Positions 1 to 31,904 of a DNA stretch of 31,904 nt are shown here, piece by piece (the stretch's first letter is position 1; each line of letters starts with the position of its first letter). The notes under the pieces are model-generated. The model had not been told where the DNA came from. It searched no databases and was given only the letters and a program-made list of their open reading frames with translations. The position numbers were made by a program, and so were the translations under genes. Source of the DNA: a virus. The stretch covers positions 1-31,904 of IMG/VR virus record IMGVR_UViG_3300036979_000040. One strand, written 5' to 3'.

Positions 1-127
1 GAATTGGCCCCAACTATGGATGCGGGTTGTTGTGTAAATGTAAAACTCATCTTTTGAATAGTCCTTTTTGAATGTCTTGTTTCATCGCCTTGGTTAATGC
101 CTTATTGAACGATGGTAAAATTTGTTT
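1..127. repeat. Terminal direct repeat, copy 1 (circular overlap)
   Basis: These 127 bases are identical to the last 127 bases of the window. The copy holds the 3' end of the neck protein gene and the first codons of the upstream tail protein gene, so it joins the two ends without breaking a gene. A length of exactly 127 fits the overlap left by a k-mer assembler on a circular or permuted molecule. It is more likely an assembly overlap than a biological terminal repeat. Confidence 0.95.
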
Positions 128-598
128 TCTGGCTTCGGCTACAAACGGGAATGGGGTGATACCGAAATACTTTATTTTACGATTCATCATAAACCGCATG
201 GCGTTTTCGTCTGCCTTGCCTTTGAATCTTCCCGTTCCCATATCGCGTGGTTGGATGCGTTTCATCTTGGTCCAATTACGCATTGCATCAAGTGGAATCC
301 CTTTGCCTGGCTTCCTTCCCCTTTGCACATAATCGGCCGTCTTGTTCATACTGATGCCCAATGTCAAACCATTCGGATCGGCTTGGATGGAATTAACCAA
401 TTGACCACTTGCCACATAATTACCACGGAATGTCTTTTTGGTTGCTGAAACCACTTGCCATCCACCACCAACCTTTTTCCACTTGGCACGGATTGAAACA
501 CGGGGCCGTTTTACCTCCAACATGGAACGACAAGCAATCGCCCACTTCTTGGAATAATCCGCAACCACGGCAACGCTATTCTTAAACGCAATCGCCAT
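47..598 (-). CDS. HK97 gp10-like neck / tail completion protein
   Basis: This 183-residue basic protein has the look of the HK97 gp10-like family, which sits at the head-tail junction or completes the tail. Visible family-like features are the GQLVNSI segment near residue 66, the ADYVQRGRKPGKGIP segment around residues 88-102, and a C-terminal region with FGITPFPFV and regularly spaced Lys. It overlaps the 163-residue gene upstream by 17 bases. Its TGA overlaps the ATG of the next tail gene (ATGA) once the circle is closed, so translation of the two is probably coupled. The family call comes from remembered motifs and context. Confidence 0.6.
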   Translation of the reverse strand: MAIAFKNSVAVVADYSKKWAIACRSMLEVKRPRVSIRAKWKKVGGGWQVVSATKKTFRGNYVASGQLVNSIQADPNGLTLGISMNKTADYVQRGRKPGKGIPLDAMRNWTKMKRIQPRDMGTGRFKGKADENAMRFMMNRKIKYFGITPFPFVAEARKQILPSFNKALTKAMKQDIQKGLFKR

Positions 599-1073
599 CA
601 GTAACCCACGGGTTGATTAAATCAATTGTGACTTGTATTTGATATCCCGCCAATACGCTATCCATCGTTTCAACGAATGGTTGGAAGTTAATGGGGCGTT
701 GAAATTGGATTTGGTTGTAATTGTCTTGTTCTAACAACCACAATCCTTTTGACATTTGCACATACATTTCTTGTAAAATGTAGGCATAGTTTTCATTCTC
801 CGTGTACCCGTATTTGTCATAAACTTGGATAAGGTTTCTTTGTTCGTTCTCCGTTTTCAAAAAGTTGACACGATCCGCCACCATGACATTCATCGTTACC
901 GATGCTATTTGGTCGGTCAATGCCACATTTTGAATTGAGCAATGCATCAACGGAAATACCGTGAATGCCTTAAAATCAAACTCCGTTAATGTTCCGTGTG
1001 AATAATTCCACCCTTCCGCCGTGGCGATGTCTTTGAATACCTTGAATGCGGTTCCTATGTGATTATTTGTCAT
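582..1073 (-). CDS. Probable tail terminator-like / virion assembly protein
   Basis: This 163-residue protein lies between the tail chaperone and the gp10-like neck protein. The central segment VTMNVMVADRVN followed by a helix-rich stretch resembles tail terminator or tail completion proteins of phages of Bacteroidota, which cap the tail tube before head joining. It has no signal peptide or membrane segment. It overlaps the chaperone gene by 11 bases upstream and the neck gene by 17 bases downstream, so it belongs to the same translationally coupled block. The function is inferred from position and general appearance only. Confidence 0.45.
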   Translation of the reverse strand: MTNNHIGTAFKVFKDIATAEGWNYSHGTLTEFDFKAFTVFPLMHCSIQNVALTDQIASVTMNVMVADRVNFLKTENEQRNLIQVYDKYGYTENENYAYILQEMYVQMSKGLWLLEQDNYNQIQFQRPINFQPFVETMDSVLAGYQIQVTIDLINPWVTDGDCV

Positions 1074-1809
1074 CGCTTGTAACTTTGCTTAATAATTTTT
1101 TGTTCCATTTCCGCAATGTCACTTTCGTAAGCGGTGAAGTACAAAGCGGTGTGAATGGTTTTAGAATACACATTTTCCAATTGTAGGAAATTTCTTCCAG
1201 AGAGTCGATAGACCATTCCAAACCATCCCCATTTTTTGGTAAGGCGGTTTTCATCTGCTGACCCTTCTCCCCCTCCAAATACTTCTGGATAGAATTCAGT
1301 AAGTCGATTCCTAAACTCCAAAAAAAAACCATGGCCCCGAATGTGGTGTTGCAATCCAAATCTTTGAACCCCGTGACAAGGTTTGCCGAATAGGGTGCAA
1401 CCTCATATCTTCCGTTCTGTCCGCTATGCGTAATGGGGCGATATAAAACACTCATCACCTTCCAAAGGTCGTGTTTCTCCTTGCAGTAATTTTCAATGTC
1501 TATAAACTCACCCACGGACATATCATCCAAGTTTGGGATGAATCCGTATTCCACGCCATCCATTTTGAACCTGGGCGTGAACTCGGGTTGTTCTGTCAAC
1601 ATTAATGTGATGCGTTCAACCGCCTTTTGTAATACATCAAACGGCATGGCCATAACCTCGGTCATGGTCAACTCACAAAATATAGACACGGCTTCCAATT
1701 GTCGTTGGGTATCATCCATCTCGGGTTTGAGGGATTCATACGCCAACATTTGATGCAATTTTACATCTTTTAACGATGTGGGTACTAATATGGTTTTCGA
1801 TTCAATCAT
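1063..1809 (-). CDS. Tail assembly chaperone, zero-frame product
   Basis: The 248-residue zero-frame product lies upstream of the tape measure in transcription order and looks like the N-terminal part of lambda-type tail chaperones (gpG-like), which coat the tape measure protein during tail assembly. After about residue 192 the zero frame continues for some 56 codons, first in a protein-like way (NGDGLEWSIDSLEEISYNW), later with less typical composition. A second frame opens across the same DNA and carries a more convincing C-terminus, described separately. Both products probably share residues 1-192. The start is the ATG at 1809, close behind the DnaA-like gene. Confidence 0.6.
   Translation of the reverse strand: MIESKTILVPTSLKDVKLHQMLAYESLKPEMDDTQRQLEAVSIFCELTMTEVMAMPFDVLQKAVERITLMLTEQPEFTPRFKMDGVEYGFIPNLDDMSVGEFIDIENYCKEKHDLWKVMSVLYRPITHSGQNGRYEVAPYSANLVTGFKDLDCNTTFGAMVFFWSLGIDLLNSIQKYLEGEKGQQMKTALPKNGDGLEWSIDSLEEISYNWKMCILKPFTPLCTSPLTKVTLRKWNKKLLSKVTSDDK
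1070..1809 (-). CDS. Tail assembly chaperone, predicted -1 frameshift product (246 aa)
   Basis: Shifting back one base at the A AAA AAT heptamer (1237-1231) joins zero-frame residues 1-192 to 54 residues of the -1 frame. The join reads LPKKWGWFGMVYRLSG and continues to a TGA at 1070-1072. The extension, with WGWFGMVYRL and TALYFTAYESDIAEMEQ, reads as real protein and resembles the T-domain part of tail chaperones in Bacteroidota phages. Lambda G/GT is the known parallel: one ribosome fraction shifts and makes a longer chaperone that recruits the tail tube protein. The two isoforms here would be almost equal in length, which is unusual. Frameshifting is inferred from sequence, not shown. Confidence 0.6.
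1231..1237 (-). other. Candidate -1 ribosomal slippery site
   Basis: On the minus strand the heptamer A AAA AAT lies across zero-frame codons CCA AAA AAT. It fits the X XXY YYZ rule, and both tRNAs can re-pair in the -1 frame (AAA AAA). The -1 frame becomes convincingly protein-like right after it (KKWGWFG). I see no strong downstream stem-loop by eye. Confidence 0.5.
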
Positions 1810-1838
1810 CTATTATAAAACGATTGAATGCGGGTTTG

Positions 1839-2324
1839 TTATTCCAACGCATCATTCAACAACACACACACTTTTGCGTATTGCCTTTGTACCTCCTTAT
1901 CGGTGTACAAAATGTTACTAAACTCCTTCACCGAATTGATGGCCGTGGAATGGTCACGATGGATGATCCGCCCAATTTCCGCCCATGGCATCCCTAACCT
2001 TTTACGGCAAATAAAGTTGAACATGTGCCGTGCGTATAACGATGCCCGTTTCCGTGATGGGCAAAGTATTTCATCGGGTGTTAACTCGGTGACTGTGCAA
2101 ACGGCCCGTAATACTTCCTTCCAATGGTTGGGGGAATCGTTAAAATCAATACGGGGATTAATTATTTCCTTTCTTAACAATTGGATTTTGGTTAGGGCTT
2201 CACTTTGTATTTGAACCAACAACAATCGTAATCGTTTAATCTCTTGTCGTTGTAGGTGTAATTGCTGGTAATGGCTTGTCATATCGTTTACAAAGGTACA
2301 TATAAACAAGTAATAAACAATCAT
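1839..2324 (-). CDS. DnaA domain IV-like DNA-binding protein
   Basis: The C-terminal ~85 residues match the DNA-binding domain IV of the bacterial initiator DnaA. They include helices around RHMFNFICRKRLGMPWAEIGRII and the signature-like HRDHSTAINSVKE. There is no AAA+ domain; the N-terminal half is charged and helical, likely coiled coil (HYQQLHLQRQEIKRL). In DnaA this domain binds DnaA boxes, so the protein may bind the phage origin, compete with host DnaA, or recognise packaging sites given its position behind TerL. The ATG at 2324 overlaps the TerL stop (ATGA). An alternative ATG at 2282 lies 8 bases below a promoter-like TACCTTTG, and would remove an odd hydrophobic N-terminus. Confidence 0.75.
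   Translation of the reverse strand: MIVYYLFICTFVNDMTSHYQQLHLQRQEIKRLRLLLVQIQSEALTKIQLLRKEIINPRIDFNDSPNHWKEVLRAVCTVTELTPDEILCPSRKRASLYARHMFNFICRKRLGMPWAEIGRIIHRDHSTAINSVKEFSNILYTDKEVQRQYAKVCVLLNDALE
2291..2320 (-). promoter_or_regulatory. Possible Bacteroidota-type promoter for the DnaA-like gene
   Basis: TACCTTTG (2298-2291) fits the -7 element TAnnTTTG, with TTG (2320-2318) 19 bases upstream as a partial -33 element. It lies inside the 5' end of the DnaA-like frame and would serve the internal start at 2282. It could arise by chance in AT-rich DNA. Confidence 0.3.
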
Positions 2325-3518
2325 CGGATGTCGTATTGCCCAAAGTTTGAACGAATCCCCAATGCCATCATTTCATGATATCGCCAACTGTCAATTGCGT
2401 GGTCTGTACCCGTTGGGGTGTTGGTTGTTCGCCCCTGGGAATCCGTATCCCAACAATAATTACGCAACTCTTTGATTAGGTTCACGCTTGTGGATGTCAC
2501 CAAATAGGATTGGGATTGCATAATTTGTATTCCATAGTTGATACTATCTTTGCCTTTGGTTACTCCCTTGATTCTCACACCATACCTCCGTATCTCGTCT
2601 ATTGACTTTGGTTCGGCACTATCTGCGTAAACGGGTACGAAGGTGGGCAACGCCTTTGCAATATCTGAATTAAGCATTCCCGTGCGATATGCCACTTCAT
2701 CAACGATTCTTTGACCATTGTATTCATAAACGGCAACGATGGCCGTAGGGTCGTTTGTATACCCGAAATCCACCCCAATGCCAACCAACCTTGCATCCTC
2801 GGGTAATGTATCGATGGTTTGCCAATTGCTGAATATAACCCCTTGTAAGTTTCCAATCTCGCCAAGACCATACACCCGCCACCAATTGGCCCAATAATTA
2901 GATGTTGACGCCCTATCCCGTGCCTTTTCAATTTCCGTGACGATTGACTTATCCAACGCTTCGTTGTCTTTGTAGGTGAGTACAATCATTTCCGCATCGG
3001 GGTCGTGTACCAATTCGCTATCCACCCAGAACTCCGCCACGGGGTTGTAATCCAAGTATATGAATTTGCGGGTACGAATTGCCATTTGGTAGTATGATTC
3101 CCAATCAATGTTATTGCACTCGTTGACAAATAACACATCACGCCTTGCACCCCTTAACTTTTGGGGTTGGTCTGCACTAAAGAACTCAATGTAACTGTCA
3201 TTGCTGAAGGTGTATGTCAATGATGATTTATTCCATTTCAATGGATCAAACATACCCACCATGTCCATAATCTTGAGAAAGTCACGGATTGCACCCCTTC
3301 GCAAATGCGGGATGGTTTCCGATACCACAGATATTTCACACTTTGCGTTTTGCACCGCGTATGTGATAAGCATTGGAATAATGCTGAATGTTTTAGAATT
3401 ATCACCCCCACCACCGAAGCAATGGGGGTTAAACCGAGGAAGATGTACCACCGCGGACAATACGGATTCTCTTCCTCAATTTTGCTATTTTAATTTGAGC
3501 AGTTGTTTGTTGTAGCAT
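2321..3518 (-). CDS. terL: Terminase large subunit (TerL), reading frame interrupted by a 40-nt gap in the Walker A motif
   Basis: TerL is the packaging ATPase and headful or end-cutting nuclease. Piece one runs from ATG 3518 to a TAA at 3431-3429 and reads KIAKLRKRIRIVRGGTSSSV. Piece two resumes at the Lys codon 3394 in another frame (KTFSIIPMLITYAV). Joined after the third Ser, they restore the P-loop GGTSSSKT and a normal N-terminus, giving 385 residues. Downstream are a Walker B-like VLFVNEC and RNase H-like nuclease Asp residues in GVDFGYTNDP, YADSAEP and GTDHAIDSW. Without joining, piece two could start only at the non-ATG codon TTG 3460, giving the odd loop GGGGDNSKT. TerL is essential in this kind of phage, so the break is likely bridged during expression rather than disabling. 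The start overlaps the end of the HNH gene by 29 bases. Confidence 0.85.
3395..3434 (-). other. Candidate translational bypass element in terL (40-nt coding gap with UUCG hairpin)
   Basis: The gap starts after TCT TCC TCG (3443-3435) and ends with TCT just before AAA 3394. GTT and a stop TAA follow the last upstream Ser codon. At the foot of the stop begins an 11-bp stem, ACCCCCATTGC (3429-3419) pairing with GTGGTGGGGGT (3414-3404), with three wobble pairs and a TTCG tetraloop closed by C-G. GATAAT then leads to the TCT landing candidate. Ser codons at both edges allow peptidyl-tRNA take-off and re-pairing. T4 gene 60 has the same parts: matched codons, an adjacent stop, a hairpin in a 50-nt gap and a homing endonuclease next door. 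The size of 40 is not a multiple of three, so simple readthrough cannot restore the frame. Confidence 0.7.
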
Positions 3519-4086
3519 ATTCCCATTTGTAATTGTAAGCCGTTTTGTATCGTTTGCGTTTTTTACAACAACCGATAATTCCAACGCTATTAAATCCTAA
3601 TTCTCTTTTGACTGTGTTAATTGATTCCCATGTTTTCACGAATGTACCATCCTTTTCGTATTGATTGATTGGTATTGAACAATTACTATCTTTTCCCATC
3701 GGTGCTTTTTGTAATCCCAAACGGAATGCGTGTAATTGATTTTCACGGCTTGTAACCCATTCCAAATTTGAACAATGGTTGTTTTCTTTGCATCCATCAA
3801 TGTGGTTTACTTCTGGTTTGTTTTCTGGGTTCTCAACAAATGTTTTTGCAACTAATCGATGAACAATGTAATACTTCCGTACTCCATCCTTAAATAATTT
3901 TACTTGCCAATACCCATTGGATTTCAAACTTTGTTTGATGTACTTCAATTTGCCATCGCTTGTGAACGACTTGCCATTCCCCCATGAATAAACATCCCCA
4001 TAGATTGTAATTGAATACAACCCTTCGTATCCTGGTATGTCAAATAAAACATCCCCATGAATTGTTTTTGCCTTATCGTGAATCAT
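3490..4086 (-). CDS. HNH homing endonuclease with NUMOD4 and NUMOD1 domains
   Basis: A free-standing homing endonuclease of about 198 residues. The N-terminus has a NUMOD4-like DNA-binding motif (IPGYEGLYSITIYGDVYSWG). The middle has the HNH_3 type nuclease HRLVAKTFVENP...VNHIDGCKENNHCSNLEWVT with its His and Asn residues. The C-terminus is NUMOD1-like (INQYEKDGTFVKTWESIN... ending YKWEYA). Such enzymes cut alleles lacking the element and spread by repair. It sits between the terminase subunit genes and its last codons overlap the terL start. Its own promoter lies 4 bases above the ATG at 4086, predicting a leaderless mRNA. An ATG at 4101 is in frame but inside the promoter. Its likely target is the uninterrupted terL P-loop region (inference). 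Confidence 0.85.
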   Translation of the reverse strand: MIHDKAKTIHGDVLFDIPGYEGLYSITIYGDVYSWGNGKSFTSDGKLKYIKQSLKSNGYWQVKLFKDGVRKYYIVHRLVAKTFVENPENKPEVNHIDGCKENNHCSNLEWVTSRENQLHAFRLGLQKAPMGKDSNCSIPINQYEKDGTFVKTWESINTVKRELGFNSVGIIGCCKKRKRYKTAYNYKWEYATTNNCSN

Positions 4087-4090
4087 ATTA

Positions 4091-4122
4091 CAAATATACA
4101 TTTGTTTTGTATGTTTTACAAC
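4091..4122 (-). promoter_or_regulatory. Promoter of the HNH homing endonuclease gene
   Basis: TATATTTG (4098-4091) is a full match to the Bacteroidota -7 element TAnnTTTG; GTTG (4122-4119) lies 20 bases upstream as a -33 element. The ATG at 4086 follows after only 4 bases, so transcripts would be leaderless or nearly so. Confidence 0.6.
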
Positions 4123-4154
4123 CCCCTTATCCTCCCCTAACTATTCGGATGCGT

Positions 4155-4541
4155 TTACGAAGTCGGGCTATCTTCGCCTGGGCGGTCGTCGTTTGTAACA
4201 TCCAAGTTTATACCATTGAAAATCGGTTTCTCTTTTTCCTCCATTACATTGTGGCTCATAGATAGTTTGCGGAGTTCTTCTTCGCTACTTATCAATTTCA
4301 TTAACGCCAATTGTAATGTGGGTTGCTCACTCAAATACCATTTGGAACGCATAGATACTTTGATGTTGGTTTTGATTTCCAACAACGCCTCTTTTATGCT
4401 TTCCGATTTTTCCAAGCCCAGGTGGTAAAATGTGCTACTTGTACATGGTAGGTATGCAATTACATCTTGAATAAAAAACAATTTGTTTTTCTTTATTGCG
4501 GCGATGGCCGTTGCTTCTAATTCGTTTCTATCGTATGCCAT
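4155..4541 (-). CDS. terS: Probable terminase small subunit
   Basis: This 128-residue protein lies one gene upstream of TerL in transcription order, separated only by the homing endonuclease. It starts MAYDRNELEATAIAAIKKNKLFFIQDVIAYLPC, which reads as an N-terminal helix-turn-helix for recognising the packaging site. A conserved-looking stretch MRSKWYLSEQPTLQLALMKLI follows, typical of small terminases of Bacteroidota phages, and then an acidic disordered tail. It would bind phage DNA and load TerL. Its ATG overlaps the stop of the preceding 65-residue gene (TAATG). The call rests on family appearance and synteny. Confidence 0.75.
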   Translation of the reverse strand: MAYDRNELEATAIAAIKKNKLFFIQDVIAYLPCTSSTFYHLGLEKSESIKEALLEIKTNIKVSMRSKWYLSEQPTLQLALMKLISSEEELRKLSMSHNVMEEKEKPIFNGINLDVTNDDRPGEDSPTS

Positions 4542-4738
4542 TATTCCATTTTTTCAATTTCTTCTTTGACTTCAAAAAGATACAACGCTTTGTCCAATGA
4601 TTCGTTCAAATCCCCTGTGATAAATTCTTTTGCAAAATCAATCGCAATTACCGCACATTGGATTCCTTCGTTGCGTTGTTGCAACCCAACCACGGTGAAT
4701 TTGTCAACCAGTTCTTTCGCTTTGTCTTTTGGTGTCAT
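4541..4738 (-). CDS. Small phage protein of unknown function (65 aa)
   Basis: The protein is short, helical and charged, starting MTPKDKAKELVDKF, a beginning seen in many small early phage proteins of Bacteroidota phages. A central CAVIAIDFAKEFI helix is followed by an acidic C-terminus. No catalytic motif, membrane segment or signal peptide is visible. It is coupled by TAATG overlaps to the DUF551-like gene upstream and the small terminase gene downstream. The function is unknown. Confidence 0.65.
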   Translation of the reverse strand: MTPKDKAKELVDKFTVVGLQQRNEGIQCAVIAIDFAKEFITGDLNESLDKALYLFEVKEEIEKME

Positions 4739-4920
4739 TATTCATCGGGGGTTAGTGGTATTGGCATCCAGTAAACCACATGTAATCTTTGATCGGTGTG
4801 TGAGCAATGCCATTGCCCGTCATAGTAAGTAGCCACAAAGGGAATCCCCGCTTCGGTGTGAACCAATACGGGGTGTCCTTCTTCGGGTAATGTTCGTTCA
4901 ATCTTCCTCCATGCTTTCAT
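4738..4920 (-). CDS. DUF551-like protein (60 aa)
   Basis: The pattern W-x2-I-x4-P-x2-G-x-PVLVHTEAG...YYDGQWH...VVYWMPIPLTPDE fits the DUF551 family of small phage proteins, whose role is unknown. Full family length is about 60 residues, so the protein looks intact. It overlaps the 101-residue gene upstream by 23 bases and touches the gene downstream by TAATG. It is probably cytoplasmic. Confidence 0.7.
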   Translation of the reverse strand: MKAWRKIERTLPEEGHPVLVHTEAGIPFVATYYDGQWHCSHTDQRLHVVYWMPIPLTPDE

Positions 4921-5203
4921 CGTGTTTCTGTGCTTCTTCGTAAGTTTCGTAAAATGTTTCTTCGCCGTTGTTCAAATCTGTTACCAAAAATTCAACCGCT
5001 CTGCCAAGGTTTGAGCAAATTGAAATACCATCTTCAAGGGCTATGTAAACATAACCCGAATTTGGGTTAAATCCAACTTCCATAATTTCTGCCCTTGAAC
5101 ATTCATTGGCATAAGCCATGAACACTTTTGATAATCCTTTTGCTTCGCAGTAGGCAATTGATCCGTCGATTCCGTTGATTGTAATTGTGTTTGTCATATT
5201 CAT
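4898..5203 (-). CDS. Small acidic phage protein of unknown function, leaderless candidate
   Basis: This is a 101-residue protein with an acidic C-terminus (EETFYETYEEAQKHDESMEED) and no known motif. It is the first gene behind a very good promoter, whose TATCTTTG ends 4 bases above the ATG at 5203. The mRNA would thus be leaderless. A second ATG in frame at 5197 is also possible. It probably begins the transcript that runs through the small genes towards the terminase. Confidence 0.65.
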   Translation of the reverse strand: MNMTNTITINGIDGSIAYCEAKGLSKVFMAYANECSRAEIMEVGFNPNSGYVYIALEDGISICSNLGRAVEFLVTDLNNGEETFYETYEEAQKHDESMEED

Positions 5204-5207
5204 AATG

Positions 5208-5239
5208 CAAAGATAGTGTTTTATATTTGAAATACCAAA
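5208..5239 (-). promoter_or_regulatory. Bacteroidota-type promoter with palindromic element
   Basis: TTTG (5239-5236), 20 bases, then TATCTTTG (5215-5208) is a full consensus match. The -33 element lies inside ATTTGGTATTTCAAAT (5240-5225), an inverted repeat ATTTG-6-CAAAT found identically in the promoter at 14948-14978. The position suits repressor or activator binding. Confidence 0.75.
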
Positions 5240-5252
5240 TTATTTTTAATAT

Positions 5253-6053
5253 TTATTTTAGGCCCACAAATGCTTTCAGCGGATAAAACACCAAACTATT
5301 CCTATAACCCCCTTCGTGCGTTGGGATAATTGGTGTAACTCCATGCACATTTTTCCATGCGGGGTAAACTAACATTGAGTTATCCGCGCTATCCATAACG
5401 GCCCCATAATCTGGCACATATAGATTCCCCCCTTTGGCGTTCAAACGCTTCGTGATAATCACATTTACCGCTCCAATTATATTACCCGTATCTCGATGGA
5501 AAGGTGCTGATATATTGTAGTTCGAAATAGATGAGGTAAAAAGATTCGCGAACTTCCATTGGTCGGGTACTTGCTCAAATAGTTTCTTTTGACGTTCGTA
5601 TTGTTCTGGAAGTATATCGTGCATGATTGATTCGCTTTCCTTTGCTAACATCAACATTGCTTTAATAAAGTTTTGGGCCGTTTTGTTTTGATGCACGCTA
5701 CTTATTGTTGGATACGGCCTTCTTACCATTGGCTTTGGGGCTACCGAACCTAAAATACAACTCATTTGGCTGACATCAGCAACATCACCCGATCCTTCCC
5801 ATTCTGTTTTTAACATACCTTTTACTGCGGTCAAACGATTCAGAACCGCTTTTGGAACTCTATCGCTTTGAAATTCTGCGTTGGCTAAATTGGCTAACTT
5901 TGTTGCCCTTTCGGGCATTGACTTAATGTAAAACCCAATTGGTTCACCGTTCTCATAGAAAATGCAATCTTCGGTAATGTTTGGGGCCAGGTATGGGCAA
6001 TCTTGCCCAATCTTTGCTTCGTGTGGTTGTAACACAAGGTCTACGCGTTTCAT
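5253..6053 (-). CDS. TET/JBP-type 2-oxoglutarate/Fe(II) dioxygenase
   Basis: A 266-residue protein whose C-terminal half carries the double-stranded beta-helix core of the TET/JBP group. The HxD motif is APFHRDTGNIIGAVNVI (H186, D188), the distal iron ligand is H237 in KNVHGVTPI, and the 2-oxoglutarate Arg is R251 in YRNSLVFYP. Eukaryotic relatives oxidise 5-methylcytosine or thymine in DNA, and phage members have been shown to make 5-hydroxymethylcytosine. It follows a glycosyltransferase and a ParB-like gene, the partners described for phage base hypermodification systems. The likely role is oxidising a methyl group on phage DNA for later sugar attachment. I see no cytosine methyltransferase gene, so the substrate base is open. 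Confidence 0.8.
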   Translation of the reverse strand: MKRVDLVLQPHEAKIGQDCPYLAPNITEDCIFYENGEPIGFYIKSMPERATKLANLANAEFQSDRVPKAVLNRLTAVKGMLKTEWEGSGDVADVSQMSCILGSVAPKPMVRRPYPTISSVHQNKTAQNFIKAMLMLAKESESIMHDILPEQYERQKKLFEQVPDQWKFANLFTSSISNYNISAPFHRDTGNIIGAVNVIITKRLNAKGGNLYVPDYGAVMDSADNSMLVYPAWKNVHGVTPIIPTHEGGYRNSLVFYPLKAFVGLK

Positions 6054-6766
6054 ATGGCTTTGCTTTTGTATTTTTTATCTGTGAATTTTGGTTCGTGTTT
6101 CCATGGTTTGTCGGGCTTTGATATTACCTCAATCGTAGAATCCAACGCCTTAAAGATTTGTATTTCTCGTTTGGCCATTTCGCTTCGATCAAACATTTGA
6201 AGCCCACCATTCCCGCCACCAACTGGGGCGCATTTAATTTCGTGTTTGCTACAATATAATGTTTTTTCACCGTTCAAAATGATTTGCATAAATTGAAAAA
6301 AATCTTCAAAGGTGCTAACATCTGCACTTGGGCGATACTTGTCTGTCTTGATGAAATATGCAGTTTGTATTCTTTTGTTTTCCCTTGTAAACATTTTTGG
6401 TGTCTTGGCGTAAAATTCAAAGTGATACGGAAAACTAATAGCCGAAACCTGGGGTATTGACATCGCTTTGGATATTTTATCTAAATCATTTTCAATTTGC
6501 CCAACTCCTTGTACATCGTCATCAATCTTAAATATGACATCGTATCCATTTTGTTTGGCGTAATTCTTACATGATAATAACGCACCCCCTAAACCGATGT
6601 TGTTTTTGTCGTGTTGCACTACATTTGAGTATTTGCTATACGATTGATAATCTTGTGGTTCTACAAATATCTTGTAATCTAATTGTAGGCGTTGCATAAA
6701 TGGCATAGTGTATTTCGCAATGTTGCCTGGCCTTCCTTTGGATGGTATACAAACCAAACACCTCAT
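6050..6766 (-). CDS. TET/JBP-associated DNA glycosyltransferase candidate (TAGT-like)
   Basis: This 238-residue GT-A-fold protein starts MRCLVCIPSKGRPGNIAKYT, with FVEPQDYQSY near residue 35 and a metal-binding acidic motif FKIDDDVQG (D82-84). A Gly-rich PVGGGNGGLQMFDRSEM stretch lies in the acceptor half. This layout fits the glycosyltransferases that travel with phage TET/JBP oxygenases and add sugars to oxidised bases. It overlaps the dioxygenase gene by 4 bases downstream and the ParB-like gene by 4 bases upstream, so the three are coupled. A sugar donor specificity cannot be read from the sequence. Confidence 0.75.
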   Translation of the reverse strand: MRCLVCIPSKGRPGNIAKYTMPFMQRLQLDYKIFVEPQDYQSYSKYSNVVQHDKNNIGLGGALLSCKNYAKQNGYDVIFKIDDDVQGVGQIENDLDKISKAMSIPQVSAISFPYHFEFYAKTPKMFTRENKRIQTAYFIKTDKYRPSADVSTFEDFFQFMQIILNGEKTLYCSKHEIKCAPVGGGNGGLQMFDRSEMAKREIQIFKALDSTIEVISKPDKPWKHEPKFTDKKYKSKAI

Positions 6767-7338
6767 AACTTATCTTTTTCTTCTTTGAGATACATCATAA
6801 TCATTTGGCCGACATAGGCCCCGCGTTCACGCCAAAACTTCACCAATTGGTACGCTTCTTCGTAATGGTCTGGTTCAAACTCAATTTGGATGGCTTTCTT
6901 TACCCCATCGGCCATGTCCGAAAGTTCGTCGGATAAATCTTCCTCATCCAAAAGTGAGTAATCCACCTCAACGGGTTGTTGCCAAACATCCAAACCCCAC
7001 GCGTTTAACAATTCTGGTTCCCATTCGTTGGCTAAAATGTCCCAATCCCATTCTCCGAATCCGACATTGTCCTTAATGATAAACTCTTTTTGTTGTTCTT
7101 CGGTTAAATCGGATGCCTTAATGATTGGAACTTCTTTTAATCCAACTTCTTGCACCGCTTTTAATCTCATGTTGCCACCCAAAACAACCATATCATCATT
7201 CACCACGATTGGGCGTAGATTCAACATTTGCGGGAACTCCTTAATTGATTTAACTAACTTCTTGAATTTATCATCTTTTATAACCCTTGGGTTGTTTTCG
7301 TTGGCGATGATGTCCTTTGTTTTAACAATTTGTATCAT
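6763..7338 (-). CDS. ParB-like N-terminal domain protein
   Basis: The first ~90 residues form a ParB/Sulfiredoxin-type fold. They carry an NPR motif (residues 16-18), VVLGGNMRLKAVQEVGLKEVPII with GGNMR at 54-58, and a following helix EEQQKEFIIKDNVGFGEWDWD. The C-terminal half is acidic and helical, without the HTH of chromosomal ParB. Related phage proteins act as nucleases, NTP-binding switches or, in modification gene clusters, partners of base-modifying enzymes. Its coupling to the glycosyltransferase suggests the last role, though it could also serve packaging or replication. Confidence 0.75.
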   Translation of the reverse strand: MIQIVKTKDIIANENNPRVIKDDKFKKLVKSIKEFPQMLNLRPIVVNDDMVVLGGNMRLKAVQEVGLKEVPIIKASDLTEEQQKEFIIKDNVGFGEWDWDILANEWEPELLNAWGLDVWQQPVEVDYSLLDEEDLSDELSDMADGVKKAIQIEFEPDHYEEAYQLVKFWRERGAYVGQMIMMYLKEEKDKL

Positions 7339-7586
7339 TTGTTTAATTTTATTTGGTGTGTTATAATTAAAAAATCCATGTGTTGTTTCTTATCGCCGTA
7401 TTTAATGTGGCAAGGTCGACAAAGTGCTTGTAAATTCTCGATGACATCCTTTTTGGTTGTGCCTCCCATTCCCCGTGGTTGGATGTGGTGGATATCAATT
7501 GCCTTAGATCCGCACACCTCACACGGGATAAAATCGGTTGTGTCATAACCAAAGTATGTTAAATAAATCTTTGTGTGTGGCTTCAT
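7335..7586 (-). CDS. HNH endonuclease domain protein (83 aa)
   Basis: A single-domain HNH protein: zinc pair CEVC, then DIHHIQPRGMGGTTKKDVIENLQALCRPCHIKYGD, which contains the His-His catalytic pair, the Asn of ENL and the second Cys pair CRPC. It lacks NUMOD domains, so it is less likely a homing enzyme. Such short HNH proteins occur in phage replication or packaging gene blocks and nick DNA or cut branched structures. It overlaps its neighbours by 4 bases downstream and 44 upstream. Confidence 0.8.
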   Translation of the reverse strand: MKPHTKIYLTYFGYDTTDFIPCEVCGSKAIDIHHIQPRGMGGTTKKDVIENLQALCRPCHIKYGDKKQHMDFLIITHQIKLNK

Positions 7587-7770
7587 CTTTTATGGCTTGT
7601 AAATATAGTTCATTGCATACCCTTGGGTTCATTCCCATTGATATTCCCACTTGTTCCCAGGTCTTGCCCATGTCCTCGCGTAGAATCATGATTGCGTACT
7701 TCTTAGCAAGGATTTGACTGCGTCTAACCACGGCCCCCATTTTGCTCGGTCTTGAAATTGTTGTCTGCAT
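7543..7770 (-). CDS. Small helix-turn-helix-like protein
   Basis: A protein of about 75 residues whose core, GKTWEQVGISMGMNPRVCNELYLQAI, looks like a helix-turn-helix. It is preceded by a basic stretch (MGAVVRRSQILAKKYA). It may bind DNA as a small regulator. Starts at 7779, 7770 and 7740 are all in frame; I chose 7770, but 7740 gives less overlap with the zinc-ribbon gene. No strong ribosome binding site decides among them. Confidence 0.5.
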   Translation of the reverse strand: MQTTISRPSKMGAVVRRSQILAKKYAIMILREDMGKTWEQVGISMGMNPRVCNELYLQAIKDEATHKDLFNILWL

Positions 7771-7886
7771 TTTATACACATATAAATTTGGTTCGGTTCG
7801 ATATTCGGCCCCGTTTCGTTAATAAGTTCTTTTGTTGATTCCGTGTAATGGTCGCAACAATCACAAAGGTTTCTCGTAAGTTTCAT
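7686..7886 (-). CDS. Small zinc-ribbon-like protein
   Basis: This protein of 66 residues has CDCC near residue 8 and CIKC near residue 37, a spacing fitting a zinc ribbon. Its 3' third overlaps the HTH-like gene by about 85 bases in another frame, so one of the two may be shorter than drawn. It overlaps the gene upstream by 26 bases. The function is unknown; a nucleic acid or protein contact role is likely. Confidence 0.5.
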   Translation of the reverse strand: MKLTRNLCDCCDHYTESTKELINETGPNIEPNQIYMCIKCRQQFQDRAKWGPWLDAVKSLLRSTQS

Positions 7887-8268
7887 ACACCTGGGTCAAC
7901 TCGTTAATCATGGTTTGCCACGCCTTTGGGTTGCAACTGCATGGTTTGTAAATTCGCTTGGATCGGAATATCCGCGACCATATCTCCGCTATCTTGGTTG
8001 CCTCCATCGGTGCAAGGGTCGTGTTATTCACGGTCTTGAAATGTGTCCACCATTCGTATTCGTGTTCTGTCATACACAATGGTTGACGGCTTGGGAATAA
8101 CTTGTTTAGTTTGTGCTTCCGTTCTGTGCAACCACAATCTTCTCCGCCGATAAATTTGGCAAGTGCTTCAATCCCCGTGGCTTTCGTTACCTTCTGAATC
8201 GTATCCCCCAACCCGATGGATGGTCGTGATTCTGTAAATTGTTTCCGTGTTTCGCTTTTCTTCGGCAT
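7861..8268 (-). CDS. Conserved phage protein with Cys-rich motif, unknown function
   Basis: The protein has 135 residues. It reads GLGDTIQKVTKATGIEALAKFIGGEDCGCTERKHKLNKLFP, a motif I associate with conserved hypothetical proteins of Bacteroidota phages. Another Cys pair is CSCNP near residue 113. The CGC and CSC motifs could bind a metal. No enzymatic motif is recognised. The start at 8268 lies inside the 3' end of the sigma-like gene, in another frame. Confidence 0.6.
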   Translation of the reverse strand: MPKKSETRKQFTESRPSIGLGDTIQKVTKATGIEALAKFIGGEDCGCTERKHKLNKLFPSRQPLCMTEHEYEWWTHFKTVNNTTLAPMEATKIAEIWSRIFRSKRIYKPCSCNPKAWQTMINELTQVYETYEKPL

Positions 8269-8809
8269 ATATTTGGTATTTTGTCTTTGTTCTTTGTTTT
8301 ATGAATTGTTTGGCGTTTTTGATTGAGTTAAAAACACTATGCGTTGGAATGCCCGTGCGTTTTTCAATGTCCCTCATCGAATGTCCGTACACAAAATGTA
8401 ACTCCAATAACATCTGGTCGTAATCCCGTAACTCATCAATTGCTTTTTTCACTTCGTCCATCAACGCCCCGTGGGCATATTCAGCCATTTCTGGGCTCTC
8501 TACGGGGTTGAATTGGTCTTGGTGTGGTATTGTCTTGTTTTCTGCTCTTTTGATGTCTATAAACGCATTGTGTATCATCTTGAATAAATAGATGGTATTG
8601 ATGGTTCCGTTGTAATTGGCGAATCTATCCAATGACCCTTCCTTTAATTGTATTTCCCCCAACTTCAAATACATCGTTTGGATGATATCATCAATCTCAT
8701 CGGGCTTTGCACCAACATATTTTGATATTTTAACCCACTCAACATGGCGTTTGGCGATATCTTCAAGAGTTATCAAAGTATGATTCGATTTGCAATTTGA
8801 AATCCTCAA
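8168..8809 (-). CDS. Sigma-70 family (ECF-like) RNA polymerase sigma factor candidate
   Basis: At 213 residues the protein has a region 2-like segment (KPDEIDDIIQTMYLKLGEIQ, FANYNGTINTIYLFKMIHNAFIDIKR) and a region 4-like HTH (LLELHFVYGHSMRDIEKRTGIPTHSVFNSIKNAKQFIKQR). Two-domain size fits ECF sigma factors. It could direct host RNA polymerase to late phage genes, which are the tail, head and lysis blocks that lack obvious TAnnTTTG promoters. The last ~33 codons overlap the next gene. The 5' end overlaps the VRR-NUC gene by 47 bases, so an internal start is possible. A related small HTH DNA-binding role cannot be excluded. Confidence 0.6.
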   Translation of the reverse strand: MRISNCKSNHTLITLEDIAKRHVEWVKISKYVGAKPDEIDDIIQTMYLKLGEIQLKEGSLDRFANYNGTINTIYLFKMIHNAFIDIKRAENKTIPHQDQFNPVESPEMAEYAHGALMDEVKKAIDELRDYDQMLLELHFVYGHSMRDIEKRTGIPTHSVFNSIKNAKQFIKQRTKTKYQIYAEEKRNTETIYRITTIHRVGGYDSEGNESHGD

Positions 8810-9116
8810 ACGAATATACCATTACATATTGATAATTCATTGCTTCAACAATCAATTGCCACTTTTTTTGATGCTCTGATTGTTTGTTTGGTTTGATTTT
8901 TAATTCAAGGAATAACCCGTGGTATTTTGTGTTGGGCATGAATAACACCAAATCCGAAACACCTGGGACAACTCCCTCCGCTTTTAACCTTTGGGCCGTA
9001 AATAAATCGCGTGATCCACCATTGGGGACATGGATTAACAATTCCCCGAATTGGCGGTATTGCAGTCGGAACCACTTAACACACGCAACTTGCATACGGC
9101 TTTCCAAATGTTTCAT
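8763..9116 (-). CDS. VRR-NUC domain nuclease
   Basis: This protein of 117 residues is one complete VRR-NUC domain of the PD-(D/E)XK fold. Visible motifs are HVPNGGSRD (29-37), LKAEGVVPGVSDLVLFMP with catalytic Asp 55, LFLELKIKP with Glu 71 and Lys 73, and the Gln 83 of EHQKKW. Phage members are structure-specific nucleases thought to act in replication or recombination intermediates. It is coupled by ATGA to the 59-residue gene upstream and overlaps the sigma-like gene downstream. Confidence 0.9.
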   Translation of the reverse strand: MKHLESRMQVACVKWFRLQYRQFGELLIHVPNGGSRDLFTAQRLKAEGVVPGVSDLVLFMPNTKYHGLFLELKIKPNKQSEHQKKWQLIVEAMNYQYVMVYSFEDFKLQIESYFDNS

Positions 9117-9292
9117 TCTGCGTCTAAATAGATTGATTTGGCTTTTGCGAATCCTCGGTTATACCACCATTGGGCGTGGATTTTTTCATCCCGTTTTAAT
9201 TCGTGGAATAAATCCGTGGGGATGGTGATGTCGTGGTTTATCTGCAACCATTCAATCAACTGGTCTATGGGTGTAATTTCTTCGTTTAACAT
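9113..9292 (-). CDS. Small phage protein of unknown function (59 aa)
   Basis: The 59-residue frame starts at ATG 9292, which overlaps the TAA of the preceding gene (TAATG), and ends in TGA overlapping the VRR-NUC start (ATGA). The sequence MLNEEITPIDQLIEWLQINHD... AQWWYNRGFAKAKSIYLDAE is rich in Trp and charged residues and looks like a folded helical protein. These perfect couplings make it real; the function is unknown. Confidence 0.65.
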   Translation of the reverse strand: MLNEEITPIDQLIEWLQINHDITIPTDLFHELKRDEKIHAQWWYNRGFAKAKSIYLDAE

Positions 9293-9531
9293 TATTTGTC
9301 TTTTGTTTCAATTGCATTTTTGATGGACATAGTCATGTAATCCAACGCCCGTTTGTAACCTTCCCTATAACCATCGGAGTAACTCATTTCCCTACCCATA
9401 ATTTCTATTTCACTCGCTTGTTCCAAAAGAGTTTCATGTTTGTATTTTCCTTCGTAGGTCGTTTGATTAACCTTGATGATTTGGTGTTCAATCAATTTGT
9501 CAAGAAACCATTTAACGCTTCCACTATTCAT
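9292..9531 (-). CDS. Small phage protein of unknown function (79 aa)
   Basis: The start is ATG 9531 because GGAGGTAACA stands directly before it, a rare strong Shine-Dalgarno in this genome. An ATG further upstream at 9567 is not needed. The protein starts MNSGSVKWFLDKLIEHQ and later has ASEIEIMGREMSYSDGYREGYKRA. Its N-terminus resembles that of the next gene upstream (SSIEWLIEQL), suggesting two diverged copies of a family common in small phage genes. The function is unknown. Confidence 0.6.
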   Translation of the reverse strand: MNSGSVKWFLDKLIEHQIIKVNQTTYEGKYKHETLLEQASEIEIMGREMSYSDGYREGYKRALDYMTMSIKNAIETKDK

Positions 9532-9784
9532 TGTTACCTCCGTATGTTTCGTTGTAAAATTGCCCAAATGTCTTTATGATGCCTTCTTCACGCAATACAT
9601 AATCTTCGTATGCATAATACAATTTTATAGTTTCCTCTTTGTGCATTGCGTTGGCTTTTTCATGTTTCTCTGTTAATACCCAACTTTGTATTTTAATTAC
9701 ATAGGTATCATCTTCATTAGAAAAATCATATTCTTTAAGTTGTTCAATCAACCATTCAATACTACTTTGTTTATTGTTGGTCAT
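9524..9784 (-). CDS. Small phage protein of unknown function (86 aa)
   Basis: It opens MTNNKQSSIEWLIEQLKEYDF and continues with KANAMHKEETIKLYYAYEDYV, a pattern (SSIEWLIEQL then MHKEEI) seen in many small early proteins of Bacteroidota phages. It is acidic and helical with no membrane segment. It shares the N-terminal pattern with its downstream neighbour. It overlaps that gene by 8 bases and follows the 100-residue gene by 3 bases. Confidence 0.6.
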   Translation of the reverse strand: MTNNKQSSIEWLIEQLKEYDFSNEDDTYVIKIQSWVLTEKHEKANAMHKEETIKLYYAYEDYVLREEGIIKTFGQFYNETYGGNNE

Positions 9785-9787
9785 TGT

Positions 9788-10090
9788 TCAATATCCTAAA
9801 TCCTTTTTTACAATGCTTTGTTTTGCTTGGCGTTCGTTGTACTTCTTCCCACGCAATTCGGGCGTTTCTTCTTGCACATGTCGGCGAACCCGTGTGATGG
9901 TGTCGGATGATGTTAACCGACCCACGGCCATTAATTTTAAGAAGATTTTTGCGGGGGTATTGGTAGGGGGGTAACCCATTGCCTCCATTTCTAAATTCCA
10001 ATACCATGCAACCAATTGTTGGTCGTTGTCCTTGAAGTCGGCGTATTGCTTTAATAAGTCAATCACCGTTTGTTTGATATCCATTTTCAT
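9788..10090 (-). CDS. Conserved replication-region protein of unknown function (100 aa)
   Basis: Directly behind the helicase gene, this protein carries the stretch LTSSDTITRVRRHVQEETPELRGKKYNERQAKQS..KDLGY. This combination of a small helical domain with basic residues often lies near replication genes in phages. It may bind DNA, but I do not know a tested function. The start may be ATG 10090 or 10084; both are near a weak promoter-like sequence. Confidence 0.6.
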   Translation of the reverse strand: MKMDIKQTVIDLLKQYADFKDNDQQLVAWYWNLEMEAMGYPPTNTPAKIFLKLMAVGRLTSSDTITRVRRHVQEETPELRGKKYNERQAKQSIVKKDLGY

Positions 10091-10101
10091 ATTTGTCGAT
10101 A

Positions 10102-10132
10102 CAATATTAATATTTTAATTTCAAAATTCAAA
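10102..10132 (-). promoter_or_regulatory. Weak promoter candidate behind the helicase gene
   Basis: TTTG (10132-10129), 19 bases, then TAATATTG (10109-10102), one mismatch from TAnnTTTG. It lies at the end of the helicase gene and would serve the 100-residue gene and those after it. The DNA is AT-rich, so chance is a real possibility. Confidence 0.35.
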
Positions 10133-11389
10133 GGGGGATGAAATTTTTGGTTCTATATTTTCGCGGTACAAAGTGCGGTTACCGATGTATGTGGTTGGGA
10201 TGATACTGCATTCCCCGTGTCGGTTCTTGGCAATTATCAATTCCGCATCCTCGATTTCGGGTTGCATCTGTTCGTATTTAGCGGGTCGGAACGGGAACAT
10301 CACCACATCGGCATCTTGTTCAATGGCACCCGATTCTCGAATGTCACTTAACATTGGGCGTTTGTCGGCCCTATCCTCTGGCTTCCGTGATAACTGTGCC
10401 AACACAATAACCGTGATTTGTAATTCCTTGGCTAACAATTTAAGGCCACGGGATATCTCCGCGATTTCTTGTTCGCGGTTTTGTTTCGATCCCTTCATCA
10501 ACTGAATGTAATCGATGACCAATAAATCCAACCCGTGTTTTGCTTTGTGTATTTTTGCCTTGGATTTTATTTGTTGAATGGATGCGTTTGGTTCCTCGTC
10601 TACAAAAAATTCCACTTGGCTTTTGTTTACCGAATCGCACAATTGAATTACCTCATGTTCCTTTAATGTGGCGTTGCGTATCTTCCAATTCACAATGTCG
10701 GTTATCAATGAAAAATATCGCTTTGCCAATTGTTCGGAACTCATTTCCAAACTGATAATCAAACCTTTGCCACCCAACTTTCCAAACTCATGAATAAGCG
10801 ATAAAGCCAATGCAGTTTTTCCCATCCCTGGTCGTGCAGCCATTACGATTAAATCACCCGCGTTCCATCCCCCTAATATTCTATCCAATGACTTCCACCC
10901 CGTTGGTTTACCCGTTATACTTACACCACGGGCAATGGCTTCTGTTATGTTGTCCAATGCGGTTGCACTCACCTTGTGTATTGAAACGGGGTCGTGTATT
11001 GTTGTGAACTGCGTGTTGTCAATTACATTCTGGGCTTGAATAATCAAGTTGGGCAAATCAGTTGCAAAATCTAACTTTTCAATTTCCTCGATGAATTGCT
11101 TTTTCAAAAACTTTTGTTCCAACTTGGGTAAATACGAAGGAACATTAAATGCGTGGTAAACATCGTTTCCAACGCGAACCATCCACGCGATTTGTTCTCG
11201 TGTCAATCCTTTGGATAAACTCATGTAATCGATTGGATCGTTGTTGAAATACTTTTCAATCATTTGTTCCACGATGTGTTTGTGCAAAATCCCTTCAAAC
11301 CAATTGGGCTTGATGCGTGGCAAAAGTGCCTGGGCTTGTGGGTAATACAATAATTGCCCCAAGATATAATCCTCGATATTGTCATTCAT
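10121..11389 (-). CDS. dnaB: Replicative DNA helicase, DnaB type
   Basis: The protein, 422 residues from ATG 11389, has the DnaB layout: an N-terminal helical domain (DNIEDYILGQLLYYPQAQ), a linker, then a RecA-like ATPase. Walker A is AARPGMGKTALAL near residue 190, the Walker B region is LDLLVIDYIQLM, and SREQEIAEISRGLK-like, VLAQLSRKPEDR and SDIRESGAIEQDADVVMF motifs follow, with an Arg finger region in KNRHGE. It unwinds the phage fork, loaded by the initiator encoded just upstream. The ATG at 11389 lies at the stop of that gene; an in-frame ATG at 11398 is possible. Confidence 0.95.
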   Translation of the reverse strand: MNDNIEDYILGQLLYYPQAQALLPRIKPNWFEGILHKHIVEQMIEKYFNNDPIDYMSLSKGLTREQIAWMVRVGNDVYHAFNVPSYLPKLEQKFLKKQFIEEIEKLDFATDLPNLIIQAQNVIDNTQFTTIHDPVSIHKVSATALDNITEAIARGVSITGKPTGWKSLDRILGGWNAGDLIVMAARPGMGKTALALSLIHEFGKLGGKGLIISLEMSSEQLAKRYFSLITDIVNWKIRNATLKEHEVIQLCDSVNKSQVEFFVDEEPNASIQQIKSKAKIHKAKHGLDLLVIDYIQLMKGSKQNREQEIAEISRGLKLLAKELQITVIVLAQLSRKPEDRADKRPMLSDIRESGAIEQDADVVMFPFRPAKYEQMQPEIEDAELIIAKNRHGECSIIPTTYIGNRTLYRENIEPKISSPFEF

Positions 11390-12038
11390 AGTCCGCAATG
11401 TTAAATCTTTTTTGTGTTGGTTGTGTCGCGGTGGCGGTTTTTAAGTTTCCATCCTTCCAGGTACTAACACACGCCTTCCAATTCTTAATTGAGTTTTTGC
11501 CAATCATCCACCCCTTCGCTTCATAAAAATTGTAGAAACGCTCCGACACATTGTTCATTCCTTTTTCTTCCATATAAAGGGCAATTTCTTCAATGGTTGG
11601 TTTCTTAAATTTCGTATCTTTTTCTTGTTCTTCTTCTTCTTCTTGTTCTTGTTCTTCTTGTGATGCAGTATACATACCGTTTACATACTCTATCAATACT
11701 CTATCCTTAACAACGCAAAGTTCTGATTTTATGCAACTTACAACTTTTGGTGATGTTGACCCGTTATATTTTAACCAATTCTTCAATGCAACCTCTTTTG
11801 TTGTTTCTGAATATAGTATTTTGCCCACTTTTATAAAGTATGCAAGGAGTTTGGATACTCTATCAATACTGTATCCAAGTTCAAACGCCATTTGTTTTTT
11901 ACTTATTTCGTAAATACCACATTGTTTGGTTCGTTCGTTGGTCAATAAATACAAATAAAATAAACGATGGTCGTTGTCAAGGTCTTGAATAAATGGATCA
12001 CTCCAAAACGATGTGTGGATTTTTCTAAAAATTGCCAT
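11382..12038 (-). CDS. Replication initiator / DnaD-like helicase loader candidate
   Basis: This 218-residue protein has an N-terminal winged helix (FRKIHTSFWSDPFIQDLDNDHRLFYLYLLTNERT, then ISKKQMAFELGYSIDRVSKLLAYF). A low-complexity acidic linker follows (EEQEQEEEEEQEK near residue 132), and the C-terminal segment is FYEAKGWMIGKNSIKNWKACVSTWK. The ending fits DnaD/DnaT-like domains that bind ssDNA and load DnaB. Its position immediately before the helicase supports that. It probably acts at the phage origin. Confidence 0.75.
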   Translation of the reverse strand: MAIFRKIHTSFWSDPFIQDLDNDHRLFYLYLLTNERTKQCGIYEISKKQMAFELGYSIDRVSKLLAYFIKVGKILYSETTKEVALKNWLKYNGSTSPKVVSCIKSELCVVKDRVLIEYVNGMYTASQEEQEQEEEEEQEKDTKFKKPTIEEIALYMEEKGMNNVSERFYNFYEAKGWMIGKNSIKNWKACVSTWKDGNLKTATATQPTQKRFNIADYE

Positions 12039-12040
12039 GA

Positions 12041-12553
12041 TTAAAATCCCTCATTTTTTAACTGATATCCACTTTGACTTTTGAATGTCAAACCATCAAT
12101 TGTATATTCATATGTCATAAAACTAATTGTACCATTAGTATATGGTTCATTACAAAATGACTCAATTCCTAACATATCTGTTATAAAGCAAAATGAACCA
12201 GTTGTATCAAGGCTCCGACCAATCAATACCAAATTAATGATGTATCTTTTTTCTTTCTTTTTTCGATGTAAATACATTTGAATTCCTTTTACATAATGTA
12301 ATGCTTGTAAAAATGAAGCAATTCCAATGTGTTCTTTTTTTAATTCATAAACCGTAATAACACCAGGAATAAAAATATCCCTATCTGGTCCATCATAACA
12401 TGGTCTTGTGAATTCCACCAAATCAGCAATTCCATAATTGCCAATTCTTAATTGTCTAAACAGTTTACCATTCATAGGTAATCCTTTTTCGTCTAATGAA
12501 TCCCTTCCAGATTCAAAGATGATTTGTTCCAAATCTTTTTCTAAAAATTTCAT
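12041..12553 (-). CDS. PD-(D/E)XK-like nuclease candidate
   Basis: The 170-residue frame begins at ATG 12553, chosen because the region above it (12553-12655) looks like a structured leader rather than protein. The motif GNYGIADLVEF supplies an Asp and ITVYELKKEHIG an E-x-K, spaced as in PD-(D/E)XK nucleases. A helix with FLQALHYVKGIQMYLHRK follows. It may be a phage nuclease acting on host or phage DNA; it could also be a nonenzymatic relative. It leads the replication gene block. Confidence 0.5.
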   Translation of the reverse strand: MKFLEKDLEQIIFESGRDSLDEKGLPMNGKLFRQLRIGNYGIADLVEFTRPCYDGPDRDIFIPGVITVYELKKEHIGIASFLQALHYVKGIQMYLHRKKKEKRYIINLVLIGRSLDTTGSFCFITDMLGIESFCNEPYTNGTISFMTYEYTIDGLTFKSQSGYQLKNEGF

Positions 12554-12621
12554 AAAATAAAACCCCACTAAGTAAGTGACCGTCGGATGGAACACAAACT
12601 TAATGGGGTAAACGCCTTTGT
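12554..12621 (-). promoter_or_regulatory. Structured leader with terminator-like hairpin before the nuclease-like gene
   Basis: On the minus strand CCCCATTAAG (12608-12599) pairs with CTTAGTGGGG (12572-12563), 10 bp including one G-T wobble and a 26-base loop. TTTTATTTT leads directly into the ATG at 12553. The pairing is complete only in minus-strand RNA, since on the plus strand the wobble becomes a C-A mismatch. It resembles an attenuator or a start-region switch. Confidence 0.4.
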
Positions 12622-12654
12622 AACTTTGGAATATCCGACATTCCGTTAACACCA

Positions 12655-12688
12655 CAAATATAAAATAAATTATCCGTATATTTGCAAA
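12655..12688 (-). promoter_or_regulatory. Promoter candidate for the replication gene block
   Basis: TATATTTG (12662-12655) is a full -7 match. TTTG (12688-12685) lies 22 bases above it, slightly longer than the usual spacing. A transcript from here would carry a ~95-base leader containing the hairpin at 12563-12608. Confidence 0.5.
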
Positions 12689-12719
12689 ATCCGTTTGTTA
12701 TTTGTCATATCATAGGATT

Positions 12720-12744
12720 GGGGGGGCTTTATTGCCCCCTTTTT
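12720..12744 (+). terminator. Hairpin with plus-strand terminator form
   Basis: GGGGGC (12722-12727) and GCCCCC (12734-12739) flank a 6-base loop and are followed by TTTTT on the plus strand. Only the plus direction has the T-tract; on the minus strand the hairpin straddles the stop of the 56-residue gene and is followed by CAATCC. It may stop antisense transcription or act as a weak pause in the minus direction. Confidence 0.5.
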
Positions 12745-12899
12745 ATTGCGTGTACAATTACAACAATCCAAATGATACCACCCAACGCCACCATTGATAT
12801 TCCGATGCACTGGGCCACATACGGGTGATGCACAATCAACCACCCGTAACCCAACCCGCTTATCACAATACAGATAAGCGATAAAATAAACATTCTCAT
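12729..12899 (-). CDS. Small membrane protein with two transmembrane segments (56 aa)
   Basis: The frame starts at ATG 12899, overlapping the TGA of the preceding gene (ATGA), and ends in TAA inside a hairpin loop. Two hydrophobic segments are visible: MFILSLICIVISGLGYGWLIV and IGISMVALGGIIWIVVIV, followed by a basic tail HAIKRGQ. It could be a small membrane effector or superinfection protein; the early position argues against a holin. No family is recognised. Confidence 0.6.
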   Translation of the reverse strand: MRMFILSLICIVISGLGYGWLIVHHPYVAQCIGISMVALGGIIWIVVIVHAIKRGQ

Positions 12900-13297
12900 T
12901 TTGCTAACTTTATTTGGATCGTGTCGTCATTCTGAATATACTGGGCGGGTGTTATCAATTCACCATCCGCACTAATCAACAAACCTTGTGTGGTTGTTTT
13001 ATATGCGTATTGGGCTTGTTTCTCCAACTCCTTCACCTGGTTCTTCAATTCAATTATCTCGGGTATATGGTCATAATTGTAACGACCCCCACCCGCTTTC
13101 TTTGTTATCTCATAACCCAAATAAACTTGTCCATGCCACTTTGATGCCTCGGTTAATGCCAACGGCTTCACTTGGTCTTGTAATTCCTTGATGGCTTCCG
13201 CCATTTCCTTCAAATGAATGTGGAATGCAAGGGGGCATCGTTCGCCCCCCTCCACTTCAATCATCATGTTTGCCAATTTGCTAATATCGTTTGTCAT
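12896..13297 (-). CDS. Coiled-coil phage protein of unknown function (133 aa)
   Basis: The protein has helical, heptad-like stretches (HLKEMAEAIKELQDQVKPLAL and IIELKNQVKELEKQAQYAY) around a Gly-rich loop KAGGGRYNYDHIPEI. I associate the motif EASKW..YLGYEI..AGGGRYNYDHIPE with conserved hypothetical proteins in phage early regions. Overlaps of 4 bases couple it to both neighbours. No enzyme motif is seen. Confidence 0.6.
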   Translation of the reverse strand: MTNDISKLANMMIEVEGGERCPLAFHIHLKEMAEAIKELQDQVKPLALTEASKWHGQVYLGYEITKKAGGGRYNYDHIPEIIELKNQVKELEKQAQYAYKTTTQGLLISADGELITPAQYIQNDDTIQIKLAK

Positions 13298-13635
13298 ACA
13301 AATCGGAATTTAACTATGTTCTTGTTTGCGTTCTGAACCCTTACCACTTCAATCAATCCCGCCTGGTCATACATACGGATCCAATTGCGTAGTTCCAATA
13401 CATTGTGCTTTCTGCAAACATTCAATAATTGGTCGTCATAACGATAAATCCATTGGTTACCATAAAACGCGTGAAGTTCATCCATAAAATCCCGTGTTGA
13501 TTGGCGAACCCTCCATCCACGATTTTGTTTTGGTTTTTCTTGTTCTGGGAATAACTTACCCAAAATGCCCATTGCCTTTTTCAAGGTAGCCAACTCCCCT
13601 TCTGAAAATTGGCTAAATAGTTGTTGTTGTGTCAT
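13294..13635 (-). CDS. Phage early protein of unknown function, possibly winged helix
   Basis: A 113-residue basic protein. The C-terminal half (YRYDDQLLNVCRKHNVLELRNWIRMYDQAGLIEVVRVQNANKNIVKFRF) has the helix-turn-strand rhythm of a winged helix, which would suit DNA binding. The N-terminus is helical and acidic. It follows the SSB-like gene closely and is coupled to the coiled-coil gene downstream by a 4-base overlap. Confidence 0.5.
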   Translation of the reverse strand: MTQQQLFSQFSEGELATLKKAMGILGKLFPEQEKPKQNRGWRVRQSTRDFMDELHAFYGNQWIYRYDDQLLNVCRKHNVLELRNWIRMYDQAGLIEVVRVQNANKNIVKFRFV

Positions 13636-13646
13636 ATCTGTTTATT

Positions 13647-14150
13647 CTAAAAAGGTAAATCGTTATCGTTTAATCCCATTTGTGAAAATACTCCGTCACT
13701 TGGCTTCATTGCCCGTGCGTTCTGCAAAGTGTCAACCCCGTTGTTAACAAAGTTCTCAAAGATTTGAGCATAGGATAAAATCTCATGCAATTTGATGTCC
13801 CCGTTAATGACAAGGTCACCCGCCACCTTCAACACACTCATACGCATGATGTGTTTGCCCGTTTCGGGGTCTTTAGGGGCCTTCTGTGCGAATGAATTGC
13901 CTTGGGCTTGTGGTTGTGCCATTACGGGTGCAATCTTGTAATAGATGCGGTCTTTGAATGTTCTGTCCGTGATGGTGTAATCCGTTTCCACACCTACATT
14001 AAATTTGGTTTGGTCTTTTGACTTACTCGCATACTCACCACTATCGCCATTGGCAAAGGTGATTTCAAATTTGTACAATGTGCCATACTGCCCATCGAAT
14101 GATCCGTTGGCGGTTACATTGGTTACCGCACTTCTTTTTGTTTGTTCCAT
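13647..14150 (-). CDS. ssb: Single-stranded DNA binding protein-like
   Basis: This 167-residue protein has a beta-rich N-terminal half, possibly an OB-fold (GQYGTLYKFEITFANGDSGEYASKS). It ends in the acidic-hydrophobic tail GLNDNDLPF, the form used by SSB proteins to recruit partners (DDDIPF in bacteria). A Pro/Gln-rich region near residue 78 precedes a helical segment. It would coat ssDNA at the phage fork. The tail is the strongest evidence; the OB-fold call is inference. Confidence 0.65.
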   Translation of the reverse strand: MEQTKRSAVTNVTANGSFDGQYGTLYKFEITFANGDSGEYASKSKDQTKFNVGVETDYTITDRTFKDRIYYKIAPVMAQPQAQGNSFAQKAPKDPETGKHIMRMSVLKVAGDLVINGDIKLHEILSYAQIFENFVNNGVDTLQNARAMKPSDGVFSQMGLNDNDLPF

Positions 14151-14335
14151 GATATTTTGTTTTTAAGGTTGTAATTTAATTGTTGTAAAATCTCAAATTG
14201 CTTTTCCATTGATAACCCGTTCCGTTTGAATTGGAACTTCCAGGTTGTCACTGTGTTGTAATTGGTCTTTAATACCTCGGCTAATTCTTTGTTTGATTTG
14301 CTGAATACTTCGTTTAACGCTTCGTGTGTTGTCAT
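14123..14335 (-). CDS. Small helix-turn-helix protein (70 aa)
   Basis: The motif KSNKELAEVLKTNYNTVTTWKFQFKRNGLSMEKQFEILQQL is a clear HTH of the type found in small phage regulators, with recognition helix around NTVTTWKFQFK. It may control the early promoters that carry a shared palindromic element at 5225-5240 and 14964-14979. It is coupled to the gene upstream by 4 bases and overlaps the SSB-like gene by 28. Confidence 0.6.
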   Translation of the reverse strand: MTTHEALNEVFSKSNKELAEVLKTNYNTVTTWKFQFKRNGLSMEKQFEILQQLNYNLKNKISWNKQKEVR

Positions 14336-14532
14336 ATAATTTTACATAATTTTCCTAACTCATAACCATCCCACAATGTCAAACCATCGTTAAAAGTAAT
14401 ACGCCATAAATCCATTACTTCCGATTCATAGTGCATTTCTACAATCTTGATGTGTTTGAAATGGGTGTTGGTTTCCAATACCTCCCGTAACTTGTTAAGT
14501 TCGGGTGTCCAAATTAATAGTTGGTTGTTCAT
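14332..14532 (-). CDS. Small early phage protein of unknown function (66 aa)
   Basis: This short protein, MNNQLLIWTPELNKLREVLETNTHFKHIKIVEMHYESEV..., shows alternating strand and helix character and three Trp residues. It has no membrane segment or known motif. It is coupled by 4-base overlaps to the membrane protein gene upstream and the HTH gene downstream. Confidence 0.55.
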   Translation of the reverse strand: MNNQLLIWTPELNKLREVLETNTHFKHIKIVEMHYESEVMDLWRITFNDGLTLWDGYELGKLCKII

Positions 14533-14726
14533 TTCTTGCCTTGCTTAAACTGATACAATGTTTGTGTGTACTCATCAAATGTTGGGATGTACTCATCCCG
14601 TTCGTACTCAAATGGTTTTGCCTCTGGCAATCTGTTGATGTCCCGATTGTACTGTTTTAACTTCCAAACGAGGAACGAACCAACCACCGCAATCGGTGTA
14701 ACTAAAATGAAGTAAATGATATCCAT
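14529..14726 (-). CDS. Small single-pass membrane protein (65 aa)
   Basis: A single N-terminal hydrophobic segment (IIYFILVTPIAVVGSFLVWKL) is followed by a charged cytoplasmic or periplasmic tail with EYERDEYIPTFDEY. It is the first gene behind the promoter at 14741-14772. Its position in the early block suggests a host takeover or exclusion role rather than lysis, though the function is unknown. Confidence 0.6.
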   Translation of the reverse strand: MDIIYFILVTPIAVVGSFLVWKLKQYNRDINRLPEAKPFEYERDEYIPTFDEYTQTLYQFKQGKK

Positions 14727-14740
14727 GTTATTTGTCTTTT

Positions 14741-14772
14741 CAAAAATAGGTTAAATAATTTTAGATTCCAAA
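14741..14772 (-). promoter_or_regulatory. Bacteroidota-type early promoter
   Basis: TTTG (14772-14769), 20 bases, TATTTTTG (14748-14741): a full consensus match. The -33 region reads ATTTGGAATCTAAAAT, a relative of the exact ATTTGGTATTTCAAAT in two other promoters. It would drive the membrane protein, HTH and SSB-like genes. Confidence 0.7.
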
Positions 14773-14943
14773 TTAAATGCGTTGTAAAATAAAATCAAAC
14801 GCTTCGTGTAAAGTCACATTGCGATAAATTTCAGCCATGCGATAAGCGTGTTCCCAGGTCGGTGCATACCAAGTTTTGGTGTACAATTCTTTTCCTTGTT
14901 CGGTGCGGTAAACCGCTTCGTAAATGTTTATTGTCATATCCAT
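14773..14943 (-). CDS. Small early phage protein of unknown function, leaderless candidate (56 aa)
   Basis: From ATG 14943 the protein reads MDMTINIYEAVYRTEQGKELYTKTWYAPTWEHAYRMAEIYRN, which looks like a compact helical fold rich in aromatic residues. It is the first gene behind the lysis terminator. A promoter ends 4 bases above its ATG, predicting a leaderless mRNA. ATG 14937 is an alternative. The function is unknown. Confidence 0.6.
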   Translation of the reverse strand: MDMTINIYEAVYRTEQGKELYTKTWYAPTWEHAYRMAEIYRNVTLHEAFDFILQRI

Positions 14944-14947
14944 ACCA

Positions 14948-14978
14948 CGAATATACATTGTTAATTTGAAATACCAAA
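14948..14978 (-). promoter_or_regulatory. Early promoter with palindromic element
   Basis: TTTG (14978-14975), 19 bases, TATATTCG (14955-14948), one mismatch from consensus. It contains the same 16-mer ATTTGGTATTTCAAAT (14979-14964) as the promoter at 5208-5239. It follows the terminator of the lysis genes and starts the early block. Confidence 0.65.
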
Positions 14979-14991
14979 TAGGTTAGGCAAT

Positions 14992-15016
14992 AAAAAAAGA
15001 GAAATTAATCTCTTTT
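14992..15016 (-). terminator. Rho-independent terminator after the lysis genes
   Basis: On the minus strand AAAAGAGA and TCTCTTTT form an 8-bp stem around a 6-base loop (TTAATT), with seven T in a row including the stem end. It lies about 15 bases behind the amidase stop, separating the late operon from the early promoter at 14948. The stem is AU-rich, so efficiency may be modest. Confidence 0.7.
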
Positions 15017-15030
15017 CTTTGTGAATGGTC

Positions 15031-15660
15031 TTATTTTTTTGTGAGTGACTTCAACATTTCAATCAACTTGGGGTGTGGGTACACATCCGCCTTGTCGGGT
15101 CTAACTGAATTGTGTGTAAATACACCTTCCTCGCCCTTCAATGCCCGTTTGCTTACATCCCAGATATCCTCGTTGTATGTCAAATCAATACCGTATTTGG
15201 TTGCCCAATGCAATAACAACTCTTTCACCGATTCAATTTGTGCATCTGTGTAGTTCTGCCAATGCTTGTATCCCTTGTATGGTTTATCCAATTCAATTAC
15301 ATCGGTAACTTCACCACCCACATAATTCACAAACTTGGTTCCCTTTTTAGTCAACGGCCCGTAATTACAAATCTCAATTCCGATGGACATACGATCCAAC
15401 GGAAGGAATGGCAACCCTTGACCTAAAAAATGTTTGGTACCTAACCCCAGGTGATACGCCCAACACTCACTTCCAAACCCTTGTACGATTGTTCCGTCAT
15501 TGCTGATGGCTACACAAGTGGCAACCTTGTTGGCTTGGGTTTCCCAATACTGGAATACTTGCTCACCCGATGGGCCACCCGCCGTGTGGTGTAAATAGAT
15601 TTGCTTCTTTTCAATCTTTTCGTAATTGTACGAACGAAAATGTACTTGTTTAGTTTTCAT
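15031..15660 (-). CDS. Endolysin: N-acetylmuramoyl-L-alanine amidase (Amidase_2)
   Basis: At 209 residues this is a single-domain type 2 amidase, cutting between muramic acid and L-Ala in peptidoglycan. Zinc-site features are IYLHHTAGG (His 24-25), AYHLGLG and the late THNSVRPDKADVYP with its His, Lys and Asp. MSIGIEICNYG is the usual core strand with the catalytic Glu. No signal peptide is visible, so it needs a holin to reach the cell wall. I chose ATG 15660; the upstream in-frame ATG at 15699 lies inside the holin-like gene. The overlap with that gene is 11 bases. Confidence 0.9.
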   Translation of the reverse strand: MKTKQVHFRSYNYEKIEKKQIYLHHTAGGPSGEQVFQYWETQANKVATCVAISNDGTIVQGFGSECWAYHLGLGTKHFLGQGLPFLPLDRMSIGIEICNYGPLTKKGTKFVNYVGGEVTDVIELDKPYKGYKHWQNYTDAQIESVKELLLHWATKYGIDLTYNEDIWDVSKRALKGEEGVFTHNSVRPDKADVYPHPKLIEMLKSLTKK

Positions 15661-15859
15661 CTTTTTGATTTTTTGATGCTCCAAAATAAAATGATACAAC
15701 CATTGTTACGATGGAAGTAACCCCACCCGCTATGGTGAAATAAATATCCTTTTGATCCGATGGGAAATCCCAAAAGATAATTGAAAATAAAATGGCATAA
15801 CTCAATGCCAAAATCATGATGGCCACAATGGCCGTTGTGTTGTTCTTAAACTTATCCAT
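15650..15859 (-). CDS. Holin candidate (69 aa, two transmembrane segments)
   Basis: A small protein with two membrane segments, TAIVAIMILALSYAILFSIIFW and IYFTIAGGVTSIVTMVVSFYFG, separated by a short polar loop, ending in charged SKNQKDEN. This shape fits class II-like holins, which open the inner membrane for the endolysin. It lies directly before and overlapping the amidase gene, the classic position. Its ATG overlaps the TAA of the 38-residue gene (TAATG). Confidence 0.75.
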   Translation of the reverse strand: MDKFKNNTTAIVAIMILALSYAILFSIIFWDFPSDQKDIYFTIAGGVTSIVTMVVSFYFGASKNQKDEN

Positions 15860-15975
15860 TATCCTTGGCCCCTTGATGGTTTACTTGATTTGTGTTTGTT
15901 GATGTGCTTTGTATGTCTGCCCAATTTGTTTTTGGGTTTGGGTCTGAATGTCGCGGAGTTGGTTGCCTTTGCCAT
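15859..15975 (-). CDS. Very small basic protein (38 aa)
   Basis: The frame reads MAKATNSATFRPKPKNKLGRHTKHINKHKSSKPSRGQG. It is coupled by TAATG on both sides, to the secreted protein upstream and the holin downstream. The extreme basic composition with repeated Lys/His and a terminal RGQG resembles small proteins I associate with Bacteroidota phages. It may be disordered and nucleic acid or membrane binding. The coupling is the strongest evidence that it is a gene. Confidence 0.6.
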   Translation of the reverse strand: MAKATNSATFRPKPKNKLGRHTKHINKHKSSKPSRGQG

Positions 15976-16394
15976 TATTTGTAAATGTATAAACGGAAGT
16001 ATTCAAAATCCTCTTTGCCACCTTCTTCTTTGTAATTCAACCACGCTTCGTATGTCGGGCCACTAAACTTGATTTCCTCGGTGGTGGTATCAATACCACT
16101 ACCAATCATTTTAACCGCGTACACCTCAATCTTTTTTCCCAATGCTTCCACCTTGGCTTCCGCCTTCTTAACATCCTCTTTTAACGCTTTCTTTTCCGCA
16201 ACCTTTGATTCAACCATCTTTGCATTCATCGTTTGAGCCATTTTCGTGGCTTCTCCCGAACTTTGAATGTTTTTTGATACCTTGTTCAGCAACGCATCAA
16301 TTTCATCGATTGTAGGCGTTTCTTTTGCGGTGGCACTTGTGAACAAATATCCCGTCATAAATAGGGCGGTAAAAACAATCAATGCGTTTTTCAT
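15975..16394 (-). CDS. Secreted coiled-coil protein of the lysis region (139 aa)
   Basis: The ATG at 16394 overlaps the stop of the preceding gene (ATGA), giving an N-terminal signal peptide MKNALIVFTALFMTGYLFTSATAKE with likely cleavage near residue 23-25. The mature part is Lys/Glu-rich and helical, a probable coiled coil (KALKEDVKKAEAKVEALGKKIEV). No lipobox Cys is present. It follows a gene encoding a membrane protein with a periplasmic coiled coil, so the two may interact during lysis or sit in the virion. Confidence 0.55.
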   Translation of the reverse strand: MKNALIVFTALFMTGYLFTSATAKETPTIDEIDALLNKVSKNIQSSGEATKMAQTMNAKMVESKVAEKKALKEDVKKAEAKVEALGKKIEVYAVKMIGSGIDTTTEEIKFSGPTYEAWLNYKEEGGKEDFEYFRLYIYK

Positions 16395-16672
16395 AGTTTT
16401 TTCATGGTTTGCATGATACGAATTTCTGTCATTGTTGCGGCCAAACACGAATCCGACTTTTTCAAGGCGTATGTGAGTTTGTCAATCTTGACATCCAACG
16501 CTTCAATCTTTTGATTGGCTTTTTCAATCTGGTCTTTGTATCCCGAACGAAGGTCAAAGTAAAGGTAAGAAACTGCAACAAGCATACAAAAAGCCACGGC
16601 AGCAATTGGGTTCTTGCGAAATTGGTCAAACGAAACTGGCAGCCCATTTGGTGCTTTTTTTACTACGGACAT
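16391..16672 (-). CDS. Inner membrane protein with periplasmic coiled coil, spanin-like candidate
   Basis: This 93-residue protein has a short N-terminal cytoplasmic part, one membrane segment (AVAFCMLVAVSYLYFDL, residues ~25-41), then a long coiled coil (YKDQIEKANQKIEALDVKIDKLTYALKKS). The same layout occurs in Rz-type inner membrane spanins, but no Rz1-like lipoprotein is nested here. It could also be a virion or lysis regulator protein. It is coupled to the secreted coiled-coil gene. Confidence 0.5.
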   Translation of the reverse strand: MSVVKKAPNGLPVSFDQFRKNPIAAVAFCMLVAVSYLYFDLRSGYKDQIEKANQKIEALDVKIDKLTYALKKSDSCLAATMTEIRIMQTMKKL

Positions 16673-16685
16673 ACCATTAAAACGA

Positions 16686-17030
16686 TTAGATGGTTATTTG
16701 TTCCACATTGCCCGCACCATAGATGGCCACCAACGCATCGTAAACGGCGTTAACCAATAAGACCTCAGCGGGGATGGTTTCGTACGCCACAACCGACAAT
16801 TCCAGGTTGGAAAATGTGGTGTTAAAATCTTCAATGCCTTGAATCGGTGCTTTGCCTTGTGCCAATGCTTCAACCGATGCAAAAACAAAGGTTGCGATTT
16901 GGGCGGGGATAACTCCATCTTTTTGGCTTTTGACATCTGCATAACCTTCTGCGATTACACATACTGAACCCGAAGGGATTGATAAACCGCTTGTAAGGTT
17001 AACGGGCTGATTAATTTTTATGACTTGCAT
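16686..17030 (-). CDS. Phage protein of unknown function near the tail fibre (114 aa)
   Basis: The 114-residue sequence starts MQVIKINQPVNLTSGLSIPSGSVCVIAEGYAD, a beta-rich pattern, and ends with a helix ANAVYDALVAIYGAGNVEQI-like stretch. It may be a small virion or tail fibre accessory protein, judged from its place behind the fibre gene. The GIY-YIG gene now separates the two. I recognise no catalytic motif. Confidence 0.55.
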   Translation of the reverse strand: MQVIKINQPVNLTSGLSIPSGSVCVIAEGYADVKSQKDGVIPAQIATFVFASVEALAQGKAPIQGIEDFNTTFSNLELSVVAYETIPAEVLLVNAVYDALVAIYGAGNVEQITI

Positions 17031-17033
17031 ATC

Positions 17034-17711
17034 TTATGTATAAATGAATTTTGTTTTGTTTGTTAAATTGCCATTGAGCATTGCTCTAAATGAAGATTGA
17101 GGGAAATTGTATAAATCACTCACTTCTTTTGCACACGAATAATAAACGCCCGTCAAAGTATCTAAAACAATCTTTGCCTTTGGGGCTCCACCATATGACC
17201 GTGCTTTTGATAACTTATTTCTTGTTTCTTGTGATGCAATTGTTCCCTTTTTTGCCTCACTTAATTTTGGGTATTTTTTCCCTATTCTGCTTAGTGCCAT
17301 TTTTGACTTGCTTTCATCCGAATGAGTTTTACCAAAGAAGGCATTTTTTTCACCCCATAAATCACGTTTTTTTGCGGCTTCTCTGATTCTTTCTAATGCT
17401 TCTCCCGTGTATATTCTCCCCTTTGAACTTGATGCAATTGGGCATAAATTACAACACCATTCATCATTAAAATGAGCATCAATGTATCGTTGTTCTAAAA
17501 AATCCAAATGTTCATTTGCACAATGCACAATGATTTGAAATTTGAACATCCCGTATTTGTTTACAATGGCTTGAATTTTTGGGTTTCTATGTTTGTTTTT
17601 AGATGCTGATTCTTTGTGCGTACCTTTCCTACGCTGCAAATCAACGGCTTGACCATAATAATAATAATCATTATTATCCCAATACAAACGATATATTCCT
17701 CCTTTATTCAT
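17034..17711 (-). CDS. GIY-YIG homing endonuclease with NUMOD motifs
   Basis: The start is ATG 17711, which overlaps the fibre stop (TAATG), giving 225 residues. The N-terminal nuclease reads GGIYRLYW...YYYYGQAVDLQRRKGTHK, with catalytic Tyr residues and Arg. LDFLEQRYIDAHF supplies the conserved Glu. NUMOD3-like repeats follow (GEKNAFFGKTHSDESKSKMALSRIGKK), then a C-terminal HTH-like NUMOD1 region. Such free-standing enzymes cut relatives lacking them, usually near their own position, so the target is likely the fibre 3' end or the following gene. Confidence 0.85.
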   Translation of the reverse strand: MNKGGIYRLYWDNNDYYYYGQAVDLQRRKGTHKESASKNKHRNPKIQAIVNKYGMFKFQIIVHCANEHLDFLEQRYIDAHFNDEWCCNLCPIASSSKGRIYTGEALERIREAAKKRDLWGEKNAFFGKTHSDESKSKMALSRIGKKYPKLSEAKKGTIASQETRNKLSKARSYGGAPKAKIVLDTLTGVYYSCAKEVSDLYNFPQSSFRAMLNGNLTNKTKFIYT

Positions 17712-18838
17712 TAATGCAAATCTACCCAAGAAGTTCCATTATATACACACAATTTGAATGTAGTTATGTCCATTACAATCAAGCCCGTGGCGGGTGTGGC
17801 GATGGCGTTCTTTTGTGTTGTATTCATTACGGGTGGCAAAAACCCTTTTGTTGTACTAACAACTTCTAATTGTGCAGAAGCAACGGGGTTGACTGCACCT
17901 TTTCCTATTGAGATACCACCCAAATAACCTTGTAAAATTTTATTTCCTCCAATATTCAAATTAACAGTTGAACCACCCGCTTGGAACGAACCGCCCGAAC
18001 CCTCGTTATACCCACCCTCAAAACCATTTGAATTATTTAATCTCAAATAAGCATTTTCGCCAACACCTGCAATGTAATCCCTAATCAGTATTTTGCCATC
18101 ATCCCTTGCGGTCAATGTTGCCGTCCCCGCACTATTCTGCACCAACAAAGATGTTGTGGCTGATGTTGAGCCGCTTCCTTTGAGATGTACCAATGTGTTT
18201 GATGCTGCGAATGAATAATCTTTGTTGACTGCAATACCACCCGTTGTAGGCACAAAACGCATTTGAGTATTTGATAACACATTTCCCGAAATGATATCAT
18301 AGTCAGCAATTTTTGCAGTACTCATTACAACTGCACTATTATTCGCTGAATTATGAACTCTCAGTATGTTCCCTCCAACCGAATCTTGAACCAATAACGA
18401 TGTACTCGTAGTTAATTGGTCAACCCCGACTATATGCGTTGTGGCAGTAGGTGAATTTGTGCGAATCCCCAACCGATTATTGGTATCATCCCAAAATAGA
18501 TTTGTGGCATCACTTGCAAACGCTGAACCATTGCTGAACTGAATCGCACCCGCAACACCGCTTGGTTGTGGTGTAACAATGTTACCCGAACCCAAAATAG
18601 TGGTTCCATTGATGGTTTTGATGTTTGTTCCCGATACCAATGTTGGTTGCAAAGTTGTTCCCGCTTGGGTTAGTGTACCCGTGAAATTGATGCCCGTTGT
18701 GGATGCCTCCATCGGTAGGTTTGTACCCAATCCATCGGATAGCACTTTCAATGCCCCCGTTATTGGTCCGTTGTCGCCTACCTTAATCAAGGCATCGTAT
18801 GTTGTTGCGGGGGTTAACCCCGTTAATGAAATTCCCAT
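17711..18838 (-). CDS. Tail fibre / receptor-binding protein candidate
   Basis: A 375-residue, Gly/Ser/Thr/Asn-rich beta-repeat protein. It contains fibre-type motifs: NGTTILGSGNIV, GAIQFSNGSAFASDATNLFWDDTNNRLGIRTNSP, and repeated LLVQDSVGGN / LLVQNSAGTA units. The C-terminus, STTKGFLPPVMNTTQKNAIATPATGLIVMDITT..VYNGTSW, is a common ending of phage fibres and structural repeats. It likely forms a trimeric fibre that binds host surface sugars or proteins. No S74 chaperone or carbohydrate-cutting domain is seen. Confidence 0.75.
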   Translation of the reverse strand: MGISLTGLTPATTYDALIKVGDNGPITGALKVLSDGLGTNLPMEASTTGINFTGTLTQAGTTLQPTLVSGTNIKTINGTTILGSGNIVTPQPSGVAGAIQFSNGSAFASDATNLFWDDTNNRLGIRTNSPTATTHIVGVDQLTTSTSLLVQDSVGGNILRVHNSANNSAVVMSTAKIADYDIISGNVLSNTQMRFVPTTGGIAVNKDYSFAASNTLVHLKGSGSTSATTSLLVQNSAGTATLTARDDGKILIRDYIAGVGENAYLRLNNSNGFEGGYNEGSGGSFQAGGSTVNLNIGGNKILQGYLGGISIGKGAVNPVASAQLEVVSTTKGFLPPVMNTTQKNAIATPATGLIVMDITTFKLCVYNGTSWVDLH

Positions 18839-18842
18839 GTCT

Positions 18843-19106
18843 TTATAAATTATTCCAAGTTTCGTTAATTTCTTCCCACTTCGCGTTTATCCCTTGCCAT
18901 TGCTCGTTTGTGAATACTGGTGTGCGGGTAATGTTTCCAATCCCTTGAGCCCATAACGAGCCATCGCAACACTTTCGTGAATACTTCAATTCATCCTTGC
19001 ACAAACAACCCCGTGTTCCGCCCCCTTGTGGTGAACTCCGTGATGGTGTTTTCCATCCTTGCGATGGTGCTGCCTTGTTGTTATATTCTTGTCCCCAATC
19101 GCTCAT
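18843..19106 (-). CDS. Conserved Cys-rich virion-region protein (87 aa)
   Basis: The ATG at 19106 overlaps the stop of the spanin-like gene (ATGA). The core GGGTRGCLCKDELKYSRKCCDGSLWAQGIGNIT has four Cys in a CxC...CC pattern, which I associate with small proteins in many Bacteroidota phages; its function is unknown. A metal site or disulfides are possible. It lies right above the fibre gene, so a fibre assembly or attachment role is conceivable. Confidence 0.65.
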   Translation of the reverse strand: MSDWGQEYNNKAAPSQGWKTPSRSSPQGGGTRGCLCKDELKYSRKCCDGSLWAQGIGNITRTPVFTNEQWQGINAKWEEINETWNNL

Positions 19107-19612
19107 CGTTTTATTATTAACATTAGTAAAATTAATCCCAAAAATAAAGTCAATCCAATCCATTGTGGAACCTTCACCCGTTCCGTGTACTTAATTTGTG
19201 GTGGTAACTGAATTGTTTTGGTGTATCGGATCGTGTCGGCCTTTACAACTGTGTGAACTCGGATAACATCGTGGTTTCTGTAAACAATCGTTTTAACGCC
19301 ATCTTTTTCTATTGTGATGGTATCAATCGTTTTGGTTGTGAAAGTGTCTGTAATGCTCACAGAATCGCGTACAAATAGCGTATCAATCGTGTGGGTGGTT
19401 GTTTGTGCCATAGCGGGGTTCTTTTGGATGGCTTTTTTTAAGTGCCATTCGGCGGAACACCCCGTGAAGAATATCATAATGGCGATTATCTGGGTGGTCT
19501 TGGTAAACAAATCACACTTTACACCATTAACGATTTTCAATTGCGTTATGTAAGTGGTCAATTTCTTGACCTTATCTTCCTTTGGTTTATATGTCTTTTT
19601 TACAAATTCCAT
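19103..19612 (-). CDS. Candidate unimolecular spanin (lipobox plus C-terminal membrane anchor)
   Basis: From ATG 19612 the protein has 169 residues. It contains a lipobox-like segment QIIAIMIFFTGCSAEW and ends in a membrane segment WIGLTLFLGLILLMLIIKR. Between them is a Thr/Asp-rich, beta-like linker (HTIDTLFVRDSVSITDTFTTKTIDTITIEKD). An outer membrane lipid anchor plus an inner membrane anchor is the defining layout of u-spanins, as in phage T1 gp11, which fuse the two membranes at lysis. The ~45 residues before the hydrophobic stretch are too long and polar for a standard signal peptide, so an internal non-ATG start may be used. Confidence 0.5.
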   Translation of the reverse strand: MEFVKKTYKPKEDKVKKLTTYITQLKIVNGVKCDLFTKTTQIIAIMIFFTGCSAEWHLKKAIQKNPAMAQTTTHTIDTLFVRDSVSITDTFTTKTIDTITIEKDGVKTIVYRNHDVIRVHTVVKADTIRYTKTIQLPPQIKYTERVKVPQWIGLTLFLGLILLMLIIKR

Positions 19613-20112
19613 GTAACGAAATTCGATGGGTTTGAATTGGGGTATTCTCCCGCTTGTTGGTTGGCGGTGTACTCTGGGTATCTCTGTGGGAAATACGATA
19701 AGTAATCCACGCAACGCCTACGATAAGTTTCCGCAATGTTTCTTTGTCTGCCAACGATGGTGTCCAATTCCTCCTTGGATGGTAACTGCGTGTTCTCGGG
19801 TGAATTCCGCACGATACCGCCATTGGTCACCTCGTACCCGTGGAACAACAACAAATCACTCATCGCGTAATGGATCAACAAAGGTTGCAAATAGTGTGAC
19901 ACCAATAAAAGGTAATAACCCGCCAATGTGTTTGCCTTTACATCATCCAATAACTTCCGATACAACACAGTTCCGCACAATTCTTGAACTTGGATGTCCT
20001 GGGCTATCTTGATAAACGGGGTTATTTTGTCCACATCAAAGTTCCCACTCAATTGGGTGTATTTGAATATGTCATCCTTGGTGATTAATAATACATCATC
20101 GTTTGCGTACAT
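19600..20112 (-). CDS. Head-tail connector / adaptor candidate (170 aa)
   Basis: The protein is a helix bundle: LITKDDIFKYTQLSGNFDVDKITPFIKIAQDIQVQELCGTVLYRKLLDD, then YLQPLLIHYAMSDLLLFHGYEVTNGGIVRN and a long final helix region. This resembles gp6/gp15-type connector proteins that bind under the portal, in the version found in Bacteroidota phages. Its location 3 bases behind the portal gene supports this. It overlaps the next gene by 13 bases. Confidence 0.7.
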   Translation of the reverse strand: MYANDDVLLITKDDIFKYTQLSGNFDVDKITPFIKIAQDIQVQELCGTVLYRKLLDDVKANTLAGYYLLLVSHYLQPLLIHYAMSDLLLFHGYEVTNGGIVRNSPENTQLPSKEELDTIVGRQRNIAETYRRRCVDYLSYFPQRYPEYTANQQAGEYPNSNPSNFVTWNL

Positions 20113-20115
20113 CTC

Positions 20116-21996
20116 TTATTTGTTTTTTAATGAACCTTTGTTGGGCATATCAATTGGCCTTGTTGATGCCGTTTCCCATCCACTTGGTGAAAATGGAACC
20201 CCCGCAGCGTTGGCACTTTTATTGGATACCTCGTTGTAATTTTCTAAATCTCTATTCTCACCCGTTTCGCCTGGTTGCTTAGGTAAAAACTTCCCCTTAA
20301 TTTGCTTCCGTCTGAATGTCAATCGTTCCCATCTGTGGTGGCAATTAACACCGCCTTTGTACTTCCAAATGGAATATGAACTTTGACCGCTTGGTGCAAA
20401 TTGTCCGTTCACACCCGCATCCCCCATTGTCAAAATATCTTCACGGCGATAAATTACTCCCCCTTTGGATTCTTGAACCATTGTAGAACAAAACTGCCTT
20501 GAATTGTCGGCCACGATATGAGGGCCGTACCGATAACGGATTTTGTAAACCCCTTTATCATCACCACTTTTTTTATTGGGGTTTTCATACGCCATGTTAA
20601 ATCTTAGTTCTTCATCCGCATCCGTAACCTCCGTTACATCAATAAGTTCCCACACCTCATCGTTAATTATCTCCCCACGGGTTTTCAAATGTTTCAACCA
20701 CGAATCTTCATCCGCGATGGTCATGTCACTTGATAAATCAATTTCTTTTAATTCGTTTTCTGCCCATCCGATTCCCCCTTCACCCCATCCGTTTTTTTCG
20801 GCTGACTCTAATGCTTTTAACTCAATCTTTTTTTTTTGAGATAACGCAACACCCGTTTCCTCCTCGCGTGTCTGGTCGTCAACCACATTGCCCGTTAAAT
20901 CCGTAAACTCAAGGGGTTGTAATGTCTTGAAATACATATTCAAGTTGAATCCGTTGTGGTTTAACACCTTGGTAACTGCATCAATAACCAATCGTTGAAA
21001 TGGGCGAATAACCACATTGTCAAACAAGATAGATGCTGACTTTAATTCATCCGCGTTATTGCCAAATCCCGTTCCGTCTTTAATACCCAATAACAATGGC
21101 GATACCACGCGATGTGATACCATTACCTTTTGCATGGATTCAGAACTTAAAAATTGGTATTGGTTGTGGGCATCACTCAATTGAACGGGGGTAATGTCCG
21201 CCGCTGAATCCTTGCCATCGTTCCAACTGATGATAAATCTTCCCGCATTTGACGATCCGCCAAACTTGGCTTTGATTTGTGATTCAACTGTATCTTTAAC
21301 CTCGGCGGGTGGTTGCCCATTGTTGAAGTTTATCAACATACTTGGAGCCAAACCATTCATGATGTTGTTGATGTGAAAATTGGAAATCTCCGCTTCCAAG
21401 TTTGCATATTGCGTACCGCCTTGGTAGTCCACGGGTGCGAAGTAAAACGAACCCGTTGAATATGGTTTGATGGTTAATATACATTCGTTTGCCGTTTCAT
21501 CGTAACCCCATGCCCGTATCTCGGTTGGTTGTGTGCCACGCTTGATATTGGCCCAATCGGGATAATAGTAATACTTTTCAATCTCGCCTTTGTCGTTGCA
21601 CTTGGCGGGGCGAAGGGTTTGTTGTGGAAAATGCTTGGCTTGGACATACTTCTTTTTGTCCTTTGACTTGATTAATTGAAACGATGCTTGTCCCAACATT
21701 TTCAAATCCATAATTACCGCCCGTAAATCATCCGCCGCAAACATTTTTTTGAACTCAATGTAACCTGGTAGGTTCTTTGATGTTCCCGATACCTCCAAAC
21801 CCAATCCATAAATTTGGTCCGCGATACCTTTGATACACGCATTGTTGGTCGGTGAACCATGATACAAGTCAATCAAATACTGATAATAGTTGTTATCATC
21901 ACCATACTGGACCCAATCCTTGTTTTTTTGTTCAATGATTGATGGGGCGGTGTATGATTGAAGTTGTATAAATTCTAAACTCATAGTGTTATCCAA
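20116..21996 (-). CDS. Portal protein with a C-terminal Cys/His-rich extension
   Basis: Portal features in this 626-residue protein are an N-terminal segment with DWVQYGDDNNYYQYLIDLYHGSPTNNACIKGIADQIYG, a wing/stem region with KDGTGFGNNADELKSASILFDNVVIRPFQRLVIDAVTKVL near residue 310, and a long helix-rich tail. After about residue 490 comes a separate domain: YKIRYRYGPH..SRQFCSTMVQ, VIYRREDI, and SIWKYKGGVNCHHRWERLTFRR. The Cys and His pattern looks metal-binding and resembles minor capsid extensions in phages of this type. The portal forms the DNA entry ring and docks TerL. It overlaps the gene upstream by 16 bases. Confidence 0.85.
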   Translation of the reverse strand: MDNTMSLEFIQLQSYTAPSIIEQKNKDWVQYGDDNNYYQYLIDLYHGSPTNNACIKGIADQIYGLGLEVSGTSKNLPGYIEFKKMFAADDLRAVIMDLKMLGQASFQLIKSKDKKKYVQAKHFPQQTLRPAKCNDKGEIEKYYYYPDWANIKRGTQPTEIRAWGYDETANECILTIKPYSTGSFYFAPVDYQGGTQYANLEAEISNFHINNIMNGLAPSMLINFNNGQPPAEVKDTVESQIKAKFGGSSNAGRFIISWNDGKDSAADITPVQLSDAHNQYQFLSSESMQKVMVSHRVVSPLLLGIKDGTGFGNNADELKSASILFDNVVIRPFQRLVIDAVTKVLNHNGFNLNMYFKTLQPLEFTDLTGNVVDDQTREEETGVALSQKKKIELKALESAEKNGWGEGGIGWAENELKEIDLSSDMTIADEDSWLKHLKTRGEIINDEVWELIDVTEVTDADEELRFNMAYENPNKKSGDDKGVYKIRYRYGPHIVADNSRQFCSTMVQESKGGVIYRREDILTMGDAGVNGQFAPSGQSSYSIWKYKGGVNCHHRWERLTFRRKQIKGKFLPKQPGETGENRDLENYNEVSNKSANAAGVPFSPSGWETASTRPIDMPNKGSLKNK

Positions 21997-22322
21997 TTAG
22001 GTGCAATCGGTGATGTGGTGTCCCACTCCTTCCAAGTGCGGTTGATGTTTGTCGTTCCAATAATCCAATATCCCAAATACTCCCATACCAAATTATTGCC
22101 GTTAAACACTCTAAAAAGAAGTTCATCGGTATTCTGTGCCACCGCCGTGATTGGTGTCAACACGGGCAACGCCATAGTGTAAAATGAGTATAGTTTGGTT
22201 GGTGTACTTGTTGCCGTTACCATTGTTTTGGTAGGTTTATGCCATACCTCAATCGTTGATGCACCCGTAAATTCCACAAACGATGTGAAATTGATGGTGG
22301 TGGATGCTGAATTGATGTGCAT
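21981..22322 (-). CDS. Small virion-region protein of unknown function (113 aa)
   Basis: A beta-rich protein with MHINSASTTINFTSFVEFTGASTIEVWHKPTKTMV and a C-terminal EYLGYWIIGTTNINRTWKEWDTTSP, suggesting an Ig-like or fibre-like fold. It starts a transcription segment between a terminator and the portal gene, and overlaps the portal by 16 bases. It could be a head fibre or neck protein. No known family is recognised. Confidence 0.55.
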   Translation of the reverse strand: MHINSASTTINFTSFVEFTGASTIEVWHKPTKTMVTATSTPTKLYSFYTMALPVLTPITAVAQNTDELLFRVFNGNNLVWEYLGYWIIGTTNINRTWKEWDTTSPIAPNWITL

Positions 22323-22355
22323 ACCTACAAAACGCGAAATACATTTTTTGTTATA

Positions 22356-22386
22356 AATGAAAAACCCCCACCGAATGGTGAGGGCT
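22356..22386 (-). terminator. Rho-independent terminator behind the tail tube-like gene
   Basis: On the minus strand GCCCTCACC and GGTGGGGGT pair (with wobbles) around the loop ATTC, followed by TTTTT. It lies between the stop at 22410 and the small gene starting at 22322, so it separates the capsid segment from the portal and lysis segment. The stem is GC-rich and the T-tract is short but clear. Confidence 0.75.
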
Positions 22387-22409
22387 TAAACATAGAAATA
22401 TACTTAAAA

Positions 22410-22976
22410 TTAAACGGGCATCACGGGTGTAATCACCAACGCGATACTTGCCATTGAATTGGCATCCACGATTCCAGGTGGCAATTTCTCTTGGCTTGAG
22501 AAAGTGATTGTGTTCAAACGAGCATCACCCATTTGCACACCCCATGAACTTGATCCGCCATTGGCATCACAACCCAAAGATTCACCCAACAACCACATTT
22601 GGTCGTTTCTATCCCAAACGATGATTTGCCATCTTCCTTTTGTCAATGTTTGAATGGTGTCCATATCGACATCACCCGTTACCGCAGTTGTTCCGCTTGG
22701 CTTAAATGACAAAGTAAAAATGGTTTCATACATTGATGTTCCATTGTCGCGTGATGCGGTGATGGTTGTTTCAATGGTAGACAAACCTTTCAATTCAAAA
22801 AATGGGGCTGATAAAGGAGTTGATGTCGTTCCATTGTCAATCAATGTTACAACACCCGTTCCATTCTTGGTAACGCGGTTCGCCCATTCAAATGGTACGA
22901 AAAACGCTGCCTTAATACCGCCCACAAACTGCTTACACGGTTCGTATCTTCCTAATAATGTTCCACAACTTGGCAT
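22410..22976 (-). CDS. Probable major tail tube protein
   Basis: The beta-rich 188-residue protein begins MPSCGTLLGRYEPCKQFVGGIKAAFFVPFEWANR. It includes ETTITASRDNGTSMYETIFTLSF and WQIIVWDRNDQMWLLGESLGCDANGGSSSWGVQMGDARLNTITFSSQE, the double-sheet and loop pattern I associate with tail tube proteins of Bacteroidota siphophages. It sits between two terminators behind the capsid gene, which would allow a separate expression level. The assignment is by appearance and lack of another tube candidate. Confidence 0.55.
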   Translation of the reverse strand: MPSCGTLLGRYEPCKQFVGGIKAAFFVPFEWANRVTKNGTGVVTLIDNGTTSTPLSAPFFELKGLSTIETTITASRDNGTSMYETIFTLSFKPSGTTAVTGDVDMDTIQTLTKGRWQIIVWDRNDQMWLLGESLGCDANGGSSSWGVQMGDARLNTITFSSQEKLPPGIVDANSMASIALVITPVMPV

Positions 22977-22997
22977 ATCTTTTCTATTATCTTGGTT

Positions 22998-23030
22998 AAA
23001 AAAAAGGGGTGGGTGTTTATGCCCACCCCG
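22998..23030 (-). terminator. Strong rho-independent terminator behind the major capsid gene
   Basis: On the minus strand GGGGTGGG and CCCACCCC pair perfectly over 8 bp around the loop CATAAACA, followed by eight T. It lies between the capsid stop (23053) and the tail tube-like gene (start 22976). It probably ends most capsid transcripts while letting some read through. Confidence 0.85.
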
Positions 23031-23052
23031 AGTTTATATTTTCCTAATAAGA

Positions 23053-23994
23053 TTAGGTTACATTAATTACAACTTGTTGAGTTGGGTTTGTAGCAATGAT
23101 ACCACCCGTGAAACGCATGATTACACGAACATTCTGTGAACCATCGATATCGCTCATGTCGATAACCTTCACTTCGTTGTAATCACTCAACAATCCAGTT
23201 CCAAAGTGCAAATCAGATTTCATACCCAATACACAATCGTAGTCGTTAAGACCTGGACACATAGTTACGGGAATACCTTGGAAGTTCATAGGCTTTTCAC
23301 CAACATAGAATTGGAAGTTGTAGTTACCAGCAGATAACGCCGCTTGATATGCCTTCATTGTGGCGGGACCAACATAGTATTGGTAACCTTCTTTGCCATA
23401 CAATGCAGCGGGTGAGTAATCCAATGCTTCTTGCAAACGAGCAACAACATTTGATCCACTTGTAGCACCCGAGAAAGGACGAACGATTGCAGAGTTATCA
23501 ATCAAATAACCAACCATACCATCTTGACCCGCTACGATTGCGGAATCATACCAAAGGTCTGATTTCCAAATACCTAATTCGTTTGCTTGTGCTACTTCCG
23601 CTGCAGTTTGAGCCAACATAAATTCTTCGAATGTTGCTGGTAATTTCTCAAATGCACTGAACCCCGCTTGTGCAGATTCCCAAGTTGTACGCAAGTTGTT
23701 TTTACACAATTGCAAGTTCACTTGCTTTTCGGTTGTGGTCAACACATATTCACCCAAAGTCACTGAAGATGAATCCGAGAAATCACAAGATGCCGCTGCA
23801 ATTACAATCGAATCTTGGTAGTTACGGATAACTTCTTTGAATGCTACATTGGGGTGCAATGTGATAAGTTCTTTTGCCAAGGTTTCACCCGACAACAACG
23901 CGGCCGCAATATATTTGTTACCAAACAGACCCGCATAGGTATTTGGCGATATTGTTGGGCCACTCAAATTGATTTTGTTTAATTTATTGTTCAT
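23053..23994 (-). CDS. Major capsid protein
   Basis: This 313-residue protein looks like an HK97-fold capsid protein. It has an N-terminal helix-rich segment (GLFGNKYIAAALLSGETLAKELITLHPNV), a long A-domain region and a C-terminus with GVEKPMNFQGIPVTMCPGLNDYDCVLGMKSDLHFGTGLLSD-like and VIMRFTGGIIATNPTQQVVI stretches. Position agrees: the protease and a scaffold-like gene lie just upstream and a strong terminator just downstream. There is little sign of an N-terminal delta domain, so scaffolding may come from the 212-residue neighbour. Confidence 0.85.
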   Translation of the reverse strand: MNNKLNKINLSGPTISPNTYAGLFGNKYIAAALLSGETLAKELITLHPNVAFKEVIRNYQDSIVIAAASCDFSDSSSVTLGEYVLTTTEKQVNLQLCKNNLRTTWESAQAGFSAFEKLPATFEEFMLAQTAAEVAQANELGIWKSDLWYDSAIVAGQDGMVGYLIDNSAIVRPFSGATSGSNVVARLQEALDYSPAALYGKEGYQYYVGPATMKAYQAALSAGNYNFQFYVGEKPMNFQGIPVTMCPGLNDYDCVLGMKSDLHFGTGLLSDYNEVKVIDMSDIDGSQNVRVIMRFTGGIIATNPTQQVVINVT

Positions 23995-24003
23995 TTTAGT
24001 GGT

Positions 24004-24642
24004 TTAGTTAAAAAGTTGATTAAATACACGATCCTTCAAAGTTTCTTCACGCTTGGCACCCAACTTGAAAATCAACTTGGAATCCTTCATGTTTGCTTCG
24101 GGGTTGTGCAATGTGTGTGGTGCTGGTTCGTTGGCCAATCTATCAGTCAATTCCTTGTTCTCAACACTCAATGCGATTTTCTCGCCTTCCAATGCTGACA
24201 AACGGGCTTCAAACTTGGCTTCCAATTCTGACATCTGTTTGCTGAAATAAGATTCTTCCATTTCGGTTTTGCTTTTAACAACTTTCTTTGCCATTGGCAT
24301 ATCGCCAATTTGCTCTTTCATTGGTTGGTCTTCGGCAACAACTTCTTCAACGATTGCTTCTTCCTCGGGGGCTTCTTCCTCCTTGGTTGCAACCTCGATG
24401 ATTGTTCCGTTTGCATCCACGGTGATTACATTTCCGTTTTCCAATGCAAATTCACCTTCTGGGCATGGGATATTGCCATCGGGAGTAACGATAAATACCG
24501 CTTCGCCAATTGCAAAATTGTCTGATTCAAATGTGGCTTGACCATCCTCGGTCTTAACTTGTGCCAAATCAACCACGATTGCTTCCTCGGGCTTTAATCC
24601 CAAAGTTGCCAATACGCGGTTTAATGTTTCGGTTGCGTTCAT
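24004..24642 (-). CDS. Scaffold-like capsid assembly protein
   Basis: The 212 residues form three parts: an N-terminal beta-rich domain (ENGNVITVDANGTIIEV), a very acidic spacer (EEEAPEEEAIVEEVVAEDQP), and a coiled coil (SKQMSELEAKFEARLSALEGEKIALSVENKELTDRLANE), ending KRVFNQLFN-like with basic residues. An acidic/coiled protein right before the capsid gene is the classic place of a scaffold, which guides shell assembly and is then removed by the protease. The N-terminal domain suggests an extra decoration or binding role. Confidence 0.65.
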   Translation of the reverse strand: MNATETLNRVLATLGLKPEEAIVVDLAQVKTEDGQATFESDNFAIGEAVFIVTPDGNIPCPEGEFALENGNVITVDANGTIIEVATKEEEAPEEEAIVEEVVAEDQPMKEQIGDMPMAKKVVKSKTEMEESYFSKQMSELEAKFEARLSALEGEKIALSVENKELTDRLANEPAPHTLHNPEANMKDSKLIFKLGAKREETLKDRVFNQLFN

Positions 24643-24678
24643 ATCTAAAATACTTTAATTGTTTACCTTGTTAGATTT

Positions 24679-25011
24679 TTACGAAATTGACGCAACCTTC
24701 TTTGTAAGGTCGTTAATCTGTGTATCAACTCGTTTAATTGTATCCTCGGCAATTTTAACAAACGGAACATCGGCACCCGCATCTTTGCCGACCAATGTTT
24801 TGTATGTCTTTTTGAAATCTTGCAAATCATTATACAATTTTGCCCTTTCGCCAACCAATGGTTTAATGTATTCGTTTACATCGGCTTTCAATTTTTTAAC
24901 CGCATAATCATAAACTCCCAATCCATCTTTGAACATGGTATCCAATTTGCCCGTTAAGTTTTTGATATCATCGGCGGTTGCCAACTTGATGTTAATTCCT
25001 TGAAGTTTCAT
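24679..25011 (-). CDS. Helical capsid-region protein, paralogue-like (110 aa)
   Basis: A coiled-coil-rich protein beginning MKLQGINIKLATADDIKNLTGKLDTM, with later helices (YIKPLVGERAKLYNDLQDFKKTYKTL). Its opening KLATADDIK resembles the VDLALVDDIK stretch of the 143-residue protein on the other side of the protease gene, so both may come from duplication. It may act in capsid assembly. The overlap with the protease gene is 20 bases. Confidence 0.55.
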   Translation of the reverse strand: MKLQGINIKLATADDIKNLTGKLDTMFKDGLGVYDYAVKKLKADVNEYIKPLVGERAKLYNDLQDFKKTYKTLVGKDAGADVPFVKIAEDTIKRVDTQINDLTKKVASIS

Positions 25012-25600
25012 ATTCTTTTAGTATGTTAAGTATTTTGTTTAATTTCTCATCATCGGTTTCAACCTTTGACAATGGCATTGACTTGTCGGCAAAATAACCT
25101 TCGATTGAAAATCCTTTAACACGACCCGTTTTCACATAGTCATTCCAAATCTCATCGTTGGTAACCTTCAAACACCCCATCCATGTTCCAATCGGATCGT
25201 TCATACCATAGATGGCACTTTTATCCTTTTCCATATCCTCTTTAATCCACGATTCCACCATGCAAATACCTTGCAACGCCATGTCGTGTTCCAATGTGGC
25301 TTTCCCCTGGTTGCCCTTCATTAAGAACATTTGGGATGCACGGCATACGGTGTTCTTTGAGAAATACACATAAAATTCTTGCATCTCTCCGCCCATCATT
25401 TGTTTGCGAAATATCGGTTTGTCGGGTATTAATACTGGCCCCATTAAGATGCGTTTTTCCGCATCCACCTGGGCAAACTTTATTTCGTGTGACTTCAATG
25501 CAATGAAATTGGATTCAATGGCGGGGGCTTCCACAATGCTTATCGCATCAATGCCACTTGCCATTTGTTGGTCATCCAATATGAGTTCGACAATTCTCAT
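24992..25600 (-). CDS. Prohead protease, XkdF-like (Peptidase S78_2)
   Basis: This 202-residue protein carries the XkdF-like protease pattern: ELILDDQQMASGIDAISIVEAPAIESNF, then RILMGPVLIPDKPIFRK, the catalytic His in KATLEHDMALQGICMVESWI, and the Ser in VKGFSIEGYFADK. It would cut scaffold and portal or capsid tails during maturation. Its location before the scaffold-like and capsid genes agrees. The stop overlaps the start of the 143-residue gene's end (shared base at 25600). Confidence 0.85.
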   Translation of the reverse strand: MRIVELILDDQQMASGIDAISIVEAPAIESNFIALKSHEIKFAQVDAEKRILMGPVLIPDKPIFRKQMMGGEMQEFYVYFSKNTVCRASQMFLMKGNQGKATLEHDMALQGICMVESWIKEDMEKDKSAIYGMNDPIGTWMGCLKVTNDEIWNDYVKTGRVKGFSIEGYFADKSMPLSKVETDDEKLNKILNILKEYETSRN

Positions 25601-26031
25601 TAGATAACTTGTTTCAATTCATTGGTGTATTCTTTATGCCTTTGGATATTCTTTTCCAAAACTGCAACAAGTTTCACCACTTCGTCATAACCTTGAATTG
25701 TTTTCAAATCCACGCCAAGTGCTTTTGACATTTGACTTGCTTTCAACAATAAATCATTGGCCAATTTAATTTTCACCAATGAACTATCAATTACACTTTC
25801 ATTGGTTTTCACTCTATTCACACCATCTTTTTTCAATTGTTGCAAAGGGCGTAAAATTTGAACTGTTTTATTGATAACCTCATTGTCAATTGACTGTTGA
25901 GCATTCAAGGCATTGACCATTCTTTTAATATCGTCAACCAAGGCCAAATCAACTTTAACACTTGCCAATTCAACATTGGTACTTTCTTTAACGGCATTTG
26001 ATGCCATGAATTTGTCGAATGATGTTTTCAT
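25600..26031 (-). CDS. Helical capsid-region protein, paralogue-like (143 aa)
   Basis: The protein is nearly all helix, with VELASVKVDLALVDDIKRMVNALNAQQSIDNEV and later KLANDLLLKASQMSKALGVDLKTIQGYDEVV. The DDIK-centred opening resembles the 110-residue protein on the other side of the protease. It sits between the tape measure and the protease. Possible roles are scaffold, internal capsid protein or connector; none is proven by motifs. Confidence 0.5.
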   Translation of the reverse strand: MKTSFDKFMASNAVKESTNVELASVKVDLALVDDIKRMVNALNAQQSIDNEVINKTVQILRPLQQLKKDGVNRVKTNESVIDSSLVKIKLANDLLLKASQMSKALGVDLKTIQGYDEVVKLVAVLEKNIQRHKEYTNELKQVI

Positions 26032-26046
26032 ATCTTATAAAACTAA

Positions 26047-27933
26047 TTATCCTGGGAATGTTGCATTTGTTTGAATACGCCTATCCAACGCTTGTTGTGA
26101 ACTCATGTCCGTTCCAACTGTGTATGCCTTCAATGGTGTTTTGTTCTGTTGTGAAAATTGTCGCGCAAGTTGGGCCGATGGGTCTGCACTCCCTCCGATG
26201 ATTGAAACACTTGGCCCCATTGATGGTGTTGACCCCGAATCGCTTTGACCTGGTATTTCGGTCTGTGACATTTTACGAATGTTTGCAAATCCCGCCGCGA
26301 TTACAGATGCTGCACCAATAAATCCCAATACACCACCTTGACCATAGGCCTTTGTTGCACCCGCGTATGTGTCAATAACTGCTTGGGCAATTGCCAATGA
26401 TTTGCCCATTGCGGTGCTTTCTCCAACTAATTGTGTGAGGGATGATAATGCCCCACTCACCGCACCAACAATCGCCTCTTGGTTGGCAATCCGCATATCG
26501 GTTGCCTCTTTGTCTTTTTGTGCTGACCATGTTTCAAACTCTGTGGTTTTTACTTTCCTATCCGCATCGTATTGGGCTTGGGCTTCTGTTTTTGCATTTA
26601 ACACTTCTTGATACGCTGCCGTTCCTTTGCCTAATTGTGATAATTGGGTGTTGAAGTCCGCTTGGCGTTTTGCATTCAACTCATCCAATTGACGCATTTC
26701 TTCTTCACGCAATGCTTGTTCCGCTTCCTTAATTGCTTTGAATTTTTCAAACTCGTTTTTAATTAAGTCCGCCCGATCCACCGCCGCTTGTTTGTCAGCC
26801 AATAAACTTTCGTTTGTAATTTCGGCCATTGATATTTTGGATTCATTGATTGAATTTTGTATGTCCAATGCCTCCTTTCCCAATGATACTTCGTTGGTTA
26901 ATGTTTCAGATACCAACCCCGCATACTTTGCCTCAACTCCCGTTAATTCTTGCTTTAATGCAAGTATCTCATTTTGTATTTCCTTGTTGTCTTTATTGAC
27001 AATTAATAACTTTTGATTTTCTGCAATACGGGCATTGATGTTTTCGGCTTCCGCTTTCGCACCTTCATCCAATGTTTTTTGCAATTCCCTATTCGCTGCC
27101 AATCTATCCTCAATGGTTTTGTTTTCATCGTCACGAAGTTGCCTTTGCTTTTCAGCCATCAAATCGTACTTTTCAACAATACCTTGATAAAGGGTTTGTA
27201 ATGTTTCAATGTTTTGTTTTGCTGCCACAATCGCCGCCGAATTATCAAACGCTTTCTTGGTTGACTTGGCAATTGTATTAACCGCACTTGTGACCGCACC
27301 GACAACCGCATTGACAACACCTTTGATGTTTTGCATCTTCTTGGCATTTTCCTCCGCCAACTTGATGTTCTGTTTGCTTAGGTCATCAATCTGTTTTCCT
27401 ATCTTTTCCGCTTCCTCGGTATCTCCCGTAAATTCATTCCACGATTTGCGTAATTCCAATACTGCGATTTTGGCATTGTTAGCCCACTCGGTGAACTTGT
27501 TTAATACCTGGTCAATCATGTTTGTTTTAATCCACGATGCGCCATCCTTAAACGACTGCACCAAATCATCCCACCATTGCTTTGGGTCTTTGAACGCCTT
27601 GCCTAACCATGTGAATAATGGCTTCAATACTTCAATTACCCCCATCACCACACCTTGCATCACCACCATTGCTTGGTTCATCAAATCAACCACTTGTTGG
27701 TTTTCACTTAATACGGATTTGAATGTGTCTAATATACCCAACAACAACCCCAACCCTAATCCCGTTTTCACGGTATTACCAATGGCGGATAATGTTTTTC
27801 CAAACGATTTTACACCACCCGATGCTTTGTTGAAAATACCCCCTAACCCTTTGACATTTTTTTCGAGTTTGTCTATGGATTTTTCCGCACCTTTGGTGTC
27901 GGCATTAACCTTAAAATTTATTTCATCCGCCAT
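26047..27933 (-). CDS. Tail tape measure protein
   Basis: The long, helical 628-residue protein starts MADEINFKVNADTKGAEKSIDKLEKNVKGLGG, a standard tape measure start. It continues with a hydrophobic patch (LSAIGNTVKTGLGLGLLLGILDTF), a 300-residue coiled coil (KQRQLRDDENKTIEDRLAANREL...), and a typical ending SLAIAQAVIDTYAGATKAYGQGGVLGFIGAASVIAAGFANIRKM. It sets tail length and is delivered on infection. The long plus-strand frame on the opposite strand is a shadow. The size suggests a short to medium siphovirus tail. Confidence 0.9.
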   Translation of the reverse strand: MADEINFKVNADTKGAEKSIDKLEKNVKGLGGIFNKASGGVKSFGKTLSAIGNTVKTGLGLGLLLGILDTFKSVLSENQQVVDLMNQAMVVMQGVVMGVIEVLKPLFTWLGKAFKDPKQWWDDLVQSFKDGASWIKTNMIDQVLNKFTEWANNAKIAVLELRKSWNEFTGDTEEAEKIGKQIDDLSKQNIKLAEENAKKMQNIKGVVNAVVGAVTSAVNTIAKSTKKAFDNSAAIVAAKQNIETLQTLYQGIVEKYDLMAEKQRQLRDDENKTIEDRLAANRELQKTLDEGAKAEAENINARIAENQKLLIVNKDNKEIQNEILALKQELTGVEAKYAGLVSETLTNEVSLGKEALDIQNSINESKISMAEITNESLLADKQAAVDRADLIKNEFEKFKAIKEAEQALREEEMRQLDELNAKRQADFNTQLSQLGKGTAAYQEVLNAKTEAQAQYDADRKVKTTEFETWSAQKDKEATDMRIANQEAIVGAVSGALSSLTQLVGESTAMGKSLAIAQAVIDTYAGATKAYGQGGVLGFIGAASVIAAGFANIRKMSQTEIPGQSDSGSTPSMGPSVSIIGGSADPSAQLARQFSQQNKTPLKAYTVGTDMSSQQALDRRIQTNATFPG

Positions 27934-28073
27934 GACTTGTATGCTCTTTTATATTGTTTTACGACTTGACCCAAAGATTGGGCATATTGGTTTTTACCTT
28001 TGGCAAGTTCCACCGTTTCCGATACCGCATACCATTCTTGGGCTTGTGCTAATTTTATAATGAGTGATATCAT
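27918..28073 (-). CDS. Small tail-region protein (51 aa)
   Basis: The ATG at 28073 overlaps the stop of the large tail protein gene (ATGA). The product is MISLIIKLAQAQEWYAVSETVELAKGKNQYAQSLGQVVKQYKRAYKSWRMK, a short basic helical protein. It overlaps the tape measure gene by 16 bases. A small chaperone or tail accessory role is possible; the longer frame upstream from 28142 lies inside the tail protein gene and is not needed. Confidence 0.6.
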   Translation of the reverse strand: MISLIIKLAQAQEWYAVSETVELAKGKNQYAQSLGQVVKQYKRAYKSWRMK

Positions 28074-30718
28074 TTTTTGAGTATTAAGAAGTTCGCGTTG
28101 GTTACATAAATTGTATGGCTTCCCCCCGTTTGTGGTTTCCATGCCAATGTCACTTCATCCGTGGGTGCCAAATCCAAGATGGTGCTAAAATTCACCACGC
28201 CATAATCGGATGCGATACCCCCGTACCCAGTTGTTTTAACCCCATTGACCAAAATTGCAAATGTCGAATGTTTGTTTCCCGATTGTTCAACCTCCACCAT
28301 CGCGGTGAACTTGTACTGACCGCCATCGGTACAAATGTATTTTGATGGGGCAATCGTTGATGTGATGTTTTGTACATACCCAATTGATGTTATGCTTTCC
28401 ATTGGGATGTTCAACCATATTGTGGAATCGGTTGCCAATGGACCACTCAATGAAGTGCGATACATTGTAACTTGGTTGAATTGGACAATGGCTTGTAAAC
28501 TTTCCATCTGTTGGGCAATGTCGCTGACACTATTTTGGTTGAATGTCGTGTCCTGGTTGCTATTCAAATAATCTTGTGTTCCAAAACGATAAGAGTTCAT
28601 GATACCTTTGGCAACCACATAATCGTTAAGATATGATTTTCCGTTTACATTGACCACCACATCGGTGAACACGGGTTTTTGCCCCGTGGTTGCAAAACTC
28701 AAAATGTCAACATCGGGGTATGTGATTAATTCAAGGTTCGCAATTTCCGTTAACATATCGTACTTAACCGACTGCACTTTGTAGTAATTACCACTTATCG
28801 CTATGGTGTCGTTCAATGCAAAGTTCAACCATTCCCCCACGGGTATGATTCCCGTCATTTTAACCAACCTTGATTGCGTTGAATACATACGCGATAAGTA
28901 TTGATTCCAATACATCAAATACATCGTGTTAACGGGTGCATCCCCCTTCACAGAATACTCCAATCCAAAGGCCATTGAATAACTTGATTGAACTGTTGGA
29001 TAAGCGGAGTACGATGACATTAACGGGAAAAAAGGTTGTTGAACTCCGTTAAAATAATATTGATCCGTAACGGAAAATTTACCTCCGTAATAAAATAAGG
29101 TCAAATCTTGTTGAACTGGTTTATCATCCTTATCCATAAACCTCGCAATGGTTAAATCCGTATCCCTTACTTTTTGCCCATTGGCATTAACTGCATACAA
29201 AACTTGTGGACATATTACATTGAATGGTGTTTCCAATTCAAACGCATCTGTTGGGTAATCAATAACGGGGGCAAACGATATCGACCCGTATTCCCTTCGG
29301 TTAATGTTTCTGTAATACTCATTTGCCAAACACTCCGATTCCTTGTGTGTCATTGACACAATACTCGGGATTGGTAATTTAGTATGCTCAATATCCTTTA
29401 CATCAATAAATGGTGACCAATTCTTTGTTGGTCCCGCATTATACCAATCTTGCAAATTGTGAATCTCAACGGTGTTTGAACTCGTTGGAATTAATATGCA
29501 GTTAAACGATTTGATAACTCCATTCACAAAATCTTTAATTTTCATTTGTGGCATAGCATCTTCAAACCGAACGGTTGTATCCGCAATCCCTTGTGGTGCA
29601 TCTAAACAATAAAGGTATACGGCATTTGTTGAAACACTTGAAAATGTCAAATACCCAAATGATATTTGGTCACCTGGTTTTAATCGTGGGCTAAATGTAA
29701 ACACCGCACCCGCCGTTGTTGTCGTGTATGCCTTGGTTGTAGAAACCCGACCATTAATCGTGTATGCAAAATTGATTGAGTTATACGCACCCCCACCAAA
29801 TGTCACATCGAATGTAGCACGGAAATCATAATTGCCTAAACGATTGGCGGTATAAATTCCCGTTGCAGAATTATAGTTCCCACTTGGGTTTAATGTAACA
29901 TTGTCGTAAATTATTGTGTCATAATTTACCGTCCCGTATGTCCTTTGTGTGTATGTAAATGGATTTTTTGACGATGTCAATGTGCCTGGTTTGAAATACT
30001 CGGGATCGTACAATGGCCCCGCCGTTTGCATTGGCAAAATATACGCATCGTCCATTTCGGGCCTTGTCAAAAACGAACCACTTAATGCGTATCCCGCCGA
30101 ATCAAAAACCTTGGTCAACATTGCCCTTAATCGGATTGCGGGTCGCAAATCATCAATTTCAACACCCCTTGAATCCCGTATGTTACCATTGACTCCCTTC
30201 ATGGTGGAATACCTCCACCCTTGGTTGTAATCCGCAATGGGCCACAATACATCACCACTTAACAATGTTTGATTCCAAGATGATAAAATATTGGCATAGT
30301 TAACAAAGTGATTATATGACGCCCAATCCACTTGGTTTAACAATGTTTCCCCCCAAATGTCCAATATCTTTTTGGTCGTTCCATAAAACACCACATTGTA
30401 TAATTGCGGAATCCCGTCTTTATACTTGCATCCAATGAACTCAATCCGCCCTTCGTAAACTGGCAAAGAGTGAATAAGCAATGTGGCATCCTTGCCAATG
30501 TTTGGATTCCACGCACCCAATACCACATTCTCATCAAACCAATCTGAAAAAATTTGGTTGTTGGTTTCTGATGCGGGTATCTGAAACGCTTGGGTGTAAT
30601 CTGTCCAAACGGTGGATAAATCTTGTAGGTCTTTTAATTGGCGGTTTAATTCAACGCTTTCATCATTAAATAAATCCACGGGAATCCCCTCAATTTCCAA
30701 ACTAAACCTAATGTTCAT
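28070..30718 (-). CDS. Large tail tip / baseplate-type structural protein (882 aa)
   Basis: It begins MNIRFSLEIEGIPVDLFNDESVELNRQLKDLQDLSTVWTDYTQAFQIPASETNNQIFSDWF. This pattern, with a beta-rich start and PASxxNNxIF, I associate with large tail proteins of Bacteroidota siphophages. Later are Ig-like beta-rich stretches, many Tyr/Asn, and a C-terminal half that may bind the cell surface. It lies between the 370-residue tail protein and the tape measure. The role as distal tail or hub protein is inferred. Confidence 0.7.
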   Translation of the reverse strand: MNIRFSLEIEGIPVDLFNDESVELNRQLKDLQDLSTVWTDYTQAFQIPASETNNQIFSDWFDENVVLGAWNPNIGKDATLLIHSLPVYEGRIEFIGCKYKDGIPQLYNVVFYGTTKKILDIWGETLLNQVDWASYNHFVNYANILSSWNQTLLSGDVLWPIADYNQGWRYSTMKGVNGNIRDSRGVEIDDLRPAIRLRAMLTKVFDSAGYALSGSFLTRPEMDDAYILPMQTAGPLYDPEYFKPGTLTSSKNPFTYTQRTYGTVNYDTIIYDNVTLNPSGNYNSATGIYTANRLGNYDFRATFDVTFGGGAYNSINFAYTINGRVSTTKAYTTTTAGAVFTFSPRLKPGDQISFGYLTFSSVSTNAVYLYCLDAPQGIADTTVRFEDAMPQMKIKDFVNGVIKSFNCILIPTSSNTVEIHNLQDWYNAGPTKNWSPFIDVKDIEHTKLPIPSIVSMTHKESECLANEYYRNINRREYGSISFAPVIDYPTDAFELETPFNVICPQVLYAVNANGQKVRDTDLTIARFMDKDDKPVQQDLTLFYYGGKFSVTDQYYFNGVQQPFFPLMSSYSAYPTVQSSYSMAFGLEYSVKGDAPVNTMYLMYWNQYLSRMYSTQSRLVKMTGIIPVGEWLNFALNDTIAISGNYYKVQSVKYDMLTEIANLELITYPDVDILSFATTGQKPVFTDVVVNVNGKSYLNDYVVAKGIMNSYRFGTQDYLNSNQDTTFNQNSVSDIAQQMESLQAIVQFNQVTMYRTSLSGPLATDSTIWLNIPMESITSIGYVQNITSTIAPSKYICTDGGQYKFTAMVEVEQSGNKHSTFAILVNGVKTTGYGGIASDYGVVNFSTILDLAPTDEVTLAWKPQTGGSHTIYVTNANFLILKK

Positions 30719-31827
30719 CGTACAATCTTGTTTATTTTAGGTTGGTTGTATTCCAATTGGATGGTGTATTGAAGCAACTTTTCGTTTGTACGCTTCTTAA
30801 ATTCAAACGCCGTGTCAATAACTCTGGTTGACAACACTTCCGAACCCGTCATGATTAATACATTGGTTGAATAAAATATCTGTTCAACGATTGGTACATC
30901 CGCCTCGGGGATCCAATCCGTGTTTACTGTCATTACCTCCGTGCTATTCTGCAAAAATGGGGTGGCAATCTGTACACCATAACTCCACGATTGTGCCAAA
31001 TCCGCTTGTTTGAATATCGGTTGACTATATTTCTCGGATTCCACATTGTAAGTCCTTCGTGATACTCCGTTGAAAAGGTACGAATCATAAACCCCGTATC
31101 GATTTAGGAATAAAACATCTTGTTGCCCGTACTTATTTTGGCAATCAAACGACACGGCAATGACTACATCATCCCCCGCCTTTACAAAAGTAATGTTGGA
31201 ATTAATCCCCCATACTCCACCCGCCGTCATCAATTGCTTTATTTCAATTCCTTGGAACACCTGGTCCGATGTTGTCACCGCATTGGGTGTCACCGTTGCG
31301 CTTCCACAAGTGATGGATGTAATCACACTTGCATCGTACCATAAATAAGATGATGTGGTTTCGCTTGTCAAAAACACGGTTGTTTTATCTGTGAATACTG
31401 ACTTTGCAAATCCAACATTGAATCCTTCTGCCGTGTATGTATAACCCTTTGTGGCCAACGATAAATTGGAAGTGATAACAGAACTACTCCCCGCTGTCCA
31501 AATGCCTTGACACTTCACCGCAACACGCTTGGCACCGCTTCCGATGTTTGGTTTATATGTCGCGTTGATTAAAAATTCCGTTGTAATGTATTGAGTAACA
31601 ATTTTGTGAACATCAATCCACGCCCTTCCCCCGCCGTATTGGTCGGGTAATCTGTTAATGGTTACAATCGGCGTTGCGGGTATGGATGTCGTGCCACTCC
31701 ACACATAAACTTTGAACTCATATCGGAATCCCGCATTCGCGTAATTGGTGGATTCAAACGCTTGGTAAATGATTGGGGAATTGGCCCCAACTATGGATGC
31801 GGGTTGTTGTGTAAATGTAAAACTCAT
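30715..31827 (-). CDS. Tail structural protein (370 aa)
   Basis: A beta-rich protein with MSFTFTQQPASIVGANSPIIYQAFESTNYANAGFRYEFKVYVW at its start and NRLPDQYGGGRAWIDVHKIVTQYITT, suggesting an Ig-like tail domain. The C-terminal half includes YGQQDVLFLNRYGVYDSYLFNGVSRRTYNVESEKYSQPIFK. It is the first tail gene after the gp10-like neck protein in the circular map and overlaps the 882-residue gene by 4 bases. It may be a distal tail component; no lytic motif is visible. Confidence 0.6.
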   Translation of the reverse strand: MSFTFTQQPASIVGANSPIIYQAFESTNYANAGFRYEFKVYVWSGTTSIPATPIVTINRLPDQYGGGRAWIDVHKIVTQYITTEFLINATYKPNIGSGAKRVAVKCQGIWTAGSSSVITSNLSLATKGYTYTAEGFNVGFAKSVFTDKTTVFLTSETTSSYLWYDASVITSITCGSATVTPNAVTTSDQVFQGIEIKQLMTAGGVWGINSNITFVKAGDDVVIAVSFDCQNKYGQQDVLFLNRYGVYDSYLFNGVSRRTYNVESEKYSQPIFKQADLAQSWSYGVQIATPFLQNSTEVMTVNTDWIPEADVPIVEQIFYSTNVLIMTGSEVLSTRVIDTAFEFKKRTNEKLLQYTIQLEYNQPKINKIVR

Positions 31828-31904
31828 CTTTTGAATAGTCCTTTTTGAATGTCTTGTTTCATCGCCTTGGTTAATGCCTTATTGAACGATGGTAAAATTT
31901 GTTT
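31778..31904. repeat. Terminal direct repeat, copy 2 (circular overlap)
   Basis: Exact copy of positions 1-127. It carries the start of the 370-residue tail protein gene and the 3' end of the neck gene, the two genes that meet across the junction. Removing one copy gives a closed circle with an ATGA overlap between them. Confidence 0.95.

Follow-up and report, generated by a model that had tools for sequence, protein, structure and literature searches.

The large terminase subunit gene (terL) of this phage is most probably the host of an HNH homing cassette that inserts in the codons of the Walker A motif, bringing with it an endonuclease gene and its promoter, a recoded terL 5′ end and a hairpin-bearing gap, the last of which would be bypassed by translating ribosomes. 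The window analysed here is a complete IMG/VR virus record of 31,904 nt, and the locus is read on its minus strand. It begins with a TerS-like small terminase subunit gene (4155-4541), an open reading frame whose junction is the same in relatives and whose 3′ end overlaps a truncated terL start, mirroring the TerS/TerL overlap of gap-free relatives. This ‘fossil’ 5′ exon of the recipient gene (MLQTTTAQAKIARLRKRIRIVRGG; terL nt 1-71; 4131-4201), recognised by blastn to gap-free terL 5′ exons, is broken at the GG of Walker A and is followed immediately by TAA. The whole cassette, delimited by comparison with empty sites, occupies the next 733 nt (3398-4130), and its insertion point lies between GG(T/A)GG and the Ser codon preceding the Lys of Walker A.

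Within the cassette, promoter-like elements that can be read directly (4091-4121; TTG at 4121-4119 and TATATTTG at 4098-4091) are followed by an HNH homing endonuclease gene of 203 aa (3490-4101) and by a cassette-supplied, recoded terL 5′ exon, MLQQTTAQIKIAKLRKRIRIVRGGTSSS (3435-3518, ATG at 3518-3516), which is conserved as protein while its codons differ from those of gap-free alleles. The frame of this exon (MLQ…RGGTSSS) closes at TCG (Ser; 3435-3437), the take-off codon and last residue before the gap, after which GTT TAA follows. A 5′ stem-loop (3436-3477; arms 3477-3470 and 3443-3436), assessed by folding against synonymous recodings, ends at the take-off codon. The gap itself comprises 37 untranslated nucleotides (3398-3434), namely a GTT-TAA spacer with its in-frame stop, a hairpin ACCCCCATTGC-TTCG-GTGGTGGGGGT (3429-3404) and a GATAAT spacer, and amounts to 40 nt (3434-3395) once the landing codon TCT (Ser; 3395-3397) is counted. 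AAA ACA, the Lys-Thr of Walker A, comes next, and the terL 3′ exon (2321-3394) continues for 357 aa from KTFSII (KTFSIIPML...), with Terminase_3 and Terminase_3C matches in Pfam and PHROG and 90-95% identity to gap-free TerLs. The geometry given in the initial annotation thus stands: the HNH gene splits terS from terL and runs with its 3′ end 29 nt into terL, overlapping the recoded exon, and from its stop there are 55 nt to the end of the take-off codon at 3435 and then the 40-nt gap. The gene immediately 3′ of terL (1839-2324, minus strand) encodes a DnaA C-terminal helix-turn-helix domain (PF08299, E 1.7e-14), which is odd for a packaging cluster.

The initial annotation had read the endonuclease as a NUMOD4-HNH-NUMOD1 protein with its own leaderless promoter. 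The HNH domain is borne out by Pfam HNH_3 (PF13392, E 9.6e-8, above the cut-off) and by phrog_59 (E 4.8e-43), the NUMOD4 match is weak (E 1.4e-3, below the cut-off), and NUMOD1 has no Pfam match in the protein. Pairwise codon differences among the nine orthologues of the gene are 1166 synonymous and 768 nonsynonymous. The promoter half of that reading is upheld as far as a conserved promoter-like pair is concerned: TTG-N20-TATATTTG, presumably the Bacteroidota-type promoter consensus, stands about 5 nt before an internal ATG (4086) of the HNH frame and is kept in the window-type loci, with TATATTTG also present at L322 and L295. It is plausible that the HNH transcript starts at this promoter and is leaderless. 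The same phage carries a second mobile endonuclease, a GIY-YIG homing enzyme with NUMOD3 (PF01541, PF07460; 17034-17729, minus strand), and a small open reading frame (7335-7586, minus strand) resembles a Cys/His HNH nuclease by eye only (CEVCGSKAIDIHHIQPRGMGG...CRPCH).

Comparison with related loci strongly supports the suggestion, first made from the window alone, that a single mobile cassette comprises both the HNH gene and the gap. In each of the nine loci that carry a window-type HNH (the window, L008, L021, L049, L069, L088, L098, L102 and L105), the HNH gene is immediately preceded by a second, truncated terL start, and the same holds for L306 and L322, which carry related HNH genes. 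In the nine window-type loci and L306 the truncated start extends from the ATG to the GGNGG of Walker A (nt 1-71), while similarity stops slightly sooner in L322. By best blastn match to extant gap-free terL alleles, the fossil is 76% identical in the window and 93-100% identical in the eight other HNH-bearing loci, with 96-100% for the best matches of the remaining window-type copies. The most direct view of the insertion comes from the occupied locus L021 and the gap-free locus L020, which share 96% identity in terS, 100% in the truncated copy and 94% in the 3′ part of terL; here, 732 nt of the occupied allele replace 10 nt of the empty one right before the Ser codon that serves as landing codon. 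The cassette measures 732-733 nt, and near-identical empty sites exist in extant gap-free terL alleles. Since the break in the fossil has essentially the same position in 11 loci with both HNH and gap, and terL resumes past the gap, the HNH gene, the recoded start and the gap must have entered as one block; endonuclease and insert are thus inherited together at a defined site for which empty-site alleles survive. The cassette part of the model is supported directly, because the insertion site, the empty and occupied alleles, the cassette boundaries and the truncated recipient exon are all visible in the sequences.

Perfect co-occurrence of HNH gene and gap, which the initial annotation envisaged, is not what we find. 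HNH genes adjoining terL are enriched at loci with a gap, being present at 11 of 33 of these as against 4 of 166 loci without one (raw locus counts, with related sequences included). About two thirds of the gap-bearing loci have no adjacent HNH gene, and L033 and L038 have one next to a gap-free terL. It could be argued from this that the two are independent passengers with a shared preference for the terS-terL junction and the Walker A region, their linkage being coincidental; the many gap-bearing loci without HNH, the HNH genes at the junction of some gap-free loci (L033, L155, L173, L175) and the presence of other genes at the junction (L044, L082, L097) would all fit. We nevertheless regard this as very unlikely, given that the common fossil break in the 11 loci speaks for one-block entry and that all nine orthologous HNH genes found accompany a gap. 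L033 was considered as a counter-example and set aside: its HNH gene is present, its exon is gap-free from nt 28, and it looks like a reverse recombinant that regained a gap-free exon. In the HNH-less gap loci, recoding is seen at the end of the 5′ exon, and in the commonest type the first third of the exon is nearer to gap-free alleles; we infer that such loci arose when the two exon copies recombined and the HNH gene was lost. The imperfect co-occurrence is better explained by such secondary loss or recombination than by independence.

Further signs of movement come from the distribution of the gap. On the TerL protein tree, gap-bearing alleles are scattered, and the label changes at least ten times by well-supported branches. 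Differentiation between gap-bearing and gap-free alleles peaks at 0.52 over the 42 nt that precede the gap and is near zero more than 200 nt downstream, indicating that the gap and its flank have moved between terL backgrounds. The terS-terL junction also houses other genes. Unrelated or distantly related HNH genes are found there in L104, L295, L155, L173 and L175; in the last three, which have a gap-free terL, a truncated terL copy was looked for and none was detected. Open reading frames other than HNH occur in L044 (-268 to +29 relative to the terL ATG), L082, L004 and L097, and those of L044 and L082, like the HNH gene, have their ends within terL.

Gaps at the TerL Walker A were found in at least 36 distinct IMG/VR loci, a total reached by adding pattern scans to the TerL relatives and one that covers three TerL families and several element types, all in uncultured metagenomic contigs. 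Among 80 TerL relatives, 14 have a gap and 66 a contiguous GGTSSSKT. About 30 class-1 contigs, drawn from many metagenomes, carry the insert of the window, and other TerL families have independent versions of their own; the gap is therefore not a product of chance or of misassembly. Counting the landing codon, gaps measure 34, 39 or 40 nt in the TerL family of the window, 42 nt in a second family (GGTSAGKT) and 43, 44 or 45 nt in a third (YGGAAGGGK(S/T)), and their position shifts by one to three codons from family to family. These lengths span all three frames, and wherever the length is divisible by three the gap contains an in-frame stop. Removal of the gap restores Walker A in every case; joining of the exons gives GGTSSSKT exactly, and some 200 gap-free TerLs have GGTSSSKT or GGTSAGKT. 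Searches for the locus by DNA in annotated phages returned distant HNH genes only, the terL genes inspected in cultured phages (FPSV-S2, phi10:1 and 11b) are annotated as single uninterrupted genes, with no cultured carrier found, and a TerL search of GTDB genome contigs gave one distant MAG and nothing more. No previous description of bypassing next to terL in phages of Bacteroidota was found in the openly accessible literature.

Programmed translational bypassing is the best explanation of these gaps, and the codons on either side of them are central to it. Take-off and landing codons are TCG/TCT, TCG/TCA or TCT/TCT in serine P-loops and GCC/GCA, GCC/GCT, GCT/GCA or GCT/GCG in alanine P-loops; they are synonymous in all element types bar one, and their third positions mostly differ. 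The sole mismatch, a GCC take-off with a GTT landing, is that of L280 and L306, and it is a possible test case for wobble tolerance. Matched amino acids at take-off and landing are predicted by re-pairing of the peptidyl-tRNA and not by splicing. Basic residues (LRKRIRIV, LKKRIKI), a candidate nascent-peptide signal, are encoded upstream of the gap.

The matched codons are accompanied by two stems that can likewise be read from the sequences and that recur in unrelated ones. The RNA of 101 nt around the gap of the window folds better than shuffled versions (z = -3.6), with a strong gap hairpin closed by a C(UUCG)G loop. A take-off hairpin is present in 16 of 16 element variants, always C5/G5-based and starting 6 nt after the take-off codon (7 nt in the polymerase gene described below), and the pairing of its variable upper part is mostly maintained: pairs 6 and 7 form in 16 of 16, pair 8 in 15 of 16, pair 9 in 12 of 15 and pair 10 in 14 of 15. 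Compared with synonymous recodings, the stem-loop at the end of the 5′ exon is more stable in gap-bearing alleles (mean z -2.5) than in gap-free ones (-0.8), with a Mann-Whitney p of 1.6e-9 that is optimistic because the sequences share ancestry; by locus, the value is -1.5 in the window and weak in L044 (-0.14).

An identical protein would result if the gap were precisely excised from the mRNA by a novel excision and ligation, as a kind of mini-intron within an otherwise unchanged cassette, and a stable hairpin with short conserved flanks could indeed signal RNA processing. However, this reading predicts neither flanking codons for the same amino acid with differing third positions nor the 5′ stem-loop that runs up to the take-off codon. 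An Rfam search of the window matched no RNA family, and 34-45 nt is far below the size of any self-splicing intron known to us. Excision is, in our judgement, unlikely.

Two further readings would dispense with bypassing altogether. TerL might start, with no recoding, at an internal TTG (3460) in another frame; the product, MSAVVHLPRFNPHCFGGGGDNSKTFSII, would contain a Walker A-like sequence of its own. No stop interrupts this frame in the window or in other 40-nt variants, and its GGGGDNSKT matches a loose P-loop pattern. Such a start is nonetheless highly improbable and was rejected, as the frame is broken by a stop or lacks a P-loop in the 39-, 34-, 42-, 43-, 44- and 45-nt variants and the 5′ exon is conserved as protein at every gap-bearing locus. 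The other-frame reading of the gap itself in the 40-nt variants (window 3395-3460, minus strand), FGGGGDNSKTFS, is P-loop-like and in frame with TerL; it is probably a coincidence, since other gap lengths destroy it. Alternatively, the insert may simply inactivate terL in decaying or defective genomes, which would agree with a frame that is broken in each contig. We find this scarcely credible, because selection acts on both exons: pairwise codon differences in class 1, synonymous to nonsynonymous, are 1851:564 in the 5′ exon and 32769:11026 in the 3′ exon, and the 3′ exon of 357 residues is open in nearly all class-1 contigs that contain it whole.

Translational bypassing also offers a reading of a gene unrelated to packaging. 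When the structural pattern was searched blind, terL Walker A accounted for 11 of 15 matches, and the same hop architecture was found in a split DNA polymerase B gene (polB) of two large phage contigs, L278 and L301 (minus strand; about 2512-2373 in L301). The junction reads ...YYNALQLAL(CTT)[37-nt gap]CTA KLVLNGSYGAF, and in the closest relative, a 642-kb phage, the gene is contiguous and leucine at residue 34 is encoded once, as against twice in the gap-bearing gene. The RNA of this gap has a z of -8.4 and a long 5′ stem that extends as far as the take-off codon, and a putative homing endonuclease (DUF7487, phrog_3339; L301:2590-3693) lies just upstream on the opposite strand. Pattern matches outside terL and polB (most of L266-L313, together with L314 and L317-L319) were discarded, being mostly open frames or terminator-like, with no joining of a recognised gene at matched codons.

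The closest known parallel is gene 60 of phage T4. The initial annotation had named MobE as the T4 precedent, but the HNH gene adjoining bypass gene 60 is mobA, and mobE lies between nrdA and nrdB (PMC2988022; T4 record NC_000866). In both systems, an HNH homing gene sits near an essential gene carrying an untranslated hairpin insert, one that interrupts a conserved frame, is absent from relatives and, when the halves are joined, leaves the protein restored. Gene 60 also has a take-off hairpin and a 5′ stem-loop, the latter proposed to pull the mRNA (PMC5009743), and the terL gaps share the 5′ stem-loop before take-off and, in the class of the window, a take-off hairpin with a C(UUCG)G tetraloop. 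The differences are nevertheless considerable. The gene is terL, at Walker A, rather than a topoisomerase, and phages and elements are different; the hairpin begins about 6 nt past the take-off codon rather than including it; and take-off is followed at once by a sense codon (GTT, TGT or TTT), with the stop one codon later or deeper in the gap. None of the terL gaps has the stop directly after take-off that is characteristic of T4, a trait not required in mitochondrial bypassing. Unlike the T4 element, the terL cassette also brings a recoded 5′ exon and leaves the truncated start of the recipient behind, and natural populations still contain alleles of each kind, empty, occupied and HNH-less.

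Other systems share individual features with the terL cassette. The byp elements of Magnusiomyces capitatus mitochondria are likewise insertions tolerated because they are bypassed, but they occupy 81 sites in many mitochondrial genes and are said to be largely context-independent (PMC5009743), whereas nearly all known copies of the present gap lie at a single active-site motif, where the local RNA structure is strong and an HNH gene is associated. T-even phages have free-standing homing endonucleases of the HNH and GIY-YIG types (MobE, SegF, SegG and others), which are inserted beside their targets and spread by homing, as proposed here, but have neither a bypassed gap nor a replacement exon (PMC2988022). 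Bypassing has been suggested in another phage terminase gene too; in the accessible part of that description, the gap is much shorter, tied to a UUA codon and thought to be regulatory, and no homing cassette is mentioned.

We propose the following mechanism, in which the cutting of gap-free terL, the protective effect of the gap and the ribosome hop are inferred steps. Its first homing steps follow the model for T4 gene 60 and its endonuclease, in which the gap is proposed to protect against the neighbouring enzyme (PMC5009743). The HNH enzyme would nick gap-free terL within the Walker A codons, the nick being expected, judging from the insertion site, within GGNGG/NACNTCNNNN/TCN. Repair off a cassette-bearing phage would then install the HNH gene, the new terL start and the gap; the recipient's own start would remain, truncated, upstream, while the recoded start would re-found the gene. 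As the gap would sit between the recoded start and the remaining codons of the recipient, the presumed endonuclease target would not be re-created. During translation, the peptidyl-tRNA-Ser would quit TCG, the mRNA would slide across the hairpin and the tRNA would re-pair with TCT before the Lys codon, so that programmed bypassing of the gap would yield normal TerL.

To our knowledge, efficient translational bypassing has been established for one phage gene, T4 gene 60, and for yeast mitochondria; views of its requirements and origin therefore draw on a very small number of cases. The combination of gap and homing was previously known mainly from phage T4. Natural variants by the dozen are available in the loci described here; they fall into about five element types and two gene families, differ in take-off residue and gap length, and let comparative rules of bypassing be drawn and put to direct test. 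We think it reasonably probable that bypass-protected homing is a general strategy, in which unrelated phages (several TerL families and the polB of huge phages) have repeatedly gained hairpin gaps at active sites and in which the HNH cassette, where present, would restore the gene with a recoded exon while hopping would both neutralise the insertion and immunise the site. The homing cycle is visible in sequence as empty alleles, occupied alleles with a truncated recipient exon, HNH-less alleles and recombinants, and this series makes the proposed protective role of the bypass gap directly testable.

Follow-up and report, generated by a model that had tools for sequence, protein, structure and literature searches.

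In kinetoplastids, base J is made by JBP1/2 and the J glucosyltransferase, and no methyltransferase is needed since thymine itself carries the methyl group. Phage C5-cytosine hypermodification of the Burke type also joins a TET/JBP enzyme to a glycosyltransferase, with a co-encoded C5-methyltransferase; the phage TETs tested by Burke in 2021 reportedly oxidize the 5-methylcytosine (5mC) made by phage C5-methyltransferases. Iyer et al. are said to have predicted in 2013 the phage association of TET/JBP, TAGT and ParB, and Pfam expands TAGT as “TET-Associated Glycosyltransferase”; to our knowledge, the 2013 work gives no account of a gene slot being swapped in near-identical phages, or of ParB tails matched to enzymes. 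The term “thymidine hydroxylase” is already in use by annotators. The accessible part of PMC12730594 also covers the kinetoplastid base J pathway and cites phage-TET oxidation of phage-made 5mC.

The locus considered here lies in IMG/VR virus record IMGVR_UViG_3300036979_000040, whose whole stretch of 31,904 bases we call the window; it is closed, as an earlier sequence-only reading had said, in the sense that it has an exact 127-base direct terminal repeat. That reading had correctly placed and ordered three coupled genes at 5253-7338. On the minus strand, a ParB_N protein of 191 aa (6763..7338) is followed by a TAGT glycosyltransferase of 238 aa (6050..6766) and a TET/JBP 2OG-Fe(II) dioxygenase of 266 aa (5253..6053), with all three reading frames intact and joined by 4-base overlaps. 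The identities it had proposed hold as well, each protein scoring above its Pfam cut-off: ParB against PF02195 ParB_N (E 6.3e-7, 29.8 bits, cut-off 26.3), with PDB ParB-family chains 7bnk/7bnr/7o0n matched at E about 1e-4; the glycosyltransferase against PF20691 TAGT (E 1.6e-9, 38.4 bits, cut-off 27.5); and the dioxygenase against PF12851 Tet_JBP (E 1.1e-10, 41.4 bits, cut-off 34.9). Like the base J pathway, the window pairs a TET/JBP dioxygenase with a glycosyltransferase, in a reaction predicted from the genes, but the partner proteins are others, ParB and TAGT being the window's own. It shares the same enzyme pair with the Burke-type pathway and departs from it in having no PF00145 gene.

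Megablast of window bases 1-20000 gave no match to isolated phages. Gene order is shared with several. Prochlorococcus phages MED4-184, P-HS2 and MED4-117 have the same succession of ParB, intervening slot and TET just ahead of terL (in MED4-184: ParB, FkbM, TET, one small gene, terminase). The TET of this group is 47.8% identical to that of the window, and no C5-methyltransferase was found in MED4-184, where CPAG_00033, annotated “DNA methylase” and considered as a methyltransferase clue, was rejected as a ParB homologue. These phages carry an FkbM methyltransferase in the slot that holds TAGT in the window, so that their hydroxymethyl base is predicted to be O-methylated rather than glycosylated. 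Mycobacterium phage Prince, Rhodococcus phage Tonitrus and Arthrobacter phage Klevey also have a ParB-like gene ahead of TET/JBP and, like the window, no C5-methyltransferase that could be found; however, their TETs are only 24-27% identical to the window TET, and their decorators (ADDT plus kinase, or glycosyltransferase plus deacetylase) lie downstream instead of between ParB and TET.

The earlier reading looked to structural models for loss of the iron and sugar sites; at the level of sequence and fold, the residues and the TET and GT-A models retain both. H186, D188, H237 and R251 of TET, present as claimed, make up the HxD...H iron triad and the 2-oxoglutarate Arg, and are invariant in 37 window-clade TETs and in 9 divergent ones, actinophage TETs included; the catalytic residues are unchanged down to about 60% identity among the TETs compared. 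The dioxygenase is modeled with a TET-type double-stranded beta-helix fold: its AlphaFold model (pLDDT 79.0) aligns with NgTet1 4lt5 at Z 14.0 (rmsd 3.1, 201 aligned), and TET-family entries fill the first 16 VIA rows, ahead of FTO at Z 9.7. The TAGT model (pLDDT 83.7) adopts a GT-A fold, with 6yv7 at Z 16.3 (rmsd 3.6, 199 aligned), and its DDD motif, an acidic metal motif already picked out from the sequence, falls at 82-84 and is invariant in 20 slot glycosyltransferases. A residue-based choice between T and 5mC was considered and rejected: N191, which follows the HxD aspartate by three positions, has an Asn counterpart in TET2 and is thus not diagnostic.

Relatives of the TET from IMG/VR, with four isolated phages, gave 127 loci, that of the window among them, once duplicates had been removed (16 of 58 new loci, ahead of counting); near-identical contigs remain among them, with 92 distinct TETs in the 124 rows of a TET tree of the quick kind, without bootstrap. 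A search for cellular homes of this clade gave no more than 4 loci; the metagenome-assembled genomes that hold them belong to three dissimilar groups. A second, divergent clade of actinophage type contributes 80 loci. By HMM, ParB lies upstream of TET in 107 of the 127 loci; among the other 20, 16 have <1 kb upstream, three are the actinophage loci L083-L085, where a gene annotated as ParB-like precedes TET by one or two genes and is missed by the HMM, and one is L055. ParB-family genes stand upstream in 68/80 loci of the second clade.

What lies between ParB and TET is exchangeable, and we call this position the decorator slot. Across the 107 cassettes it holds a TAGT-cluster glycosyltransferase in 61 (a single-linkage BLAST cluster in which some scanned members pass the TAGT cut-off and some fail), an FkbM methyltransferase (PF05050) in 25, MED4-184 among them, and an ADDT/kinase-type set in 9; a family of about 300 aa without recognized relatives fills 8 more (no Pfam or PHROG match, glycosyltransferase-like by eye only), and 4 are empty. 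Five of the glycosyltransferase slots add a sulfotransferase and one has a nucleotidyltransferase-like fusion. The ADDT-type genes, one of them a 338-aa member with no Pfam match that takes its label from its BLAST cluster, pair with a P-loop kinase, and four of these slots also hold a glutamine amidotransferase and a GNAT; Pfam scans of the window itself gave no 5hmU DNA kinase or amino-acid:DNA transferase gene of the kind seen in these 9 of 107 slots. On the TET tree, slot class changes 25 times against a shuffled mean of 41.2 (minimum 36), and is therefore partly inherited yet often exchanged. TETs 93-96% identical can carry different slot genes: L037-39 and L041 (TET 93% alike) have FkbM versus a four-gene GATase-GNAT-ADDT-kinase set, and L113 and L124/L126 (95%) have ADDT-kinase versus a glycosyltransferase. 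A glycosyltransferase in L016 likewise corresponds to the unrecognized family of about 300 aa in L018, and between the window and L003 the TETs are 88% and the ParBs 91% alike, against 23% for the glycosyltransferases. Slot content differs in 194/336 TET pairs at 80-98.5% identity, a pseudo-replicated count on which no test was built.

The sequence-only reading had recognized no C5-cytosine methyltransferase in the genome, and we agree: PF00145 is absent from the window, and there was no methyltransferase Pfam match among 48 minus-strand ORFs, the scans taking in this strand only, less a few ORFs <75 aa. A hidden methyltransferase was rejected as a candidate on these grounds, and the suggestion that an unrecognized one might be present gained no support. 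The phage had also been presented as unusual for this absence, a view that comparison does not sustain. The gene is present in only 17/127 TET records (4/44 + 8/41 + 5/42) and absent from 110/127, counts made soft by the many records that are fragments; it occurs in 1/20 records of at least 30 kb, the other 19 being without it, and in 0/107 cassettes between ParB and TET. Its presence carries no signal on the TET tree (14 changes against a shuffled-label mean of 15.7, minimum 11). In a control set of 80 contigs, selected for a terL that shares about 90% identity or more with that of the window, an HMM built from 10 previously found loci places the gene, where present, directly behind terL whether TET is present or absent; among contigs that reach 0.9 kb or more beyond terL on that side, it is found in 4/8 with TET and 18/60 without (Fisher p 0.42). 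In the second TET clade, the search for PF00145 took in the 49 longer records of 80 and matched 7 of them. The C5-methyltransferase is an accessory gene of a separate slot, outside the TET cassette.

We consider it probable that the window carries a post-replicative DNA hypermodification cassette, in which ParB brings TET to thymine, thymine becomes 5-hydroxymethyluracil, and this in turn becomes a sugar-bearing, base-J-like base that shields the DNA. Oxidation followed by glycosylation of a phage DNA base, as first proposed from the sequence, remains the best-supported reading of the gene identities, folds, active sites and layout; the thymine substrate, the order of steps, the sugar, the docking of ParB and the protective role are the parts that we infer. 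ParB would bind or load on DNA and its C-terminal tail would recruit TET, which would then hydroxylate a 5-methyl group already in DNA, most likely that of thymine, to give 5-hydroxymethyluracil. TAGT would next glycosylate the hydroxyl so formed, with an NDP-sugar as donor, and the resulting base-J-like glycosyloxymethyluracil may shield phage DNA from host nucleases.

Several lines favor thymine over 5mC as the starting base, namely decorator swapping, kinase chemistry linked to 5hmU, a hydroxymethyl group with no visible source except TET, and the unlinked C5-methyltransferase. Sugar, methyl and phosphate/amino-acid decorators are all served by nearly the same TET, whose product therefore probably does not vary among them. 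The thymidylate-synthase-type hydroxymethylase PF00303 was found in 0/48 records from both TET clades, which leaves TET as that sole visible source; among 5-methylpyrimidines, thymine alone can be counted on in any DNA. In known phages, the chemistry that begins with a kinase has 5hmdU in DNA as its substrate, according to the available text of PMC6449724. Genes downstream of TET in the second clade include ADDT (as Pfam calls PF18724), FAD and PLP enzymes or a TAGT-like gene, and a genome paper, in the portion accessible (PMC11955845), calls one such ADDT/FAD/PLP-type set thymidine hypermodification. Of the options left by the sequence-only reading, action on thymine in the manner of JBP is thus the one that the comparative evidence favors, and reliance on host methylation is less probable.

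That possibility is the chief competitor on substrate: the 5mC oxidized by TET would be the work of a host methyltransferase (for some relatives, of the phage methyltransferase encoded behind terL), and the resulting 5hmC would be glycosylated by TAGT. The nearest solved folds of the TET model, NgTet1 and TET2, are 5mC enzymes and weigh against thymine, phage 5mC-TETs are already published (cited in the accessible part of PMC12730594), and 17 of the TET records do hold a C5-methyltransferase. Such records include those of L025, L041 and L113, three of the nine with an ADDT/kinase cassette, whose chemistry might therefore start from 5mC. We nonetheless judge the 5mC route rather unlikely for the cassette, because the C5-methyltransferase stays out of the slot, is missing from nearly all of the longest records and is unassociated with TET both in close relatives and on the tree; L036 and L034 have identical TETs, and the former has the gene whereas the latter, with 10 kb downstream of TET, does not. 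Host methylation would presumably also give sparse, host-dependent protection. It is highly improbable, in our estimation, that the cassette is inactive or that TET and TAGT act on RNA or some other substrate instead of phage DNA. TET activity is indeed predicted from sequence, and loci without TET can keep a TAGT-type gene; set against this are the intact frames, the conserved pairing of ParB and TET, catalytic residues that hold to about 60% TET identity, and an equivalent place in close relatives that is occupied by Mom, 7-deazaguanine-type and DNA-methyltransferase genes, all of them DNA modifiers.

Those relatives come from the terL-chosen set, where the ParB family is found in 72/80 contigs and TET in only 11. 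In the same place, the 61 TET-less ParB loci have Mom (PF25680) or an ABC-GNAT protein (16), a DNA methyltransferase domain fused to ParB (14), a TAGT-type gene (8), a QueC/QueD/radical-SAM/FolE set with a TGT-like gene (2), or nothing recognized (21), classes assigned by hand from clusters after inspection. The eight with a TAGT-type gene behind ParB and no TET in the record indicate that the TAGT gene is not always with TET; PF12851 gave no match in them, or in any control genome, and the absence of TET rests also on a local HMM. ParB_N domains stay related across this set, and the C-terminal tails differ. An HMM of the window tail (residues 137-191; 6766..6930, minus strand), a predicted TET-specific docking module, matches 107/107 and 11/11 TET-associated ParBs (overlapping sets, 118 being their sum, with the 17 training sequences within the 107) and 0/61 TET-less ParBs. 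When 71 of the 72 tails were grouped (1 had no anchor motif), each multi-member group corresponded to one enzyme class, bar one that unites both 7-deazaguanine-type loci with the 21 that have nothing recognized downstream. In L064 and L138, ParB_N is replaced and the TET-type tail kept; ParBs of the actinophage-type clade are without the window-type tail.

These sequence patterns are most simply read as a tail that docks its cognate enzyme onto a shared ParB_N DNA clamp. ParB might instead be a partition or nuclease gene, a mere neighbor with no part in modification, which would fit either substrate. Related genes are elsewhere annotated as ParB-like nucleases or partition proteins, and the available text of PMC12783734 calls the function of ParB domains beside carboxymethyltransferases unknown. 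We think this unlikely, given the 14 close relatives in which ParB_N is fused to a DNA methyltransferase domain, the match of tail to enzyme class, and a ParB-like ATPase reported to assist DpdA in the accessible part of PMC12839542. The 191-aa window ParB also departs from a canonical partition ParB in HTH, C-terminal dimerization domain and ParA partner: Pfam gives no HTH in it, ParB_N alone being above cut-off, and no ParA is among the matches of the window proteins scanned.

Returning to the docking tail, we tentatively extend it, at a little short of an even chance, to a general scheme. A ParB tail or fused domain would be matched to the adjoining enzyme (TET, Mom, TAGT alone, or a fused DNA methyltransferase), and swapping tail and enzyme together beside terL would change the DNA chemistry; in the TET version the decorator would be a further slot, yielding combinatorial 5hmU derivatives that include predicted base-J-like glycosylated and 5-methoxymethyl-uracil DNA. 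Enzyme-matched ParB C-terminal tails are apparently new: neither they nor a swappable decorator slot in near-identical phages was found in the open-licence literature searched. The tail result bears on the published question of ParB domains beside DNA-modification enzymes, posed in the accessible part of PMC12783734. Should the thymine reading be true, hydroxymethyluracil would arise in finished DNA through a JBP-like enzyme and not by way of modified nucleotides; this would be a prokaryotic parallel to base J and would explain methyltransferase-free cassettes. The exchanged decorators offer leads to enzymes with new kinds of DNA-modifying activity, and one such lead is available in cultured Prochlorococcus phages.

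The neighboring terminase large subunit gene, terL (2321..3460, minus strand; PF04466 and PF17288), anchor of the control set, has a peculiarity of its own. Rfam gave no match in the window. At 1.8 kb from the cassette, terL is interrupted in its Walker A codons by a 39/40-nt hairpin insert that adjoins an HNH homing endonuclease. The insert looks like a translational-bypass element, by its resemblance to the bypass of T4 gene 60.

The gene for the terminase large subunit, terL (2321-3460, minus strand), is interrupted in the window: the Walker A codons are broken by 40 nt (about 3398-3437, minus strand) that bring a stop codon and a hairpin with a UUCG loop, for which folding of the insert of a near-identical relative gave a minimum free energy of -19 kcal/mol (z -2.0). 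Among 83 terL loci read, an insert of 34-40 nt was found at this site in 15 (40 nt in nine, 39 nt in five and 34 nt in one); 62 loci are without it and six could not be read. A pattern scan for the insert returned 34 contigs, of which 27 have the match at the terL Walker A site and seven have it elsewhere. Given that inserts of both 39 and 40 nt occur, a single plain frameshift cannot explain the interruption. The 358 codons downstream of the insert run without a stop in all but one of the terL genes examined that carry it, the exception being cut by a contig end, and in most 39-nt forms a TGA stands immediately ahead of the downstream frame. The insert with its hairpin is a candidate translational bypass element.

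The surroundings of the insert invite comparison with a known system. The terL N-terminus is present twice in 5/83 loci, including the window, where the copies start near 4201 and 3518 (minus strand) and an HNH/NUMOD4-like gene (3490-4101, minus strand) sits between them. Together with the insert, this arrangement resembles T4 gene 60, which combines a homing endonuclease with a 50-nt translational bypass (PMC5009743). The window also carries a GIY-YIG/NUMOD3 homing-type endonuclease (17034-17729, minus strand) and, adjoining terL, a gene (1839-2324, minus strand) whose product has the C-terminal HTH of bacterial DnaA.

Directly 3' of terL, many close relatives (terL control set, L237-L307) carry a C5-cytosine methyltransferase, with TET present or absent; the window has no C5-cytosine methyltransferase. 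Other modification-type genes are found behind ParB in these relatives. Eight records (L245, L270, L272, L273, L274, L277, L283, L289) have a TAGT-type glycosyltransferase there and lack TET, and their ParBs mostly have a C-terminal tail type of their own. Mom-family (PF25680) or ABC-ATPase/GNAT genes occupy the same place in further relatives (L238, L243, L288 and others; L242, L287). L299 and L301 carry a DNA-modification set of 7-deazaguanine type in their ParB-terL interval, made up of QueC/QueD/radical-SAM/FolE genes plus one that is TGT-like. Sugar supply may be encoded nearby in another relative, L046: a 598-aa protein (4127-5923 of that locus) adjoining its TAGT gene gave weak Pfam hits, nucleotidyltransferase-like with weaker kinase- and HAD-like matches, and might make an NDP-sugar.

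Database labels for several of these families are misleading. In PHROG 6059, RefSeq records of Prochlorococcus phage MED4-184 and of mycobacteriophages, and gene 3 of Mycobacterium phage Prince, such labels include "queuine tRNA-ribosyltransferase" for TET, "DNA methylase" for ParB (CPAG_00033) and "DNA glycosylase" for the amino-acid:DNA transferase ADDT.
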